In this document: positions 1 through 64,000 of the stretch, piece by piece | Layout: each line of letters begins with the position of its first letter | Position numbering within the stretch: the stretch's first letter is position 1 | From: Hydrogenobaculum sp. Y04AAS1 | GTDB lineage: Bacteria > Aquificota > Aquificia > Aquificales > Aquificaceae | NCBI RefSeq assembly: GCF_000020785.1 | Contig: NC_011126.1 | Location: 1,178,001-1,242,000, forward strand | Length of the DNA stretch: 64,000 nt | Direction of reading: 5' to 3' | Notes under the pieces: generated by a model | Told to the model about the DNA's origin: nothing | The model's database searches: none | Seen by the model: the letters and a program-made list of their open reading frames with translations, nothing else | Made by a program: the position numbers and the translations under genes

Positions 1-1
1 A

Positions 2-547
2 AATATAATAATACTTGATATAATGCTTCCTGGTTACGACGGAGTAAGGATAGCAAAAATACTAAGACAAAACATCCTCTACAAAGATATACCTATTATA
101 TTTCTTACCGCAAAATCAGAAGAAGAAGACAAGATAGAAGGTTTTAATGCAGGGGCCGATGATTACATCACAAAACCATTCTCTTCAAAAGAATTAATAG
201 CAAGGATAAGGGCTGTATTAAACAGATACAAAAAAACAATTACCACAAACAAGTTAAAAGTAGAAAATCTTGAACTAGATGAAGATAAGATGGAAGTAAC
301 TTTGGATGGAAAACCTATAAATCTTACAAAAACAGAATTTAGAATATTAAAATATCTACTTGAAAATATAGACAAAATAATGACAAGGGATAAAATAATA
401 AATATGCTATGGTCATATGGCACAGACATAAACGATAGAACAGTGGATGTTCATATAAAACATTTAAGGGATAAACTTGGGGATTTTGGTAAATATATAA
501 GAACGATAAGAGGTGTAGGTTACAAGTTTAGTCTAAAAGATGAGTGA
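2..547 (+). CDS. OmpR/PhoB-family response regulator, 5' end cut by window
   Basis: The reading frame is open to the window edge. The first codons give the receiver-domain strand ending in the phospho-acceptor aspartate (IIILDIMLPGYDG), followed by the conserved Thr and Lys regions (FLTAKSEE, YITKPF). The C-terminal half is a winged-helix OmpR-type DNA-binding domain (LTKTEFRILKYLLEN, then DRTVDVHIKHLRDKL and RTIRGVGYKF). It should act as a phosphorylation-dependent transcription factor; the partner kinase is not in the window. The first ATG at 23 lies within the receiver domain, so the true start is upstream. Its stop overlaps the rimM start by 8 bases, suggesting translational coupling. Confidence 0.93.
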   Translation, partial: NIIILDIMLPGYDGVRIAKILRQNILYKDIPIIFLTAKSEEEDKIEGFNAGADDYITKPFSSKELIARIRAVLNRYKKTITTNKLKVENLELDEDKMEVTLDGKPINLTKTEFRILKYLLENIDKIMTRDKIINMLWSYGTDINDRTVDVHIKHLRDKLGDFGKYIRTIRGVGYKFSLKDE

Positions 548-1049
548 AGATAAGGTAACAATAGGAAGATTTTTATCAACGTTTGGATTAAAAGGTGATT
601 TGGAAGTGGTTTTTGAGTTTGAGGAAGATATAGATTTTTATATTAAAAACCTAAAACAGATATATTTACAAAACAAACAAACTAAAGAGTTTAAAGCTTT
701 TAACGTAACATTTAAAAAGCACCAAAACAAGATACTATGCCACATAAAAGGAATAGACACAGTGGAGATGGCAAAAAGCTTCTGCAACGCCACAGTCTTT
801 GCAAGTGCAAAAGATTTACCAAGAAAAGAAGACACGGTATTTCTTTTCGAGCTTTTTGGAAAAAAAGTAAAGTTAGATAGCGGCGAAGAGCTTGGAAGAC
901 TGACAAACGTATTTAAATATGCAAACAAAGACTATCTTGAAATAGACTTTGGTAAATATATAATACCAGCGGAAGAACCGTTTTTGGTAAAACTAGACAA
1001 AGACCAAATAATACTTTCCAAAGATTATATCTTAGATTTGAAAAGCTAA
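540..1049 (+). CDS. rimM: Ribosome maturation factor RimM
   Basis: 169 aa, the usual RimM length. The N-terminal beta-barrel begins VTIGRFLSTFGLKGDLEV, the family's opening signature, and a PRC-barrel-like C-terminal half follows (GEELGRLTNVF, DYLEIDFGKYIIPAEE). RimM assists maturation of the 30S subunit head. It starts inside the last codons of the response regulator. trmD, a frequent neighbour of rimM, is not seen here; a UbiD-family gene follows 22 bases later. Confidence 0.93.
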   Translation: MSEDKVTIGRFLSTFGLKGDLEVVFEFEEDIDFYIKNLKQIYLQNKQTKEFKAFNVTFKKHQNKILCHIKGIDTVEMAKSFCNATVFASAKDLPRKEDTVFLFELFGKKVKLDSGEELGRLTNVFKYANKDYLEIDFGKYIIPAEEPFLVKLDKDQIILSKDYILDLKS

Positions 1050-1071
1050 CAAAACTAAATATATTTTACTT

Positions 1072-2520
1072 ATGCGAAGCATTAAAACCACAGAAGAGTT
1101 GGTAAATATCTTAGAAAAAGAAGGCGAGCTTATAAAGGTAAAAGACCCCATTGACATTCATTATGAGATAACAGAGATAACAGATAGAATGTGTAAGACA
1201 AAAGACCCAAAAGCTCTACTTTTTACAAACGTAAAAGGCTACAATGTACCTGTTCTCACAAATGCCTTTGGTTCTTATAAAAGGTTAAAAATCATCTTTG
1301 GTTATGAAAACCTTGAAGATATAGGCTGGAAGCTTTATAAAGTATTAAGACCAGAGATACCAAATACATTTTTAGAAAAGCTTAAAAAACTCCCAGAATT
1401 AAAAAAACTAAACGACGCACTACCAAAGGTAGAATCTAAAAACCCATATAAAACCTTTAGTGAAAGTGTATTTGATATACCGGTTTTAAAGTGCTGGCCC
1501 AAAGATGGGGGAAGGTATATAACACTTCCTCAGGTTATCACAAAAGACCCAGAATCAGGTATCAGAAACGTAGGGATGTACCGTATACAGCTTTTAGAAG
1601 AAAAAAAAGTAGCTCTTCATTGGCAAATACACAAAGACGGAAACTCACACTTTCATAAGGCAAAAAGACTTGGTAAAAAATTACCAGTAGCTATAGCAAT
1701 AGGTGCAGATCCAGTTTGTACTTACAGCGCATCGGCACCTCTTCCACCAGAAGTGGATGAGTATTTGTTTGTAGGTATGGTAAGAGAAAACCCTGCAGAG
1801 CTTGTAAAAGGTAAAACCGTTGATATAGAATATCCAAAATACGCAGATTTTGTAATAGAAGGTTATGTAGACCCAGAAGAACCACTGATAGATGAAGGGC
1901 CTTTTGGAGATCATACTGGCTTTTACACACCGGTAGATAAATACCCAGCGATGCACATCACAGCCATTTTATCTAAAGATAATCCAATATATATATCCAC
2001 TATAGTAGGACCACCACCCCAAGAGGATAAATACCTTGGCTATGCTACAGAGCGTATATTCTTACCCCTTATTAAGTTTAACTTACCAGAGGTAGTGGAT
2101 TATCATCTTCCAGCAAGTGGAGTATTTCACAACTTTTGCTTTGTTTCCATAAAAAAGCGCTATCCTGGGCACGCTTTTAAAGTAGCGTACGCTTTGCTTG
2201 GGCTTGGGCTAATGTCTTTGGAAAAATACATAGTGGTTTTTGATGAATGGGTAAACGTGCACGATATAGACGAAGTGCTTTGGATATGGGGCAACAACAC
2301 GGACCCATTAAGGGATATAATCATCACAAAAGGACCCATAGATGTACTTGATCATTCTACCAACGAAGTAGGCTTTGGTGGTAAGATTATAATAGATGCC
2401 ACAAAAAAACTAAAAGAAGAAGGATATACAAGGATATGGCCAGAGGTGGCTAAAACTGACGATGAAACAAAAAGAAAGGTTGATAGCATATGGCAAAACA
2501 TATCAAGATTTTTATCTTAA
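1072..2520 (+). CDS. ubiD: UbiD-family prenylated-FMN decarboxylase
   Basis: 482 aa, close to the family length. The central segment around residues 165-290 carries UbiD hallmarks: NVGMYRIQLL, the ALHWQIHKDG region, PVAIAIGADP and the acidic active-site stretch IDEGPFGDHTGFY. UbiD enzymes use prenylated FMN to decarboxylate 4-hydroxybenzoate-type or demethylmenaquinone precursors. The substrate cannot be told from sequence; a quinone-biosynthesis role is the usual inference in Aquificales. No ubiX is visible nearby. It is probably transcribed with rimM. Confidence 0.9.
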   Translation: MRSIKTTEELVNILEKEGELIKVKDPIDIHYEITEITDRMCKTKDPKALLFTNVKGYNVPVLTNAFGSYKRLKIIFGYENLEDIGWKLYKVLRPEIPNTFLEKLKKLPELKKLNDALPKVESKNPYKTFSESVFDIPVLKCWPKDGGRYITLPQVITKDPESGIRNVGMYRIQLLEEKKVALHWQIHKDGNSHFHKAKRLGKKLPVAIAIGADPVCTYSASAPLPPEVDEYLFVGMVRENPAELVKGKTVDIEYPKYADFVIEGYVDPEEPLIDEGPFGDHTGFYTPVDKYPAMHITAILSKDNPIYISTIVGPPPQEDKYLGYATERIFLPLIKFNLPEVVDYHLPASGVFHNFCFVSIKKRYPGHAFKVAYALLGLGLMSLEKYIVVFDEWVNVHDIDEVLWIWGNNTDPLRDIIITKGPIDVLDHSTNEVGFGGKIIIDATKKLKEEGYTRIWPEVAKTDDETKRKVDSIWQNISRFLS

Positions 2521-2524
2521 AAGC

Positions 2525-2551
2525 TAAAAAAACTTTAAAAACCTCCGATAT
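2525..2551 (+). promoter_or_regulatory. Sigma-28 (FliA) promoter of flagellin
   Basis: TAAA at 2525-2528, then exactly 15 bases, then TCCGATAT at 2544-2551. This fits the sigma-28 consensus TAAA-N15-GCCGATAA and sits 30 bases upstream of the flagellin ATG, with an AGGAGG ribosome-binding site between them. Confidence 0.8.
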
Positions 2552-2580
2552 GTTAAATAACAAGTTTTAGGAGGTGTGTT

Positions 2581-4398
2581 ATGTTATCAATCAATTTTAA
2601 CTACGGTGCGCTTGTAGCTAACAACGCTTTACAACAAGCAAACCAAAATGTTACCAACGACATCACTCACATATCCACAGGTTTAAGGATATTGAGTGCA
2701 GCAGATGACCCAGCTGGTCTATTTATAGCAGACCAATTACATACGTTGGGTACAGCTTTAGGACAGGGTTATTTAAATACCCAGCAAGGCTATTCTTTGG
2801 CTCAAGTGGCTGATGGACAACTATCTCAAATCTACAACACTCTAAACACCATGTACACTTACGCCGTTAACGCTGGTAACTCCACCAACAACATAAACTC
2901 AGCTGGTGCTTTACAAAACCAAATATCAGCTTTAGCACAATCTATCAAACAAATCGTTAACACCACCACGTTTAACGGCAAAGCACTTTTCAATGGTAAT
3001 TTTGTAAACCAAGCCATTCAATTTGGTGGTCAAGCTGGTCAGTATATAAACATATCCATAGGCAACCTATCCATAGAAAGAATGGGTGCTGCTATAGCCC
3101 AAACTGGAGATTTTACCAATGTAAACAACGGTTCTACCGCCGCAAATATAATGGCTTACTACAGTGGTTCCGGACCCATAAATGTAAGCACCACAGCAAG
3201 CGCCACAACTTACGATGGTGCCAATACAACTGCTTCACAAACAGTAGTAACATCCGATGTATTGTTTGATGGTAACAAACAGCTATTTATAAACGGTAAC
3301 GAAGTTGTAGCAAGTGCATACGCCTCAGCCACAAACGCATACTTAGATGCAAATATAATAGCTGGCAACATAAACTCTGTATTCAACGGTACAGTTACAG
3401 CCCAAGCTTCCAACACACTACAAGGTACAGAAGCTTTCGGTACTATACAAGTAGCATCTTCTGCTACAGTAAGTATAGTAATATCAAGACAAGTAGAACA
3501 AAGCAGCACTGTAGGTGTTGGTTTTACATCACTTACAAACGCATCAGGTCAAGCAGAACAACTTGCAAACGGTCAATACGTAGGTACTGTATCTCAGACT
3601 ATAAACCTAGTAGGTGGACAAACATACAGCTTACAAAATATAGTATCTGCTATAAATGGTGTTGCTACAAATACTGGTGTGTACGCCACCACAGACTCTA
3701 CAGGTCAATACTTACAACTTTACACCACAGACGGTTCTACATTCCAAATAAATGTAAACGTAAACAACGCCCTTGGAGCATCAAGCTCACAACAAGCCAC
3801 ATACGGGTTAAACTTGGCAAAGTTTGGTGCTGTAACACCTGCAAGCTTAGACGGTACAGCTTCAGCTACATATGGAGCTGTAGTATCTGTGGGTTCATTG
3901 CAGATTACAAGCCCATCAAACCTACAAGTTGCATCATTTGGTCAAGGCGCAAGTACAAGCGACAATCTTATAAACAACCTTGTGTTCAATACACAAGTGT
4001 CAAACAGCTATATAAACGGATATAGCTCCACAAACACCACAACGGTAAACGGTGTCCAAACAGCTGGTTATAACTACTTTGTAAAAGATCTATTGGCTAT
4101 AAACGTCACCAACACCCAAGGTGCAAACCAAGCTCAAATAATACTCCAAAACGCTATAAACTATGTTGATACCATAAGAGCTCAAGTAGGTTCTGTAATG
4201 CAACAAATGCAAACGCTTGCAAACGGAGATCAAACAGGTCAAACTAACACATTGAACGCTGAAGCAGCTATAAGAGACTTAAATGTATCTCAAGCAATGA
4301 CCCAATATCAAAACGACAATACACTACAACAATCAGCCCTCGCAATGTTAGCTCAAGCAAACGCAGTCCCACAACAACTTCTCACGCTCTTCAGATAA
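2581..4398 (+). CDS. fliC: Flagellin
   Basis: 605 aa filament protein. The N-terminal D0/D1 region (about residues 1-170) has NNALQQANQNV, ISTGLRILSAADDPAG and repeated Gln/Asn heptads. The C-terminal D1/D0 region (about 520-605) ends LAQANAVPQQLLTLFR. Between them lies a roughly 350-residue domain rich in Ala, Ser, Thr and Asn, the variable surface-exposed part. There is no signal peptide, as expected for type III export. The RBS AGGAGGTG ends shortly before the ATG. It is monocistronic between the sigma-28 promoter and a terminator-like hairpin. Confidence 0.95.
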   Translation: MLSINFNYGALVANNALQQANQNVTNDITHISTGLRILSAADDPAGLFIADQLHTLGTALGQGYLNTQQGYSLAQVADGQLSQIYNTLNTMYTYAVNAGNSTNNINSAGALQNQISALAQSIKQIVNTTTFNGKALFNGNFVNQAIQFGGQAGQYINISIGNLSIERMGAAIAQTGDFTNVNNGSTAANIMAYYSGSGPINVSTTASATTYDGANTTASQTVVTSDVLFDGNKQLFINGNEVVASAYASATNAYLDANIIAGNINSVFNGTVTAQASNTLQGTEAFGTIQVASSATVSIVISRQVEQSSTVGVGFTSLTNASGQAEQLANGQYVGTVSQTINLVGGQTYSLQNIVSAINGVATNTGVYATTDSTGQYLQLYTTDGSTFQINVNVNNALGASSSQQATYGLNLAKFGAVTPASLDGTASATYGAVVSVGSLQITSPSNLQVASFGQGASTSDNLINNLVFNTQVSNSYINGYSSTNTTTVNGVQTAGYNYFVKDLLAINVTNTQGANQAQIILQNAINYVDTIRAQVGSVMQQMQTLANGDQTGQTNTLNAEAAIRDLNVSQAMTQYQNDNTLQQSALAMLAQANAVPQQLLTLFR

Positions 4399-4411
4399 TA
4401 TCAATCACATA

Positions 4412-4429
4412 CCTCCCCTTTTGGGGAGG
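4412..4429 (+). terminator. Terminator-like hairpin after flagellin
   Basis: CCTCCCC-TTTT-GGGGAGG makes a perfect 7-bp GC-rich stem 13 bases after the flagellin stop. It is followed by only a short T-rich run (GTTTATAA), so termination may be imperfect. Confidence 0.65.
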
Positions 4430-4523
4430 GTTTATAAACAATAAAAATTATAACCAAATATATATCATACATTAACCTCCTAAATAAATATATATTTACT
4501 TGCAACACATGAAAGGAGGTTAT

Positions 4524-5654
4524 ATGTTTTTTATATCGGAGGCTTCACCACTATTTTTCTTATTAAGCATTTTAATGCTAACAATAGACCTGATTTTAAA
4601 AGCTTTTACAAATACAAACAATATAAATGTATTTTTAATCGCTTTATACGGATTTTTCCTAAATGTAATAATAGGTGCTATGTATCAACTTATACCAAAC
4701 TCTCTTATGAAAAAACCAAAGTTTCCAAAACTATCGTTTATAACACTTGGTCTAAGTGTATTAAACGGATTTATCATGTTTCTTTGGTATTTTGGTATAT
4801 TAGGAAATATATATTTTTGTATATCAAACACAATACTTATATTGACTTTTCTAATACATATATCAACAGCTTTAAAAATACCAAACAGCATCACTGCGAA
4901 GTTTCTATCGGCCAGTCTCATATTTCTTACAATAAACGCTTTAGAGATGTTGTTTTTTGCTTTTAATAAAATAAACATATTTTTTCTTATACATACTTTT
5001 ACAATAGGATTTGTGATTAACGCAGTTATAGGTGTAGAGTTTGCTTTGGTGCCGCTTTTATATATGGAGCCTTTGAATATGGGGCTTGCCAACAAACTAT
5101 TTTGGGTTCACCAAATATCGGCCTCTATTCTTATAGCATCTTTTTATATATTTGATTTGAGACTCATATACTTTGCAGGTATATTGGAGTTCATAGTTTT
5201 GGGATTTTTTGTTTATTTGATATACAAAACTATAGAAAATAGAAAATTTCCTAAAAATATACCTTACACACTAAGATATTTTTTCTTAGGTTTAGGATTT
5301 TTATTATTAGGTGTTAGTTTTGGGCTTTTGGTGGCATCTTCAAAGTTAGAGCCGTTTTTGCATGCGGATGTTATGATATATGGATTTGGTCTTATCACGG
5401 TGCTTGGTGGTATATTTCATTTCATGCCAAGGATATTGTGGAACAAGTATTATGCCAACAAAGTAGGAGAGCAAAACACCCCACCGATAGATGCCATGAT
5501 AAATCAAAATGTAGTAAAAAATCTTTTACCTTTTCTTGGTTTTAGTTTGTTTTTGTTTATAGTATTTGAAAGCAATCATTATCTAAAACCAGTAGGTGAT
5601 ATATTATACGCTTTTTTAACAGCTTATAGTTTATACGCTTTTATTAGAAAATAG
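4524..5654 (+). CDS. Polytopic membrane protein, distant heme-copper-oxidase-subunit-I/NnrS-like
   Basis: 376 aa with about 10-12 hydrophobic segments. An upstream in-frame TTG at 4500 is possible, but GAAAGGAGG at 4511-4519 sits five bases before the ATG at 4524, so I use 4524. Histidines lie in membrane segments (HTFTIGFVINAVIG, HADVMIYGFGLITVLGG and IFHFMPRILW), reminiscent of heme-ligand helices of NnrS or cytochrome oxidase subunit I-like proteins. That resemblance is by eye and weak. A function in heme or NO chemistry is only a suggestion. The 3' end overlaps ribF, which converges on it, by 24 bases. Confidence 0.6.
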   Translation: MFFISEASPLFFLLSILMLTIDLILKAFTNTNNINVFLIALYGFFLNVIIGAMYQLIPNSLMKKPKFPKLSFITLGLSVLNGFIMFLWYFGILGNIYFCISNTILILTFLIHISTALKIPNSITAKFLSASLIFLTINALEMLFFAFNKINIFFLIHTFTIGFVINAVIGVEFALVPLLYMEPLNMGLANKLFWVHQISASILIASFYIFDLRLIYFAGILEFIVLGFFVYLIYKTIENRKFPKNIPYTLRYFFLGLGFLLLGVSFGLLVASSKLEPFLHADVMIYGFGLITVLGGIFHFMPRILWNKYYANKVGEQNTPPIDAMINQNVVKNLLPFLGFSLFLFIVFESNHYLKPVGDILYAFLTAYSLYAFIRK

Positions 5655-6521
5655 ACTTTTAGCGGTTTCTATATCAGTTTTTATTTGGACTTTTAGATCT
5701 TCTATGGAGTTAAACTTTTTTTCTTCTCTTAAAAAGCCTAAAAACGTTATACTTAAAATATTATCAGTTAAATTACCTTTAAAATCTATAATATGCACTT
5801 CTAGTATATTTTGATTTGTATATTCAACAGTGGGTCTTTTGCCATAGTTTGCCACACCAAGATATCCATTTACTTTTACAACATAAACACCTTCTTTTAA
5901 ACACATGTTTGACGTGTTTGATATGTTTGCTGTAGGAAAGCCTATTTTAGAGCCTAAACCCTTTCCTCTTACAACACGTCTTTTAATAGTATATTCTCTT
6001 CCAAGGTATTTTTTAACATCTTCAAACTTTGCCTCTTTTAAAAGCCTTCTTATAAGAGTACTGCTTACTATATGCCCATCCACTTTGTAAGGTTCACTGG
6101 GTATTACTTCAAACCCAAACATCTCTCCCATCTCTTTTGCAAGTTCAAACTCCCCTTCTCTTTTGGCTCCATAGCGCCAATCGTATCCCACTATCAAAAG
6201 CTTTGTATTTAGCTTTTCATAAACATAGTCTTTTATAAAATCCCTTGCAGATATATTACTAAATTCTTTAGTGAAGTTTATTACAAAGATGTTTTCAACA
6301 CCAAGTTTATATATATATTCTTTTCTTTCTTCTATGGTATATATAATACAAGGAGCGGATTCTTTTTCTAACACCTCCAAAGGATGTGGATCAAACATTA
6401 AAACAGAGGGTACCAAGTTTTTTTCTTTGGCTTTTGAAACAAGAGTATTTAAAAGATGCTGATGACCCAGGTGAACGCCGTCAAAGTTACCTACAGCCAA
6501 AGCTATGGGCTTTTTAAGCAT
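5631..6521 (-). CDS. ribF: Bifunctional riboflavin kinase / FAD synthetase
   Basis: 296 aa. The N-terminal nucleotidyltransferase has [12 protein letters not shown] and the [10 protein letters not shown] motif. The C-terminal riboflavin-kinase domain has [16 protein letters not shown]. The enzyme makes FMN and FAD from riboflavin. Its start overlaps the end of pyrH by 8 bases, so it is the last gene of the rpsB-tsf-pyrH-ribF group. Confidence 0.95.
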
Positions 6522-7233
6522 TATAACTTTTTACCACTGTACCTATATTTTCCCCGGATAAAATACGCTTCAAAGCCCCTTTTTGATATATATTAAATAC
6601 CACCATAGGTATGTTGTTGTCTTTACAAAGGGTGATAGCCGTATGGTCCATAATCCTTAGGTCTTTACTTATAATCTCTATGTAAGATATTTCTTTTATA
6701 AGCTCTGCATCTTTATAAATAGCTGGGTCTTTTGTGTATATGCCGTCTACTTTTGTGGCTTTCATAAAAACATCGGCGTTTATCTCGGCAGCCCTTAAAG
6801 CAGCGGCTGTATCTGTGGAAAAAAACGGGTTTCCAGTGCCAGCGGCAAATATAACAATTCTTCCTTTTTCAAGGTGTCTTACAGCCCTTCTTCTTATGTA
6901 AGGTTCTGCCACTTGTCTCATCTCTATAGCCGATAAAACCCTAGTAGGTATGTTGTGTATTCTTTCTAACGTATCTTGCATGGCTAAAGCGTTTATAACG
7001 GTGGCAAGCATCCCCATATAATCGGCGGTGGCTCTATCCATACCACTTGCTTGAGCTTTTAGACCTCTAAATATGTTTCCACCACCTATTACGATAGCTA
7101 TCTGAATACCAAGATCGTAAGCTTCTTTTATTTCATTTGAAAAGCTTAAAATAACATCTTTATCTATACCAAAACCTTGGCTTCCCGCCAAGGCTTCACC
7201 TGATATCTTTAACAATACCCTTTTATACTTCAT
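6514..7233 (-). CDS. pyrH: UMP kinase
   Basis: 239 aa, typical length for the hexameric bacterial UMP kinase of the amino-acid kinase fold. [20 protein letters not shown] and [18 protein letters not shown] are diagnostic. It phosphorylates UMP to UDP. It lies directly after tsf with a 4-base overlap, the common rpsB-tsf-pyrH order. Confidence 0.97.
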
Positions 7234-8051
7234 GTACCTATTTCAAATCTGCAAAAGCCTTTTATAGTTACGTTGTTAGCTTTTGTATAATCCTGAATAG
7301 TCTTTTTCTCATCTTTTATAAACTTCTGATGTAAAAGCGTTTTCTCTTCGTAGAATTTTTTGAGCTTTCCTTCTGCTATCTTTTCAAGCATGTTTTCAGG
7401 TTTACCCTCTTTTTTGGCTTGTTCCATATATATGGCTTTTTCTCTTTCTATAACATCTTGAGGCACAGTCTCAGGGGATAAAAACTCTGGCCTCATAGCG
7501 GCTATTTGAAGTGCAACATCTTTTACAACATCAAGGTTATCACCTTCATAAGATAGCAATACACCTATTCTTCCACCACCATGTATATATGAAAAGTTTG
7601 GTCCTTCTACCACACAATAGCGTTTTAGTTGTATGTTTTCTCCTATTTTTGCTATAGCTTCTTTTAAAAGCTCTTCTATAGTTATACCGTCTATTTTACC
7701 TTGAAGTATAGAACTATCTCTTGATTCACCTTTTGTATCACCTACATTTTCCAATACATAATCAAGGATTTTATTGGCAAGCTCTTTAAAAGAACCGTTT
7801 CTTGCCACAAAATCTGTTTCACAGGCAAGCTCAACCATTGCACCTTTTGAAGGTGTTGATTTTGCCACTATAAGACCTTCTTTGGTTTCTCTTGAGGCTT
7901 TTTTATCAGCTTTTGCCAAACCTTTTATACGAAGTATCTCTTTGGCTTTGTCTATATCGCCGTTTGCCTCTTCAAGGGCTTTTTTACAATCTAGCATCCC
8001 AGCGCCGGTCATTTCTCTTAAAAGCTTTACATTTTCAGAACTAACTGCCAT
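7230..8051 (-). CDS. tsf: Elongation factor Ts
   Basis: 273 aa. The N-terminal UBA-like domain has [20 protein letters not shown], and the EF-Tu contact motif CETDFVARN is intact. It recycles EF-Tu-GDP. A GGAGGA ribosome-binding site lies just upstream (complement at about 8057-8062), 14 bases after the rpsB stop. Confidence 0.97.
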
Positions 8052-8065
8052 AAAATCTCCTCCTA

Positions 8066-8881
8066 TTAATAATCTACACTGTCTTTGTCTATATCTTCAT
8101 ACTTTTCTGACATAGCCATAGCTCTTTCAAAGAGTTCTTTTTCCTCTTCAGCCACCACAACCACTTTTCTTTTTGATGTTTCAGAAACAGCAGAAGCTTC
8201 TCTTCTTTGCTTACCATCTATAACCGCATCGGCTATCCTTGAAGTTAAAAGCTTAATAGATTTTATAGCGTCATCGTTTCCAGGTATAAGATAATCTATT
8301 TCATCTGGATCGCAGTTTGAATCTGCTATAGCAACAACTTTTACACCAAGCCTTCTTGCCTCTGTTACAGCTATATGTTCTCTGTTGGTATCCACTACCC
8401 ATATTATATCTGGTATTCTATCCATATCTATGATGCCTTTGTAAAGCTTTTGGAGTCTTTGCATCTCTCTTTTCATGGTTACTACTTCTTTTTTTGGTAA
8501 AACCTCAAAAACTCCTTCTTTTTCCATACGTTCTAACTGACGGAGCTTGGCTATACTTTTTCTAACAGTTTTAAAGTTTGTAAGAAGACCACCCACCCAT
8601 CTTTCGTTTACATAAAAAGACTCACATCTTTGTGCTTCTTCCATAACGACATCTTTAGCTTGTTTTTTTGTGCCTACAAAAAGCATCTCTGCACCTTTAG
8701 AAACAGCATCTGATACAAAGTTGTAAGCCTCTTCCAAATAAAGAACGGTCTTTCCAAGGTCTATGATGTGTATGTTGTTTCTTACACCATACAAATACGG
8801 TGCCATCTTAGGGTTCCATCTTCCCTTAGAGTGTCCAAAATGAACACCAGCTTCCAAAAGATCCTTCATACTTACTGACAT
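8066..8881 (-). CDS. rpsB: 30S ribosomal protein S2
   Basis: 271 aa, with [19 protein letters not shown] at the N-terminus and the classic [11 protein letters not shown] and [16 protein letters not shown] motifs. The last 25 residues are charged and variable. It is first in the rpsB-tsf-pyrH-ribF run and preceded by a structured leader likely to carry S2 feedback control. Confidence 0.97.
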
Positions 8882-8886
8882 AACAT

Positions 8887-8957
8887 ACCTCCAAAAGGGT
8901 TTTTAACCTCCTCTAATCCAAGCGTCAGTTTTACCTGACGACCCTTTTTGATTAGAG
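8887..8957 (-). promoter_or_regulatory. Structured rpsB 5' leader, possible S2 autoregulatory RNA
   Basis: Outer stem CTCTAATC (8911-8918) with GATTAGAG (8950-8957) encloses an inner stem CGTCAG (8923-8928) with CTGACG (8935-8940). In addition AAAAGGGT (8893-8900), next to the Shine-Dalgarno complement ACCTCC (8887-8892), can pair with ACCCTTTT (8941-8948), which lies inside the outer loop. That would make a pseudoknot against the ribosome-binding site. All pairings are seen in the sequence; control by S2 is inference from known rpsB leaders. Confidence 0.6.
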
Positions 8958-9013
8958 TGCAGTTTAATCTATTATTATATCAAAATCCCAAAAACTTTGT
9001 ATAATATCTTCTA

Positions 9014-9101
9014 GGAGAGGTGGCTGAGTGGTCGAAAGCGGGTGACTCGAAATCACTTGTGGGTTTAAAGCCCACCGAGGGTTCGAATCCCTCCCTCTCC
9101 G
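9014..9101 (+). tRNA. tRNA-Ser(CGA)
   Basis: Acceptor arms GGAGAGG (9014-9020) and CCTCTCC (9094-9100) pair perfectly, with discriminator G at 9101. The anticodon loop reads CT-CGA-AA with CGA at 9048-9050. A long variable arm (TGTGGGTTTAAAGCCCACC region) marks a class II tRNA, and the T-loop is GGTTCGAATCC. The 3' CCA is not encoded. Confidence 0.96.
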
Positions 9102-9522
9102 TATGTGATACTTTTATAGACATCCCTATTTTTCTTTATCCTTTAGTATATATAAATATTTTAAGTATTTAAAGAATAAGAATATAAATAATACCTTTCT
9201 ATTTTGTCTAAATCCTTGAAAAATCCTTATTTATCAATAATTTTTTTGGCTAAATTTATTTTCTATTTTATGTTTATATGTGTTTATACGTTGTCTAAAA
9301 GCCAAAAACGATGTCTATATAAGAGCGTTATTTTTGTAGACAAATTTTATAGACATAATATTTTTACCTATATAGCAAAAATATATACAAGAAAAATGTA
9401 AATGGTTTTTAACAACTTACCTCATTTTTGTATTACATTTGTAATACAATATATATCATATTTTAACAATTTTACTTGACATCTTTTTATAATTAAAAAT
9501 ATCAACCTTAAGGAGGTGTGTT
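9102..9522. other. Gene-poor A+T-rich spacer upstream of prepilin
   Basis: No convincing gene. A 65-codon open frame at 9204-9401 has no ribosome-binding site and low-complexity composition. The only structure noted is the palindrome and promoter-like sequence near the right end, listed separately. Confidence 0.6.
9430..9504 (+). promoter_or_regulatory. Palindromic operator candidate and promoter of prepilin
   Basis: GTATTACATTTGTAATAC (9430-9447) has two 8-base inverted arms around TT. TTGACA at 9476-9481 follows, and an A+T-rich -10-like ATATCA lies 17 bases further on; the -10 is weak. The palindrome about 29 bases upstream of the -35 is placed as an activator or repressor site would be. 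Confidence 0.45.
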
Positions 9523-9996
9523 ATGAAAGATGTGTTTGTGTTGAGAGAAGAGCTCTCTAAAAAAAGAGGCCTAAGTAAGGGTGATGTCCTTAATCAAGAT
9601 GGTGCGCCTTTATCTAAATCCACTCACGACAAGTCTGCCACGCAATATGTAAAACGCGGACGCTACCGCTCTGGTTTTACCCTTATCGAGCTTTTGGTGG
9701 TTATAGCCATCATTGCTATCTTGGCAGCGATAGCAATACCCCAGTACATTCAATATATGCATAATGCCGCTTCTGGTGCTGCTTTAGCAGATGCAAGACA
9801 ATGTCTTGATGAAGTAACAGCTCAAAGTACAGCAGCAGCTGCTCTTGGAGCAAGCAACACTATAGATCCTGCTATATCAGCAGCTTGTCCTACTATATCA
9901 AGCACTGCTTGTACTTGTGTAGTTGTAAAAGGTATAGCTACAGGTACTGGTATATGTACGTCTAATACTAATGGTGCTGGTTGTACATCAATTTAA
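9523..9996 (+). CDS. pilA: Type IV major prepilin-like protein with extended leader
   Basis: 157 aa. The prepilin signature G-FTLIELLVVIAIIAILAAIAIPQY is present (cleavage after Gly at about residue 51), with Phe+1 and Glu+5 intact. The mature pilin is about 106 aa, short, with Ala/Ser/Thr-rich body and cysteines near the end (CPTISSTACTC, GTGICTSN, GAGC). The leader is unusually long. The strong AAGGAGGTG ribosome-binding site just before the ATG fixes the start. Part of the leader is an antisense copy of the repeat family described under findings. A terminator-like hairpin follows, then the giant glycosyltransferase. Confidence 0.88.
   Translation: MKDVFVLREELSKKRGLSKGDVLNQDGAPLSKSTHDKSATQYVKRGRYRSGFTLIELLVVIAIIAILAAIAIPQYIQYMHNAASGAALADARQCLDEVTAQSTAAAALGASNTIDPAISAACPTISSTACTCVVVKGIATGTGICTSNTNGAGCTSI
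9629..9672 (-). repeat. Divergent antisense copy of the coding-region repeat, in the prepilin leader
   Basis: Read on the minus strand it begins AGAGCG-GTAGCGTC-CGCG-TTT and continues to CGTGGCAGACTTGTC, the complement of the GACAAGT.TGCCACG module of the 44 kb array. The stem is GCGG/CCGC. It supplies codons of the prepilin leader in the antisense direction. The 3' limit is unclear. Confidence 0.6.
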
Positions 9997-10013
9997 CAAT
10001 TTTCTTATTTTTC

Positions 10014-10030
10014 TCCCCCTTCTTGGGGGA
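10014..10030 (+). terminator. Hairpin after prepilin
   Basis: TCCCCC-TTCTT-GGGGGA, a 6-bp stem followed by TTTATAAT, 17 bases after the prepilin stop. It probably attenuates rather than fully separates transcription of the next gene. Confidence 0.6.
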
Positions 10031-10044
10031 TTTATAATATATAG

Positions 10045-13000
10045 ATGAAAATATCAAAATCTTTAGTAAAACAAAATATAAAAAAATATGATTATAGTGG
10101 TTTAGAAAAAGATAAATATTATATATCCTATCTTGATATAGATAAGCCAAATATAGTTTATGCAAATATAAAAATACCACCATCTAAGATATATAAAAAA
10201 GGCGTTGATCTCAGCGGTAAGAAATTGTTGATAATAACAGCTTTTGCACTTGGGGATAGTATACATTTTTTACCTGTTTTAAAAGCTATAAAAAGAGCTT
10301 ACAAAGATGTATATATAGGCTATGAACATAAAAAAGATAATAAGCTTTTAATAGATAATCCATATAGAGCGATGGGATCGCATTTTACTTCGGGGGTTGA
10401 CGAAGGGACAGGCATATACGAGGTAAGAAATGCTTTGCACACTATAGATGAGCTTGTGCCAAACCCTATAGATATAGATGTATTAGATAGGTTTGATTAT
10501 GTATTTGATCTGACAGCTCATGTGGCTACTGTTGGTTTTGACAATCAATTTGTGCCAGATTATTTGGCTTCACTTTTTGATGAAAAAGTATTTGGCTTTT
10601 ATGAAAAGGATAAAAAACCAGATATTACACTTTCTAATGATCCAGAGGTTAAAACAAGTATACATAAAATAAAAAGGTTTATATCCCTTGGAAGACCCCT
10701 TTTAGGGCTTCATTTCGAAGCAAGCTCTATCCATAGAAGGATACCCCCAGACGTTTTGGATATCGTACTAAACTATGCAAAAGATAAATACACTATAGTT
10801 TGCGCCTATACAGATTTAGCTAAAGACCTTGCCAAAGAGTATTTTGAAAAATACCCTTTTATAGTAGATGTATCATCTTATGTAAAAGATATAGAGTATC
10901 TTTCTCATTATGTAAGTATTTTAGATATTTTAATAAGCGCTGAAACATCGGTAGCTCACATAGGGGTGGCTCTTGGTGTGCCTACTCTTGTTGTGCTTGG
11001 GCCTGGTTCTTTTGAGGCTGTTTATGATTACAAGCTATTTTATATAAAGGGAGTAAATGCAAGATATGTAGGTACAAAATGCTCAAGTCCCTGTAGGATA
11101 CACGCTTTATCAGAACCATGCCCCGAGGCAAAACTTTTAAAAGACCTAAAAAAACAAGACGACGATTATTCCCCTTGTTTTAAATTTATAGATAGAATTG
11201 AGCTTTTAGAAACATTTAAATCTTTGGAACACCTTGTAAAAAATGCCGATATAGAAAAAGAAGATAAAATTGATAATTTTGAAGAGCTTTACAGCTATTA
11301 TTATAAAACCAAGCTTGTAAACGATTATATAGGAAGAGCTTATCTTTATTTTCATAAATATAGACATAGTTTATTTTATTTTATACAAGAATTTGCAAGA
11401 AAAAATAAAAATGTAAAGATAGAAGGCTACGATAAAGCCCTTTACGAAGAGGTTTTAAAAGATTTAGATATAACAATAGATGATAATGCTTTAAATATTA
11501 TAATAACAGATGGGTTTTATAAAAATATAGATTTTAAAAGCTTAAAAAATAAAAAAGCCATCATTGTTTTTGCCAACAAAAATAGGCTTTATAACTTCGT
11601 TAAAAAAGGTCTTGATATCTTTGATTTGGGTGTGATTAAGCAAAATGTGTATGAATATACAAAAGATGAGCTTGTATCTATATTATCAAATTATTTTGAT
11701 AATTTCCAAGTTTACGAGACACCAGCTACTTACTACGAGTATGAAAGTGTTTTTGGTAAATCAAACTCCCTTGATAATCAACTAGCTCACAACACATTTT
11801 TAAGAAATTCCATAAACTCCCTTCAAGGGGCTTTTTTAATAGCCGTTATAAACGATAATATAAACCTAAGACATCATCTTGATGTTTTTAGTTCGATGCA
11901 GTATTATTATCTAATCTCAGATAAGTATAAAGAAATCAGTTTTTATACCAAAAGCTCAAAAACTTCTGATTTTGATATTGTAGAGCTAAGAGCGTTAACA
12001 ACGCATTTTACTTCGGGGCAAGACAAAAACAGCATATACGATTTAAGAAATAAAGAGAAGGCTTATAAAGGAAATAAAGGTAAGGTTTTCTTATCCTTTG
12101 AAAAAGAACATTTATACGATTTTTACAACGTATTTAAAGAACTAGGATTTTCTATATATACGGCTTTTGTTCCTGAGACTGAATACGCCTCTAAGAAAGA
12201 TATACTTCTTCAAACGCTTTCAAATATAGGTATTGATATAGTTTTTTCAGATTTTAAAAACCTAAAACAAAAATCATATTTAAACTATATAGGTTCTAAA
12301 ATAGTTTTTATAGATAAAGATACCACATATGAGGATCTTATAAATCAATTTAAAGATAAAAAAGATAAGAATGAAGATATATTAGATAAATTAAGCGATA
12401 TATTTGGTAAGTTTTCCCCATTAAAAACCGTTTATATATCAAACGACGAGAGGATAGTGGATTTTTTAAAAGAAAGATCTTTAGATGCAAGATATTTTTA
12501 TGGGTATTTTGTGGATTATAATACTAAAGATATAAATAATAACTCATCTGATATTGTATTTTTATCAGAATGTTCCATTCATAAAACCTATGCTGATAAT
12601 AATATTACAGAATTTTTTATTAAAAAGCTATCAAACTTTAGGACGTCTTTAAAAGCTTTGAAAGAAGATATAGCATTAGAGGATATAAGGGAGTATTTTT
12701 ACGATTATATCTATATGGGGGCTTATGCGTGTAAATACAACGATAGCACCATTAAACATATAGGTACTTTGGAGTTTGACGATGAGATGGTCTTTAGAGT
12801 GGCCCTTTCTACTATTGCAAAAACAAGAGATTTTCCTATAATAGTGCATCCAAAAGATATAAAATATATATTCAACGGAAAAAATATAATACTTGGTCTA
12901 AGCGATATTGTATCAAACACCTTAAATAAAAGATTTTTTGAGGCTTTTAACAAAAAAACGATGTTTATAACAGATTATAAGCCAATATTAGAGGATATGT

Positions 13001-13164
13001 TTGGGAAATATGGGGAGTACATAAGTGGATTCTCAATAGAGGATATGGTAGAAAAAGCAAGGTATTTTAAAGAAAACAAAGATGAGGCAAAAGAGATTGT
13101 ATCTTATATAAGAAAAAATATAGAAGAGTTTGAACTTAAAAAAATACTAAAGAATATAGTTTAG
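10045..13164 (+). CDS. Large multi-domain glycosyltransferase (GT9-like plus CgeB-like)
   Basis: 1039 aa. Residues about 50-400 are GT9/heptosyltransferase-like: KKLLIITAFALGDSIHFLPVLKA at the front, GLHFEASS in the middle, and the donor-site segment SAETSVAHIGVALGVPTLVVLGP. A cysteine-rich patch (CSSPCRIH, EPCPEAK) follows. The last 250 residues resemble CgeB-type glycosyltransferases (KRFFEAFNKKTMFITDYKPILEDMFG). The middle is unassigned. Residues 108-133 and 649-673 are in-frame repeat copies. Position right after the prepilin suggests a role in pilin or surface glycosylation, but that is inference. The stop codon lies within the direct repeat flanking the TnpB element. Confidence 0.75.
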   Translation: MKISKSLVKQNIKKYDYSGLEKDKYYISYLDIDKPNIVYANIKIPPSKIYKKGVDLSGKKLLIITAFALGDSIHFLPVLKAIKRAYKDVYIGYEHKKDNKLLIDNPYRAMGSHFTSGVDEGTGIYEVRNALHTIDELVPNPIDIDVLDRFDYVFDLTAHVATVGFDNQFVPDYLASLFDEKVFGFYEKDKKPDITLSNDPEVKTSIHKIKRFISLGRPLLGLHFEASSIHRRIPPDVLDIVLNYAKDKYTIVCAYTDLAKDLAKEYFEKYPFIVDVSSYVKDIEYLSHYVSILDILISAETSVAHIGVALGVPTLVVLGPGSFEAVYDYKLFYIKGVNARYVGTKCSSPCRIHALSEPCPEAKLLKDLKKQDDDYSPCFKFIDRIELLETFKSLEHLVKNADIEKEDKIDNFEELYSYYYKTKLVNDYIGRAYLYFHKYRHSLFYFIQEFARKNKNVKIEGYDKALYEEVLKDLDITIDDNALNIIITDGFYKNIDFKSLKNKKAIIVFANKNRLYNFVKKGLDIFDLGVIKQNVYEYTKDELVSILSNYFDNFQVYETPATYYEYESVFGKSNSLDNQLAHNTFLRNSINSLQGAFLIAVINDNINLRHHLDVFSSMQYYYLISDKYKEISFYTKSSKTSDFDIVELRALTTHFTSGQDKNSIYDLRNKEKAYKGNKGKVFLSFEKEHLYDFYNVFKELGFSIYTAFVPETEYASKKDILLQTLSNIGIDIVFSDFKNLKQKSYLNYIGSKIVFIDKDTTYEDLINQFKDKKDKNEDILDKLSDIFGKFSPLKTVYISNDERIVDFLKERSLDARYFYGYFVDYNTKDINNNSSDIVFLSECSIHKTYADNNITEFFIKKLSNFRTSLKALKEDIALEDIREYFYDYIYMGAYACKYNDSTIKHIGTLEFDDEMVFRVALSTIAKTRDFPIIVHPKDIKYIFNGKNIILGLSDIVSNTLNKRFFEAFNKKTMFITDYKPILEDMFGKYGEYISGFSIEDMVEKARYFKENKDEAKEIVSYIRKNIEEFELKKILKNIV
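10366..10443 (+). repeat. In-frame repeat copy 1 in the glycosyltransferase
   Basis: 78 bp from AGAGCG to CACACT, coding residues 108-133 (RAMGSHFTSG...NALHT). Head hairpin GCGAT-GGG-ATCGC. The tail matches the partial unit at 43911-43946 almost base for base (ATATACGAGGTAAGAAATGCT). Confidence 0.85.
11989..12063 (+). repeat. In-frame repeat copy 2 in the glycosyltransferase
   Basis: 75 bp coding residues 649-673 (RALTTHFTSGQDKNS...). Head hairpin GCGTT-AAC-AACGC, then CATTTTACTTCGGGG shared with copy 1, and a decayed tail. Compared with copy 1 it is one codon shorter. Confidence 0.83.
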
Positions 13165-13183
13165 ATAAGGCTGTTCTAAATTT

Positions 13184-13201
13184 ACTCTACTCACGTAGAG
13201 T
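13184..13201 (-). ncRNA. Right-end hairpin; possible 3' part of a TnpB guide (omega) RNA
   Basis: ACTCTAC-TCAC-GTAGAGT is a perfect 7-bp stem 14 bases beyond the tnpB stop, between tnpB and the element end. In TnpB loci the guide RNA is made from the 3' end of tnpB and the right end, with the guide running into flanking DNA. The G+C-richer last 150 bases of tnpB fit such a dual role. The RNA itself is inferred. Confidence 0.4.
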
Positions 13202-13214
13202 CCGTCCCACCAGC

Positions 13215-14720
13215 CTAATGTGGAACTAACCTACTTGCTACCCTCTCCACGTTCCCTGAGACTAGTATAGTCTTTAAGGAAGAGTACTCCCTATTAAAAG
13301 GTTTCCCCAGGATCGGGATCACAAGAGCTACTCTCAAAACTTGCCAAGCTTTGTTAGTCTGTTCGAGATTCCTTCCATTGGCTCCCTTACAGAAACTTGG
13401 CTCGCTTTGAAAGCTTTGTATAGATTTAATGTCTCCTATTATTTTTCTCAATTCTTGTTTTAACGGTTTTTGTTTGTACTTATTCTTTTCTTGTTTTATG
13501 GATTCTTTAAGTTCTTGTATTTTATTGTTTAGTTTTTCTATTGCATAGTTTATGTATTCTTTATCCTCTAATAGCTTCCTATAATTTACAGGTATCCTTT
13601 CTTTAAATCCCATAGCCCTTCTAGCAATAACGTAAGCTCCTGCAATATCTTTGTCTATGTTAAGTATAGGTGCATATTTTAAGGCTCCTATAACAGAAGT
13701 ATAAGCAGGATTTACCTTTATTATTTCAACACATTTTTGATGAGCTATAGCTTCTATTTTAGATAATAAAGATTTATAGTTCCACTTACTTAGTCTTTTC
13801 CTAAGCTTTGCCTTACCGTCTCCTCTATAGCCTTTATTAACTTTGTTTAGATTTTCTATAGCTATAGCCTTTTGCTTTTCTATAGCTGTATTTACGATTT
13901 TATGAGCTAATATCCATTCTTCATATTCTCTTCTTTCTTTCTCATATAATAAAAAGTTATGTAGTTCATGTCTTTCATAACTTATTAAATTACCATCCTT
14001 ACTTATTTCGGCTAAAGCTAAATGCAAAGGACTTGCATTTGTATCTATACCTATGACCCCGTTATTCTTAGTAATATATGTACTTGGTACTGGAAAGTCA
14101 AAGGTAACATAGCCATATATATCGTTTCCTCTTATTTTTAACTCCACTGTATAAGGAAAGTATCTTTTGTTTTCCCATAAATCGTTTAGCATAGCTAAAA
14201 ATACAGCCCATTTATCATTTTTACTACTTATTTGCCTTTTAACTTTTAACCATATCCATTTACGTGGTTGTATATTTACTCTTAAATATAGTTCATCATT
14301 TTTCTTTTCAAAACGTAATAGTCTGTTGCCTTTATCTGTGTTGTTAGCAGTTCCTATGCTAATTAGATTATACTTCCTGTTTTGTCTCCATTGTTCTTTT
14401 AGTTTTTCTCTTTGTTTTCCTTGTAAATGGCTTTTGCACAATTTTTCAAATATTTCTCTGTTTCCAAATACAATGGTTTCATGTTCTTTGTTAATTGATT
14501 TTGCTTTATTTATTGCACTAGGTATATACCTTGTTGGTAAACTTGGAAATTTCTCTCTAATCAAATGGTATATATCTTTATCTGTATAGCCTTCTCTTAT
14601 CCTGTTATATGCATATCTAACAGCTGATGATTGGAGTTTCATTAGGTTTTTCAATATCTCTAAGTCTTCTTTACTATTTTCAATAAGCTTGAATCTTAAT
14701 GTTATATACATAGTTATCAA
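13215..14720 (-). CDS. tnpB: TnpB-like RuvC nuclease (IS200/IS605 OrfB-related)
   Basis: 501 aa. RuvC-type catalytic acids are visible: GVIGIDTNASP (Asp226), KAIAIENLNK (Glu289) and NIDKDIAGAYVIARRAMGF (Asp356/358). The segment VNPAYTSVIGALKYA stands where TnpB normally has its CxxC zinc ribbon; no such cysteine pairs are present, as in the TnpB-related subgroup with PAYTS motifs. The last 60 residues look like translated non-coding sequence. TnpB proteins are RNA-guided DNA nucleases encoded by transposons. No companion Y1 transposase is present. Confidence 0.85.
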   Translation of the reverse strand: MITMYITLRFKLIENSKEDLEILKNLMKLQSSAVRYAYNRIREGYTDKDIYHLIREKFPSLPTRYIPSAINKAKSINKEHETIVFGNREIFEKLCKSHLQGKQREKLKEQWRQNRKYNLISIGTANNTDKGNRLLRFEKKNDELYLRVNIQPRKWIWLKVKRQISSKNDKWAVFLAMLNDLWENKRYFPYTVELKIRGNDIYGYVTFDFPVPSTYITKNNGVIGIDTNASPLHLALAEISKDGNLISYERHELHNFLLYEKERREYEEWILAHKIVNTAIEKQKAIAIENLNKVNKGYRGDGKAKLRKRLSKWNYKSLLSKIEAIAHQKCVEIIKVNPAYTSVIGALKYAPILNIDKDIAGAYVIARRAMGFKERIPVNYRKLLEDKEYINYAIEKLNNKIQELKESIKQEKNKYKQKPLKQELRKIIGDIKSIQSFQSEPSFCKGANGRNLEQTNKAWQVLRVALVIPILGKPFNREYSSLKTILVSGNVERVASRLVPH

Positions 14721-14791
14721 TATAACATATAAGTTGATTTTTATCTCTGATTCATATTAGAGATTGATTTTTATAACAGCCTAAGTTTAGA

Positions 14792-14819
14792 TTGACAAAG
14801 TAAAGAAGAATTTTATATT
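14792..14819 (+). promoter_or_regulatory. Sigma-70-type promoter, probably giving a leaderless mRNA
   Basis: TTGACA (14792-14797), 16 bases, TATATT (14814-14819). Transcription should begin near 14826, which is the A of the next gene's ATG. No Shine-Dalgarno sequence precedes that ATG. The first T of the -35 box is the last base of the right direct repeat of the TnpB element. Confidence 0.6.
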
Positions 14820-14825
14820 CTTATT

Positions 14826-15167
14826 ATGGTTTTACCTTTAGAAATTTATGAATTTTTAGAAGAAGAGGTTGGTAAGGAAAAAGCTAAAAAAATTGTTAGC
14901 ACAATAGAAATTTTAGTAAATCAAGAAAAAGATATTATTAAATCTCAATTAAAACAAGAGCTTTCAAATGAATTGATAACGAAAGGAGAATTTTATTCAG
15001 AAACAAAAAGAATAGAAGATACTTTAAGAGTGGAAATTAAACGTGTAGAAGATAGAATTGATACTGTAATAGATAGAATTAGTACATTGGAGAAACTTTT
15101 CTTTGTATTGTTTGGAGGACTTTTGCTTCCAATGATGTTAATACTTATAAAGTTATACATAAAGTAG
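14826..15167 (+). CDS. Small coiled-coil protein with C-terminal membrane anchor
   Basis: 113 aa. A charged N-terminal region with heptad-like helices (about residues 25-88, KRIEDTLRVEIKRVEDRID) is followed by one hydrophobic helix (LFFVLFGGLLLPMMLILIKLY). The layout matches DUF1640/CCDC90-like proteins, whose function in bacteria is not established. Start chosen as the first ATG, apparently leaderless. Confidence 0.7.
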   Translation: MVLPLEIYEFLEEEVGKEKAKKIVSTIEILVNQEKDIIKSQLKQELSNELITKGEFYSETKRIEDTLRVEIKRVEDRIDTVIDRISTLEKLFFVLFGGLLLPMMLILIKLYIK

Positions 15168-15195
15168 TTTTTATAAGTATATTTAGGAGGTTTTT

Positions 15196-16098
15196 ATGAA
15201 GATAGCGTTTTCTGGGCTTGGGAGAATGGGTATTGGCCTTTCAAGAAGGTTAAAAGAAAAAGGACATGAAGTTTTTGGGTTTGATAGAAACCAGCACTGT
15301 ACAAAAGAGGCATCTTCTTATGGGGTAAAGTGTTTTGGCACTTACAAAGAGATGTTTGAGGCTTTTGAAGGTGATAGAAGAGTTTTATGGATAATGGTCC
15401 CTCAAAGTGCTGTGGATGATGTTATAAACGAAGCTTTACCTTATTTAAAAGAGGGTGATCTTATAATAGATGGTGGAAACTCTTATTACAAAGATTCTAT
15501 AAGAAGATATAACACTCTAAAAGAAAAATCTATAAAATTTTTAGATGTAGGGACATCTGGGGGTGTTTGGGGTTATGAAAGGGGTTTTTCTTTGATGGTG
15601 GGAGGAGATAAAGAGGATTTTTATTTTATAAGCCCAATACTCAAAGATTTGGCAAATGAGGGTGTTGGTTTTGGATATATGGGTGGGCCTGGTATGGGAC
15701 ACTTTGTTAAGATGGTACATAATGCCGTTGAATACGGGATGATGGAAAGTATAGCAGAGGGGCTTGATCTTATAAAAACATCAAAACCAGAGGTAGATTT
15801 AAAAGAAGCTGTAAGAGTGTGGACAAAAGGAAGCGTTGTGGCTTCTTGGCTTATGGATTTAACTTACAAAGCTTTATGTGATTTTGGGCTTTTAGAAGAG
15901 ATAAAGCCTTACGTAGAAGATACCGGTGAAGGAAGATGGAGTGTATTAGAGGCTGTAAATGAAGGAGTAGCTATGCCATCTATATCTAACGCTCTTTTTA
16001 TGAGATTTAGATCAAGAGAACAAGAAAGCTTTAGAGATAGGGTCTTAGCAGCCTTAAGATACGAGTTTGGCCAACATAAGTTTAAGAAAGATGAATAA
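15196..16098 (+). CDS. gnd: 6-phosphogluconate dehydrogenase, short form
   Basis: 300 aa, the length of the short, often NAD-dependent 6PGDH group. The Rossmann start is FSGLGRMGIGLSRRL; IDGGNSYYKDSIRR and DVGTSGGVWGYERG, GGPGMGHFVKMVHN carry substrate and catalytic residues (Lys and Asn of the KMVHN motif). It oxidatively decarboxylates 6-phosphogluconate to ribulose 5-phosphate. AGGAGG precedes the ATG. Its end overlaps zwf by 8 bases. Confidence 0.95.
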   Translation: MKIAFSGLGRMGIGLSRRLKEKGHEVFGFDRNQHCTKEASSYGVKCFGTYKEMFEAFEGDRRVLWIMVPQSAVDDVINEALPYLKEGDLIIDGGNSYYKDSIRRYNTLKEKSIKFLDVGTSGGVWGYERGFSLMVGGDKEDFYFISPILKDLANEGVGFGYMGGPGMGHFVKMVHNAVEYGMMESIAEGLDLIKTSKPEVDLKEAVRVWTKGSVVASWLMDLTYKALCDFGLLEEIKPYVEDTGEGRWSVLEAVNEGVAMPSISNALFMRFRSREQESFRDRVLAALRYEFGQHKFKKDE

Positions 16099-17434
16099 CT
16101 TTGTTTTTGTTTTATTTGGTGGAAACGGCGATTTAGCTTGGAAAAAAATACATCCAAGCCTTGCAAAACTCCTTAAAGAAGGTAAAATTTCACCAAAAAA
16201 GATTATATCTTGCTCAAGAGAATCTAGTAGAGATGAGTTTATACCAAAGATAAAGTCTTTGTTTGGTGAGGAGTACGCATCCGTTTGTGATTATATAAAT
16301 GTAGATGTTACAAACCCAAAAGATTTTAATTTTATTAAAAGCATAGAAAAAGATGAGATTATATTTTATCTTTCTATACCACCAAACCTTTTTGAAAGTG
16401 CTATAAAAAATATAGGCCATGTACTTCTTGATATGACAAACAAAAGAAAAATTGTGATAGAAAAACCCTTTGGATACGATTTGGAATCTGCTAAACGTTT
16501 AAACAACCTTCTTCATACGTTTTTCCTAGAAAAAGAAATATATAGGATAGATCACTTTTTAGGTAAAGAGGCTGTTCAAAATATATTTAGTTTTAGATTT
16601 GCAAACTATATATTTGAAGGTATTTGGAATAAAAACTTTATAGACCATGTTCAGATATCTGCTTTGGAAGATATTGGTATAGAAGGAAGAAGTGCTTATT
16701 ACGACAAGTTTGGGGCTTTTAAAGATATGATACAAAACCATCTTACCCAGATGGCAACCTTTATAGCTATGGAACCCCCTTGTTGTATAGATGCAGAAGA
16801 GATAAGAAATGAAAAGGTAAAAGTTTTAAAATCCATAAGACCACCAGGTATTGAGGGTGTAGTGCTTGGAAGATATGAAGGTTATACGATGGAACCTGGT
16901 GTAAAACCAGGCTCAAAAACTGAGACATATGCTGCTATAAAGCTTTATATAGATAACTTAAGATGGCACGGGGTACCCTTTTATCTTAGAACTGGCAAAA
17001 AGTTAAAAACAAAAGCCACTCAAATAGTGATAGTGCTTAAAAAAATGCCCACATCCTTTGCTAAACTTATAGGTTGTGAGCCAAGGGAAAATAAGATAGT
17101 TATAAAAATCTCACCTTTCACAAATATAGAGCTTCGTCTTGAGATAAGAGCCCCAAACTCGGAATTTTTATCTTGTCCTTTGGAAGTGTCTATGGGTATG
17201 GAAAATAACACCTCTTCAGAGGCATATGAGACCCTTCTTCTTGATATAATAAACTCAAATCAAACTTTATTTTTAAGAGAAGACGAAGTAGAGATTGCAT
17301 GGGCACTTTATCAACCGCTTTTAGATATATGGCAAGAAAAAAAGGATGTAGAGCTTTACGAAGTGGGCTCTTACGGACCAAAATCTGCTGATATGCTTAT
17401 AAACAAAGATAATAGACAATGGTATATCTTTTAG
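16091..17434 (+). CDS. zwf: Glucose-6-phosphate 1-dehydrogenase
   Basis: 447 aa from the ATG at 16091, which overlaps the gnd stop (ATGAATAA); the longer frame from 16067 would prefix eight unrelated residues. FGGNGDLAWKKIHPSL is the nucleotide-binding motif, RIDHFLGKEAVQN the active-site signature with the catalytic His pair region. Converts glucose 6-phosphate to 6-phosphogluconolactone. Sits between gnd and pgl. Confidence 0.95.
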   Translation: MNNFVFVLFGGNGDLAWKKIHPSLAKLLKEGKISPKKIISCSRESSRDEFIPKIKSLFGEEYASVCDYINVDVTNPKDFNFIKSIEKDEIIFYLSIPPNLFESAIKNIGHVLLDMTNKRKIVIEKPFGYDLESAKRLNNLLHTFFLEKEIYRIDHFLGKEAVQNIFSFRFANYIFEGIWNKNFIDHVQISALEDIGIEGRSAYYDKFGAFKDMIQNHLTQMATFIAMEPPCCIDAEEIRNEKVKVLKSIRPPGIEGVVLGRYEGYTMEPGVKPGSKTETYAAIKLYIDNLRWHGVPFYLRTGKKLKTKATQIVIVLKKMPTSFAKLIGCEPRENKIVIKISPFTNIELRLEIRAPNSEFLSCPLEVSMGMENNTSSEAYETLLLDIINSNQTLFLREDEVEIAWALYQPLLDIWQEKKDVELYEVGSYGPKSADMLINKDNRQWYIF

Positions 17435-18066
17435 ATTTTATAAAAGTTTATGATTTTGATTCGCTTGAGTCTTCGTCTTATTTTTTACTTAGATTTTTCC
17501 TAAAAGCCAAAAAAATAAAACTAAACATAGCTTTAGCTGGTGGTAGCACACCTTTATATTTGTATGAGCTTATGTCAAATTACAAATTTCCCAATTTTAA
17601 ATTTTTTCTTACAGATGAGCGCTACGTTCCAAACAATCATAAAGAGAGCAACTATCACAACATATCAAAATTTTTAAATATAGAACCCGTTTATAAATCT
17701 GGTGATATTGAAAAAGATTGTGAAATATTTTCAAACATTATCAATAAAAACCCAATACACATAACTTTGCTTGGTATAGGAGAAGATGGTCACAGCGCTT
17801 CTATTTTCCCAGATAAACGTATGCTAAAATCCTGTGAAAACACGCTAATAAGTGTAGGTCCAAACGACATACTTCGTATATCTTTAAACTATAAAGCTTT
17901 ATCAAACTCAAGGCTTATATTTTTTGTATCAAAATCAAAAAAATCTGTGGTTTCAAGGCTTTTAAAAGAAAAAGATACAGTCGCAAACGAGTTTATATCA
18001 AATAACAATTGTAAAAAACCCATACTTGTGTCTGATGGAATGAGTGGTCTATTCAATCCTTTTTAA
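17419..18066 (+). CDS. pgl: 6-phosphogluconolactonase
   Basis: 215 aa. LALAGGSTPLYLYEL-like opening (ALAGGSTP), FFLTDERYVPNNHKESNYHN and LLGIGEDGHSASIFP are DevB/Pgl signatures. It overlaps the zwf 3' end by 16 bases and completes the oxidative pentose-phosphate branch in one operon, likely an NAD(P)H and pentose source from stored hexose. Confidence 0.93.
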   Translation: MVYLLDFIKVYDFDSLESSSYFLLRFFLKAKKIKLNIALAGGSTPLYLYELMSNYKFPNFKFFLTDERYVPNNHKESNYHNISKFLNIEPVYKSGDIEKDCEIFSNIINKNPIHITLLGIGEDGHSASIFPDKRMLKSCENTLISVGPNDILRISLNYKALSNSRLIFFVSKSKKSVVSRLLKEKDTVANEFISNNNCKKPILVSDGMSGLFNPF

Positions 18067-18078
18067 ACTAAGTACCTC

Positions 18079-19206
18079 TTATGGATGTTTTATCTTAAAA
18101 GCAAATGGAAACTCTTTTTTAAACAAAGCTTTTTTATCTTCTGGTACTTTCGCAAACACTATAATAGCTTTGTTGTTTTTCACCATATAAGTATCAAACC
18201 CAAGTTTTTTGGCTTTTATATAGATATTATAAGCATAGTTATACTCTTTTATGTAGTAAACTCCAAGTTGGTAATAGTAGAAGTTTTTGGTCTCTTTCTC
18301 TTTATTGTTATTATTAACTATTGTATTTTGGTTTTTTGGTTTGCTTTTTTTTATTGATTCTGCGTAGGATATAGGTGGATTCTCAGTATTTTTATTTACA
18401 TACTCTAGCGTTATAAGTTCTTTTGATAGTTCTATAGCTTCGTCCTTGTACTTTTGGTTTATATCTTCTTTAAACAATATTTTCCTTATCAATTTCGATG
18501 CTTCTTTAAATTTGTTAGCTTCCATATAGCACTTTGTTTTTAGAAGCAACATATCTGGTATACTTGAAGCACCTATATTATTTTTCTCGCTATCTATAAG
18601 ATAGATTGCTTTTTCTTCTATATTTGGTTTGCTACACATATTGTTTTCTACGTAGGCTCTCGCTAAATCAAACTTTGCTACGTTAAAATCCCTATCGTAG
18701 AGTATTGCTAAATTTAGATTTTTAATGTAATCTTTTGTATCGCCTTTTGATTTGTATATGTTTGCAAGTTGATAGTAAGCTTGAGGTCTTAAGCTACAAT
18801 AATCATTTGTTATACATTTATTAAGAGTGTCTATTGCCTCCTTGGTTTTATGCTCTGCTTGCAATATTATAGCTTTGTCTAAAATGGCTTGATAGTAATC
18901 TGGTTTTATATGTAATGCTCTATCTATACTTTTTATAGCTTTTTTATAATTACCTACATTGGCGTAAGCAAGGGCCAGCTTGTCGTAAGCTTTGTAGTTG
19001 TTTGGGTCTTTTAGAATGGCTTTTTTAAAGTTTGATATGGCAACGGCGTAATTTTGGGCTGTAAGCCCCGCCATACCAATATTGTAATAGTATGTTGAAT
19101 TTTTGTTGGATAGTTCTTCTATATTGTGAGTGTTTTGGGCACAAGAATATACGCTAAAAATAGAAAACGATAGAAAAGCAATATAAAAAATATATTTACG
19201 TTTCAT
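18079..19206 (-). CDS. TPR lipoprotein with C-terminal SPOR-like domain
   Basis: 375 aa. Signal peptide ends in a lipobox (VYSC at about 19-22), so it should be an envelope lipoprotein. TPR repeats cover about residues 38-170 (YYNIGMAGLTAQNYAVAISNF, YKAYDKLALAYANVGNYKKA). The last 70 residues (YYYQLGVYYIKEYNYAYNIY...VFAKVPEDK) resemble a SPOR peptidoglycan-binding fold. It probably scaffolds envelope complexes; no specific partner is evident. Confidence 0.75.
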   Translation of the reverse strand: MKRKYIFYIAFLSFSIFSVYSCAQNTHNIEELSNKNSTYYYNIGMAGLTAQNYAVAISNFKKAILKDPNNYKAYDKLALAYANVGNYKKAIKSIDRALHIKPDYYQAILDKAIILQAEHKTKEAIDTLNKCITNDYCSLRPQAYYQLANIYKSKGDTKDYIKNLNLAILYDRDFNVAKFDLARAYVENNMCSKPNIEEKAIYLIDSEKNNIGASSIPDMLLLKTKCYMEANKFKEASKLIRKILFKEDINQKYKDEAIELSKELITLEYVNKNTENPPISYAESIKKSKPKNQNTIVNNNNKEKETKNFYYYQLGVYYIKEYNYAYNIYIKAKKLGFDTYMVKNNKAIIVFAKVPEDKKALFKKEFPFAFKIKHP

Positions 19207-19233
19207 TTTTTATATTATATACTAGATATACAT

Positions 19234-21072
19234 TTACTCTATTGCTTTTCTTACAATTGATTTTAAATCGTATCGTAGATCTTCTAAGCCTATCTCTTGA
19301 TTTATACCAAAGTCTTTTTTTAACAAGTTTTTTGCGCTTTTAATAAGGTCAGCATAAAGCTCATCATCTTCTATATAAGAGGGAAAGTCTATTGTAAATT
19401 TTTCAATAGCATTAAAAAGTGTATAGTTTATGGTTTCTAAATCTATATCGTTTCTTAGAGTCATTATTATATACCCTTCAAAACTATCCAATATAGCCTT
19501 TAGCTTGCCTATATCTTCTATGTTGTCTATATCTTTTAATATTAATATATCTAAAAAACTTACATCTTCGTAAGAGGGTATTTCAAACGTATTCAAATCT
19601 ATTACCCCCAATACACCTTTTTGGGTCTCTTGGATAAAGTTTATAAGATTTTCTATTTTTAACATTGTATAAGCCTTATCTTCGTATCTTACGCAAACCC
19701 TTTTTAATTTTGTAAGCGTTTGTGTAAAAATAGTGTAAAAATCTTGAAAGGGTTTTGGTATTTCTATTTTTGTTTGTTCTTTTGCATTTTCACCTTCTAT
19801 ATTTGGGATGTAGTTTATTTTCTGTATAGAAGTGCTTATTTCTTTTGAAATTCCCAAGTCTCTTATTGTCAGATTTGCGTCGTTTATGATATTTTTCAAA
19901 AAGCTTGAAAACTTTATACTATCTATACCAAACCTATTCAACCTATTTAACATTATAAATCCAGCCTTTTCATCGTTTTGCATTATAAACTTTGTGCCAA
20001 GCATAGAAAGATGTATTGTAAAAGATAGGTTTATGGCTTGCTTTGATGGTTGTAATTTATTAGCGGTGCTGTATTTGTAGTATGGGGCGTAAGTATTGTA
20101 GCCAATTATAATGCTTTTAATAAAATCATCAAAACCATAAAATACCTTTTCAAAATATTCTTTGTCTAATTTTATTATATCTTTTCCAAACGTATCTTTT
20201 TCAAATATTCTAGATACATAAGAGTATAATTTTGATGGTGTTTTTACCAAATTTAGTATTTGGGTTTTAATATCGTTGTATTTGTTTTTGTTTAGGAAAT
20301 CTATAACGATAAGAAGCCCATCTATCATGGATAGCATAAGAAGATCGTAAAATCTACTTTTTTGTGTGCAGGCGATTTGGCATATGTTGTCAAAGATGGC
20401 TGTTTGAAGTATGAGTATTTGCTCTATTTCTGTTAGTTCTTTTAGCTCATCTTTGTACTCTGTAATAGCTTCTTTTGATATAGCTTTTAATGTAAAATCC
20501 TTTATCCTTGAGAGTCCAAGTCTTATAATGGCGGATTTTATATCTTTTATATCTATGCCTTTGTTTGAATAAGCGTTGTTTGCGATATTTAATATATCTT
20601 CTTCTAATGTAGGCATATTTCTAATAAGAGCATATATTTTATCCACGTTGGTGTTTTCGTTGGTAAGCTCCATTATGATAGGCATCGTACCTTTTATAAA
20701 ATCATGAGCTTCAAAAGCTTCTAATGTATCGGTTTCTATCTTAAATTTTGGTTCTTTTCTTATGCGCTCTGGCTTTTTGTGTAGTTTTATAGCTTTTTGT
20801 AGCGTATCTTTTGATATAGGCTTTTCAAATGAAAGCCCTACACGTATGCCACGCTCTTCAGGATTTTTGACTTGATTTATATTGTCTAAGACTACCTTGG
20901 CTTTAACCTCTTCTCCTAGTATATTTATAGAAAAATTTTTATTTTCTAATAGAGTTTTTAGCGTATCTTGGCTTGATAGTTCTATTAGAGCGCCTTCGTA
21001 GGATATGTTTTTTATAATGCCATATTGGGTTTCTATATATGTGTAAAACCTTAGATGTTTTCTATTGTTCAT
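19234..21072 (-). CDS. PilZ-HDOD protein, c-di-GMP receptor candidate
   Basis: 612 aa. The N-terminus has PilZ motifs: RKHLR at residues 4-8 and NISYEGALIE, matching RxxxR and (D/N)xSxxG, the c-di-GMP-binding residues. An HDOD-like helical domain follows from about residue 115 (MPTLEEDILNIANNAYSNKG...AIIRLGLSRIKD). The remaining half is unassigned. It should respond to c-di-GMP, fitting with the two diguanylate cyclases in the window. A 27-base gap separates it from the downstream TPR gene. Confidence 0.8.
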   Translation of the reverse strand: MNNRKHLRFYTYIETQYGIIKNISYEGALIELSSQDTLKTLLENKNFSINILGEEVKAKVVLDNINQVKNPEERGIRVGLSFEKPISKDTLQKAIKLHKKPERIRKEPKFKIETDTLEAFEAHDFIKGTMPIIMELTNENTNVDKIYALIRNMPTLEEDILNIANNAYSNKGIDIKDIKSAIIRLGLSRIKDFTLKAISKEAITEYKDELKELTEIEQILILQTAIFDNICQIACTQKSRFYDLLMLSMIDGLLIVIDFLNKNKYNDIKTQILNLVKTPSKLYSYVSRIFEKDTFGKDIIKLDKEYFEKVFYGFDDFIKSIIIGYNTYAPYYKYSTANKLQPSKQAINLSFTIHLSMLGTKFIMQNDEKAGFIMLNRLNRFGIDSIKFSSFLKNIINDANLTIRDLGISKEISTSIQKINYIPNIEGENAKEQTKIEIPKPFQDFYTIFTQTLTKLKRVCVRYEDKAYTMLKIENLINFIQETQKGVLGVIDLNTFEIPSYEDVSFLDILILKDIDNIEDIGKLKAILDSFEGYIIMTLRNDIDLETINYTLFNAIEKFTIDFPSYIEDDELYADLIKSAKNLLKKDFGINQEIGLEDLRYDLKSIVRKAIE

Positions 21073-21099
21073 TTTTAATGGGGCTTTGAAGCCCTTTTT

Positions 21100-21474
21100 T
21101 TACCAAGTGACTACTTTTCCAGCCATCCCAAGGCTTGGTAGTGCTGCTGTTGGTGTTAGAAGCGGAAAATCGTAGGCTAAATCTTCTTCTTTCATACCGT
21201 TTAGGTCAAGGGATTGTTTGCAGGCTATCATTTGTACACCGTTTTGGCGAGCTAAATTGATAAAGTAAGATATAGGTTGTCCACCTTCCATTGGATAAAC
21301 GCTTTCAGCTACACCTTTTTTAAGAAGTTGTGTAGAAGGACCTGTAAAATACATAACCACATTCATATCTTCGGCGGCTGCTGTGGATGCCAAGAAAAAT
21401 GCAGATGGCAACCTTGCTGGATTTTCTGGACCGGTTAAAAGAATGATCACCAAATCAGGGGCTTTTTGTTCCAT
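21100..21474 (-). CDS. DsrE/DsrF-like small protein
   Basis: 124 aa from the second ATG (21474): AAGGAGG abuts an ATG at 21480, leaving no spacing, but is six bases from the one at 21474. The fold signature is LVIILLTGPENPARLPSAFFLASTAAAEDMNVVMYFTGP, and a cysteine stands in VQMIACKQSLDLNG, the usual DsrE-superfamily reactive position. Related proteins move sulfur between carriers. It stands alone between ispD and the PilZ gene. Confidence 0.8.
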   Translation of the reverse strand: MEQKAPDLVIILLTGPENPARLPSAFFLASTAAAEDMNVVMYFTGPSTQLLKKGVAESVYPMEGGQPISYFINLARQNGVQMIACKQSLDLNGMKEEDLAYDFPLLTPTAALPSLGMAGKVVTW

Positions 21475-21556
21475 AAACATCCTCCTTTAAGAATATTAAA
21501 ATATAATAAATATGATTTTATATATTGTCAATAAGATTTTCTTATAAATAAGGTTT

Positions 21557-22195
21557 TTATCTTTGCAATAGTTTATCAAAAAACGGAATATCCTCAGGAT
21601 AGGTGAGTTTTATATTCCAATAAGAGGATTCTACTATACCTACACTGTATCCATAATATTCCAATAAGTAAGCATCGTCTGTGGCTTTTATACCATCTTC
21701 TAAGGCTTTTTCATGACAAAGTTTTATAACATCTGTTTTAAAACATTGGGGTGTTTGAGCCAGCCACACGTTATCCCTTTGAATAGTTCTTAAAATACCG
21801 TTTTCTAACTTTTTTATAGTATCTCTTGCTTTTGCCGCTGCTATTTTCCCGTCGTAGTTTTCAAGCTCCATCACCTTTTTAAATACTTCTCGGCTAGCAA
21901 AGGGCCTTGCGCTATCGTGTATTACTACTATATCCTCTTTTGCCACTTCCAATGCAAGCCTTACAGAATCTTGTCTTTCTGCACCACCATACACAAACTT
22001 TGCTCCAAACTTATGAGCATCGTATAAAATATAAGGTTCCACATCCTGGGGCACCGTCATGATTATCTCGTTGAAAAGATCGGCCACTTTTCTTAAAGTG
22101 AAATTGTATAGCGGCATATCTCTAAACTTTATAAACTGTTTTTTTATACCGGCTCTTTTGCCAAGCCCAGCCGCTAAAAGTATTAAAGAAGGCAT
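21557..22195 (-). CDS. ispD: 2-C-methyl-D-erythritol 4-phosphate cytidylyltransferase
   Basis: 212 aa. LLAAGLGKRAGIKKQFIKF is the CTP-binding loop; VVIHDSARPF and TDDAYLLEYYG are family motifs. It forms CDP-methylerythritol in the MEP isoprenoid pathway. It is the last gene of a tight run from tusA: its start follows the preceding stop with no gap. Confidence 0.95.
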   Translation of the reverse strand: MPSLILLAAGLGKRAGIKKQFIKFRDMPLYNFTLRKVADLFNEIIMTVPQDVEPYILYDAHKFGAKFVYGGAERQDSVRLALEVAKEDIVVIHDSARPFASREVFKKVMELENYDGKIAAAKARDTIKKLENGILRTIQRDNVWLAQTPQCFKTDVIKLCHEKALEDGIKATDDAYLLEYYGYSVGIVESSYWNIKLTYPEDIPFFDKLLQR

Positions 22196-22543
22196 CTAAT
22201 CTTCTTTTTTTAAGCTTATAAACTCTACCATATCATCTTTAGGTATATGTTCTAATATTGGTATTAGCTCATCTTTTGTATCCACTACAAACCCACACCA
22301 AACCATATTTTTAACTTCTGATTCAAGTACTTCTCTTAAAAGCCTATCCAAAAACTTCTTTTTTGATTCTTCATTCTCTTTGTCTACTTCAAACTCTATG
22401 ACTTCTGCAAGCTCTGGGTCAAAATCCTCTAAATTGTCCTTTGGGCTAAATACCACATAGACTTTTATGGGATTTTTGTCTATTTTTTCTATCTCTTCGT
22501 ATTTTTTGTCTATAAGCTCTTTTACTTTGTGCCTTACGCTCAT
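22196..22543 (-). CDS. Conserved-looking acidic protein of unknown function
   Basis: 115 aa, highly charged (many Glu, Asp, Lys), no signal peptide or membrane segment. I do not recognise it. It begins inside the queD end (4-base overlap) and ends directly before ispD, so it is translated as part of the operon and is a real gene. Confidence 0.75.
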   Translation of the reverse strand: MSVRHKVKELIDKKYEEIEKIDKNPIKVYVVFSPKDNLEDFDPELAEVIEFEVDKENEESKKKFLDRLLREVLESEVKNMVWCGFVVDTKDELIPILEHIPKDDMVEFISLKKED

Positions 22544-23028
22544 ATTTTCTCTCCTATGTATTCAGCTTTTGAGGTTTTTGTTTCCCAGATAATTACTTTA
22601 TATATATTTACTTCATTTAAAAGTCCTGCTTTTTCAAATTTCTCTTTTACATGATCGTATATATACTTTGCCAAGGCTTCCGCTGTGGGACAAAAATCCA
22701 CTATCGTAAGTTTTAATCCAAAATCTTGGTTTATTTTTTTAAAAGCCTCAAATAAAGGATCGTTTTTATCTATTATAAAACTATGATCAAATTGTTCTAT
22801 AAGAGGGTTTAATGCGCTTTTAAGATGATGAAAATCCATCACCATATCCTGATTATCAAGTACGTTTGAACAAAGCACAACTTCTATTTCATAACTGTGC
22901 CCATGTAAGTTTACGCACTTATTTTCTATACAATCAGAACCAAGACTTGATCCTCTTGAGCAAGATAGGTTTTGTTTCCAAACTCTATGGCCCGCTTCAA
23001 ACCTAAATGTTTTTGATATATACCACAT
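22540..23028 (-). CDS. queD: 6-carboxytetrahydropterin synthase (QueD/PTPS family)
   Basis: 162 aa. Zinc histidines are in FEAGHRVW and the CVNLHGHSYEIEV motif; the CxxxHGH arrangement supplies the QueD-type catalytic cysteine. Later motifs MVMDFHHLK, FDHSFII and PTAEALAKYIY match. It makes 6-carboxytetrahydropterin for queuosine. Its presence directly after dsrH suggests tRNA modification as a shared theme, with the sulfur relay serving 2-thiouridine, though sulfur oxidation is the alternative. Confidence 0.92.
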   Translation of the reverse strand: MWYISKTFRFEAGHRVWKQNLSCSRGSSLGSDCIENKCVNLHGHSYEIEVVLCSNVLDNQDMVMDFHHLKSALNPLIEQFDHSFIIDKNDPLFEAFKKINQDFGLKLTIVDFCPTAEALAKYIYDHVKEKFEKAGLLNEVNIYKVIIWETKTSKAEYIGEKI

Positions 23029-23274
23029 TTACCACACCACCACGTTTTTGGCTTTTAATATGAGTTTTGATATATCTTCCCAGCTAAGCAAGAACTCTTC
23101 TTGGACTTTTAGACCTCTTGCAGATACATCTTCTTTACACAAGTACCAATTTTTGTTCGGTGCTCTTAACACCGCATCTTGTATAAGTACCACTATATCG
23201 TTCTCCGATGGTAAGCTACTTTTAAAATCCCCAAACTTTCTTACAAGCCAAATTGTGTTTGGATTTTCTACCAT
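23029..23274 (-). CDS. tusB: DsrH/TusB-like sulfur relay subunit
   Basis: 81 aa. Opens TIWLVRKFGDFKSS, has VVLIQDAVLRAP and YLCKEDVSARGL and ends VVVW, the DsrH/TusB pattern. It forms a complex with the two preceding DsrE-fold proteins. It starts within the last codons of the dsrF-like gene. Confidence 0.83.
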   Translation of the reverse strand: MVENPNTIWLVRKFGDFKSSLPSENDIVVLIQDAVLRAPNKNWYLCKEDVSARGLKVQEEFLLSWEDISKLILKAKNVVVW

Positions 23275-23606
23275 ACAAGCACCGCTTTAGATTTGTGTAT
23301 TAAATCTTTGACTTCTTCAGAGGATATAATCTTTGGTTCTATGATAAATTCAAAAGCCTTTAAGCCCCTTGATTCTATACAAGAGTTTTCTGCGTAAAAA
23401 CTTATGTTTAACATGCTCATTTGTTCTAACATCTTCTCAAAGCTGGCTAGTCCTAAGGCTTCTGGGCGCCATTTTGTTATGGCGTATATACCGTCTCCGG
23501 TAAATATTACATTTGTATCGTTTGTTATACCGCTTGCAGCGGCAAGCCTCAACCCTTCGTGGGCTTTCCAAGAAAAGGGTTCTGATTTTATTATAAAGCT
23601 TATCAT
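23268..23606 (-). CDS. tusC: DsrF/TusC-like sulfur relay subunit
   Basis: 112 aa. IIKSEPFSWKAHEGLRLAAASG and VIFTGDGIYAITKW follow the DsrF/TusC layout; cysteine appears in FYAENSCIESRG. It likely pairs with the DsrE and DsrH homologues. One base separates it from the preceding stop. Confidence 0.83.
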   Translation of the reverse strand: MISFIIKSEPFSWKAHEGLRLAAASGITNDTNVIFTGDGIYAITKWRPEALGLASFEKMLEQMSMLNISFYAENSCIESRGLKAFEFIIEPKIISSEEVKDLIHKSKAVLVW

Positions 23607-23607
23607 A

Positions 23608-23916
23608 TCAGTTAAAGTTTATCACCTTGTCAAACTCTGATACTTTTCTAAACATATCGTAAGAAGAGCTTGATATAAAATTTTGAGATTTTATAGACTC
23701 TTCGATGCCTCTTTGGCGTGCCGAGTGAGCGCAGTATATTATCTTTACACCTATATCTAAAAATTGCTTTGTCATATCGTAGCTAAGCCAATAAGTGCCG
23801 TTGCCGCTTAAAAAAATCGTTACATCAGCTTTACCTACAAGGGCTTTTGATAGTTTATATACGCTGTCAAAATCTTTTGAAAAAGGGTTTGATGTAACTA
23901 CTATAAGGATATTCAT
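23608..23916 (-). CDS. tusD: DsrE/TusD-like sulfur relay subunit
   Basis: 102 aa. LIVVTSNPFSKDFDSVYKLSKAL and VTIFLSGNGTYWL, with the reactive cysteine expected in KIIYCAHSARQRG. It would take sulfur from TusA and pass it on. It overlaps tusA by four bases. Confidence 0.84.
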   Translation of the reverse strand: MNILIVVTSNPFSKDFDSVYKLSKALVGKADVTIFLSGNGTYWLSYDMTKQFLDIGVKIIYCAHSARQRGIEESIKSQNFISSSSYDMFRKVSEFDKVINFN

Positions 23917-24155
23917 CTTGCTTTTCTAACGATGATTTCCCACTTGTTATCGCCTATTTTGTTGGTGGCTAACACTTCCTGACCTTCATCTCTCATGCTT
24001 TTTGGTACGCTCACCGCCGACGGTTCGTAATCTACGATGACTCTAAGGATTTGGCCTTTTCCCATGGTTTCTAAAACTAACTTGCTTTTCACAAATGTAA
24101 AAGGGCATACTTCACCGGTAATATCAAGCTCTTTATTTATTTCAAAATCATTCAT
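23913..24155 (-). CDS. tusA: TusA-family sulfur carrier
   Basis: 80 aa. ITGEVCPFTFVKSKLVLETM is the TusA CPxxxxK-type motif with the persulfide-carrying cysteine at residue 17. The second half (ILRVIVDYEPSAVSVPKSM) matches the family. First gene of the tusA-dsrE-dsrF-dsrH-queD-hypothetical-ispD run. Confidence 0.92.
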   Translation of the reverse strand: MNDFEINKELDITGEVCPFTFVKSKLVLETMGKGQILRVIVDYEPSAVSVPKSMRDEGQEVLATNKIGDNKWEIIVRKAR

Positions 24156-24226
24156 CTTAACAATGATAATATTGTTAAAAATAAAATACTATGATTATAG
24201 ATATGGTTTTTGAGCTGAGTTTATTC

Positions 24227-24278
24227 TTTCCTTCTAAAAAGGAAATAATTATGTTAAAATTTCCTTATGAAAAGGAAA
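24227..24278 (+). promoter_or_regulatory. Paired 19-bp palindromes, one spanning a start codon
   Basis: TTTCCTTCTAAAAAGGAAA (24227-24245) and TTTCCTTATGAAAAGGAAA (24260-24278) share arms TTTCCTT/AAGGAAA with five-base centres. They start 33 bases apart, about three helix turns. The ATG of the downstream ATPase (24267) is the centre of the second. No Shine-Dalgarno is present. They could be operator sites or a hairpin hiding the start codon. Confidence 0.6.
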
Positions 24279-25562
24279 GATGTATTTAAGCAAGTTATAG
24301 TTGAGTTCCATCAAGGGACACTTCCTAAGCTTTTAAATAGAAATATAGAGCTCCCTTTAAACACCAACAAGATAATATCTTTGATAGGCCCAAGAAGAAG
24401 CGGCAAAACTTACGTTATGTTTCAAACCATAAAAAAGCTCCTTGATAGTGTACCTATAGAAAGGATTTTGTATGTAAACTTTGAAGATGAAAGGCTTGAT
24501 ATCTCATCAGATGAGCTTGGTTTACTAATTGAGGCTTACAAAGAACTATATCCTGATATACCCTTAAACGATGTATACATATTTTTTGATGAGATTCAAA
24601 ACGTAGAAGGCTGGGAAACCTTTGTAAGAAGGATTTACGATAAATATACAAAAAATATATACATCACCGGTTCAAATTCAAAGCTTTTATCAAAAGAAAT
24701 AGCCACGGCTCTAAGGGGTAGGACTTTGACATATGAGGTGTTTCCGCTTAGCTTTCAAGAGTTTTTAAAGTTTAAGGGCTTTTATTTTGAAGAAATAGAT
24801 TTTTACAATATAGAAAGAAGAGCCATTTTAAAAAAGGCGTTTTTAGATTATCTTAACTACGGGGCTTTCCCGGAGGTGGTTTTTTTTGATGATAAAAGCC
24901 TAAAACTAAAAACTTTACAAAATTACTTTGAAGTGATGTTTTATAGGGATTTGGTGGAAAGATACAAAATAAAAAACCACATCGCATTGAAGTACTTTAT
25001 AAAAAGAGTGGTGGAAAACATCGGAAGTATGTTGTCTATAAACAATATATACAGCGAATTAAAGTCCCAAGCTCATAAGATAGCCAAAGATAGTTTGTAT
25101 GAATATCTTGAGATGCTTCAGGATATATACTTTCTTTTTGTTGTAAAAAAATACAACAAATCTATCTTAAAATCTGAACTCCAGAAAAAAGCTTATTTGA
25201 TAGACAACGGTCTTTTAAACGCTCTTAGTTTTTCTTTCAAAGAAAATATGGGCATACTTTTAGAAAATGCCATGGTAAAAGAACTACTAACAAAAGGCTA
25301 CGATATTTTCTTTTTTAAAGAAAAAAAAGAATGCGATATAATAGCCTACGATCACAACCACTTTATACCAATACAGATAACTTACGAAATGAGCTCCTCT
25401 CAAACCAAGCAAAGGGAGATAGAAGGCATCTTAGAAGCTTCTAAGCATTTGGGTTCAAAAGAGGGTATCATACTCACCTTTGATGAAAAAGACGAGATAA
25501 GTATAAATGGGATAGATATAAAAATATTACCAGCTTATTACTATCTTCTTTTTCAATTATAA
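24267..25562 (+). CDS. AAA ATPase with DUF4143 domain
   Basis: 431 aa. Walker A is SLIGPRRSGKT, Walker B is YIFFDEIQNVEGW, then YITGSNSKLLSKE, the AAA_14 pattern. The second half (LIDNGLLNALSF...ENAMVKELLTKG...KKECDIIAYD) is DUF4143, a restriction-endonuclease-like fold. Such proteins are common and their role is not settled. The gene stands alone behind the paired palindromes. Confidence 0.88.
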   Translation: MKRKDVFKQVIVEFHQGTLPKLLNRNIELPLNTNKIISLIGPRRSGKTYVMFQTIKKLLDSVPIERILYVNFEDERLDISSDELGLLIEAYKELYPDIPLNDVYIFFDEIQNVEGWETFVRRIYDKYTKNIYITGSNSKLLSKEIATALRGRTLTYEVFPLSFQEFLKFKGFYFEEIDFYNIERRAILKKAFLDYLNYGAFPEVVFFDDKSLKLKTLQNYFEVMFYRDLVERYKIKNHIALKYFIKRVVENIGSMLSINNIYSELKSQAHKIAKDSLYEYLEMLQDIYFLFVVKKYNKSILKSELQKKAYLIDNGLLNALSFSFKENMGILLENAMVKELLTKGYDIFFFKEKKECDIIAYDHNHFIPIQITYEMSSSQTKQREIEGILEASKHLGSKEGIILTFDEKDEISINGIDIKILPAYYYLLFQL

Positions 25563-25569
25563 TACTTGT

Positions 25570-26274
25570 ATGGCTATTATAATCACTGGGGCAAGAAGGA
25601 TAGGTTTTTATGTGGCAAAGAGGCTCTTGGAAGAGGGGAAAGATGTGGCTGTTGTTTACAACAGCAAAAACCCTTGCGATGAGATAGATGGTATTTTTTG
25701 TATAAAAAGAGATTTATCTAAAGATTCTTCTGGAATAGCAAATATTGTATTTGAAAAGTTTGGCAAAATAGAGGCTTTTGTGCATATGGCATCACCTTAT
25801 TACAAGGTACCTATAAACAATTTTAGCATAGAAGAGTATAGGTATTACAACGCTATCATAGTAGAGGCTTTTTTAAATATTGGTATAGAGGCTTTTAAGC
25901 TGATGATGAAAAATGAAGGCCATATAAAAGGTAGGATCGTGGGTTTTGGGGACTGGGCTATAATGCATACTCCTTATAAAGACTATGCTCCTTATTTTGT
26001 GGCAAAAGCTGGGCTTCACGGGGCTGTTCTTACGCTTGCCAAAGAGTTTGCCCCTCATGTTTTGGTGAATGCTTTGGCTTTGGGACCTGTGTTAAAACCA
26101 GATGATATGGAAGATGAAGAATGGCAAAAGGTTATAACAAACACACCTTTAAAGAAGGAAGTAAGTCTTCATGATATATATAGCGTTTTAAAGCTTTTCT
26201 TAGAAACTACTTCTATAACAGGTGCTATACTTCCAATAGACGGCGGAAGGCATATAAAGGGTGTTAGCAGTTGA
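25570..26274 (+). CDS. Short-chain dehydrogenase, pteridine-reductase-like
   Basis: 234 aa. IIITGARRIGFYVAKRLLEEG is a TGxxRxIG cofactor site as in pteridine or dihydromonapterin reductases; YAPYFVAKAGLHG holds the catalytic YxxxK. PIDGGRHIKG ends the protein. It likely reduces a pterin or related substrate with NADPH. Starts eight bases after the ATPase stop; the 3' end overlaps convergent murI by 11 bases. Confidence 0.83.
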   Translation: MAIIITGARRIGFYVAKRLLEEGKDVAVVYNSKNPCDEIDGIFCIKRDLSKDSSGIANIVFEKFGKIEAFVHMASPYYKVPINNFSIEEYRYYNAIIVEAFLNIGIEAFKLMMKNEGHIKGRIVGFGDWAIMHTPYKDYAPYFVAKAGLHGAVLTLAKEFAPHVLVNALALGPVLKPDDMEDEEWQKVITNTPLKKEVSLHDIYSVLKLFLETTSITGAILPIDGGRHIKGVSS

Positions 26275-27043
26275 GCGCTAAACTCTCTACATTTACATAT
26301 TTTAAATCGTATTTTTGTCCCATTATATACTCCACAAGCTCTGATGTGTTTTGTGATATATCTGTAAAATAAAGCTCTGTAGTAGCATTTCCTTCGTTTT
26401 TAACGATATTGTTTATATAAGATATTATAGCGTCTGAGGAGCTAACCAAATTTATATGCGGTAAAAACGCTTTTATATCCTCTTCTAAAAGTGGGTAATG
26501 GGTACATCCAAGAATGAGGGTATCTATATCTTTTAAATCTTTAAACTCTTTTAGATAAAACTCCACCGCTTTTTTTGATATGTCTGTGTTTATGAGTTTT
26601 TCTTCTACTATGGGCACAAAAAGAGGGCATGCTTTTGCATAGGTTTTTATATTAAAAGCCTCTAAACGTTCTTGATATTTGTTGCTGTTTATGGTGGCGC
26701 TAGTGCCTATAATACCTACATGCTTTGTTTTTGAGCTTTTAAGAGCAGCCTCAACTCCAGCTTCTATAACCCCCACTATAGGTATATCAAACATCTCTTG
26801 AAGCGCTTCCATGGCGTTGGCACTAACACTGTTGCAGGCTATAAGTATCACATCTACGTTTTGATTTATCAAAAAGTTTGCACTTTCTTTTGCATAGGTG
26901 ATGATAGTCTCTTTTGATTTTATACCATAGGGCACCCTCGCCGTATCCCCAAGATATACAATATCTACTTTATCGTAGACTTTTCTCACAGATTTTAAAA
27001 CAGTAAGCCCACCTACGCCCGAATCAAACATCCCTATTTTCAT
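26264..27043 (-). CDS. murI: Glutamate racemase
   Basis: 259 aa. IGMFDSGVGGLTVLK, the catalytic cysteine motifs LIACNSVSANA and LILGCTHYPLL are intact. It provides D-glutamate for peptidoglycan. Confidence 0.96.
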   Translation of the reverse strand: MKIGMFDSGVGGLTVLKSVRKVYDKVDIVYLGDTARVPYGIKSKETIITYAKESANFLINQNVDVILIACNSVSANAMEALQEMFDIPIVGVIEAGVEAALKSSKTKHVGIIGTSATINSNKYQERLEAFNIKTYAKACPLFVPIVEEKLINTDISKKAVEFYLKEFKDLKDIDTLILGCTHYPLLEEDIKAFLPHINLVSSSDAIISYINNIVKNEGNATTELYFTDISQNTSELVEYIMGQKYDLKYVNVESLALNC

Positions 27044-27051
27044 CTTAAGTA

Positions 27052-27180
27052 TTATAAAGGGTTTTTATGATGTGTTATAATTTTTACGCTAATAGAAGCT
27101 GGAGCCATCCAAATATCTTCAATCCTATGAACATCCTTAGTTGTTGATGCCCACAAGCCTGATACTTGTTTTTCTTCCAT
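27052..27180 (-). CDS. Possible 42-residue ORF or gene fragment upstream of murI
   Basis: An open frame (MEEKQVSGLWASTTKDVHRI... to ...HHKNPL) ends nine bases before the murI start. Its composition looks coding rather than random, but there is no ribosome-binding site and I do not recognise it. It could be a remnant of a longer gene. Confidence 0.25.
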   Translation of the reverse strand: MEEKQVSGLWASTTKDVHRIEDIWMAPASISVKIITHHKNPL

Positions 27181-27202
27181 TTAAAAATTATAATACATTT
27201 TC

Positions 27203-27463
27203 TTACTCTTCCCATTCTAAGTCTTCTTTACACATAAAGGGCTCTTCTTTGCTGAAGGGATTGTGGGGGATTATGCACATATCGTAGCCTATAAGTCTTA
27301 AAAGAGCTTCCATATGAATTAGGCTGACCCTTGCCATTACTCCGTTTTCTATTTTGCTGATGGTTTGCCTGCTTAGTCCTACCCTTTTGGCGATCTCGTC
27401 TTGAGTCCATCCTTTTTCTTTTCTTTTTTTCTTTAAAAACTTTCCTAATCTTTCATAATCCAT
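27203..27463 (-). CDS. hipB: XRE-family antitoxin/regulator (HipB-like)
   Basis: 86 aa. A helix-turn-helix of the Cro/CI class, GWTQDEIAKRVGLSRQTISKIENGV. It follows hipA by 10 bases in the same operon, so it should be the DNA-binding antitoxin that represses the pair. Confidence 0.85.
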   Translation of the reverse strand: MDYERLGKFLKKKRKEKGWTQDEIAKRVGLSRQTISKIENGVMARVSLIHMEALLRLIGYDMCIIPHNPFSKEEPFMCKEDLEWEE

Positions 27464-27473
27464 TAAAAACTCC

Positions 27474-28661
27474 TTATGTTTGATTTAAAGAAAGTTCCCA
27501 TTCTTTTATGATCCTGTTTCCAATTTCTTGGAAGTTTTTATTTTGTTTTATATAGCTTTTAATATCATCAATGCTTTCTACTAACGCTTGTTGGCAATTG
27601 TTAAATATCTCTATTGCGGTTTTTTCTTCTAAAGCGCAATACTTTAATCCAAATTCTACCAATTCCTTTTTACTTACCCATCTTTTTGTCCCTCCTAAAA
27701 ATAGAGCTGGTTTATCGTCTTTTATATAAACAGTTGTGCATACTATATCGTAAGCTGGGGCAAGCCAAATATAAGACATATCTGACTTATAAAGAAATCC
27801 AAAATTTTTGTTGTGTGCATCACCGTTTTTAATAAGAAAGTTTAAAACCATCATCTTATAATATGTTTCAAGATCTTTTAGCGTGTCTGTGGAGAGTTTT
27901 TTTATTGCTTTGGCTATTTGCTCATAGCTGCCTTCGTATTTGTCGTATCTTCTTCTTCCTAAGATTGAGCCCACTTCTTCAAAGCCCAAATACCCCTTTT
28001 CGTCGTAAATAAATTTTTCAATCACCAAAAATCTTTTGTTTTCTGACATGTAGATCTTTGGTATTTTAACACCAGCTTTTTCTATTGCCTTCATACAAAA
28101 GTATTCGTTTTCCACAAGGTTAGGATATTCATCCCCATAGGTTTTTACTATAAACTCTTTAAAATCTAAACTGGTTTTATCTTTAATCACCGCTATCGTC
28201 TTTGGTTGAACCCCAGATATGGCATTTTTTTGAAGAAACATGTATAAAAGCTCTCTAAAAGTATCCCATGTATCGTTTGCTATGATATCTTCAAGGCTTA
28301 TGTTTGTGGGTACTGGTAAAGATTCGCCCTCAAAGCTTACCCTTCCTTCTATGCCCGGTGCAAGATAACCCAACATAGTAAAATCATCTACTTTTCCTTC
28401 CCTTTTATTTATCAAATCTTTTAAAATCTCAAACAAATAACCTTCTGGCAAAAAACTATCAAAAAATGGATGAAGATACAACTTGCTTACATATATACGC
28501 TGAGAAGAAGGCATAGACAATGATATGCTATTGTAAAGACTGTATATATCTGATTCTTTAAAAGCCAAATACTCAAATACGTATTCTTTTAAACCTTTAG
28601 ACTGATCCCCTTCAAACAACGTTCCCACTGGTTTACCATTGCAAATTACTTTTATGTCCAT
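27474..28661 (-). CDS. hipA: HipA-like serine/threonine kinase toxin
   Basis: 395 aa. The N-terminal domain with LPEGYLFEIL, the GVQPKTIAVI segment, catalytic loop NGDAHNKNFGFL and metal-binding YDIVCT are HipA features. HipA kinases inactivate glutamyl-tRNA synthetase in E. coli and slow growth. Here the toxin gene comes before the antitoxin gene, the reverse of the E. coli order. Confidence 0.88.
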   Translation of the reverse strand: MDIKVICNGKPVGTLFEGDQSKGLKEYVFEYLAFKESDIYSLYNSISLSMPSSQRIYVSKLYLHPFFDSFLPEGYLFEILKDLINKREGKVDDFTMLGYLAPGIEGRVSFEGESLPVPTNISLEDIIANDTWDTFRELLYMFLQKNAISGVQPKTIAVIKDKTSLDFKEFIVKTYGDEYPNLVENEYFCMKAIEKAGVKIPKIYMSENKRFLVIEKFIYDEKGYLGFEEVGSILGRRRYDKYEGSYEQIAKAIKKLSTDTLKDLETYYKMMVLNFLIKNGDAHNKNFGFLYKSDMSYIWLAPAYDIVCTTVYIKDDKPALFLGGTKRWVSKKELVEFGLKYCALEEKTAIEIFNNCQQALVESIDDIKSYIKQNKNFQEIGNRIIKEWELSLNQT

Positions 28662-28693
28662 CTCACTTTACAAAATATATTTTTACCATCAAA

Positions 28694-28711
28694 TGTCAAG
28701 TTAAATTGACA
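28694..28711 (-). promoter_or_regulatory. Inverted repeat overlapping the hipA promoter
   Basis: TGTCAA-GTTAAA-TTGACA lies 33-50 bases upstream of the hipA start; on the minus strand its second arm is a TTGACA -35-like hexamer with A+T-rich sequence following. A HipB operator placed on the promoter would fit, but is inferred. Confidence 0.45.
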
Positions 28712-28836
28712 AATGTGCCATGGGTAGAATGCTATTTTGTTAGATTTCTTAATGAGGCTTATGCATCTAACTGTGATAAAAAATATGCAGGGTTGTATAA
28801 AATCATTTATACTATATTTATAAGAGGTGATGAAAA

Positions 28837-29193
28837 GTGAAAACTATCAACATTAAGCAACCTTTAAAGAGCAAGAGCTTAAAAACAAGAGCAAATTTTG
28901 GTTATTTATCTAACGTACCGAAAAATACTAATTCATACAATCCGCAAAGACTTATAAATAAGAAAGAACAAAAATTTAAAGAAAGACTAATAAATCTCAT
29001 AAAAGAAGTATATTCTGAGGATGAAATTTATCAGCAAACTTATAATTCTAAAGAAGAGATTATAAGAAGAATTTTAAGAGCAATTAATGAATCTCCAATC
29101 AAATACCATCTATCAGATGAACAAATCAAAAAGGCAATAAGAGGTATGTTGGCATTAGAGCTAATTATAGGCATAGCTCCAGAAGACGGGTGA
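28837..29193 (+). CDS. Small basic protein of unknown function
   Basis: 118 aa from a GTG at 28837; GAGGTGA at 28824-28830 is correctly spaced, whereas an overlapping ATG at 28830 opens a frame of only a few codons. The N-terminal 40 residues are basic and polar, the rest helical. I do not recognise it. It precedes the nuclease candidate by 47 bases and may be its partner. Confidence 0.65.
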   Translation: MKTINIKQPLKSKSLKTRANFGYLSNVPKNTNSYNPQRLINKKEQKFKERLINLIKEVYSEDEIYQQTYNSKEEIIRRILRAINESPIKYHLSDEQIKKAIRGMLALELIIGIAPEDG

Positions 29194-29240
29194 TGACCTT
29201 TTAGATGTATTCAAATTATGCAATAGGAGGCAACTAAATA

Positions 29241-30017
29241 ATGTCATCAAAAATTACACAAAAAGATAAAATCCGTGATAAAGTTTATGAGATTTTAGAG
29301 AAGAACAAAAATGGAATTCGTTATGCTGATCTAGTTAGAGAAATCCATAAAGAATTACCAGAAATACCTATTAATACTATACATGGATCAATCTGGGACT
29401 TTAAACAATCTATAGATAAAGGAGAAATTGAAGATGTTGTGAGACCAGATAAAGGTCTTTATATTCTGAGAAAATTTTACGAATCAGCATCAGAAGATAA
29501 ACCAGAAGATAAACCAAATGAAAAGAATGAAAAGAAACACTACGAAAAAGATTTTTATCAATCTTTTGCTGATTATTTGAAAAACAATTTAGAAGAGTGC
29601 AGTGAAGCTATAACTTTAGGAGGAAATATATTTGGAGATAAATGGGGTACACCGGATGTGCTTGGGATTAATAAGTTCCCAGACAGAAAGGTTTTTAAGC
29701 CATTGATTGAAATTGTAAGTGCAGAAATAAAAACTGATACGAACAATCTGGTGACTGCTTTTGGTCAGGCTTGTGCTTATAAGTTATTTTCTCATAAAGT
29801 TTATTTGGTTATCCCAAAAGAAGCTGAAAAGGATGTTGCTCGCATAGAATCTCTTTGTTTAAGATTTGGAATTGGTTTAATTTTATTTGATAGAGAAAAT
29901 CCAGAGAATCCTAAATTTGAGATTAGAACAAGAGCGATTAAACAAGAGCCAGATTATTTTTATGTTAATGAATATTTAGGGAATAAAGAAGAATTATTAG
30001 CTAAGTTAGGCTTGTAA
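29241..30017 (+). CDS. HTH plus PD-(D/E)XK nuclease-like protein
   Basis: 258 aa. The first 80 residues look like a HARE/winged-helix domain (YEILEKNKNGIRYADLVREIH). After an acidic linker (about 85-100), a nuclease-like core has WGTPDVLGI with the aspartate and, later, VSAEIKTDTN giving the E-x-K, then an alpha helix and VYLVIPKEA. This matches the PD-(D/E)XK pattern. AGGAGG precedes the ATG. With hipAB beside it, the stretch 27.2-30.0 kb looks like a small defence or toxin-antitoxin patch. Confidence 0.65.
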   Translation: MSSKITQKDKIRDKVYEILEKNKNGIRYADLVREIHKELPEIPINTIHGSIWDFKQSIDKGEIEDVVRPDKGLYILRKFYESASEDKPEDKPNEKNEKKHYEKDFYQSFADYLKNNLEECSEAITLGGNIFGDKWGTPDVLGINKFPDRKVFKPLIEIVSAEIKTDTNNLVTAFGQACAYKLFSHKVYLVIPKEAEKDVARIESLCLRFGIGLILFDRENPENPKFEIRTRAIKQEPDYFYVNEYLGNKEELLAKLGL

Positions 30018-30028
30018 AATTAAAACCC

Positions 30029-30526
30029 CTACCCTTCAAATCCCTTCAATATACCTGATATTATATCTCTTGGATGTGGGGGACAGCCCCTTATGAGGAT
30101 GTGAGGTTCTATGTTTATGTCTTTTAGACCGCCTACTATTCCATAAGCGCCTTTGAAAAGACCGCCGTCTATGGAGCAATCGCCTATGGCTATTATAACT
30201 TTTGGGTTTGGGGTGTTTTGGATGGCATCTAAAAGTGGTTTGTACATGTTTCTTGTGATGGGACCTGTTATGGTTAGAACGTCTACGTGTTTTGGCGAGG
30301 CTACAAATTTTATACCAAAGCGCTCTATATCGTAAAATACGTTTGATAAAGCTGTAAGCTCATACTCACAGGCGTTGCAAGACCCACAGTCCACATGTCT
30401 TATGTTTAGACTACCTTTTAAGTGTTTTGGAAGTTTTTTATAGATGACGATGTTTTGTTCGTTGTAAGGGGTTATGTCTTCTGTTTTGATGCCTTCTTTT
30501 AAAAAGCTTTTAAGTATATTAAGCAT
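30029..30526 (-). CDS. hyfI: Ehr/hydrogenase-4-like small subunit (NuoB/HyfI family)
   Basis: 165 aa. Cys47, Cys50 and Cys53 (CGSCNACE), Cys117 (AIGDCSIDGG) and Cys148 (RGCPPHP) provide iron-sulfur ligands of the NuoB/HyfI type. Last gene of the six-gene complex, following the large subunit by 9 bases. Confidence 0.9.
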   Translation of the reverse strand: MLNILKSFLKEGIKTEDITPYNEQNIVIYKKLPKHLKGSLNIRHVDCGSCNACEYELTALSNVFYDIERFGIKFVASPKHVDVLTITGPITRNMYKPLLDAIQNTPNPKVIIAIGDCSIDGGLFKGAYGIVGGLKDINIEPHILIRGCPPHPRDIISGILKGFEG

Positions 30527-30535
30527 AATCCCACC

Positions 30536-31972
30536 TCATAGATCGTTCCCGGCGTAAGATAAATTTAGGCTTTTGTTTATAAGGGGAAAATCCGCTATAA
30601 TATCCCCAAGCACCGCTTTTTGAATGATGGGCCAGTTGTGAAAAGATGGGTCTCTTATTTTCCATCTTGATATAAGACCTTGTTCTATCCTAAGAAAATG
30701 CGTGATGTTGCCCCTTTGACCTTCTTCGTATCCAAAGGCTTCTCCATCTTTTGGTTCTATATTTTTTGCTATATCTCCCAAAGGCATATTTTCTATGAAG
30801 GTTTTTATTATATTAGAACTCTCTTCTATGTCGTTGAATCTCACTTTCACCCGGGCGCTTACATCTCCTTTCTCCAGTTTAAAGGCTTTTACCAAAGACC
30901 CGTAAAGATCTTTTTCCAAAATAGCCCTTGTGTCAAAAAATATGTTGCTTGCTTTTGCTACATAACCAAGTGCTGCGTGTTTTTTAGCAGTCTCATAAAA
31001 TATCCTTCCTGTGGTATCTGTTCTTTCTAACACCGTTGATGAATTTAAAAATAGTTTTTTATATTTTAAATACTCTTTTTCTAAAAGCCCCAAAACCTCT
31101 TTAATGGCGTTTGTATCAAGTTCTTTTGAGACTCCACCTATTTTTATGATATTTCTGTTAAATCTGTTGCCTGTAAGTGTTTCGTTTAGTCTCATCAGCA
31201 TCTCTTTTAAAGCAAACACCTTTTGGGCTCCAAAAGAATAACCTACGTCTTGAAATATAAAAGCAAAATCGTTTAGATTGCACATAAGCCTTTCAAGCTC
31301 TAACAATATAGCCCTTATGTATCTTGCTTTTGGCGGTATATCTATATCGTATATTTTTTCCACTGCTTTTACAAAAGCCAAAGAATGAGCCACGCTGTGA
31401 TCACCAGATATTCTTTCAGATAGTTTTAGGCCCTCTTCTGGGGTTTTGCCTTCTGAGAGCTTTTCTATGCCTTTGTGTTTGTAAAAATGCCTTATTTCAA
31501 GTTTTAGTATGGGCTCTCCTATCAAGGTAAATCTAAAATGTCCCGGTTCTATGATACCAGCGTGTATTGGTCCTACAAGTATCTTAAAAGAACCTTCTGG
31601 GTCAAAATCTTCGTAAGGATAGGTTTTATACCCTTCGTATTTTATATTCATATTTGCATCTTTTCTTAGTGGGTGAAAATCCTTTGGATAGTTTTCTGGA
31701 AAAAGCATAAGGGGTCTTAAATTTGGATGGCCTTCTGGTATAAGACCAAACATATCATAGATTTCTCTTTCATACCAATCAAGCACAGGTATATCCATGT
31801 GAGGGAATGTATCTTTTGCGTTTAGTTCTACAGTGTTTAGTTTTTTGCTTTTAATATCACAAAATAAATATCTTATTTTAAATACACCTTCTTTTTCTAA
31901 ATCATCGCTGACAAACACCCCTAAAAACTGATGATCGTCAGAGTGTAAAAGAGATTCTATATAGTGCTTCAT
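30536..31972 (-). CDS. hyfG: Ehr-type large subunit (fused NuoC-NuoD/HyfG-like) without NiFe ligands
   Basis: 478 aa. The NuoC-like part ends in the DWYEREIYDMFGL and HPLRKD motifs; the NuoD/HyfG-like part begins about residue 128. Where [NiFe]-hydrogenase-type subunits have RxCGxC, this one has RISGDHSVAH (187-196); where they end with DPCxxC it reads DFPLINKSLNLSY. Neither cysteine pair is present, so it should not bind a NiFe centre. That is the definition of Ehr (energy-converting hydrogenase-related) complexes. Starts within the preceding gene (4-base overlap). Confidence 0.88.
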   Translation of the reverse strand: MKHYIESLLHSDDHQFLGVFVSDDLEKEGVFKIRYLFCDIKSKKLNTVELNAKDTFPHMDIPVLDWYEREIYDMFGLIPEGHPNLRPLMLFPENYPKDFHPLRKDANMNIKYEGYKTYPYEDFDPEGSFKILVGPIHAGIIEPGHFRFTLIGEPILKLEIRHFYKHKGIEKLSEGKTPEEGLKLSERISGDHSVAHSLAFVKAVEKIYDIDIPPKARYIRAILLELERLMCNLNDFAFIFQDVGYSFGAQKVFALKEMLMRLNETLTGNRFNRNIIKIGGVSKELDTNAIKEVLGLLEKEYLKYKKLFLNSSTVLERTDTTGRIFYETAKKHAALGYVAKASNIFFDTRAILEKDLYGSLVKAFKLEKGDVSARVKVRFNDIEESSNIIKTFIENMPLGDIAKNIEPKDGEAFGYEEGQRGNITHFLRIEQGLISRWKIRDPSFHNWPIIQKAVLGDIIADFPLINKSLNLSYAGNDL

Positions 31973-33411
31973 CTTCTAACCCCTATCGTATAAACGGCGT
32001 TTTCCAATAAAGATTTTATATCGTTTGGTATGAAAAGCCCAAGACCCACAATCAAGATAACAAGTATCCCCATGGGTATAAGCATAAACATATGCTCTTT
32101 TTTCTGCTCAAACGTTGGTTCTCTTGTTAGCATACCAAAAAAGCTTTCTATAAAACCAAAAAAGATAAGAGAAAGGGCTAATAGCACCACTATCCCTTGC
32201 CATATAAAGCCTTCTTTAAACGCCGAGATAAGCGTAAGAAACTCTGAGATAAAGAGTAAAAACGGCGGAGCTCCTGTTATGGCAAAAACCCCAACGGCTA
32301 AAAACGTTGCTGTTATAGGAAGTATCTTAAATAAACCTTTTATGTCTTTGATGCTTTTAGTATGAAGATTTACCAATATAGAACCGCTTGACATAAACAT
32401 AAGGGCTTTTGTTAAAGCGTGTGCTATAAGCCCCAGAAGACTTGCAAATATACCTTCAAAAGACCCAAGCCCCAAGCTAAAAGCCAATATACCCATATGC
32501 TCCATTGTAGAGTAAGCCAAGAGCCTTTTGTAATCCCTTGAACGGGGTATAAATATAGAAGCAAGCACAATACTAAAAAGCCCTATGTAAAGCATCGTAT
32601 CGTAGGTAAATGCTCCAATTCCGGCTTTTGATTCTATGCTAAATATCCTTATTATCGTATAAAAAGAACAGCTCAAAAGCACCGAGGACATCAAGGCACT
32701 TATAGGTGTGGGAGCTTCGGAGTGAGCATCCGGTAGCCAAAAATGAAGGGGTGCCAAACCCATCTTTGTCCCAAAACCAACCAACACGAAGACAAAGGCT
32801 ATCTTAAGAAGGTTTTTGTCTATCTTATCTGCTATAGGCATTATATTTTGCCAGTCCAAAGAGTACAGCCCACCACCGATGATATTTATAACCCCAAAGT
32901 ATATGAGTATTATCCCAAAAAGAGCGAGGGCTATGCCAAGAGAACAAAGCATTATATACTTCCAAGAGGCTTCTACAGCTGTTTTATTTTTATAAAAGCT
33001 TATCAAAAACGTAGTGGATAGCGTAGTGGCTTCTATGCTTACCCACATGATACCCAAATTGCTTGTGCTAACCAACAAAAGCATACTAAACATAAATGTG
33101 TTTATCCAAAGATAAAACTCTTTTATTTTTGATTCTTTTAGACTTTTCTCTTTTTCCAAATATCCAATACTGTATAAATATGTTAAAAACCCTACGACAC
33201 TTACAATACCTATTAGTACAATATTTAAACTATCTAAGGTGAAGTATGTCCCGTAGTAAGGGCCGTTTGTTTTTAGGCTTTTAAAAAGATACAAAAATAC
33301 AACCACATTTATAAACTGCAAGAACACTTGAATATACTTATTTTTATTAAAATTCAAAAACGGTATAACAACTATTCCTATTAGCTCTGTTAATAAAAGA
33401 AGTGTAATCAT
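31969..33411 (-). CDS. hyfF: Membrane antiporter-like subunit (HyfF/NuoN-like)
   Basis: 480 aa, about 13 membrane segments. GFGTKMGLAPLHFWLPDAHSEAPTPISALMSS is the proton-channel signature, followed by LLAYSTMEHMGILAF and ALTKALMFMSSG with the conserved lysine and glutamate. It should move ions as part of the membrane arm. Confidence 0.92.
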   Translation of the reverse strand: MITLLLLTELIGIVVIPFLNFNKNKYIQVFLQFINVVVFLYLFKSLKTNGPYYGTYFTLDSLNIVLIGIVSVVGFLTYLYSIGYLEKEKSLKESKIKEFYLWINTFMFSMLLLVSTSNLGIMWVSIEATTLSTTFLISFYKNKTAVEASWKYIMLCSLGIALALFGIILIYFGVINIIGGGLYSLDWQNIMPIADKIDKNLLKIAFVFVLVGFGTKMGLAPLHFWLPDAHSEAPTPISALMSSVLLSCSFYTIIRIFSIESKAGIGAFTYDTMLYIGLFSIVLASIFIPRSRDYKRLLAYSTMEHMGILAFSLGLGSFEGIFASLLGLIAHALTKALMFMSSGSILVNLHTKSIKDIKGLFKILPITATFLAVGVFAITGAPPFLLFISEFLTLISAFKEGFIWQGIVVLLALSLIFFGFIESFFGMLTREPTFEQKKEHMFMLIPMGILVILIVGLGLFIPNDIKSLLENAVYTIGVRR

Positions 33412-34076
33412 TCTTTCAAATCCGACAATTTGGAAGTGTCTATGCTTTCAAGTGTGTCTTTGATGTGGAATATGAGTATGCCTGCCATGATAGCACCCAC
33501 AAACACATCGAAGAACACGCCTATTTCCACTATGAGGGGCAAACCTTTTACCGTTGAAGTGGCCCCAAGTATTATGCCGTTTTCTAATGTAAGAAATCCT
33601 ATTATCTGTATAAGGGCTTTTTTTCTGGCAAGCATAAGAAATATCCCAACAAAGATAATGGATAGTCCTATAGCTAAAACTTTTTGCATAGTGCCGTTGT
33701 CAGTACTATGGTAAAATGTGTTGCTTGTGATATAAAAAGAGAATATCACTATAAATATGCATATAAGCACAGAGTAGGTAAAGTTTATAAAGGGTTTTAC
33801 GTTTTCGTCTTCTACTATTTTATCTGTTATCTTTTTCATCACAAATGGAATGAGTATGCCTTTTATTAAAAGCGTTAAAACTGCCGATAGTATAAGTTCA
33901 TAATCAAAATAATAAAACACGCTCAAAAACATGGTAATGCTAAGGGCTATTGACTGGGCTGTGTAGGTTTTTATGGCAAAATCAAGCCTATGACTGGCAG
34001 TTTGAAGTATAGCAAAAAACAACGACAAAGCTGCCATAAACTCCACGAACTCGCTTAAACTAATGTTTAAATTCAT
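33408..34076 (-). CDS. hyfE: HyfE-like membrane subunit
   Basis: 222 aa with six or so membrane helices; the LTLENGIILGATSTVKGLPLIVEIGVFFDVF stretch is characteristic of HyfE, related to NuoK. Overlaps the HyfF-like gene by four bases. Confidence 0.85.
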   Translation of the reverse strand: MNLNISLSEFVEFMAALSLFFAILQTASHRLDFAIKTYTAQSIALSITMFLSVFYYFDYELILSAVLTLLIKGILIPFVMKKITDKIVEDENVKPFINFTYSVLICIFIVIFSFYITSNTFYHSTDNGTMQKVLAIGLSIIFVGIFLMLARKKALIQIIGFLTLENGIILGATSTVKGLPLIVEIGVFFDVFVGAIMAGILIFHIKDTLESIDTSKLSDLKE

Positions 34077-34085
34077 AGTCCCTCC

Positions 34086-35003
34086 TTAAGCATAGTAAAG
34101 CACAAACCCCAGTGTTGCCAATGCAAAGGATATCATAAGAAGGTCTGGTATCCTAAAAAATCTAAATTTCGCCACAGATAGCTCCAATAAGGCTATCGGG
34201 ATAGAGAATATTATGACTTTTATGATATAAAATAATATATTTAGAAGCATGTTTGAAGAGTATAAAAACGGTAAAAAGATATTGCTGGCTATGCTTATAA
34301 ACAAAAGTAGTTTCATATAAGAACTAAGTTCAAATATGGCCAAGTATTTACCACTTGCTTCCAATATCATCGCTTCGTGCACCATTGTAAGCTCCAAATG
34401 AGTCTCGGGATTGTCAAAAGGAATCCTTGCATTTTCTGCCATTGATACAAAAAACAAAGCCAACAAACTAAACACATAGGCTATGGGCACATTAAAAGAA
34501 TGACTATGGGCTTTTACAAATATCTCGCTTATATTTGATGTGCCATACTCCAAAGAAAATGTAAACATAATCATCATAAGTGTGGGCTCTGCCAAAGAAG
34601 CTATCGTCATCTCCCTTGCAGAACCAAGCCCTCCAAAAGAAGACCCTTGGTCTAAACCGTAAAGCGCTATAAAAAACGTAGACAAACCAAGTACGTACAT
34701 AAACGCTATAACATCCCCTGTAAAAGACAAAAGCGTATTTGGGCTAAAAATAGGTATAAAAGATGCGCTTATGATTGTAGCCAAAAGCACTACGATAGGA
34801 GCTATCTTTGATATAAAAGATGCGTCTTTTGATATTACTGGCTCTTTTCTAAAAAGCTTTATAAGGTCTTTGTAGGGTTGTAAAATAGATGGTCCTTTTT
34901 GACCTCTTAGGTTTAATTTTATTTTATGTATAAAACCCTTTATAGCTGGAGCTAACGCTATGAATATAACAATCTGTAAAATACCTATAAAGATATTACC
35001 CAT
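34086..35003 (-). CDS. hyfC: NuoH/HyfC-like membrane subunit
   Basis: 305 aa, about eight membrane helices. RGQKGPSILQPYKDLIKLFRKE and AENARIPFDNPETHLELTMVHEAM are the quinone-site/connecting loops conserved in NuoH, HyfC and EchB-type subunits. It anchors the soluble arm to the antiporter subunits. Confidence 0.93.
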   Translation of the reverse strand: MGNIFIGILQIVIFIALAPAIKGFIHKIKLNLRGQKGPSILQPYKDLIKLFRKEPVISKDASFISKIAPIVVLLATIISASFIPIFSPNTLLSFTGDVIAFMYVLGLSTFFIALYGLDQGSSFGGLGSAREMTIASLAEPTLMMIMFTFSLEYGTSNISEIFVKAHSHSFNVPIAYVFSLLALFFVSMAENARIPFDNPETHLELTMVHEAMILEASGKYLAIFELSSYMKLLLFISIASNIFLPFLYSSNMLLNILFYIIKVIIFSIPIALLELSVAKFRFFRIPDLLMISFALATLGFVLYYA

Positions 35004-36897
35004 ATATCTTACTTACCCATATTAAGATTATTAGCGTTATAGCCATATAGAGTATGTATACATGTATGACACCTGTTTGGATTTTATACTTTAATGTTTG
35101 GAGTTTGTTTAATAGGCTTTTAGCAATAAAACCATAAATACCATCAAAAATATCTAACCCATCTTTGTATAGTTTGGAAGTGATTTTCTTTATAGGCTGA
35201 GAAAACCCTTCTGGGCTATACTGGGCTGATAGAGGCACATCCTCTTGTCCGCAGGCCCATGTTTTGTAATAAATAGAGTGCTTTGAGATGTATTTGTTTA
35301 GATATATGCTTATTAAAAGCATGAAAACCATCAATATACCTATAAAAAACGGTGCTATAGAACCAAAGTTTTCCGGGGTTTTAATTTCAAATATCCCATT
35401 TACATGTATAGGTACTGGTATCAGGTTGTTTATCACATCTAATACAAAAACCGGCAAAACACCCACCAATAGGCAAGACAATGCCAATATGCCCATGGAT
35501 ATTAGACTCATGGTTTTTATATCTTCTTTGCGTTTTATATCTTTTCTTGGGTTTCCTAAAAACGTCAGGCCAAAGTATTTGACGGCGCTAAGCATGGCTA
35601 TACCACCTGTAAGTGCCAAAAACGATGCGGATAAGGGCGATGCTATCCAAAGGTAATATCCTTTTACCTTCAAAGATAAAAGAAGGCTTTGATAAAGAAG
35701 CCACTCGCTTATAAAACCGTTAAAAGGAGGCAAAGCGACAAGGCTAAGCATCCCAACAAGGGTTATTGTACCAAGCTTAGGAGCGTATTTTATGGCCCCG
35801 CCAAGCTTTGCTATCTCTTGGGTATGGGCTCTTGCCATCAAAGACCCTGCGCTCATAAACAAAAGGGATTTGAATAAAGAGTGATTTAATATATGAAACA
35901 ACGAAGCCCCCAAAGCCAAAGCGTATAAATATTCTACATTTAGGCTTTTAAAAATCATAGCAAGTCCTATACCAACGTATATAATCCCTATATTTTCCAT
36001 AGAAGAATAAGCGAGCATGGCTTTTAGGCGGTTTTGGACAGATGCGTTTAGGATGCCAAATAGCATAGTGATAGTTCCAATCGTTAGTATTAAAAGCCCA
36101 AAACTTGCCGGATATTGTTTTATAAAATAAAACCAATACCTTATAAACATATAAACAGGCATTTTTATCATGAGCCCAGACATAAGGGCTGATACAAAAG
36201 AAGGTGCCACAGGATGGGCTTTTGGCAACCAATTGTGAAGCCCTATAATACCTGCTTTCATACCAAATCCAAGCACTGAAAATAAAAATATCCATGTGGT
36301 CCAAAAGGTGTTTAGCGATAAGTTTTGCCAATGATCAAAGCTCAAGGAGTTTGTATTTATATAAAATCCTACAAAACTAAGGAGTATAAAAGCTGTACCT
36401 ATGTGTGTCATTACTATGTATATCAAAGATGCTTTGTAGTTTTCTTCTTTTTTAAAATCCCAAAGCACCAAGAAAAACGAGAGGATACTCATAACCTCCC
36501 AAAACAATAAAAATGTAAAAGCGTTTGCACTTAATAAGACTAATATCATAGATAGTATGAAAATGTTTTTTAACATTGTCATTAAAATTTTTTTATCATA
36601 GTTCTCTTCTTCTATGTAATCTAAAGTGTATATGCTGTTTATTGCGCCGTTAAAAGCCACAATACCTATAAAAAATAAGGATAGTCTATCTACGTAAAAT
36701 GAGTATGTTATGTGCTTTATGGTTGTGTTTAAATGTATTGACAAGTCTGCCACGCCCCACAAGTATGCCACGGTTATATAGTTATCACCTTTTATAAAAA
36801 GCGCTATACATCCCAAAAATATACCAATATATAGAAGGCTAAAACCTACCTCCAAAAACTTCCATAAATCCTTATTAACTTTCTTATAAAAAAACAC
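34996..36897 (-). CDS. hyfB: Large antiporter-like subunit (HyfB/NuoL-like)
   Basis: 633 aa, about 16 membrane helices. The conserved core FGMKAGIIGLHNWLPKAHPVAPSFVSALMSG is present with its lysines. Periplasmic loop near residue 42-51 (VAYLWGVADL) is coded by two 14-base copies of the TGCCACG module of the repeat family. First gene of the complex; no ferredoxin-like HyfA/HyfH gene is present. Confidence 0.92.
   Translation of the reverse strand: MFFYKKVNKDLWKFLEVGFSLLYIGIFLGCIALFIKGDNYITVAYLWGVADLSIHLNTTIKHITYSFYVDRLSLFFIGIVAFNGAINSIYTLDYIEEENYDKKILMTMLKNIFILSMILVLLSANAFTFLLFWEVMSILSFFLVLWDFKKEENYKASLIYIVMTHIGTAFILLSFVGFYINTNSLSFDHWQNLSLNTFWTTWIFLFSVLGFGMKAGIIGLHNWLPKAHPVAPSFVSALMSGLMIKMPVYMFIRYWFYFIKQYPASFGLLILTIGTITMLFGILNASVQNRLKAMLAYSSMENIGIIYVGIGLAMIFKSLNVEYLYALALGASLFHILNHSLFKSLLFMSAGSLMARAHTQEIAKLGGAIKYAPKLGTITLVGMLSLVALPPFNGFISEWLLYQSLLLSLKVKGYYLWIASPLSASFLALTGGIAMLSAVKYFGLTFLGNPRKDIKRKEDIKTMSLISMGILALSCLLVGVLPVFVLDVINNLIPVPIHVNGIFEIKTPENFGSIAPFFIGILMVFMLLISIYLNKYISKHSIYYKTWACGQEDVPLSAQYSPEGFSQPIKKITSKLYKDGLDIFDGIYGFIAKSLLNKLQTLKYKIQTGVIHVYILYMAITLIILIWVSKIYG
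36740..36772 (-). repeat. Two tandem copies of the ACAAGT.TGCCACG module in the HyfB-like gene
   Basis: ACAAGTCTGCCACG at 36741-36754 and ACAAGTATGCCACG at 36759-36772, 18 bases apart. The same 14-mers occur in the prepilin leader (9631-9644) and in the 44 kb array. In the HyfB-like gene they are read antisense, as VAYL-WG-VADL. Confidence 0.6.
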
Positions 36898-36933
36898 GAC
36901 ATTATTATTATACCATAATTTAAGTATTAAAAG

Positions 36934-37020
36934 TTATATTTTATTTCTCTTGTCAAATTTAAAAATGAGCCTCAGCAAGAACAAAACACCGAGGCCCATT
37001 ATGGCTATAAGTTTTTTCAT
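36934..37020 (-). CDS. Possible 28-residue hydrophobic peptide after ribonucleotide reductase
   Basis: MKKLIAIMGLGVLFLLRLIF followed by a basic tail, a plausible single membrane helix. It begins 12 bases after the reductase stop with no ribosome-binding site, and it contains the terminator-like hairpin, so it may not be translated. Confidence 0.3.
   Translation of the reverse strand: MKKLIAIMGLGVLFLLRLIFKFDKRNKI
36969..36995 (-). terminator. Terminator-like hairpin after ribonucleotide reductase
   Basis: On the minus strand GCCTCGG pairs with CTGAGGC (one G-U pair, which works only in minus-strand RNA), 13-base loop, followed by TCATTTTTAAATTT. It lies 38 bases after the reductase stop. Confidence 0.55.
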
Positions 37021-37032
37021 AAAAGTATTTTA

Positions 37033-40000
37033 TCAGTTACCGCATTCTTCACAATAGCCTTTTTCTTTCATTATCTCGTCTAAAGGCATTAGATTATCGC
37101 TTTCAACGAGTTTGCCTTTGTTACCATTTTTTGGCTTCGAAGATGATGCACTGCTAACAGTTTTAGCTTGGGTGCTTTCAACAGCGTGCCTTGTCTCTGA
37201 ATTCTTGGGTGCCTTTGTCTGTTCCTCAGAGTTGAAATGCGCTGATAGCGCTCTAGCTTTATCTTCTTCTTTATCTTGTGATGATTGCGGCTCTTTTATG
37301 TCCTCATGCACGTATTTTCCTTCTGTTTTTATCTTTGCTGGCATAAAGGCGTAGTATGTGGCTTTTAGTCCGTATTTCCAAGCTTTTAGATATATTTCCA
37401 TTATCTTTTGTGGGTCTCTGGTGTTAAAGTAAAGGTTTCTTGATATGGAAGAATCAATCCATTTTTGAAGTACAGCCGCTTGTTTTATATAGACTTCGGT
37501 ATCTATTTCGTAGGCGGTTTTGTATATATCTTTTATCTCTTGAGGTATTTCTTTTATGTCCTGTATAGAACCTTGTTGAAGTAATACATCTTCTCTTAGT
37601 CTATCCCAAAGACCTAGTTTTTTTAGATCGCGTATAAAGTTTTCGTTTACTTCTAAAAATCTTCCAGCTATGTTTGTCCTTGAATATACCAAAGCGTAAT
37701 AAGGCTCAAAGCTTTGAGAAGTCCCGGCTATTATAGAAATTGTGGCCGTAGGCGCAAGCGTTGTCTGACAGGCATTTCTTATACCTTGTTTTACTTTTTC
37801 TCTTAGTTCTTCCCAATTAAATGCTGGCAAAGTGTGCTCCAAGCCGTTCTCTGAGCTTTGAAGTGTCTGTGAGACCGTGGTAGACTTGTCCTGTTCTTTA
37901 GCGTCGAAATGCGATGATATCGCTCTGCTTTCATCTTCCGCTATATCATCAGAATCGTGGTATACTTGTAGCCCTACATACTTATCAACAAGCTTCTTAT
38001 AATCTATAGTGTGCCTTGCGCCGTTCTCTGAGCTATTGAGTGGCTGTGCATGTTCCCTATCGTCGAAACGCGATTGCACCGCTCTATTCTCATCCGCATA
38101 GTTTTGAACCATGTCATTGTAGGGCGTGGTATACTTGTCGTTGGTTAAAGATCTTTCTCTAAAAAGATGCTCTAGGGTATCTATTGGTAGGATCCCCTTT
38201 GACCAGTCCGAACCATCAAAGTTTGGATAAGTGCCTCTTTCTTTGGCAAGCTCCACAGAGGTTTCTATAGCAACGTAAGACATCGTTTCTCCTATTTTAT
38301 CTAAAAGCTTCAAAGCTTCTTTTGAATCTACTGGTAGTTTTAGCTTTTCTATCATATCTTGATATCCCATAAACCCAAGGCCTATTTTCCTGCTTTGTTT
38401 TGTGCCTTTTTCCACAGCTTCTAAAGCATAATAGTTGGCATCTATGACGTTGTCTAAAAATCTTATCGCTTTTCTTATAACCGCTTTAAACTTTTCCCAG
38501 TCAAAAGTGTTATTTGATAAAAACTTAGTGTGCTTTGAGCCGTTCTCAGAGCTATTGAGTGGCTGTGCATGTTCATTAACTCTGAAATGCGTTAGCAACG
38601 CTCTAGGCAATACCAAAGAGCCTAAATTGCAAGACTCTATAGAATCATAGGTAGATACCAAAAGTTGCTCTGTACATAAGTTTGTGGTAAGGATTGTCCC
38701 AGTATGTTTGTTTGGGTGTCTTATGTTGATGGGATCTTTAAATGTGTACCAAGGCTCTCCAGTTTGTATGGTATTTTCTATAGCCTCTTTAAATAGCTCC
38801 ACCGCTTTTATTTTTTTATGCCTTATCTTTCCCGATAGAGCTTTTCTTATACATTTTGAATATTCTCTAGAAAACTTTTTACCATAGGTGCTAACTAATT
38901 TTGGGCAATCAGCTGGGTCAAAAAGATACCAGTCTCCATTTTCTTCGACCCTTCTCATAAATTCATCGTTTAAGAAGAGGGCAATTTTTAAGTTCTTAAA
39001 CCTTTGAGAATCATCGCCCCATTTTCTTTTTGTTCTCACAAAATCAAATACATCAAGATGCCATGGCTCCAGTGAAGCCAGTGCTGAGCCTCTTCTTCTT
39101 CCACCTTGAGATACCGCTGTTATCGTCTCATCTATTATCTTTAAAAACGGTATTATACCTGAGGATTTTCCTTGAATGCTTCTTATTATTGAGTCTTTTG
39201 CCCTTAGTTTTGTAGCTGGTAGCCCAACTCCTCCGGCGTGTTTGTTTAACATACCTACTTGTTTTACAGTTTCAAAGATTTTAGAAAGATCGTCTTCCTC
39301 ATCAACCACAAAACAAGAAGAAAGCTGTGGAAACCTTGTGCCAGAATTAAAAAGCGTTGGAGTGGAGGGGATAAACTCCATACTTGACATCATATGATAA
39401 AACTCTATAGCCCAATGGTTTCTATCTTCAGGAGTTTTTTCCACCAAAGCTACGCCCATTGCCACTCTCATCCAAAACCATTGAGGAGCTTCTAAGATAT
39501 TTCCGGTATCCAAATCTTTTATAAGGTATCTATCCATGAGATTATATAGACCGTTAAACTTTAAAAGTTGGTCTCTTTTAGGTACCAGCTCAAGGGCAAG
39601 CATTTCAAGGTCATAATAAGAAGCCAGCTTTTCATCCAAGAGCCCAAGCTCCACAGCGTTGTCTATATAGTCTATGAAAAGCTCTTTGTAGGCTTTCTTA
39701 GGTGAATACATACCGCCAAAAGCTTGTTTGTATATTCTTTGTAAAAGCACATTTCTTGCCATAGCGTCGTATATTGGGTCATCTATGGCCCTTGTGAGAA
39801 GAGAATGAAGTATATGCTGGAATATGGCGGCGGTTTCTATACCATCAAAGATATTTATCTCTATATCTTCCATGATCTCGTCTATGTTTATTTCGTTTAA
39901 ATCCTCCATTGTCCATTCTTCTATATCTTGGGCAGATATATCTTTTGTAGTTTTCCACTCTTTTAGCAAAGATAAAGCATTTTCTAAGACTGTCCTTATC

Positions 40001-40050
40001 TTTAAAAGGTCTAACTTTTCTCTTGCGCCTGAACGTTTAATAACTTCCAT
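37033..40050 (-). CDS. nrdA: Ribonucleoside-diphosphate reductase large subunit with four inserted repeats
   Basis: 1005 aa, long for the family. An ATP-cone occupies about residues 1-90. Cys246 (QLSSCFVVD) and the catalytic triad N457-L-C459-T-E461 (TTNLCTE) are present, with SCNLGSLVLP after it and the redox-tail CEEC near the end (GYCEECGN). Residues 483-508, 656-681, 709-740 and 933-956 are in-frame copies of the repeat family; the stretch from about 638 to 740 appears to be almost all inserted sequence. Without them the protein would be of ordinary size. Class I versus II cannot be decided from here; no nrdB is nearby. Confidence 0.92.
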   Translation of the reverse strand: MEVIKRSGAREKLDLLKIRTVLENALSLLKEWKTTKDISAQDIEEWTMEDLNEINIDEIMEDIEINIFDGIETAAIFQHILHSLLTRAIDDPIYDAMARNVLLQRIYKQAFGGMYSPKKAYKELFIDYIDNAVELGLLDEKLASYYDLEMLALELVPKRDQLLKFNGLYNLMDRYLIKDLDTGNILEAPQWFWMRVAMGVALVEKTPEDRNHWAIEFYHMMSSMEFIPSTPTLFNSGTRFPQLSSCFVVDEEDDLSKIFETVKQVGMLNKHAGGVGLPATKLRAKDSIIRSIQGKSSGIIPFLKIIDETITAVSQGGRRRGSALASLEPWHLDVFDFVRTKRKWGDDSQRFKNLKIALFLNDEFMRRVEENGDWYLFDPADCPKLVSTYGKKFSREYSKCIRKALSGKIRHKKIKAVELFKEAIENTIQTGEPWYTFKDPINIRHPNKHTGTILTTNLCTEQLLVSTYDSIESCNLGSLVLPRALLTHFRVNEHAQPLNSSENGSKHTKFLSNNTFDWEKFKAVIRKAIRFLDNVIDANYYALEAVEKGTKQSRKIGLGFMGYQDMIEKLKLPVDSKEALKLLDKIGETMSYVAIETSVELAKERGTYPNFDGSDWSKGILPIDTLEHLFRERSLTNDKYTTPYNDMVQNYADENRAVQSRFDDREHAQPLNSSENGARHTIDYKKLVDKYVGLQVYHDSDDIAEDESRAISSHFDAKEQDKSTTVSQTLQSSENGLEHTLPAFNWEELREKVKQGIRNACQTTLAPTATISIIAGTSQSFEPYYALVYSRTNIAGRFLEVNENFIRDLKKLGLWDRLREDVLLQQGSIQDIKEIPQEIKDIYKTAYEIDTEVYIKQAAVLQKWIDSSISRNLYFNTRDPQKIMEIYLKAWKYGLKATYYAFMPAKIKTEGKYVHEDIKEPQSSQDKEEDKARALSAHFNSEEQTKAPKNSETRHAVESTQAKTVSSASSSKPKNGNKGKLVESDNLMPLDEIMKEKGYCEECGN
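37183..37254 (-). repeat. In-frame repeat copy in nrdA, C-terminal (residues 933-956)
   Basis: 72 bp, AGAGCG to CACGCT. Head hairpin GCGCT-ATC-AGCGC. Encodes RALSAHFNSEEQTKA...TRHA. It lies just before the cysteine-bearing C-terminal tail. Confidence 0.82.
37831..37926 (-). repeat. In-frame repeat copy in nrdA (residues 709-740)
   Basis: 96 bp, AGAGCG to CACACT. Head hairpin GCGAT-ATC-ATCGC, perfect. Contains GACAAGTCTACCACGGTCTC, which matches unit 2 of the intergenic array, and CTCAGAGAACGGCT near the tail. Another CGTGGTATACTTGT module lies upstream at 37956-37969. Confidence 0.88.
38008..38085 (-). repeat. In-frame repeat copy in nrdA (residues 656-681)
   Basis: 78 bp, AGAGCG to CACACT. 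Head hairpin GCGGT-GCA-ATCGC with one G-U pair; CGCGTTTCGACG and GGGAACATG match array unit 2. Encodes RAVQSRFDDREHAQPLNSS... and ends ARHT. A GACAAGTATACCACG module lies upstream at 38125-38139. Confidence 0.87.
38527..38604 (-). repeat. In-frame repeat copy in nrdA (residues 483-508)
   Basis: 78 bp, AGAGCG to CACACT. Head hairpin GCGTT-GCT-AACGC, perfect. Encodes RALLTHFRVNEHAQPLNSS... SKHT; its middle is nearly the same as the copy at 38008-38085. It lies in a loop 22 residues after the catalytic Glu461. Confidence 0.88.
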
Positions 40051-40120
40051 AGTTTAACCTCCTAAACTTTTAATTTAAATATAAAAGAAATTTGTTGTTT
40101 TAAAAGCCTAAGATTATTCA

Positions 40121-40939
40121 TTATACTTTTGGTATTCTTTTTATTATATTCCAAAGTCTTCTAATATCTAAAGCTTTTGGATTTTGTTTTAGAGCTTTTA
40201 TTAAAAACTCAAAACCCAAAGCCTTCTCTTTGAACCTGAAGGCAGTTTCAGATATACTAAGATACATATTTGCATCGGCGATGTCTTTGTGCATCTCATA
40301 AACCTTCATCGTATAGTAAAAATACTCTTTTGACCGGCTTGTTCTTTTGCCGTGCTCTCTTATCCCTACGGTATTTTTATCGATGATCTTTATATCAAGG
40401 CCTTTTTTGTAATATCTTAAAAATAGCTCCCAGTCTTCTCGTTGGTGAAGGCTTTCGTTAAAAGCCAAAAAACGTTCTTTTCTTACCATGATACCAGAAG
40501 GATATCCTACCATTCCCCCAAGTATAATGCTTTTTAGATCAGGGTAAGCTTTTTTCGATACCCTTATTATCTTATCTTCTTCATCTATAAATGTTCTTGG
40601 AATAGAGTAAATCAAATCCCCTTTTTCTTTTGAAAGCTCTTCAAGATGGTGAGGAAAGTATATATCGTCTGCATCCAAAAACGCTACAAAATCACAAGCG
40701 CTTTCTTTTACCCCTAAGTTTCTTGAGTAGCTTCTTCCTTTGTTTTTTTCGTTTGTTAAAAGCCTAAAATCAAAGGGTAGTTTTATATCTTTTAAAAGCT
40801 CTTTTGTGTTGTCAGTAGATCCATCGTCTATTACTATAAGCTCTTTTGGAAAGTATGTTTGATTTTTTACAGAGTTTATGGCTTTTAATAAAAACTTAGA
40901 AGCGTTGTAAGAGGGTATAACTACACTTATACATTTCAC
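40121..40939 (-). CDS. Family 2 glycosyltransferase
   Basis: 272 aa. SVVIPSYNASKFLLKAINSV, LIVIDDGSTDNTKELL and AFLDADDIYFP are the GT-A nucleotide-sugar motifs including the DxD. The acceptor is unknown. Its start overlaps the end of hslV by four bases. Confidence 0.93.
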   Translation of the reverse strand: MKCISVVIPSYNASKFLLKAINSVKNQTYFPKELIVIDDGSTDNTKELLKDIKLPFDFRLLTNEKNKGRSYSRNLGVKESACDFVAFLDADDIYFPHHLEELSKEKGDLIYSIPRTFIDEEDKIIRVSKKAYPDLKSIILGGMVGYPSGIMVRKERFLAFNESLHQREDWELFLRYYKKGLDIKIIDKNTVGIREHGKRTSRSKEYFYYTMKVYEMHKDIADANMYLSISETAFRFKEKALGFEFLIKALKQNPKALDIRRLWNIIKRIPKV

Positions 40940-41481
40940 AACAGCTCTATGCTAAAGTGTTTGTTGGTATAAACACATATATCAGATGCTATATCAAGAG
41001 ATATTTTTACTATCTCTTCGGCGCTTTTGTCGGTGTGATAGTATAGGGCTTTGGCGGCACTTCTTGCAAAATCTCCTCCAGAACCTGTGGCCAAGATCGG
41101 CTCATCTGGTTCTATAACATCCCCATTGCCAGAGAGCAAAAACATACTTTCTTTATCACAAGCTATCAAAACCGCTTCTAATCTTCTTAAATATCTATCG
41201 GTGCGCCATTCTTTGGCAAGTTCCACAGACGCCCTTGCTAGGTTTCCTCTGTGCTCTTCTAACTTACCTTCAAGCCTCTCCATGAGAGCAAGCCCATCTG
41301 CTGCACCACCTGCAAAGCCCACAAGTACAGTGCCTTTATGAAGTCTTCTAGTCTTTTTTGCACTGTGTTTTAGTATTTGAGAACCAAGTGTTACTTGCCC
41401 ATCGCTTCCAATGGCCGTTTGGCCATTTTTTCTAACAGCTATTACAGTGGTAGCATGAAGGAGTTTATCTTTTACATCCAT
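40936..41481 (-). CDS. hslV: ATP-dependent protease subunit HslV
   Basis: 181 aa. The catalytic N-terminal threonine is exposed after removal of about 10 residues (HATTVIAVRKNG); SDGQVTLG, GFAGGAADGLAL and ATGSGGDFA are proteasome-type motifs. hslU is not in this window. Starts inside the end of the transketolase gene (10-base overlap). Confidence 0.95.
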   Translation of the reverse strand: MDVKDKLLHATTVIAVRKNGQTAIGSDGQVTLGSQILKHSAKKTRRLHKGTVLVGFAGGAADGLALMERLEGKLEEHRGNLARASVELAKEWRTDRYLRRLEAVLIACDKESMFLLSGNGDVIEPDEPILATGSGGDFARSAAKALYYHTDKSAEEIVKISLDIASDICVYTNKHFSIELL

Positions 41482-43436
41482 TTTTCTTTTACTTTTTGAT
41501 ATATATATTCTTCGTGAAAACCAAAGTGTTTCATAACATCTGGGCCTTTTCCAGATTTGCCAAAGGTTTCCATAGATATTACAAGGGCGTCTTTGTTTAC
41601 ATACTTATACCAAATATCTCCTTTGGCAGCTTCTATAACTACATGTTTTGTATTTTTTGGAATAACCTCGTTTTTATAAGCTTCATCTTGCATTTCAAAA
41701 AGCTCTAAACAAGGAGCGCTTACCACAGTAGACTGTATGCCGTTTTCGGCAAGTTTGTCTTGAAGAGCCAAAGCCAATCCTACTTCAGACCCTGATGCTA
41801 TTATGGTAAATTCTTGATTTGGAGCACCAGAAAGCACGTATGCTCCGTATTTTGCCATATTTTCTTTGGCATACTTTGTCCTATCTAAAGTTTTTAGCTT
41901 TTGACGAGATAGTATAAGAGCTACTGGGCCGTCTTTTCTTCTTAAAGCAAGCTCCCAGCAGTAAGCGGTTTCGTTGGCATCGCAAGGGCGCATCACCCAT
42001 AGGTTTGGTATTAGCCTCAAAGATGGTATGTGTTCTACTGGTTGATGGGTTGGTCCATCTTCTCCTAAGCCTATAGAATCGTGGGTGAATATGTATATCA
42101 CATGTAGCTTTGAAAGAGCGGCTACTCTTATACTTGGTCTCATATAATCTGAAAATATCAAAAACGTTGCTACATATGGGGTTGTGATGCCACCGTAAGC
42201 CATGCCGTTGGCTATAGCTCCCATCACATGTTCTCTTATGCCAAAATGGATGTTTCTTCCGTAGTAGTTTGTGGCTTCAAAATCCCCTTCGTTGTGAATA
42301 TAGGTGTTGTTTGATTCGTGTAAATCTGCTGAACCACCAAAAAGCGTTGGCATATGTGGTGCTATAGCATTTAAAACCTTACCGGAGGCTTGTCTTGTGG
42401 CCATATCTTCTGTAAACCTTGGTATGTGTGATATTACGTTTTCTAAATTTATATTCTTTGTCAAGATATCTACAACATCTTTATGAGTTTCTTTGTATTT
42501 TGACAGCTTTTCTTGCCATTTTTGCTCTAAGACTTTTCCTTCTTCTACTTTTCTTCTCGTGTAATCCAACACTTCTTGGGGTATGTGGAAAGGCTCATAG
42601 GGCCAGTTTAGGCTTTCCCTTAATTTTGCTATAGCTTCTTTGCCAAGAGGAGATCCGTGAGCTTCGGCGCTGTCTTGTTTTATGCTTTTATAACCTATAT
42701 GAGTTCTTACCGATAAAAACACCGGTTTTGATTGATTTGTTAAAAGCTCTTTTATAGTCTTTTCTAAAAGCTCGATATCGTATCCATCTTCTATGTGTCT
42801 TACGGTAAAACCTGCGTTTTCAAAACGCTTTAGCACATCTTCACCCCAAGCTAAGCTTGTATCTCCATCTATAGTAATGCGGTTGTTATCCCAGATAATA
42901 AAAAGATTGTCAAGGTTTAGATGCCCTGCCAAAGCTGCTGCTTCATAGGAGATCCCTTCCATCAAATCCCCGTCTCCTACCATGCAAAAGACTTTATAGT
43001 TCAGTATAGGCTCATCAAGTTTGTTGCATATAGCCCCAAGATGTTTTTGCTCTATCGCCATACCTACGGCGTTTGCTATACCCTGTCCAAGGGGTCCTGT
43101 GGTGGCTTCTACTCCTTTTGTAAGAAAGCTTTCTGGGTGTCCTGGGGTTTTACTTCCTAATTGCCTAAAGTTTTTAATATCTTCAAGTGTAAGATCAAAC
43201 CCATAAAGGTATAGCAGCGAATAAAGAAGCATGGAACCATGCCCATTGGAAAGTACAAACCTATCTCTATTTACCCATTTGGGGTTTTCTGGGTTGTATC
43301 TTAAAATCTTATCGAAGAGTATATATCCTATATGCGCTGTGCCAAGGGGCATACCGGGGTGTCCTGAATTGGCTTTTTCTACGGCATCTATACTTAAAAA
43401 TCTAATGCTGTTTATTACAAGCTCATCTATGTTCAT
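41472..43436 (-). CDS. tkt: Transketolase
   Basis: 654 aa, family length. RFLSIDAVEKANSGHPGMPLG, the thiamine-diphosphate site GDGDLMEG...NN and the LGEDGPTHQPVEH signature are present. It serves the pentose-phosphate pathway. First gene of tkt-hslV-GT2. Confidence 0.96.
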   Translation of the reverse strand: MNIDELVINSIRFLSIDAVEKANSGHPGMPLGTAHIGYILFDKILRYNPENPKWVNRDRFVLSNGHGSMLLYSLLYLYGFDLTLEDIKNFRQLGSKTPGHPESFLTKGVEATTGPLGQGIANAVGMAIEQKHLGAICNKLDEPILNYKVFCMVGDGDLMEGISYEAAALAGHLNLDNLFIIWDNNRITIDGDTSLAWGEDVLKRFENAGFTVRHIEDGYDIELLEKTIKELLTNQSKPVFLSVRTHIGYKSIKQDSAEAHGSPLGKEAIAKLRESLNWPYEPFHIPQEVLDYTRRKVEEGKVLEQKWQEKLSKYKETHKDVVDILTKNINLENVISHIPRFTEDMATRQASGKVLNAIAPHMPTLFGGSADLHESNNTYIHNEGDFEATNYYGRNIHFGIREHVMGAIANGMAYGGITTPYVATFLIFSDYMRPSIRVAALSKLHVIYIFTHDSIGLGEDGPTHQPVEHIPSLRLIPNLWVMRPCDANETAYCWELALRRKDGPVALILSRQKLKTLDRTKYAKENMAKYGAYVLSGAPNQEFTIIASGSEVGLALALQDKLAENGIQSTVVSAPCLELFEMQDEAYKNEVIPKNTKHVVIEAAKGDIWYKYVNKDALVISMETFGKSGKGPDVMKHFGFHEEYIYQKVKEKWM

Positions 43437-43568
43437 ACTTCTTATTATAAACCAAATTTTTTATATAAGCTTTTAAACAAGACATTAGCAATGTGGGATT
43501 ATAAAATGTGCAAAGTAAATATAATTTGATATTTTTATAAAAATTTTATCTTTTCATTAAAATTTCAC

Positions 43569-43596
43569 TTGACAATTTTATATTTTTTTATATTTC
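43569..43596 (+). promoter_or_regulatory. Promoter of the small secreted protein
   Basis: TTGACA at 43569-43574, 16 bases, TATTTC at 43591-43596, with AAGGAGGT just downstream. The -10 match is moderate. The ACTTGACA context is similar to that before the prepilin gene. Confidence 0.45.
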
Positions 43597-43613
43597 AAAA
43601 GGAGGTAAGTGTT

Positions 43614-43820
43614 ATGAGAAACCTTATCGTATCTGCACCAAGGATGTTGGCTCTCTTAGGAGCTGTCTTGTTTATTGGGGCAACTGCCCAAGCCTCACAA
43701 ACTCACAAGGAAACTGGCGTTTCAGCCAAAGCTGCTCACCAATCCTATCTTTTGGCTGAAGATGAAAACAAACAAGAGGACAATTCTGAGGACAATTCTA
43801 AAGAAGACTCAGAAGATTAA
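43614..43820 (+). CDS. Small exported protein with acidic tail
   Basis: 68 aa from the ATG at 43614, eight bases after GGAGGT. A signal peptide (MRNLIVSAPRMLALLGAVLF...AQA) gives cleavage near residue 27; the mature part ends in an Asp/Glu/Ser/Asn-rich tail (QEDNSEDNSKEDSED). I do not recognise it. A metal- or surface-binding role is conceivable but unproven. Confidence 0.65.
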   Translation: MRNLIVSAPRMLALLGAVLFIGATAQASQTHKETGVSAKAAHQSYLLAEDENKQEDNSEDNSKEDSED

Positions 43821-43860
43821 TTGTAATTAGCCACCTCCCTCCTCTATTTAATTTTATAAT

Positions 43861-43882
43861 CCGCGGGTCTTTGGCCCTGCGG
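43861..43882 (+). terminator. Terminator-like hairpin
   Basis: CCGCGGG and CCCTGCGG form an 8-pair stem with a G-U and a TCTTTGG-type loop, followed by ACATATTTGTTTT. Ends the small exported-protein transcript before the repeat array. Confidence 0.55.
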
Positions 43883-43910
43883 ACATATTTGTTTTGGGTT
43901 GATTAAAGAA

Positions 43911-44274
43911 CATGTATATACGAGGTAAGAAATGCTAAAGCACACTAGAGCGGTAAAACCGCATTTCGGAGCTAAAGAAAAGACAATGAAACTCATGAGA
44001 AGAGAGAAATGCTAAAGCACACTAGAGCGACTGTGGCGCGTTTCGACGTTAAGGAACATGACAAGTATGCCACGGTCTCGGAGGCGCACTCATGAGTTCA
44101 GAGAACGGCTATGAGCACACTAGAGCGGTAAAACCGCATTTCGGAGCTAAAGAAAAGACAATGAAACTCATGAGAAGAGAGAAATGCTAAAGCACACTAG
44201 AGCGACTATGGCGCATTTCTACGCTAAGGAGCATGCGGAGGCACTTAGGAGATATAAAAAATGCTATGCACACT
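43911..44274 (+). repeat. Tandem intergenic array of the AGAGCG...CACACT repeat
   Basis: A partial unit (43911-43946) then four units joined head to tail: 43947-44023 (77 bp), 44024-44121 (98), 44122-44198 (77), 44199-44274 (76). Units 1 and 3 are identical by eye. Each starts AGAGCG-N7-CGC(A/G)TTTC and ends GCACACT or a close variant. Unit 2 has the GACAAGTATGCCACGGTCTC and TCAGAGAACGGCT modules found in nrdA. Lengths are not multiples of three and frames are broken by stops, unlike the copies inside genes. Confidence 0.88.
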
Positions 44275-44559
44275 AAGATTCTTTTAGATGTAAGAATTGA
44301 TAAGAAAGAATTTGATTTGGATAAAGTGATGGATATGTTTTGTTGTGAAGGGTATATTTATATTCCTTTTGATGAGATTGTAGATAACGAAAATTTAGAG
44401 TATATGTTAGATAAATCAAAGGAATATTTTGTAGTTTGTAACAGTGGCAATAAAAGTAAATATGTGGTAGATATGTTAAATAGTTTAGGTTTTAAAGCTT
44501 TTAATATAGAAGGAGGATTAAAGGGATTGTTAGAAGATGATAAACTCAATGTTTCTTAA
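44266..44559 (+). CDS. Rhodanese-domain protein starting inside the repeat array
   Basis: 97 aa from the ATG at 44266 (an ATG at 44233 in frame would add 11 repeat-encoded residues). The rhodanese active-site loop is VVCNSGNKSKY with the persulfide cysteine; KILLDVR and AFNIEGGL are family landmarks. The first codons (MHT) are the end of repeat unit 4, so its native 5' end seems replaced by the repeat. AGGAGA stands 13 bases before. The 3' end overlaps convergent cargo gene by 14 bases. It may supply sulfane sulfur. Confidence 0.78.
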   Translation: MHTKILLDVRIDKKEFDLDKVMDMFCCEGYIYIPFDEIVDNENLEYMLDKSKEYFVVCNSGNKSKYVVDMLNSLGFKAFNIEGGLKGLLEDDKLNVS

Positions 44560-45469
44560 ATAAACTTCCCACCGTTAGAGCATTTACAACTTTTGCTATA
44601 TCTTCTTCTTTTGTTTTTGGATTTTCTAAGAAAGCTTCTAAGTCTTTATAGTGTATCTCTCTTCTTGATATTCTATCTAAAATCCATTTTAGATCGGAAT
44701 CTTCTACACCACTTTCTATAGCTTTTATTTGATTGGAAGCTGTTTCTTGATCTTTTATCTGATAGGCTATTATCTCATCTTTATTTTCAAGCATGTTTAC
44801 ATTGTTTGGCAAAGAAAAGTTTGGTTTTTGACCTTTTTCTGATATCTCTTCGGCTATCCAGCCCATATGTTTCATTTTATCTATAGCTCTTTGTTCTAAC
44901 TCATCGCTCAAAGACATATCTTTGTGTCTTGTTACAAAAGACTGATATAAGGTTTCTAATATAGTCTGATATTGTTTTTGCAAAAATGTATTTAATGTGC
45001 TTACTATCTTTAGTTTGTTTTCATCTAAAATAGGATTTTCCCCAAACTCTTTTGATGTTTCTAATACCTTTTTCTGAAGATCTTTGAAAATATGTAGATG
45101 TGAGTTTTCATCATCTATAATCCTTTCAAATATCTTTTTTATGCTTTTATCTTCTATATTGCTTAGTTGTTTTGAATACTCTTCTATGGCCATGCTCTCA
45201 GCTTCTATATCAAGCTCAAGCAAATCTTGAAGCGTAGGGGCTTCCAAAAATACTTGGGCCCTTTTGTCTATAGCTGGTATACCGTTAAGCTCTACTACTT
45301 TATGGGCAAACATGCGAAGGTGTTTCATCTCCTCTCTTGCTATCTCTTCGAGTTTGTTTTCTAAGCCTTCATCGTTTATTGTGTAAGCGTGAAATAAGTA
45401 TTGGATAATAGCAGAATGCTCTAAGCTTATGTTGTAATTTAGGTATTCTACGATTGTTTTGTTATCCAT
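44546..45469 (-). CDS. Encapsulin cargo: two-domain ferritin-like protein
   Basis: 307 aa. Domain 1 (about residues 1-140) is a four-helix ferritin-like bundle with Glu17, E47-x-x-H50, Glu91 and E121-x-x-H124, a full diiron ligand set. Domain 2 (about 155-285) looks like a second bundle, but at the expected ExxH places it has K198-x-x-H201 and EIH (271-273), so it seems degenerate. The C-terminus ends ALTVGSLFKKH: LTVGSL is the encapsulin-targeting peptide. It is 11 bases downstream of the encapsulin gene. It should oxidise and store iron, or guard against peroxide, inside the shell. Confidence 0.88.
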   Translation of the reverse strand: MDNKTIVEYLNYNISLEHSAIIQYLFHAYTINDEGLENKLEEIAREEMKHLRMFAHKVVELNGIPAIDKRAQVFLEAPTLQDLLELDIEAESMAIEEYSKQLSNIEDKSIKKIFERIIDDENSHLHIFKDLQKKVLETSKEFGENPILDENKLKIVSTLNTFLQKQYQTILETLYQSFVTRHKDMSLSDELEQRAIDKMKHMGWIAEEISEKGQKPNFSLPNNVNMLENKDEIIAYQIKDQETASNQIKAIESGVEDSDLKWILDRISRREIHYKDLEAFLENPKTKEEDIAKVVNALTVGSLFKKH

Positions 45470-45480
45470 AAATGCCTTCC

Positions 45481-46317
45481 TTATTCTGTAGTGACTACCG
45501 CTGATGGATTTTTTATTCTAAAAGCCAAAATCTCAAACACTCTAAAGTAATAATCCATATTCTCATAATCTATAAAAGCGCTTATCATATCTTGTACTAA
45601 AAATATATCCATATTTTCAACACCAGTGGCAACCGCTATGGTTTTACCCTCATCAACAGCATGGCTTGTGAAAACTCCTACATCAAAAAGTTCTTTTATA
45701 TGCGTTATTTCCAGTACACCGCTGTTCCCATATATCCTAAAAGCCTTTGTATAGTCTTTTGGATTTAAAATATAGGCTAAGTTCTTGCTAAAACCTTTTT
45801 CTACCAGCGTTTCCACGCAAGCTAAAGCTGTTTTAAATATACCGCCTTCCTCGTCAAAGTTTTTGTTTTTAATTATACTTCTTCCTTCTACATTTAAAAG
45901 CCCAGGATACCCAATCTCGCTATCTCCATGGAATATAAACCTATCCTCTGCCAAAGCCACTTCTCTTGTTGCCAAAGCCACTACGCTTACATCCAAGGGT
46001 ATATTTAATTTTCTACTGGTTTCTATGTCTCTCCAGTGTATCTTAAAGTCTTTGTAAATCTGGGGGATAGGTAAAAATTTTCTTGATTTTATTTTGGCTA
46101 TACCGCATTCTTTGTCCCCAAAAAGCCCACAAGCTCCATTATCTAAGCTTGGTATAGTATCGTAGGCCACCGATTGAATAGCTGGATCGAGAGCTTGGGT
46201 TAGCTCTATAAACCTTCTACCTACTAAGTGGTTTCTAGCGGTATTTACCACGATGTTGTCTATTGTTTGCCACTCTTGAGCTGTTAGTGGGCTTTCTTCT
46301 CTATGCAAAAAGTTCAT
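45481..46317 (-). CDS. Encapsulin shell protein, family 1 (linocin M18-like)
   Basis: 278 aa from the ATG at 46317 (eight bases after GGAGG); a longer frame adds 11 residues lacking a ribosome-binding site. The fold is HK97-type: FLHREESPLTAQEWQTID at the N-terminus (which holds the cargo-docking surface), GRRFIELT, then ALATREVALAEDRFIFHG and HAVDEGKTIAVATGVENMDIFLVQDM. It self-assembles to a protein shell. Relic of a second copy at 51604-51680. Confidence 0.92.
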   Translation of the reverse strand: MNFLHREESPLTAQEWQTIDNIVVNTARNHLVGRRFIELTQALDPAIQSVAYDTIPSLDNGACGLFGDKECGIAKIKSRKFLPIPQIYKDFKIHWRDIETSRKLNIPLDVSVVALATREVALAEDRFIFHGDSEIGYPGLLNVEGRSIIKNKNFDEEGGIFKTALACVETLVEKGFSKNLAYILNPKDYTKAFRIYGNSGVLEITHIKELFDVGVFTSHAVDEGKTIAVATGVENMDIFLVQDMISAFIDYENMDYYFRVFEILAFRIKNPSAVVTTE

Positions 46318-46371
46318 GATTTTATCCTCCTCTTTAAGATTATAACCCAAATTTATTATTTTGTGTATGAG

Positions 46372-47916
46372 TTAAATGTAAAAAGTTGAAACTTTCCCCC
46401 ACTCAAAACCCACAATGTTTTTATCTTTTTTGCTAAACTCTATTCCTATTAGGTATATATCATTATATTTGCTCTTATACTTTTCATAATACCTTTTTTC
46501 TTTTATCTGTTTTAAAGCTTTTCCTTCTTCTTTGTCTTCTACCACTTTAAACTCTATTATATAAACGCTGTCCTGGTTAAAGACACTTAAATCTATCTGG
46601 CCTTTGTTGGTGTTGTCTTCTGCTATCACATTTAGCCCTGCTCCGTTAAAAAGAGCATACACAATAGATGCGTAAAAACCCTCGTATGATGCTATATCGT
46701 TTTTCCTATACCAATCATGGGGTATGCTGGCAAAAAATGTGTATATAGCATCTTTTAGTTTGTCTATATCTTTCTCTTTAAGAATTTGCTTTATATTAAG
46801 CTCTGTTTTGGTTATCCTACTAGCATCAAAATCTAAATATATAAGAAGAGCGTTGTTTAAACTTTTTCTTACTTCTAAGTTTGGATAAGATAGTATATAC
46901 ACCCCATCTTCTTCTAAAAACTCTTTTATTGTAAGATAACCAGCTTGAAACAAAAGATTTTCTATCTTTATGTTATCCACATCAAGGTTTGATAAAATCT
47001 CATCTCCTACTTCAAGGTTCTCAAGCTCTGGGATGTAGTATCTGTTTTTCATAAACATCTTAATAAGAAATGTAGGTGTTCCTGTCTCAAACCAAAAGGC
47101 TCTAAACCTTTTTTCTGAAAAAAGAAGGAGTATATCAAAAGGATTGTAAACGCTCTCTCCAAGCCAAGCATAGCCGTTGTACCACTGTTTTATCTTTTCT
47201 TTATCAAAATCCTTTAGTCTATCGGAAAACACACTTTCAAGCTCAGATTGGGTATAACCGCATACTGTTGAAAACTCTTCATTTAAAGTGATATCTTGAA
47301 GCTGGTTTAATCCACTAAAGATTGATACTTTCGAAAATCTTGATACACCTGTTAGGAATACAAGTTTTAGATAAGGATCAGCATCTTTTAACACCGAATA
47401 AAAATCTTTAAGTATCTCTCTATTTTCTCTTGCTATCTCGATATTTTCTATAGCATCCAATATCGGTTTATCGTATTCATCTATTAGTACTACTACTTTT
47501 TGAGTGTATTTTTCGTATAGTTTTTGGATAAGTTCTAAAAACATTTGGCTTGGACGCTTTTCTTTTAAGTTTATCTGTTCTTTTTCTGATATCCTATTTA
47601 CTTGAGATGTCATTAGATCCAATAAAATATCTGAAGTTCTTATATTTCCACTTGCAAAGCTTATTTTTACCACCGGGTATTTTTTCTCCCAATCCCAATT
47701 ATCGTATAGATAAAGCCCTTTAAAAAGTTCTTTGTTGCCAGAAAAGGCTTCTTTTAGTGTGTCAAGAAAAAGGGATTTACCAAACCTTCTTGGGCGAGAT
47801 AGAAAATAATACCCACCATTTTCTAATTTTTTAACAAACATTGTCTTGTCTACATAATAGTAGTTGCTGTTTCTTATTTTCTCAAACGTTTGTATGCCAA
47901 TAGGTAAATATTTCAT
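46372..47916 (-). CDS. AAA-ATPase-like protein with PD-(D/E)XK-type C-terminus
   Basis: 514 aa. MKYLPIGIQTFEKIRNSNYYYVDKT opening, Walker A-like SRPRRFGKSLFL and VVLIDEYDKPILDAI Walker B identify the AAA-ATPase-like/DUF1703 family. C-terminal nuclease-like motif GQIDLSVFNQDSVYIIEFKV gives D and E-x-K. These families are widespread and their role is unclear. Located between the encapsulin locus and the phase-variable cyclase. Confidence 0.88.
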   Translation of the reverse strand: MKYLPIGIQTFEKIRNSNYYYVDKTMFVKKLENGGYYFLSRPRRFGKSLFLDTLKEAFSGNKELFKGLYLYDNWDWEKKYPVVKISFASGNIRTSDILLDLMTSQVNRISEKEQINLKEKRPSQMFLELIQKLYEKYTQKVVVLIDEYDKPILDAIENIEIARENREILKDFYSVLKDADPYLKLVFLTGVSRFSKVSIFSGLNQLQDITLNEEFSTVCGYTQSELESVFSDRLKDFDKEKIKQWYNGYAWLGESVYNPFDILLLFSEKRFRAFWFETGTPTFLIKMFMKNRYYIPELENLEVGDEILSNLDVDNIKIENLLFQAGYLTIKEFLEEDGVYILSYPNLEVRKSLNNALLIYLDFDASRITKTELNIKQILKEKDIDKLKDAIYTFFASIPHDWYRKNDIASYEGFYASIVYALFNGAGLNVIAEDNTNKGQIDLSVFNQDSVYIIEFKVVEDKEEGKALKQIKEKRYYEKYKSKYNDIYLIGIEFSKKDKNIVGFEWGKVSTFYI

Positions 47917-48060
47917 ATAACCTGCCTTTAAAATATTATAATCTAAAATGATAAATTAACCTCATAGCTGAAATTATTATCAAAAACCCCTACATTATGT
48001 TAAAATAAAGGTATGGAGAAGATATGTATTTATGCATGCAATTTTTGAAGGCGTAGTCAG

Positions 48061-48507
48061 ATGAGCGATAATAAATATGATAACGATACTATATATATTA
48101 GAACTATAAAAGCCCTTTGGGAAAATTACCTAAAAACCGGTGCAGTGGACGAGGATGCTATAAAAAACATAGCAAAAGAGGCTTATGATAAAGTCCATTT
48201 GGCTTATTTAAAGCATATCATAGAGGATATTAAAAACGACGTGGTTGAGAGTTTTTATGAAAAGAATCCCTTCACAAAAGAATCCTACGCTAAGATAGTG
48301 TTTTTCTTCAAAAAACTAAGAAATATACTCTCAAGATATCATGCAATCAGTTATTTAGAAAACTTTGAGCTTTTGGAATCAATGCTTTATGCCGAAGATG
48401 TAATGTCAGGGTTTCTTAGATCAAGCAAAGAACTTAAAGATGCCATCACAAAAGGTTTTATTGAACTTACTCCCCCCCCCCCCCCCCCCCCCCCCCATAA
48501 CTTTTGA
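48061..48507 (+). CDS. 5' part of a diguanylate cyclase gene, frame broken at the poly-C tract
   Basis: 148 aa, helical N-terminal segment ending in eight prolines from the C tract and HNF before the stop. Not a recognised domain. With 24 Cs rather than 25 (or 27) it would read through into the following frame, giving a 743-residue protein. As sequenced it is the truncated, off-phase product. Confidence 0.75.
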   Translation: MSDNKYDNDTIYIRTIKALWENYLKTGAVDEDAIKNIAKEAYDKVHLAYLKHIIEDIKNDVVESFYEKNPFTKESYAKIVFFFKKLRNILSRYHAISYLENFELLESMLYAEDVMSGFLRSSKELKDAITKGFIELTPPPPPPPPHNF

Positions 48508-50293
48508 CGCTCGCGCTTGTCCTGGATACGATCTTATAGAAAATGCAGCAGTAGAAGATGATATAAAAAAAGAGCTTCACAAAGCTCACGAGAGGATTCA
48601 TTGTGCAGCTAAATATTTTTACAAGCTTATAGAACAAGGTGATATCGACAATCTTTACGATATATACTGGAATATAGAATATCTAGGCATCTTGATAATA
48701 ACAACCGTAGCTCTTCACAAGTTAAAAGATCAAAATGAATTTTACAAGACATTTTTTGAAGGACACAGTATACCCATGCTTTTTGTGGATATAGATACTT
48801 ATTCTATAGTGGATGCAAACAAAGCAGCCCTTATGTTTTATGGTTATACCAAAGAAGAGATTACGTCTTTGAAAAATTGGGATATAAACATACTTGGCGA
48901 AGAAAAGATGAAAGAACTTGTTCACAAAGCAAAACATAAAGAGCTAAACTTCTTTAAGTTTAAGCACAGATTAAAATCTGGCGAGATAAGAGATGTGGAA
49001 GTTTATTCATCCCCTGTTCGTCTAAATGGCAAAACTTACTTACTTTCAATAATAAACGATATTACAAAAGAAGAGAGAACAAGAAGAGTCTTGGAGATAT
49101 TTAAAGAGATAGAAAATCTTGGCATTACATCTGATAACGAAGATATATTTTTTGAAAAGCTTTTAGATGTGCTTGAAAAAGAGGATATGTTTAAAGATGT
49201 ATGTATATTGATAAGGCACAAGGGCACCGATGATACGATATCTTCATCAAAGACACGCCTTGAGGACATAGGAGAATCTTTATCCTCTTATATCATACAT
49301 ATATTAAAAAATGGTGATACATACGGTTCTATCAGGCTATACTCCAAAAAAGAAAATTACTTCGATGAGTATCAAGAAATCTTGCTAAATTTGAAAGATA
49401 AAATAGAGCATACGCTAAATACCATAGAACTAAAGAAAAAATTAGATTATCAGAACAAGCTTGTTAAAAGTATCATCCAGAATACCAAGATAGGCGTTTT
49501 GGTATTTGATATGGATGGTGTTTATTATGCAAATGACTACTTTTTTGAGCTTTTAGGATACGATTTTGATGAGCTAAAAGCTTTAACCATATTTGATATA
49601 TTATCACCTATTCATGTAAAAGACCTTATAGATGCTTTTGCAAACAAAATGCCTATACTTTCACAGGAGTTCCATGTTTTTAAAAAAGACAATAAAATAC
49701 TTTTTGTAAAAGGGACTTTAGATTTTATCAGAAATCCTGAAAACAAAGACAACGCTGTTTTCACATTTGTTGATATTACCAAGGAAAAAGAGTTGTCTGA
49801 GCTATTGTTAAAACAATCCATTGAAGATACTCTTACAGGAATTTACAACAGAAGGTATCTTAAAGATAAATTAGAAAGGCATGTAAATTTGGCAAAAAGA
49901 TACGAAAGACCACTTAGTGTTATTATGTTTGATATAGATTTTTTCAAGCATATAAACGATACTTTTGGTCACGATGTGGGTGATAAGGTGCTGATAGCTA
50001 TTTCAAAAGTGGTATCAGAGAACATAAGAAATACCGATATCTTTGCAAGATACGGCGGTGAGGAGTTTATCATTGTAGCTCCAGAGACTACAAAAGAAGA
50101 TGCCAAAATATTAGCTGAAAAACTAAGAAGTCTTATAAGAAATCTTCATTTTGAAGAAGGGATCAACGTAACTTGCTCTTTTGGCGTGGTGTCGTTAGAA
50201 AAGCCCGATACAAAAGAAACGCTTTTAAAACGTGTTGATAATGCTCTTTACGAGGCCAAAAGAACTGGAAGGAACAGGGTGGTAGTATTGTAG
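48440..50293 (+). CDS. 3' part: PAS-(GAF-like)-PAS-GGDEF diguanylate cyclase
   Basis: 617 aa open frame; the ATG at 48440 has no ribosome-binding site and lies inside the upstream frame. After the proline run comes a helical stretch, PAS 1 (FFEGHSIPMLFVDIDTYSIV...NKAALMFYGYTKEE), a linker that may be GAF-like, PAS 2 (NTKIGVLVFDMDGVYYAND) and a GGDEF domain with ARYGGEEFII. RNTD five residues before GGEEF is an intact inhibitory I-site, so the enzyme should make c-di-GMP with product feedback. Likely expressed only when the C tract is in register. Confidence 0.88.
   Translation: MPSQKVLLNLLPPPPPPPPITFDARACPGYDLIENAAVEDDIKKELHKAHERIHCAAKYFYKLIEQGDIDNLYDIYWNIEYLGILIITTVALHKLKDQNEFYKTFFEGHSIPMLFVDIDTYSIVDANKAALMFYGYTKEEITSLKNWDINILGEEKMKELVHKAKHKELNFFKFKHRLKSGEIRDVEVYSSPVRLNGKTYLLSIINDITKEERTRRVLEIFKEIENLGITSDNEDIFFEKLLDVLEKEDMFKDVCILIRHKGTDDTISSSKTRLEDIGESLSSYIIHILKNGDTYGSIRLYSKKENYFDEYQEILLNLKDKIEHTLNTIELKKKLDYQNKLVKSIIQNTKIGVLVFDMDGVYYANDYFFELLGYDFDELKALTIFDILSPIHVKDLIDAFANKMPILSQEFHVFKKDNKILFVKGTLDFIRNPENKDNAVFTFVDITKEKELSELLLKQSIEDTLTGIYNRRYLKDKLERHVNLAKRYERPLSVIMFDIDFFKHINDTFGHDVGDKVLIAISKVVSENIRNTDIFARYGGEEFIIVAPETTKEDAKILAEKLRSLIRNLHFEEGINVTCSFGVVSLEKPDTKETLLKRVDNALYEAKRTGRNRVVVL
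48472..48496 (+). repeat. Poly-C tract of 25 bases
   Basis: Twenty-five consecutive Cs, coding polyproline in either of two frames. It is the junction of the two partial cyclase frames and the only homopolymer of this length in the window. Confidence 0.95.
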
Positions 50294-50302
50294 GAGTGGT
50301 CT

Positions 50303-51607
50303 ATGATTGACTTTAGGGTTTGTCCCCATGATACACAACAAGGACTTGACAAATGGCTTAACATAGCTAAAAAGATAAAGGAAATCTTTGGTCAAGAAGT
50401 AGAGCTTAAGCCTTTTAAAAACTTTAGCGAAGAAGAGGCTTTGTGCTCTATAGATGACTTTAAACCAGATATCTATTATGCAAGTTTTGATATTTCATTG
50501 CTGCTTTTAGAAAAACATTACAAACTTATCGGTAGGTTTAAAAACAAAAACGATGTTTTTTTGGTTATTGGATTAAAAGGAAAAGATATAAACTATCAAA
50601 ATGTAAAAACCGTATCCATTCCAGATAAAGCAATAGCTTTTTATATTTTAGACAAACTAAATCTTTATGATAAAGAGGTTATTCTCCTTGATTCTTTTGA
50701 TGATATGATGGAGTTTCTTCTTAACGAAAAAGCAGATATAGGGATTTTTTATAAAGATTATTATGACGAATTGGGACAAGATATCAAGGACAATCTAAAA
50801 ATCATAGAAAAGTTAGATTTGGATGTAGGTCACTATTTTTTGATATCAGAAGAGTTTTACGAAAAGAATAAGGACAATATAAATAAACTTATTGGGCTTT
50901 TAGATTTAGAAGAAGTCTCCAATGAAGATTTCAACAAGATAAAAGAATATTCTAAATCTGGAAAAATACTCAGAGATCTCGTTATTCATAAAATTCTTGT
51001 AAAAAGCTTGCAAGACATCAACCATTTAATTGTTTCTGCAAAAACGGAAGAGGAGCTATTTAATCAGATCTGCCAAAGCCTTGTGGATAAAAATCATTTA
51101 AAATTTGTATGGATTGGGAAAAAAGATAAAGAGTTTATAAAACCAGTATGCAAGTGTGGTAAAGACGATGGGTATGTGGATAATTTGGTGATAAGCACAA
51201 GAGCAGATGTTCCGGAAGGAAGAGGTCCGGTTGGGACAACTTACAGGGAAAATGAAATTGTCATCAACGAAAACACGTTAGTATCAGAGTTTACGAAACC
51301 TTGGAAAGACGAGCTTTTAAAAAGAGATATATATTCATCCCTATCTATCCCTGTAGAAAAGAGTGGAGAAGTCTATGCGGTAATAACTGTTTATTCAACC
51401 ACACCTTTTATGTTCAAAAAAGAGTTTTTGATTATTTTTGAGGAGTTAAAAAGAGACATTTCTTTTGCTTTAAATAAAATCGAGGAGGAAAAGCTTTTAA
51501 AAGAATTTGCGCTTTTGGTATCTCAGGATGAGGGTTATCGCCTGCTTACAAAAGAAGAATACAAAGAGTTTATAGAAAAGAAGAAAAAAGCCAAAAGATT
51601 GATTTAG
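50303..51607 (+). CDS. Cytoplasmic PhnD-like binding domain plus GAF domain protein
   Basis: 434 aa. The first 215 residues look like a PhnD/ABC-type periplasmic binding fold (FKPDIYYASFDISLLLLEKHYKLIGRF), but there is no signal peptide. Residues about 240-400 are GAF-like (TEEELFNQICQSLV, then SLSIPVEKSGEVYAVITVYS). It has no output domain and starts nine bases after the cyclase stop, so it may be a sensor for it. Its stop TAG is formed by the first bases of the encapsulin relic, so the C-terminus may be truncated. Confidence 0.65.
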   Translation: MIDFRVCPHDTQQGLDKWLNIAKKIKEIFGQEVELKPFKNFSEEEALCSIDDFKPDIYYASFDISLLLLEKHYKLIGRFKNKNDVFLVIGLKGKDINYQNVKTVSIPDKAIAFYILDKLNLYDKEVILLDSFDDMMEFLLNEKADIGIFYKDYYDELGQDIKDNLKIIEKLDLDVGHYFLISEEFYEKNKDNINKLIGLLDLEEVSNEDFNKIKEYSKSGKILRDLVIHKILVKSLQDINHLIVSAKTEEELFNQICQSLVDKNHLKFVWIGKKDKEFIKPVCKCGKDDGYVDNLVISTRADVPEGRGPVGTTYRENEIVINENTLVSEFTKPWKDELLKRDIYSSLSIPVEKSGEVYAVITVYSTTPFMFKKEFLIIFEELKRDISFALNKIEEEKLLKEFALLVSQDEGYRLLTKEEYKEFIEKKKKAKRLI

Positions 51608-51680
51608 CTCTATAAACCTTCTTCCTATTAAGTGGTTTCTGGCGGTGTTTACAATGGTGTTATCTATTGCTTATCACTTT
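51604..51680 (-). pseudogene. Relic of a second encapsulin gene
   Basis: Aligns without gaps to 46200-46276 in the encapsulin gene, about 12 differences in 77 columns by eye. The minus strand reads AIDNTIVNTARNHLIGRRFIEL, mostly synonymous or conservative changes relative to the intact gene. A stop pair lies just upstream. It is a fragment of a diverged paralogue, not a recent copy. Confidence 0.8.
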
Positions 51681-51796
51681 TTAAAAAAAGTTATATAAGA
51701 ATATGAATAGATAACAATCGCTTATAAAATACTTATAAACTTTTATTGTTTATACTAATAGAAGCTCTATATTTAATTTTAAAGGAGGTGTTTCAT

Positions 51797-53209
51797 ATGA
51801 TAGACAAACTTATTTTAAAGGAACAACTGTCTTCTAGGGAGAAAGTAGCTTTTTTTAGGAGCTTGCTTAAAAGTGAAATGGATGTGTTAAATCAATACTG
51901 TGAAAATAAGGATATTCCAAAGAGGTTTTTGTTTGAAATATGCCATACTCAGGATATAAAGAAAATAAACATAGCTAGACTTTTAAGCGTTATAGAGTAT
52001 TATGATCCAGATTTTATATCAAAGCTAATAAACACAGATCCAAGAGTAAGGAGATTTTTAGGTTATTATCTTGAGTTTCTTAAGGTAAATCCTTATGGTT
52101 ATGAAGCTTTAGAGCCTCAAAATTTGTTTGGTAATTGGGATTTTATAAAGTATAAACTAAAGATTTTGTTTCCAGAACTTACTTTAGATGAGATAGAAAA
52201 GTTTAGGTTCAAAAGGAAGGAATTTATAAAGTATGTAAAAGAAAAGTATAAGGCCTCTGAAGAAAACATAGAGCTTAGGTTAAACAAAGCCACTTGGTAT
52301 GAAGACCTACCTTATATGGAACTAGAAGAGGATATGTCTATTTTATGGCATCCAGAGTATTCAAAAATGACAGAGGAAGATTGGACTTTTGTTAAAAACT
52401 ATATAAAGGGACGGAAAAATATTATCACCAAAGATGAAAATGGCAAGGAAAAATTTGTGTATGTAGATATAGATCTAACCGATGAGGAACTTGATAAATA
52501 TAGAAACGATAGGGAAGGTCTTAAGAAGCTACTCATGGAAAGATACAAGATAGACGAAGATGGGGCCTTGCAAATTTTAATAAAGTCTGGCTGGCAAGAG
52601 GCCACCACTCACATAATGCCACCTATTCACACAGATGTTACTGCTGATTATGGCAAACTAAAAGAAGAGTCTAAAAAAGAGCTTATCAGCGAAGAAGCTC
52701 ACTACGTTGATATATCAAATTTCATAAGGTATTTAGGTGGTCTTGAGCTAGAGCAACTAAACTACTATGAGCTTATATACGATAAAGTAGAAAAAGAAGT
52801 TAAAGACAAGCTAAACTTGATAATAAGAACCCAAAGGCGTATATTAGGTAAGCTATTTGGCATATTCTACACGGTTGATCCTCTCATGGCAGAAGCTATA
52901 GTGGTTATAAATCCAGATAGGCTTGAGCAAATAAAAGATTTATCGGTGAAGACCACTATTAAGGATAAAACTTTTAAGCTTTTTGAACATCCAGTGGCTT
53001 GGAAAATAGTAAAAGATAGGATAGCATCAAGATTTCAAGATGTTTCTTTATACGATATAGAGGCTTTTAAGGGTAGAAGAGATGATTTTATAAACTTCCT
53101 TGTTTCTAAAACTGGCCATGACAAAGAAGTGGTTGACAAAGTGCTTGAAGAATGTGGATGGACTAAAAGCGAAGAGGTACCAGCATTTTTAAGACAAATA
53201 GGACCGTGA
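51797..53209 (+). CDS. Protein with three CsbD-like repeats
   Basis: 470 aa from the ATG at 51797, seven bases after AAAGGAGGTG. Residues 114-167, 196-266 and 402-455 share a pattern W..(I/V)K..I...F..(L/V)(T/S)...(I/L)(E/D).(F/Y)...R...(I/L)........Y/T......V...L....W, as in single-domain CsbD/YjbJ stress proteins. The remaining segments are helical and unassigned. No export signal. A stress-related role is guessed from CsbD only. Confidence 0.6.
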   Translation: MIDKLILKEQLSSREKVAFFRSLLKSEMDVLNQYCENKDIPKRFLFEICHTQDIKKINIARLLSVIEYYDPDFISKLINTDPRVRRFLGYYLEFLKVNPYGYEALEPQNLFGNWDFIKYKLKILFPELTLDEIEKFRFKRKEFIKYVKEKYKASEENIELRLNKATWYEDLPYMELEEDMSILWHPEYSKMTEEDWTFVKNYIKGRKNIITKDENGKEKFVYVDIDLTDEELDKYRNDREGLKKLLMERYKIDEDGALQILIKSGWQEATTHIMPPIHTDVTADYGKLKEESKKELISEEAHYVDISNFIRYLGGLELEQLNYYELIYDKVEKEVKDKLNLIIRTQRRILGKLFGIFYTVDPLMAEAIVVINPDRLEQIKDLSVKTTIKDKTFKLFEHPVAWKIVKDRIASRFQDVSLYDIEAFKGRRDDFINFLVSKTGHDKEVVDKVLEECGWTKSEEVPAFLRQIGP

Positions 53210-53210
53210 T

Positions 53211-53843
53211 ATGGAATGTATAGATGCTATATTGGGAAGAAGGGCCGTAAACTTTTTTGATTCTACCAAAGATATAGATTTAGAAGTTTTAAAGGATATA
53301 ATAAATAAAGCTGCAACGGCTCCTTCTTCTTACAACATACAGCCTTGGGAAGCCGTGCTTGTGTACACAAAAGAAAACAAACAAATTTTAAAAGAAATAT
53401 GCAACAACCAACCAAAGGTAGAACAAGCGTCAGCTGATCTAATAGTAATAGCAAACCCAAAAGCTGCTATTGAGCATGCTGATGATATAGTAAATAGCTG
53501 GTTAGAGCTTGGTTATATAACTGAGGGAAATAAAGAAGCTGTGAAAAGTGCTATAGTAGATAGCTATGGTGTTAAGGACAATGTTATACCAGAAAAAGCC
53601 AAGCTAAAAGCTGTAAGGGACAGCTCTTTGTTTGCCATGAATTTTATGATAACTGCTAGATGCTTTGGCTTTGAAGCGCATCCGATGGATGGTTTTAATG
53701 ATAAAAGATTGAGAGATTTTATAAAGCTTCCAGATTATAAGATAATAACCATGGTAATAGCCATAGGCTATAAAGATCAAAACAAAAAACTTTTACCAAG
53801 GGCTTTTAGGTACTCTTTTGAAGATTTTGTAAAGCTTTTATAG
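53211..53843 (+). CDS. Nitroreductase-family flavoprotein
   Basis: 210 aa. ILGRRAVNFFDSTKDI, ATAPSSYNIQPWEAVLV and MDGFNDKRLRDF, VIAIGYKDQ fit the FMN-binding nitroreductase fold. Substrate unknown. Starts one base after the preceding stop, so it is cotranscribed with the CsbD-like gene. Confidence 0.9.
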   Translation: MECIDAILGRRAVNFFDSTKDIDLEVLKDIINKAATAPSSYNIQPWEAVLVYTKENKQILKEICNNQPKVEQASADLIVIANPKAAIEHADDIVNSWLELGYITEGNKEAVKSAIVDSYGVKDNVIPEKAKLKAVRDSSLFAMNFMITARCFGFEAHPMDGFNDKRLRDFIKLPDYKIITMVIAIGYKDQNKKLLPRAFRYSFEDFVKLL

Positions 53844-53858
53844 CTTTTAATAGTATAT

Positions 53859-55184
53859 TCATACTTCCATAAAATCTCCAAAAAATAAATAACTCATGTT
53901 TTTACCAGAGGTTTTTGATACATACAATGCTCTATCGGCTTTTTTAAACAAGGTTTCTTTTGTATCGTTTTTACCAAACTCAGCTACGCCAAGGCTAATG
54001 GTGGTTTTTATAGTTTTGTCCTTGTAAGTGAAGTTTGTAGTTTCTACTATTTTCCTTAGTTTTTCTGAAACAACATACGCTCCAAATATATCTATCTGTT
54101 TTAGTATAATGGCAAACTCTTCCCCACCTATCCTACAAAAAATATCTTCTTGTCTTATGTTGGCTTTCACGAGCTCCGATATACGTTTTAGTATCAAATC
54201 CCCAGCGTCGTGTCCATAGGTGTCGTTTATTTTTTTAAAATCATCTATATCAAATATTATTAGAGAAAAAGGAGCCGTTTTGTTTTTGTAAGCATCTACT
54301 AAAGCATCTAAAATCTCATCAAAGAATCTTCTGTTGTAGGCTTTTGTAAGTTCATCTGTTTCTGATAGCACCTTATACACTTCTCTTTGCTTTAGTTCTT
54401 CTTGAATATCGTATATTGTAGCTATGTTTAGCATGTTTGCTTGATGAATGATTACCGATGTTATTAATTTTGCTTGTATGGGTTTGCCGTTTGCTCTTTT
54501 GAGCGTAAAAACACCAGCTATTTTTTGATAAGGCCTCGGTTTTAAAACACTTATAGTGCTTTCGTTGTTTTCTACTATTATATCTGTAATTTTTTTACCG
54601 TTAAGCTCTTCTATCTTATACTCTAAAAGCCTAAAACACCATGGACTGGCTTGTAATATCCTGAATTCTTCGTCGTATATCAATATGCAGACCTGTGCGT
54701 TTTCATATATATTTTTAAGTAACTCCTCCTTTAACTCAAGCTCGGTTTTTATATGAGTCTTCTCTGATATGTCTTCTACTATGCATAGAAGATGTTTTTT
54801 GCCTTTGTAGGTTATTGGTATTACACTGGTTTCTACATCTTTTTCTCCGTATTTGGTTTTATGTTTGAACAGACATCTTTGATAAGAGTTTTCAAGTCCT
54901 CTTTTTATAAATTCCATAAGATATTCTTTTCCTGCCGTGTTTATGTCAAAAACAGTTTTATTTTCTAACTCTTCTTTTGATATTCCATAAAAAGAAGCGG
55001 CAAAATCGTTAGTTTTTACAATGTTACCATCTTTTGAAACTATAAGTATTGGAAACCCGATGCTAAAAAGCTTTTCTAAGGTTTTATCCTCGGATTTTCT
55101 TAATATTTTTAATATAAATACAACAAGCCCTATGTTTAACAAAGTAGAAAATACCAACAAACTGTTTAAAACGATAGATTTCAT
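53859..55184 (-). CDS. Membrane-anchored PAS-PAS-GGDEF diguanylate cyclase
   Basis: 441 aa. One N-terminal membrane helix (LLVFSTLLNIGLVVFILKIL), two PAS domains (about 40-145 and 155-265) and a GGDEF domain with CRIGGEEFAII. RQED five residues before GGEEF gives an I-site. Both catalytic and feedback residues are intact. The tail overlaps nothing; it converges on the nitroreductase gene. Confidence 0.92.
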   Translation of the reverse strand: MKSIVLNSLLVFSTLLNIGLVVFILKILRKSEDKTLEKLFSIGFPILIVSKDGNIVKTNDFAASFYGISKEELENKTVFDINTAGKEYLMEFIKRGLENSYQRCLFKHKTKYGEKDVETSVIPITYKGKKHLLCIVEDISEKTHIKTELELKEELLKNIYENAQVCILIYDEEFRILQASPWCFRLLEYKIEELNGKKITDIIVENNESTISVLKPRPYQKIAGVFTLKRANGKPIQAKLITSVIIHQANMLNIATIYDIQEELKQREVYKVLSETDELTKAYNRRFFDEILDALVDAYKNKTAPFSLIIFDIDDFKKINDTYGHDAGDLILKRISELVKANIRQEDIFCRIGGEEFAIILKQIDIFGAYVVSEKLRKIVETTNFTYKDKTIKTTISLGVAEFGKNDTKETLFKKADRALYVSKTSGKNMSYLFFGDFMEV

Positions 55185-55232
55185 AAAATGTTTATTATAT
55201 CATAAACTTTTGTAAAAGTGTAAAAAATTTTG

Positions 55233-55255
55233 AATGCCCCCGCAAAGGGGGCATT
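55233..55255 (-). terminator. Terminator after thiosulfate:quinone oxidoreductase
   Basis: AATGCCCCC and GGGGGCATT form a perfect 9-bp stem with a 5-base loop. On the minus strand it is followed by CAAAATTTTTT. It lies 12 bases after the doxDA stop. Confidence 0.8.
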
Positions 55256-55267
55256 TATTTTAATAGC

Positions 55268-56329
55268 TTAGTAGGTAAATGTTGTGCTGAACTTTTGACC
55301 ACCTATTTCATGTAATACAAGAGTATATTGACCATGTGTTAAATTTAGATTTTGTGGAAGCGGTAAGGTGATTATCGCCTTAGCACCTAATCTCATACCA
55401 AGAGCGTATTGATTTATCTTAGCTTTGTTTATGTATATATTTTTTACACTTGAAGGTGGTAAAGATGTTATCGCTTTTTGATCCCAGGTATAAACTACTT
55501 TACCATCTTTGATAAGATCTATCTTTGGTATCCAAGCCATAGCAGCAGAGCTTCCACTTATTCTATAGGCTTCAAAAACGAGATCTCCATTTTGTATATG
55601 CGCATCGTATACTTTTACATCAAGGACTTTGCCAAAGTTGTGAAGCTTACCCCATACACCGCCTTGGAAGTATTGATTTGTCCCCATCGTGACAAATAAA
55701 GCAAAAAGAGCACCAACTATAGCCATTTTGTTAAAGGCAGGGCTGTCAAAAAGTGTGCCACTACCAAGCCATTTAAACCATCCGCTCTCTTTAAGTTTTG
55801 GATATTTGTTCATCAAAAGACAGTCCACGCTTAAAACACCGCTTCCGGCAAAAAATAACGTCAGTCCCATTGCAACACCCGTAGAGCCTATTTGCCATTC
55901 ATCAAGGCATGTGGCACCTTGCCAACCTGCTCCTAAGAGCATTCCAAGGGGTAAAAGCGTCCCACCAATAGCGCTAAGTCTTGATAAAAGCCCAAGAGCT
56001 ATGCCTAAACCAGTAAGAAATTCTATTATAGTAAATACCCATAGAAAACTAGCCAAAAGATCTGGATGAAGCACCAAGTATCTAACAAAATCATGAAGCC
56101 ATAGTATATTTGATGCGTGAGGCAAAAAGGAATTGAATTTATGCCCTACCCACAAAGGTGAATTTGGATCCAGCTTTCCGCTGGCTAAAACCACCCTTCT
56201 CAATGGTGCAGATATATACATCCAGGCGTATACCAGTCTTACTGGTAAAACTACAAACGCAAGTAGCTGTAATATATCTATGTTACTACTTGAAACACTT
56301 TTAGATGAATAACCGCTGACACTTTCCAT
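55268..56329 (-). CDS. doxDA: Thiosulfate:quinone oxidoreductase, DoxD-DoxA fusion
   Basis: 353 aa. The membrane DoxD part (four or more helices; EFLTGLGIALGLLSRLSAIGG and GWQGATCLDEWQIGSTGVAMG) occupies about residues 20-215. A soluble DoxA-like part follows (VKVYDAHIQNGDLVFEAYR). In Acidianus these are two proteins that oxidise thiosulfate to tetrathionate and reduce quinone; here they are one chain. A Shine-Dalgarno AGGAGGTG precedes the ATG. Confidence 0.88.
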   Translation of the reverse strand: MESVSGYSSKSVSSSNIDILQLLAFVVLPVRLVYAWMYISAPLRRVVLASGKLDPNSPLWVGHKFNSFLPHASNILWLHDFVRYLVLHPDLLASFLWVFTIIEFLTGLGIALGLLSRLSAIGGTLLPLGMLLGAGWQGATCLDEWQIGSTGVAMGLTLFFAGSGVLSVDCLLMNKYPKLKESGWFKWLGSGTLFDSPAFNKMAIVGALFALFVTMGTNQYFQGGVWGKLHNFGKVLDVKVYDAHIQNGDLVFEAYRISGSSAAMAWIPKIDLIKDGKVVYTWDQKAITSLPPSSVKNIYINKAKINQYALGMRLGAKAIITLPLPQNLNLTHGQYTLVLHEIGGQKFSTTFTY

Positions 56330-56478
56330 GAGCTTACACCTCCTATCTTAAGTTATGTATAAATATAAATAACGCTGTATAAAAAACCATAATATTTGTT
56401 TATGATATTATAAGCTAAAATTTTTCATAAAGTTTTATATTTTATATTTTTTTCAAAAATATGAGTTAAAATATTTGT

Positions 56479-57015
56479 ATGGATACATTGGAAAGAGATA
56501 AGGCTGTATTGAAATCGTGGTTAGGAAGAAAGAAAGGGGAGAATGTCTCTTTAGAGAATTTTAGGAACTTGGTTTTGGCGCTTTTAGTAAAACCTAAAAC
56601 CTCCGATTATAGGGAAGCCATCGTATATATAGCAAAAGATATAGGTATAACCGATGCTGATAAGATAAGCATAGAAGAGCTTGAAGATATACTCTTTAGA
56701 AATAAAGATCTCATACTGATGGCAAAACCTAAACATATACCCATAAAAGATTTTTTCTGGCTTGCTATGGGTGGCATCGTGATATCTGTGGCGGTGTCTT
56801 TTTGGACTTTTACCATCGGGACTTTTAGTAGGCCCGTAAATCATGCTGCCTGGGCTCTCGTAAGCCTTGTAGTGTCTATAATAGGTCTTGTGCTTATTTA
56901 TATAGGTTATAAAAAACTTCCAAAGGATAGAAGGTCAAAGGATGAGGTAGAAGTAAAGAGCGTGGACGATCTTGTTTATGCTTTTGTAAGGATATACGAG
57001 ATAAAACACCCTTGA
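56479..57015 (+). CDS. Two-helix membrane protein of unknown function
   Basis: 178 aa. A soluble N-terminal region of about 85 residues, then two membrane helices (FFWLAMGGIVISVAVSFWTF, ALVSLVVSIIGLVLIYIGY) and a basic then acidic C-terminal tail. No recognised domain. It is just upstream of the lytic transglycosylase gene, three bases apart, so probably cotranscribed. Confidence 0.7.
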   Translation: MDTLERDKAVLKSWLGRKKGENVSLENFRNLVLALLVKPKTSDYREAIVYIAKDIGITDADKISIEELEDILFRNKDLILMAKPKHIPIKDFFWLAMGGIVISVAVSFWTFTIGTFSRPVNHAAWALVSLVVSIIGLVLIYIGYKKLPKDRRSKDEVEVKSVDDLVYAFVRIYEIKHP

Positions 57016-57018
57016 TAA

Positions 57019-58545
57019 ATGCGCAAATTTTTATTGGTTTTTTTAACGTTCTTATCCTTTGTAAATTTTGGCTTTTCTTATGATTTTGATAAAGAGCTTA
57101 ATCTTTTCTCAAAAGCCCTAAAACTTGTTAAAAAAGACCACCCATCTAAAGCTAAAGCTCTTGTGAAAAAAGTGATATCTTACAACGATCCTATTACAAA
57201 AAGCGATGCACTGGTGGTATATGCTTACCTTTCAAAAGATTCTAATAACCTTCAACGTATACTTGATCAAGTAGATACTCATCGTCTTACAAGAGGTTTT
57301 GTATATCAGTATTATAGGCTTTTAGCAAGAATAGATAAGACTGTTATGTATAAAAAACCTTGCTTTTTTCAGGATAAAACCAAAGAGCTTATGGAAAATG
57401 AGCTTGCTATAAAAAACGCTTTAAAAGGAGGGTGTTATTATCTTGCCTATCTTATATCCCAAAACAGCAGTTCAAAACCAGCTATTGTAGCTAAATTTTA
57501 TCATTATCTTTTTATAGACGATTTTGCCAAAGCAAGCGAAGAGCTATCAACGTTAGAGGCTTATCCTAAGTATCAACGCCTAAGGGATTTCTATGCAAAC
57601 TATGTTTATAGATATTTGTTTTTTAAAGATAAACCAAGAGCTCTTATAAACTATGCTATTTATGTACCAGATGGTTTTTATAAGTATTTTTATGAAGGGA
57701 TATCTTATTTTGAGCTTGGAGATTATCAAAACGCTTCTAGGGCTTTTAAAAGAGCCTCTTATTATGATAAAACTGGAGCATCTTATTATTGGCTTTATAA
57801 AAGCACTAAAAACAAAAAATATTTAGAAAAAGCTTCAAGATATGATAGTTTTTACGGGACTTTGGCAAAATTAAAACTTCATAAACCTATATACGCAAAA
57901 TTTTTAAGATGTTCTTCTTATAAGCCAGACAAGGGGGTGTTGGAATTTAAACGTATTATGGATTATGGGTTTAACAGCTACCTTTACAGCTATTACAAAA
58001 ATAAACATTTTAACGAAAAACAGATGTGTGAAATTTTTCATATAAATCCGAAGTTTTACATGATAAAAAAAGGCTATTGGAATGCTTATCCTATAGTATT
58101 TTTGAGATATATACCAAAAGATACCATGAGCCCAAGTTTGGTGCTTTCTATTATAAGGATGGAAAGTTTTTACAACCCCATAGCGAGAACTTATTGGGCT
58201 TTTCCAGATAAAAAACCCACCACCGTTGGGCTTATGCAAGTAAAGGATACCACAGGTATGTTTGTGGCAAAAAGGTTTAATCTTCCTTTTGTAGATGATA
58301 TGAAAAACCCAAAATACTCTATACTTTATGGAAGCTATTACTTTTATTTCGTTTACAACCTTTGGCACAAAAACCTTGTAAAAGCCATAGCATCTTACAA
58401 CGCAGGACCTGGAAACGTATCGAGGTATAAAGATTTTGACGATTGGCTTTTGTTTGTAGAGCACATACCAAACACCATAAATAGACACTATGTAAAAAAC
58501 GTATTAAACTTTTATTGGCATTACAAATACGCTTTTGATAGATAA
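57019..58545 (+). CDS. Soluble-type lytic murein transglycosylase
   Basis: 508 aa. Signal peptide (FLLVFLTFLSFVNFGFS), a long helical TPR-like region to about 370, and a C-terminal SLT domain with catalytic Glu in IIRMESFYNPIAR, GLMQV and ASYNAGPGNV. It cleaves glycan strands in the periplasm. Confidence 0.9.
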   Translation: MRKFLLVFLTFLSFVNFGFSYDFDKELNLFSKALKLVKKDHPSKAKALVKKVISYNDPITKSDALVVYAYLSKDSNNLQRILDQVDTHRLTRGFVYQYYRLLARIDKTVMYKKPCFFQDKTKELMENELAIKNALKGGCYYLAYLISQNSSSKPAIVAKFYHYLFIDDFAKASEELSTLEAYPKYQRLRDFYANYVYRYLFFKDKPRALINYAIYVPDGFYKYFYEGISYFELGDYQNASRAFKRASYYDKTGASYYWLYKSTKNKKYLEKASRYDSFYGTLAKLKLHKPIYAKFLRCSSYKPDKGVLEFKRIMDYGFNSYLYSYYKNKHFNEKQMCEIFHINPKFYMIKKGYWNAYPIVFLRYIPKDTMSPSLVLSIIRMESFYNPIARTYWAFPDKKPTTVGLMQVKDTTGMFVAKRFNLPFVDDMKNPKYSILYGSYYFYFVYNLWHKNLVKAIASYNAGPGNVSRYKDFDDWLLFVEHIPNTINRHYVKNVLNFYWHYKYAFDR

Positions 58546-58550
58546 ACATA

Positions 58551-60353
58551 TTATCTTTTCATAAACTTATTTAGCTGTTGCTGTACGATTCTTCCAAAGG
58601 CCATCGGCAAACTGTTTATAGAGTTTACTATAAGCGTATTCTTACCAAAAATCTCCTTTATAGATTCTCCAGCTTTTCCTACGCTTATAGCTACTATAGG
58701 TATTTCTAGTTTTATTAAATTTACGTAGGAGCTTAGCTCTTCTTTTTTCATACCTTTTGTGGGTTCTCCGTCTGAAAACAGTACAAATACGCCCCTTTTG
58801 TGGGTTTTTCTTTGGAAGTCATCTATATGCCTTCTTTCTTCTTCAATGGCAAGGCCTAAGTTTGTGCTTTTTTGAGGTGATATGTTTAATATGTCAGCTA
58901 TGACTTGCTTATAATGGGTTTTGTAATCTTTTAATATAAAATATTCTTCGTTGAAAAGGCTTATAGAAAAATCAAGTTTTAAATCGCTTAAAACCTCGCT
59001 TATAAGTATTAGGCTTTTAATGGCGTTTATAAGCTTATCTTCTTTTCTCATGCTTGAAGATATGTCTAGTAAAAACGAAAAAAACACCGGTATTTCGTTT
59101 CCGGCTATCCTTCTTTGGAAAATACGACCGCTTTTTGATGCTATCTCAGTGGCCAAAGCAGTGGTGTTTATATGCTTTCCGGTGTGGTATTTTCCTTCAA
59201 ATAAACTATCCTCTGTGGGAAATAGTTTTGATATATTTCTTTTTAAAATCTCAGATACCACTATTACAGAGTTTCTTATTTCGTTGTAAGCTTTGCTTTG
59301 ATCTTTTCCAAGAGAAGAAGATCCATTGCCGTCGTTGTTTTTAGAATCGGATCTCCCAGATTTTGAAGAACTCCCTGAGGCCATGCTCTCTTCCCAGGGT
59401 TTTATGATAAAACTTAAAAATCCCCTGTGCTCTATCTCCGCTTCAAGGACTTTTGGTAGAAACTCTCTAAAGAATAGGGCATCTTGCTCTATCATCTCCA
59501 TCCTTACTATTTGTCTTGCGTAGGCCACCATCCAATCTGGTATTTGTTTTAGTATAGTCTTTGATTTATCTATGATGGCTTTGTCTATGAGGTTTGCTTT
59601 TTTTAGACTTTCAAAAAAGCTTATCTGCTCTGTGTTTAATTTCCCTACTATATCTGTGGTGATTCTACCAGAGTGTTTATCAAGCTCTTTTAATATGAGT
59701 TCTATAAGCCTTATATCTTGGGATAGCTCCACCAGTTGCCTATATCTTGGCCATACGGATTCCATCAGGATGTTGTAAGCTTCTGATATGTCTTTTAAAG
59801 CCTCGTAAAAGCTATGCCTTGTATCGTTTGCATGTTTTTTTATATCGTTTGGTATATCAAATTGCTCTTGGTAAAAGCTTTTATAAATATAAGCAAGGTA
59901 TAGATGGTGTGGATACTTTGGCTTTATACGGTTTAATCTTTCGTTGAATCTTTTTTTTTCAAAAGCCCCAAAACCAACCTCTTTATCAAGCCTTATATTT
60001 TCAAAAACAGCATAAAGACATACAAACGATGTGGGATCATACCCTGCTCTAAAAACCTCCCTTTGGCCGTTTCTAAAGTTAAATAGGTTTGTGCTAATTA
60101 TATATCTTATCTCATGTCCAATATCAGACATAGCTTGCTCTTGAGAAACCCTTAAAAACTCTGAAGCGTTGTAAACAACACCCGCCGGTATTCTTATAAT
60201 TTGAGGTATATCTTCTATCTCCCCCTTTGCCCACATATCCACCATGGATACATATTTTGGATCGTATCCACAGCCCCAACCTTCTTGAGAATGTTTTACC
60301 TCTAAATCGTACTCTCTTTCTAATATGGCATCAAGCTGGTCAAATCTATTCAT
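58551..60353 (-). CDS. VWA-domain protein (CbbO/NorD-like)
   Basis: 600 aa. The C-terminal VWA domain begins about residue 410 with the MIDAS motif DISSSMRKED and VLFSDGEPTKG. The N-terminal half is helical, with conserved-looking GHEIRYIISTNLFNFRNGQRE. CbbO/NorD-type proteins work with MoxR-type AAA ATPases to activate enzymes, but no such ATPase is in the window. Confidence 0.78.
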   Translation of the reverse strand: MNRFDQLDAILEREYDLEVKHSQEGWGCGYDPKYVSMVDMWAKGEIEDIPQIIRIPAGVVYNASEFLRVSQEQAMSDIGHEIRYIISTNLFNFRNGQREVFRAGYDPTSFVCLYAVFENIRLDKEVGFGAFEKKRFNERLNRIKPKYPHHLYLAYIYKSFYQEQFDIPNDIKKHANDTRHSFYEALKDISEAYNILMESVWPRYRQLVELSQDIRLIELILKELDKHSGRITTDIVGKLNTEQISFFESLKKANLIDKAIIDKSKTILKQIPDWMVAYARQIVRMEMIEQDALFFREFLPKVLEAEIEHRGFLSFIIKPWEESMASGSSSKSGRSDSKNNDGNGSSSLGKDQSKAYNEIRNSVIVVSEILKRNISKLFPTEDSLFEGKYHTGKHINTTALATEIASKSGRIFQRRIAGNEIPVFFSFLLDISSSMRKEDKLINAIKSLILISEVLSDLKLDFSISLFNEEYFILKDYKTHYKQVIADILNISPQKSTNLGLAIEEERRHIDDFQRKTHKRGVFVLFSDGEPTKGMKKEELSSYVNLIKLEIPIVAISVGKAGESIKEIFGKNTLIVNSINSLPMAFGRIVQQQLNKFMKR

Positions 60354-60733
60354 TTTTTGCAGGGTTTTGTTTGCTGTAGCAATGTAAACACCACCTCCGC
60401 CAAATTTGATATAGAGCTTTTATCTTTGACATCTTTTGAGCTCATATACTTGTCAAGTACCTCTTCCAATGCTTTTAAAAGCTTAAAACGTTGGCAGTTA
60501 TCCTTTAGGTTTGGCATGTTTAAAAGAAGGTACTCTCTAAAACCATCTATATTTTGACACAGGACATATTCCAAATTTCCGTTTGATTTTGCACTCATTA
60601 TTATTATGTTTATGTTTTTGGCAAAGTCCATCTTTAGGTCTAAAAGCGATTTATCAAAAGGGCTGGACTTTAGTTCGTCAAAAAACAATTCCAAACAAGA
60701 GACCAGCATAGAACAAGAGTCCTTCATAGACAC
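60350..60733 (-). CDS. Hypothetical helical protein
   Basis: 127 aa, all-helical looking, not recognised. Overlaps the VWA gene start by four bases, so it belongs to the same operon and may be its partner. Confidence 0.65.
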   Translation of the reverse strand: MSMKDSCSMLVSCLELFFDELKSSPFDKSLLDLKMDFAKNINIIIMSAKSNGNLEYVLCQNIDGFREYLLLNMPNLKDNCQRFKLLKALEEVLDKYMSSKDVKDKSSISNLAEVVFTLLQQTKPCKK

Positions 60734-60797
60734 ACTCCAATTTAAGATAGTTTATATAAGATAATCTATTTCTACGGAAAAATCAAGTTTTAATGTT

Positions 60798-62219
60798 TTA
60801 AGTTTTTAAGCTGTTGGCAAATTCCACTATTGCTTTTATAGTGTTTTCAGATAGCGATGCAAGCTCGTAGCTTTGCTTTAAAGCATTTTCTAGGTCTTTG
60901 TTTATATAATAATCGTAAGCTGTTTTTCCTTTATCATGAAACTCTTTATGAAACTCCTCTATTTTCACAAAAGCTTCGTAGGCTTTTTCTCCATACTTTG
61001 CTTTTATCTCTTCTTTGTTCTGAGCGTAATACCATTTGCCAAGGGCACACTGGGTATGGTCTGCTGGTTTCCAATCAGACTTTCCGGTTAATACTAAAAA
61101 TAGATTGTGCATATAGTTTGCGTGGTCTACTACTTTTTTTATGGTTTCTACAAACAAATCCTTGTCTTCAATTTCGTATACGGTATTCCAAGTTTCCACT
61201 GAGTCTTTAAATAATTCCTTTGTGTAATCTGTAATATCATTTATTATATTCATAAAATCTTCAAAACCTTTTCTAAAGTTTACTACGTTTTCTGATATTT
61301 GATGTATGGCTTGAGATTGCTCTTCTACTGCTGCAGTTTGTCTATCTAAAAGCTCTGTCACTTCTTTTGCGCTTTGTTTTATCTCTGTAAAGTATGAGTT
61401 TATCTCCTCGTAAAAAGATTCCATGTTTTTTATAACGATGTTCATATTGCCGACCTTCTCCGATGCATTGTTTGTGGCTTTTAGCATATCTGTCAAAGTA
61501 GCCGATATCTCTTGGGCGCTTCTTGATGTTCTTTCTGCAAGTTTTTTTACTTCATCGGCCACCACAGCAAAACCCCTTCCCACTTCACCAGCACGAGCTG
61601 CTTCTATAGCTGCATTTAGAGCGAGTAAATTTATCTGTTCTGTGATGGATAGTATTGTGGATACGATAGACTCTATACCTTTTGATTTTTCGCTTAACTG
61701 AGATATAGATTTGCTAACCTCTTTGTACACAAGCTTAGAGTTTTCTACAAGTTCTTTTGAAGATTCAACGTGCTTTGTTTTTTCTTCTATGCGCTCACTT
61801 AGTTTGTCTTGAATCTTTTTTGTATCAAGTATGGAGTTTGCTATGTCTTTCATGGTAGCGCTAAATTCTTCTTCTGCATTTGATATAGCCAATATAGACT
61901 CTTTCAGCATATTGGCTGTGTGCGTTGCCTCTAACGAGGCTATTTCTATCTTTGAGCAGTCGTAAACTTCTGTGGCTATATCTGGCATTATAGTTTTAAA
62001 ATCTGATTTTATTTTATCATCTTGACATTCTAGCGTTTTGCCTGTTTCTACCTCTTCTTTAGCCTCTTTACTCAAACTATTCCATGCAACTATACCAAAG
62101 CAAGCTATGTCTAAAATTATAAGGGCTAAATCAACAGCCATGTTTTTTACAAATATCCCCGCCAAGGCGCTTAAGAACAACAATACTACGCTAACTATAA
62201 TTACATTTTCTTTTCTCAT
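60798..62219 (-). CDS. Methyl-accepting chemotaxis protein with C-terminal CZB domain
   Basis: 473 aa. Two short membrane helices at the N-terminus without a ligand-binding domain between them, then the signalling hairpin with [29 protein letters not shown]. At the C-terminus a zinc-binding CZB domain: [30 protein letters not shown] with the His/Cys ligands. CZB receptors sense oxidants or zinc from inside the cell. Confidence 0.92.
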
Positions 62220-62240
62220 ATACTCCTCCTATACTTTATA

Positions 62241-63374
62241 TTATATCATTTCGCTCAGTATCTTAGGTATATTTTTTACAAGCTCTTTCCAACCCCATCT
62301 GTATAAATCTTTGTAGGTTTTCTCTCCTTTTAAAAGCTCAAAAAACATATAAAGGGCTTTGTCTTGAGATAGTTTAAAAGATAACTCTTGGATGTTGTAA
62401 ACTATGGAAGCGATTTTACCAGCGTAAACGAGATCTTCCAAAATGGTATTTTTTACAAACCTTTCATACAAAGAATGGGCGTCTTTTTTGGCAAGTTTTA
62501 TGGCTCTTGCGCAAAGGCTCCCACTTAAGTATGCGTATCTTATACCCTCTCCTAGCAATGGGTCTACTATAGCCCCAGCGTCTCCTGTTAAAAATACCCT
62601 ATCTCTTCCAAGTCTTAACTCTTGGGCTTTTGAGATAAAAGGTATAAACCAAGATTTTATGCGATATTTTGATATATCAATAGGAAATAGCTTATGGTTC
62701 TTTGTATAAGCTTTAAAGATATTTAAAAGATCTTCTTTTTCAGCGGTGGCTATACCTATATTTACAAACTCCCCTTGGGGGAAATACCATCCGTAGCCTT
62801 TTTTTACAACGCCTATATCTATCAAAACCTCATCTTCTTTAAAATCTTTAAACATATCTTTTGGGACTTTTACCTCCATAGCTATAAAAAACTTTCTTGA
62901 TGCACTTTTGCAGGCTATAGATTTTCTTGTGATAGAATGATAACCATCTGCCCCTATCACATAATCGGCTTCAAATACACCTTTGTCGGTGATGACTTTT
63001 CTTACGGTGGGTGTTAGCTCTATATCTTTTGCAGTGATCTCTTCTAAAAGATGGGCTCCTTTTTCTTGGGCTTTTGAAATCAAAAAATGATCAAACTCTT
63101 CTCTATCTACTATAACAGCGCATTCATCGGAAACTTTTTCTACAAACTCTTGGCCTTTGAAGCCCAGTATCCCTCCTTTTATGCTGTTTTTTATATTAAA
63201 AGCCGGAAACAAATCTACAGATCTTTTTGATATGCAACCAGCGCATAGCTTTGGTCTTGGGTATTTGGCTTTTTCAATTACTAAGACTTTTGCGCCAGCA
63301 TCCGCAAGCTCGTAAGATGCACCAGCTCCAGCAGGACCACCTCCTATAACTATAACGTCGTATCGCTCCATCAA
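62241..63374 (-). CDS. FAD-dependent geranylgeranyl-reductase-family oxidoreductase
   Basis: 377 aa. VIVIGGGPAGAGASYELADAG dinucleotide motif, then KLCAGCISKRSVDLFP, ADGYHSITRKSI and FLTGDAGAIVDPLLGEGIRYA. The family reduces prenyl side chains of lipids or quinones. Its ATG overlaps the rbfA end by four bases. Confidence 0.88.
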   Translation of the reverse strand: MMERYDVIVIGGGPAGAGASYELADAGAKVLVIEKAKYPRPKLCAGCISKRSVDLFPAFNIKNSIKGGILGFKGQEFVEKVSDECAVIVDREEFDHFLISKAQEKGAHLLEEITAKDIELTPTVRKVITDKGVFEADYVIGADGYHSITRKSIACKSASRKFFIAMEVKVPKDMFKDFKEDEVLIDIGVVKKGYGWYFPQGEFVNIGIATAEKEDLLNIFKAYTKNHKLFPIDISKYRIKSWFIPFISKAQELRLGRDRVFLTGDAGAIVDPLLGEGIRYAYLSGSLCARAIKLAKKDAHSLYERFVKNTILEDLVYAGKIASIVYNIQELSFKLSQDKALYMFFELLKGEKTYKDLYRWGWKELVKNIPKILSEMI

Positions 63375-63658
63375 TCTTCCTTAGATATTACAAAATCGAT
63401 TTTTGGCATAGATTTGGTTTTTATTTTTTTGGTCAAAAGATGTCTTATATACTCTTTTGCGCTTTGAAGTCTTTTTAGTACGGCCTCTTCTTTGTCTTTT
63501 TCTAAAACGCTTATAGATATCAACACATTTTTACCATCTTCGCTTAAGAGTACACCGTTTACCGTTACAAAACCGGGCATATTCTCTATATCCTTTATTA
63601 GGATATTTGCCACTTCTTTTTCTATGGTTCTTTTTAGCATGTCTTTTTGTTTGTTCAT
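63371..63658 (-). CDS. rbfA: Ribosome-binding factor A
   Basis: 95 aa. TIEKEVANILIKDIENMPGF, VTVNGVLLSEDGKNVLISISV and LQSAKEYIRHLLTKKI with PKIDFV at the end match RbfA, a 30S maturation factor needed for 16S 5'-end processing. Short for the family. Confidence 0.8.
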   Translation of the reverse strand: MNKQKDMLKRTIEKEVANILIKDIENMPGFVTVNGVLLSEDGKNVLISISVLEKDKEEAVLKRLQSAKEYIRHLLTKKIKTKSMPKIDFVISKED

Positions 63659-64000
63659 TTGGAATCCTCTTCTATTTTGATGTTGTAAGCTTTTATCTTA
63701 CGGTATAAGTTTGTAAAATCCATACCTATAGCCTGGGCGGTTTGTTTTATATTGTAGTTGTGCTGGGCAAGCTTTTTTAGTATAAACTGCTTTTCAAATT
63801 CTTGTTTTGCGCTTTTAAAATCCTGAGACTCTTTGTTTTTGACTTTTATCTCAAGAGAATCAGCGTCTATCGTATCTTTTTCTACTATTATGCTTAGTCT
63901 TTCCATTAGATTTTTTAGCTCTCTTACGTTTCCTGGCCAGTGGTATTCTAAAAGGACTTCTTTTGCCTCTTCTGTTAATTTTTTTGGTTTTGTTTTGTTC
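63655..64000 (-). CDS. Sigma-54-dependent transcriptional activator, C-terminal part
   Basis: The open frame runs off the window end. The segment just before the internal ATG at 63906 reads EEAKEVLLEYHWPGNVREL, the conserved end of the AAA+ sigma-54 activation domain. A Fis-type helix-turn-helix ends the protein (NIKQTAQAIGMDFTNLYRKIK). So this is the C-terminus of an NtrC-family activator; its sensor domain lies outside. Confidence 0.88.
   Translation of the reverse strand, partial: NKTKPKKLTEEAKEVLLEYHWPGNVRELKNLMERLSIIVEKDTIDADSLEIKVKNKESQDFKSAKQEFEKQFILKKLAQHNYNIKQTAQAIGMDFTNLYRKIKAYNIKIEEDSK

Follow-up and report, generated by a model that had tools for sequence, protein, structure and literature searches.

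The window, by which we mean the whole 64,000-nucleotide stretch of DNA that was analysed, covers positions 1178001-1242000 of the 1,559,514-bp genome of the hot-spring bacterium Hydrogenobaculum sp. Y04AAS1. It harbors many copies of a 78-bp repeat unit with the consensus AGAGCG-N7-CGC-RTTTC...GCACACT, whose 5' start is a small hairpin. The features considered here are listed below in window coordinates.

37033..40050, minus strand: nrdA, ribonucleotide reductase large chain (PF02867, PF00317), with four units inside
38527..38604, minus strand: 78-bp unit AGAGCG..GCACACT in nrdA, codon phase 0; site empty in two related genomes
38589..38601, minus strand: 5' hairpin GCGTT-GCT-AACGC of an nrdA copy
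38532..38540, minus strand: 3' terminal hairpin region GC-TCAAA-GC before ACACT, in the unit at 38527..38604; its inner pair (model columns 67-71) covaries across copies
38008..38085, minus strand: unit in nrdA, stem GCGGT-GCA-ATCGC; at the same site a second genome has the stem GCGAC-TAT-GGCGC
37831..37926, minus strand: 96-bp unit in nrdA with an 18-bp insert in its interior, stem GCGAT-ATC-ATCGC
37190..37254, minus strand: unit in nrdA with a degraded 3' part, stem GCGCT-ATC-AGCGC
10366..10443, plus strand: 78-bp unit, stem GCGAT-GGG-ATCGC, within an open frame of 1039 codons, phase 0; three related genomes have a clean empty site
11989..12051, plus strand: unit without a recognisable 3' end, stem GCGTT-AAC-AACGC, in the same 1039-codon open frame as the unit at 10366
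43904..44274, plus strand: head-to-tail array of a partial unit followed by units at 43947, 44024 (98 bp), 44122 and 44199
43947 and 44122, plus strand: array stems GCGGT-AAA-ACCGC; the units at 44024 and 44199 have one mismatch
9655..9672, minus strand: variant unit head with the 14-nt hairpin sequence GCGGTAGCGTCCGC

With at most one mismatch allowed, AGAGCG-N7-CGC matches 14 times in the window, compared with 2.0 matches expected from shuffles. All of the stem variants listed in the initial annotation are present, at 38601..38589 (minus strand), 37926, 38085, 37254, 10366, 11989, 43947/44122 and 44024/44199. The interval 38591-38604, where that annotation had placed the stem, takes in AGA but only 11 of the 13 bases of the stem, which in full extends over 38589-38601 on the minus strand.

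Copies were searched for with a sequence-only model of the 78-bp unit, from which structure was left out to avoid bias. This model gave 73 matches in the Y04AAS1 genome (E <= 0.1) and 44 in a second Hydrogenobaculum genome (E <= 0.001). Among one genome per species, it gave no match in 3 further Hydrogenobaculum and 59 other Aquificaceae genomes, some of which are fragmented drafts where absence carries less weight. Units are found in intergenic DNA, in protein genes, in the tmRNA gene and in head-to-tail arrays. A search of Rfam with window positions 37000-44600 returned nothing above the gathering score for the unit and two weak, unrelated matches only. The ends of the unit, AGAGCG and GCACACT, are not inverted copies of each other, and the consensus fold of the unit retains only two hairpins, one at each end. 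A long central stem (ATTTC..GAAAT) that appears in single folds was rejected, as it is absent from the consensus fold and shows no covariation in its columns beyond the null.

Other repeats accompany the units. A second short repeat, GTGGYAKACTTGT, is found both inside some of the 78-bp units and separately (window 37957-37969, 38126-38138, 37877-37889, 36741-36771, 9629-9641 and 44061-44073), and it occurs in nrdA at a place where one relative is without it. Locus L083 (genome 198200-207000) is a dense cluster of divergent units that belong to a second subfamily, of the CGCATTTTACTTC type. A run of 25 C residues at window 48472-48496 is a possible slippage tract.

The units behave as precise insertions. 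The tmRNA of Y04AAS1 (genome 60287-60712) is 426 nt long, whereas those of four relatives are 348-349 nt; the difference is exactly one unit (60555-60632), without duplication, and the site is empty in all four relatives. A 78-nt "hairpin-like insertion" in the tmRNA of Hydrogenobaculum sp. has been published (PMC4227106); it agrees with the unit found here in position, length and genus, and most likely is a copy of the repeat. In the accessible portion of that paper the insertion is given as a singular feature of tmRNA, with no link to a genome-wide repeat, and our text search of the literature found this report of the insertion and no description of the repeat family. In nrdA there are two more clean insertion sites; at one of these, two units were inserted in the second genome. 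Further empty sites, mostly clean, were found for L079, L087:2649, L094, window 10366, L089:1471, L090 and L093, and possible 2-bp target duplications for L080 and L081; several of these alignments are too diverged for exact placement of the junctions. The inserted piece is AGAGCG...CACACT, placed precisely into A/T-rich sites and mostly without target-site duplication. The left flanks of units end mostly in T, and no fixed tetranucleotide was seen before the insertions, only the A/T-rich preference.

For analysis of the hairpins we aligned 121 matches from the two genomes; the head is ungapped in 103 of them, with 60 distinct stems. In the comparison of orthologous sites, L097/L127 and L091/L118, which have a start offset of 1-2 bases, did not contribute stem counts. 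The tree-based null comprised 400 alignments of 96 copies, in which columns evolved independently at matched rates along a tree built on body columns only. The initial annotation had proposed, from two-sided changes, that a 5-bp stem with a 3-nt loop is kept, and had named a lack of compensatory excess over a phylogenetic null as the result that would speak against it. The covariation persists in the larger set of 121 copies. Under the tree-based null, pair 7-13 ranks first among 3003 column pairs, and its score was reached by 0 of 400 null alignments, a figure that is only as good as the tree, which recombination may blur. The same holds for pair 67-71 of the 3' hairpin (0/400). Our results thus show that both terminal hairpins covary beyond the tree-based null. 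In the test of all pairs, 8-12 has an E value of about 0.04 and 9-11 of 0.07. Pair 5-15, at about 0.6, is supportive only, although in a test of that pair by itself its mutual information was reached in 0 of 1000 cases. Pairs 4-16 and 6-14 are near-invariant. Two-sided change, which had been attributed to two inner positions, therefore rests mostly on 7-13 with help from 8-12 and 5-15, while the outer pairs hardly vary.

In the 103 copies, positions 7 and 13 are A-T (50), C-G (16), G-C (8), T-A (4), G-T (5), A-G (10), G-A (8), A-A (1) or C-C (1). Pairing as high as that observed was found in 0 of 5,000-20,000 shuffles of the alignment, which ignore relatedness. Sliding the 3' partners lowers the proportion of paired cells from 93.5% to 12-50%. 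At the orthologous site L090/L117 the two genomes differ in the first stem, GCGGC-TAT-GACGC against GCGAC-TAT-GTCGC. The loop ATC occurs with six 7-13 combinations, which indicates that the pairs have changed repeatedly and not once. It is the shape of the hairpin that is kept, rather than a particular sequence or peptide.

Some column pairs outside the structure also score highly (63-64, 69-70 and 67-70 at 0/400; 54-56 with an E value of 0.03), the columns 63-64 representing the alternative AACGGC/AAATGC, and these show that linkage is present in the data. At the orthologous site L082/L106 the body of the unit differs at 18 of 62 positions, compared with 13 of 280 in the flanks, and the stem is identical. 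This points to exchange between copies or to replacement, and gene conversion among units may occur, in which case any tree of the copies would be unreliable. This raises the question of whether the covariation is itself linkage, with recombination having carried a few founder stems as blocks from copy to copy; as unit bodies seem to recombine, nulls based on body trees can overstate independence. We consider this quite improbable. When each distinct stem is counted once, 7-13 is still paired in 44 of 60, compared with 28.4 expected, and 0 of 20000 shuffles (again ignoring relatedness) reached this number. Moreover, the four pairs with the highest mutual information in the 13-nt head are the nested ones, 7-13, 8-12, 9-11 and 5-15, ahead of all other pairs of the block, and each of five loops occurs with at least three types of 7-13.

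The unpaired combinations at 7-13 are not distributed at random over the stems. Where 8-12 is C-G, 13 of 14 distinct rows have purine-purine at 7-13; where 8-12 is T-A, 74 of 79 have a Watson-Crick or G-U pair there. A second accepted form of the hairpin, purine-purine at 7-13 with C-G at 8-12, thus appears to exist, judging from these sequences, even though the standard energy model gives it no reward. The array units with one mismatch, which had been noted as departures from the rule, are indeed present, and the dependence on 8-12 makes them more than exceptions. The tie between the two pairs suggests that the constraint is structural and not one of strict palindromy.

This dependence also bears on a mutational origin of the stems, in which template switching during replication (quasipalindrome correction) would keep inverted repeats paired without selection on structure. 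Template switching can make and maintain hairpins, and can introduce changes on both sides in a single event (PMC8794818), so that the two-sided differences at orthologous sites suit such events as well as they suit two-step change. However, arm-to-arm copying should often erase a mismatch, and the purine-purine mismatch at 7-13 has persisted in copies whose outer pair is changed on both sides (GTG-GC-AAA-GA-CAC in tmRNA; GAG..CTC). Its dependence on C-G at 8-12 (13/14) is not expected from copying either. Furthermore, the loops are strand-biased, with a purine first in 93 of 103, and few have a reverse-complement partner. We therefore regard template switching as an unlikely source of the covariation.

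Twenty-seven copies are genic, that is, inside an open frame of at least 240 codons. Their hosts include nrdA, topoisomerase I, a helicase, a class I aminoacyl-tRNA synthetase, EAL-domain proteins, an rve transposase and an IS605 OrfB protein. The unit is open over its full length and sits in frame within conserved protein genes, and as 78 bp correspond to 26 whole codons and several frames are open, insertions in essential genes would be tolerable. Two hosts are themselves of mobile-element type: at L089 (genome 621600-625100) an rve-type IS transposase frame has two units in two different reading frames, and at L098 (genome 1437500-1440500) a unit lies inside a 557-codon IS605 OrfB (TnpB-like) frame, with no Y1 TnpA gene detected in the genome. 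Those genic copies that lie in phase 0 specify a peptide that can be recognised, RA..HF...SSENG..HT, and the stem could in principle be a by-product of selection on its RAxxxHF portion; the initial annotation had likewise stated that in genes the stem is selected together with the peptide. That part of the annotation is not borne out, and we rejected peptide selection, which we find scarcely credible, as the cause of the covariation. The 27 genic copies are read in four frames (+0, +1, +2 and -1), and covariation is equally strong outside long open frames, where 7-13 is paired in 60 of 75 copies (38.4 expected), compared with 22 of 27 (12.8 expected) in the genic copies. In addition, the residues coupled by 7-13, which in phase 0 supplies the first bases of codons 3 and 5, have no reason to obey Watson-Crick rules.

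Another possibility is that the hairpin works in resident copies as RNA, as a processing site, a determinant of mRNA stability, a terminator or a protein-binding site, and has been retained because it serves the host or the expression of the gene around it. One copy does lie inside the tmRNA gene, and mismatches among distinct stems are G-T/T-G in 15 cases and A-C/C-A in 5, the direction expected if the unit strand is read as RNA. This excess weakly favours folding of the unit strand; it is small, and the counts ignore relatedness. On the other hand, genic copies occur in both orientations (+0, +1, +2 and -1), and many sites are empty in relatives, unlike what is expected for a host function. 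A resident role in RNA thus seems rather improbable.

We consider it somewhat probable that the stem forms the hairpin at the 5' end of a short mobile element, non-autonomous and about 78 bp long, with a short-loop hairpin near each end kept as a structure needed for mobility. The folded ends would be recognised by an enzyme or an RNA process, as single-stranded DNA or as RNA, during copying or joining, and it would mainly be copies with foldable ends that spread. As for candidate machinery, a search of the whole Y04AAS1 genome for the Y1 transposase family PF01797 gave no match, and control genomes did give matches; a search of the Y04AAS1 genome for the reverse transcriptase family PF00078, and this family only, also gave none.

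Hairpin elements derived from IS200/IS605 (PATE) and REP/RAYT have hairpins near their ends, produce no target-site duplication and include non-autonomous copies. The unit resembles them in its covarying subterminal hairpins and in that most empty sites are without duplication (two with a possible 2 bp), but differs in that its genome is without a detected Y1 transposase (PF01797) and the unit has no fixed tetranucleotide target. With the DDE-type MITEs (Correia, ERIC, RUP) it shares size class and dispersal, but it has no clear terminal inverted repeats and mostly no target-site duplication. Nearest in kind to the unit is the Rickettsia palindromic element (RPE). RPEs are small repeats that are non-autonomous and contain an open frame; they lie in frame within conserved protein genes, and in Rickettsia they have also entered tmRNA and RNase P RNA (PMC2229807, PMC10969869). 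The Hydrogenobaculum unit likewise enters protein genes in frame and a stable RNA gene, that of tmRNA. RPEs form long stem-loops of 105-146 bp, and their terminal inverted repeats are given as 12 bp in the table of PMC2229807. In contrast, the unit, compared here by description, is about 78 bp long, belongs to the Aquificota, has a hairpin near each end and has no clear terminal inverted repeats that would form one long stem-loop. As it is without a long terminal inverted repeat, we call the unit RPE-like in behaviour and not an RPE, and regard it as probably a separate family. A bolder reading, which we hold to be doubtful, is that it represents an undescribed kind of mobile element, with two short end hairpins that are recognised by their shape, clean insertion that leaves no target duplication, a host without the usual transposase or reverse transcriptase for hairpin elements, and a second, purine-purine hairpin form when the closing pair is C-G.

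These results place RPE-like coding repeats in the Aquificota and most likely explain the odd insertion published for tmRNA. They also provide a resource of about 120 copies, together with sites that are empty in close relatives. The way in which coding repeats of this type move is an unsettled matter, and the entry for target duplication of RPEs is a question mark in PMC2229807. The covarying hairpins at the ends of the unit and its clean, duplication-free joining are direct clues to this movement.

Follow-up and report, generated by a model that had tools for sequence, protein, structure and literature searches.

In this work, we found that a putative diguanylate cyclase (DGC) gene of Hydrogenobaculum sp. 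Y04AAS1 is interrupted by a run of exactly 25 cytosines (C25), and on balance we lean toward reading this gene as a contingency locus that is switched by slipped-strand errors and recorded here in its OFF frame. The gene lies in the window, i.e., the whole stretch of 64,000 nucleotides that was analyzed (G000:C1:1178001-1242000; Table 1), and the complete genome (1,559,514 bp) was surveyed for homopolymers by pattern.

Table 1. Features of the DGC locus and its neighbor in window coordinates.
Feature	Position	Strand	Remark
Upstream half of the DGC gene	48061..48471	+	Helical N-terminal part that precedes the tract, with conserved H46 and H52 (alignment columns)
C25 homopolymer	48472..48496	+	Polyproline when in frame (P8 at 24 C); out of frame at the recorded length
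Downstream half of the DGC gene	48497..50293	+	Rest of the N-terminal domain, PAS, degenerate GAF-like region, PAS, GGDEF
Premature TGA in the C25 frame	48505..48507	+	HNF-stop
First in-frame ATG past the tract	48776..48778	+	Candidate internal start, not convincing; PAS1 would be cut by it
Next gene	50303..51607	+	GAF protein with a weak phosphonate-binding-like region; 9 nt past the DGC stop

The initial annotation described two overlapping frames that meet in the C run, and direct reading of the sequence agrees with it. The upstream ORF (48061-48507; 148 aa) ends with PPPPPPPPHNF and a stop, in agreement with the HNF-stop stated earlier, and the downstream frame is open up to 50293. The proposal that loss of one C or gain of two would fuse the frames into a 743-residue protein also holds, with read-through products of 743 aa at 24 C and 744 aa at 27 C; translation stops after 148 aa at 25 C and after 146 aa at 26 C. 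A change in tract length thus moves a single gene in or out of frame (24/27 open, 25/26 stopped), at a site that its relatives span. The tract, which lies in a reading frame, is also far beyond the length expected by chance: shuffles gave an expectation of 0.04 matches to C9 in the 64-kb window, and an i.i.d. estimate gave 3e-13 C runs of 25 nt in the genome. The length of the tract is known from one allele (25 C, Y04AAS1). A 617-aa ORF has its ATG at 48440, within the upstream ORF, and the first in-frame ATG past the tract has an AGGA-like box. Because this box sits in the EGHSIP codons that relatives share, the earlier statement that the downstream half has no credible start of its own appears fair, but it falls short of being proven.

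Comparison with intact relatives indicates that both frames are parts of one DGC gene. Single-ORF relatives of 772-901 aa match both halves together, including the same N-terminus. Two of these are paralogues in Y04AAS1, namely, one of 772 aa (G000:183458-185776; 77-80% nucleotide identity to the window gene) and one of 901 aa (G000:1268243-1270948), and relatives of the latter were found in G030, KMB_Bin01 (L002), and ARK-05 (L001, cut by a contig end). All of these read through the site. The relatives carry 15 ordinary bases there (SKNPS, NETPS, NKNPS, or NENPS, then I or V), and in the window gene the C run is preceded by T and followed by ITFD. Since the 901-aa paralogue reads ACACCTTCCATAACG at the site, a simple path for the origin of the tract would be loss of the Ts from a CCTTCC seed of this kind, followed by expansion through slippage. 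No intact copy of the window gene was found in any other genome compared, and plasmid and phage collections yielded no match. In G030, the nearest complete relative, the first ~55 nt of the window gene are kept, and an insertion that bears a transposase, accompanied by a deletion, has taken the place of the rest, into a nitroreductase gene. With the 772-aa paralogue lost from G030 as well, at least one lineage can do without these cyclases. The insertion corresponds to L147 5228-6865, and its flanking deletion took the DGC gene together with the genes up to the nitroreductase gene.

For the encoded protein, the Pfam search and the sequence support the initial annotation in assigning PAS regions and a complete GGDEF domain with GGEEF and RNTD motifs to the downstream half. 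Two PAS regions and one GGDEF domain (PF00990 positions 3-161 of 161; E 1e-47; 162 bits) were identified, and the RNTD I-site lies five residues ahead of the GGEEF motif, which is the sequence pattern of a DGC. Based on these residues, the product of the window gene probably makes c-di-GMP. The GAF-like region has 37 residues fewer than that of the paralogue, and this deletion is in frame. The N-terminal domain, which had no match in Pfam, NCBIfam, or PDB sequences, has five conserved His and one conserved Cys that flank the tract (H46 and H52 before; C149, H169, H172, and H176 after, as alignment columns), and all six are retained in the window gene. In a predicted model of this domain from L002, the tract site falls between two helices (residues 135-145; low confidence), and the polyproline run is thereby predicted, from this low-confidence orthologue model, to sit in a loop of the N-terminal domain. 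The E. coli protein DgcZ is a CZB-GGDEF cyclase. The window protein is like DgcZ in having conserved His/Cys residues in the helical N-terminal domain of a GGDEF protein, which recalls a metal site, and is unlike it in that a PAS-GAF-PAS region intervenes. A CZB identity, suspected from the His/Cys pattern, was not supported: the Pfam and PDB-sequence searches gave no match, and a fold search with the low-confidence model returned empty.

The gene that follows encodes a product akin to the first ~390 aa of a 947-aa GGDEF-EAL protein that adjoins the paralogue. It is possibly co-transcribed with the DGC gene and subject to polarity when the frame is off. Elsewhere in the window, another PAS-PAS-GGDEF diguanylate cyclase gene is located 3.6 kb downstream on the opposite strand (53859-55184). 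Upstream, an AAA-ATPase-like/PDDEXK_9 gene (46372-47916) has many partial or full copies in Y04AAS1 and related genomes (~70-91% identity), and its 5′ part differs from the G030 version, as if by gene conversion. The gene at 45481-46350 encodes what we take to be an encapsulin-shell-like protein (289 aa), which adjoins a 307-aa ferritin-like protein (44546-45469); the two may be an encapsulin-cargo pair.

Selection on the two halves was examined with a codon model on the window-gene branch of a five-sequence tree, and a three-taxon version was also fitted. Because both fits were saturated on the deep and outgroup branches and the paralogue omega was unstable in the short GGDEF segment, only tests on the window branch were used. 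Downstream of the tract, omega was 0.26 (597 codons; LRT vs. 1 = 22.2), with values of 0.11 in the GGDEF segment (LRT 9.6) and 0.22 in the stretch from the tract to the first ATG (LRT 12). Upstream of the tract, omega was 0.50 (133 codons; LRT 0.7, not distinguishable from 1), and 40 of the 89 otherwise invariant positions are changed in the window gene, compared with 25/89 in the paralogue. That the six His/Cys residues are kept despite these changes fits selection on a fused product. Apart from C25, there is no stop or frameshift in 735 codons of the window gene. As judged from these branch averages, which leave the tract itself undated, selection appears to have acted on the catalytic half during most of the time since the duplication.

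Homopolymers of at least 10 nt are found at only two sites in the Y04AAS1 genome, and both are on one DGC family. C25 is the sole C/G run of this length, the next longest being one G9. The sole A/T run is a T18 (G000:C1:1270966-1270983; L150 4967-4984) that is separated by 17 nt from the start codon (ATG) of the 901-aa DGC gene, the coding sequence of which is intact. On the coding strand, the order is T18-GATATAATTATACAACT-ATG, and an extended -10-like TGATATAAT lies directly 3′ of the T run. Given that GGDEF genes with 100 nt of upstream sequence make up 2.3% of the genome, the chance that the other long run also lands there, given C25, is ~2%, as a post hoc estimate. The 12 A/T 9-mers of the genome are all away from GGDEF genes. 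Moreover, A/T runs of at least 10 nt are ~30-fold rarer than expected from composition (one observed vs. ~32), and the MutS_I mismatch-recognition domain was not found in Y04AAS1 by a search that was positive in 11/14 genomes as a control. From these two results, long runs look purged from the genome, with C25 and T18 retained, and if mismatch repair is missing, long runs would be especially mutable. A consensus promoter scan under a strict -35/-10 rule found no site at T18; upstream of the window gene, the consensus scan found five weak promoter-like sites on both strands, vs. 1.5 expected.

The promoter tract of the 901-aa DGC gene differs among genomes of the genus: T18 in Y04AAS1, T20 in KMB_Bin01 (G033), T7-CG-T9 in ARK-05 (G032), and T6-G-T4 in G030. 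A related gene of G031 has T8 upstream. The position is conserved, with the T tract followed by GATATAATTATA. The T20 is also the sole A/T run of at least 10 nt in KMB_Bin01, which is a separately assembled genome. In G031, a 770-aa GAF-GGDEF-EAL gene (1704-4016) has a T10 (L254 1637-1646, G031:C4) 57 nt ahead of it, and an A11 in the same draft genome (L255 1802-1812, G031:C66:15801-15811) ends a 241-aa glycosyltransferase-like frame and is possibly a frame-switching tract.

C/G runs of at least 12 nt were found in 5/64 genomes of the family. As parallels to C25, we rejected the runs of G004 and G034, which are close to the ends of contigs, and the runs of G025 and G036, which lie within short frames. 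The G9 of Y04AAS1 (G000:C1:125481-125489; L109 1501-1509) marks a two-frame junction in a GAF-PAS-GGDEF-EAL gene, with the same G9 length and split in G030 and with ATGA and GTGA stop/start overlaps; in Y04AAS1, the EAL part has a second frameshift of 2 nt. We rejected G9 as a second switch, since the gene is intact without the run in G033, split without the run in G032, and further frameshifted in Y04AAS1. Together with the stop/start overlaps, this pattern points to decay or fission.

In the proposed switch, slipped-strand replication errors would alter the C count of the DGC gene in living populations. Counts divisible by three (24 = P8, 27 = P9) would give a full DGC with a polyproline loop in its N-terminal domain, and other counts, including the recorded 25, would stop translation at ~146-148 aa, i.e., the OFF state. 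The OFF frame would probably also bring polar loss of the following gene. The T18 against the extended -10 box of the paralogous DGC gene may add promoter-level variation of a second family member. Unstable runs of this kind may let the cells turn c-di-GMP signaling on and off at random, and the switch may affect the amount of c-di-GMP. With 16 GGDEF domains encoded in the genome, however, the global level need not depend on a single cyclase, which leaves the step of the initial annotation to motility versus attachment speculative. More tentatively, and with less confidence than we place in the window gene as a contingency locus, a Hydrogenobaculum genome with no detectable MutS mismatch-recognition domain could be keeping long homopolymers almost only on c-di-GMP genes (C25 and T18-T20, and the T10 in another species, G031). 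In that case, several independent simple-repeat switches would stochastically set the c-di-GMP network of this free-living thermophile and acidophile.

A contingency switch accounts for how the frames add up, for the constraint seen in the catalytic half, for the residues kept on both sides of the tract, and for the concentration of long runs on the DGC family. Several results count against it, namely, the upstream omega of 0.50, the 40/89 changed positions, the 37 missing GAF-like residues, the loss of the gene in G030, and the decaying-looking G9 c-di-GMP gene that is split in both Y04AAS1 and G030. The strongest rival is a recent pseudogene, in a genus where this DGC family is easily lost. 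Such a gene would be an unneeded duplicate cyclase in which unchecked slippage expanded a C-rich spot (the 901-aa paralogue has CCTTCC), with the frame lost for good or soon to be so. The relaxed look of the upstream half, the deletion of both the window gene and the 772-aa paralogue in G030, and the two frameshifts in the G9 GGDEF-EAL gene of Y04AAS1 fit this explanation, and the lack of a MutS_I domain in our search would allow the tract to grow. Counting against it are the 735 codons that have no further stop or frameshift, the GGDEF omega of 0.11 on the gene's own branch, and the retained catalytic, I-site, and His/Cys residues. In addition, the only other long run in a genome otherwise purged of them is on a paralogue with an intact coding sequence. 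We regard a young pseudogene as unlikely.

The other rivals concern how the tract is read or counted. At a leaky frameshift site, a +1 slip of the ribosome on CCC-C or a slip of RNA polymerase would yield some full-length cyclase at any DNA length. The shift required from 25 C is exactly +1; two studies treat +1 slippage of tRNA-Pro on CCC-C, restrained by m1G37, as established (PMC4519876, PMC7577736), and polymerase slippage on poly(A) gives in-frame mRNAs from frameshifted Buchnera genes (PMC2831843). Ribosomal +1 slippage may thus make the 25-C state leaky, but heritable length change is still likely at 25 nt, which would make leakiness an addition to switching rather than a replacement, and as a full explanation we consider it improbable. 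Slightly less probable again is a miscounted tract, for which the true and stable length would be a multiple of three and the gene would simply have a polyproline loop. Long homopolymers are hard to count, this genome is from a JGI project of 2008 (PMC2613243), and the downstream sequence is all open and constrained. A miscount would change the present state of the gene, not the instability of its tract. At 24 or 27 C, the run would still be the longest in the genome and prone to slippage. A second, independent long tract is found on the paralogue, also in the separately assembled KMB_Bin01 (T20). Gene fission, in which internal initiation would yield the downstream half by itself and the gene would be shedding its N-terminal part, seems very improbable. 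The stronger constraint past the tract and the ATG at 48776 with its AGGA-like box would suit it, but the stretch between the tract and this ATG is constrained (omega 0.22, LRT 12) although it would be untranslated, no in-frame ATG is closer to the tract, and a start there would cut PAS1. The phase-variable switch that the initial annotation had proposed is partly supported, by the single gene, the exceptional tract, and the T18 on the promoter of the paralogue, which varies in length between species.

Most known examples of phase variation by simple repeats come from host-associated bacteria and concern surface genes. Coding-tract contingency loci include the polyG/polyC genes of Campylobacter and the polycytidine switch in streptococcal mga (PMC4965091, PMC10330708), in which C8, C7, and C6 switch the regulator on or off and alter its length (PMC10330708). 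Like these, the Hydrogenobaculum locus has a C/G homopolymer within a reading frame, some lengths of which keep the frame and others of which break it. Unlike mga (C6-C8), the run is 25 nt long, the target is a c-di-GMP synthase of a thermophilic acidophile instead of a host-interaction gene, and the switching is putative. In its promoter-region repeat tract, the paralogous DGC gene, with a T tract that varies between species, resembles sabA of Helicobacter pylori (PMC2715451), but the target in Hydrogenobaculum is a cyclase and the promoter role of T-tract length is putative.

Stochastic switching placed directly on c-di-GMP turnover genes has a precedent in pdcB and pdcC of Clostridioides difficile, which encode phase-variable phosphodiesterases controlled by promoter inversion (PMC9286219; reviewed in PMC11868660). 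The Hydrogenobaculum locus shares this placement, with a putative homopolymer switch in place of inversion and a cyclase in place of phosphodiesterases. Where a 2025 review links phase variation to c-di-GMP, the enzymes concerned are phosphodiesterases under inversion or epigenetic switching (PMC11868660), and we found neither a homopolymer-switched DGC nor any case from Aquificota in the open literature, with subscription papers being outside the scope of this search. Thus, the kind of switch is known, and its target and lineage are apparently new. C25 and T18 provide a concrete two-locus system that is testable by sequencing one culture. If true, a homopolymer switch on a cyclase in a hot-spring autotroph of Aquificota would extend c-di-GMP bet-hedging to a free-living, deep-branching lineage.
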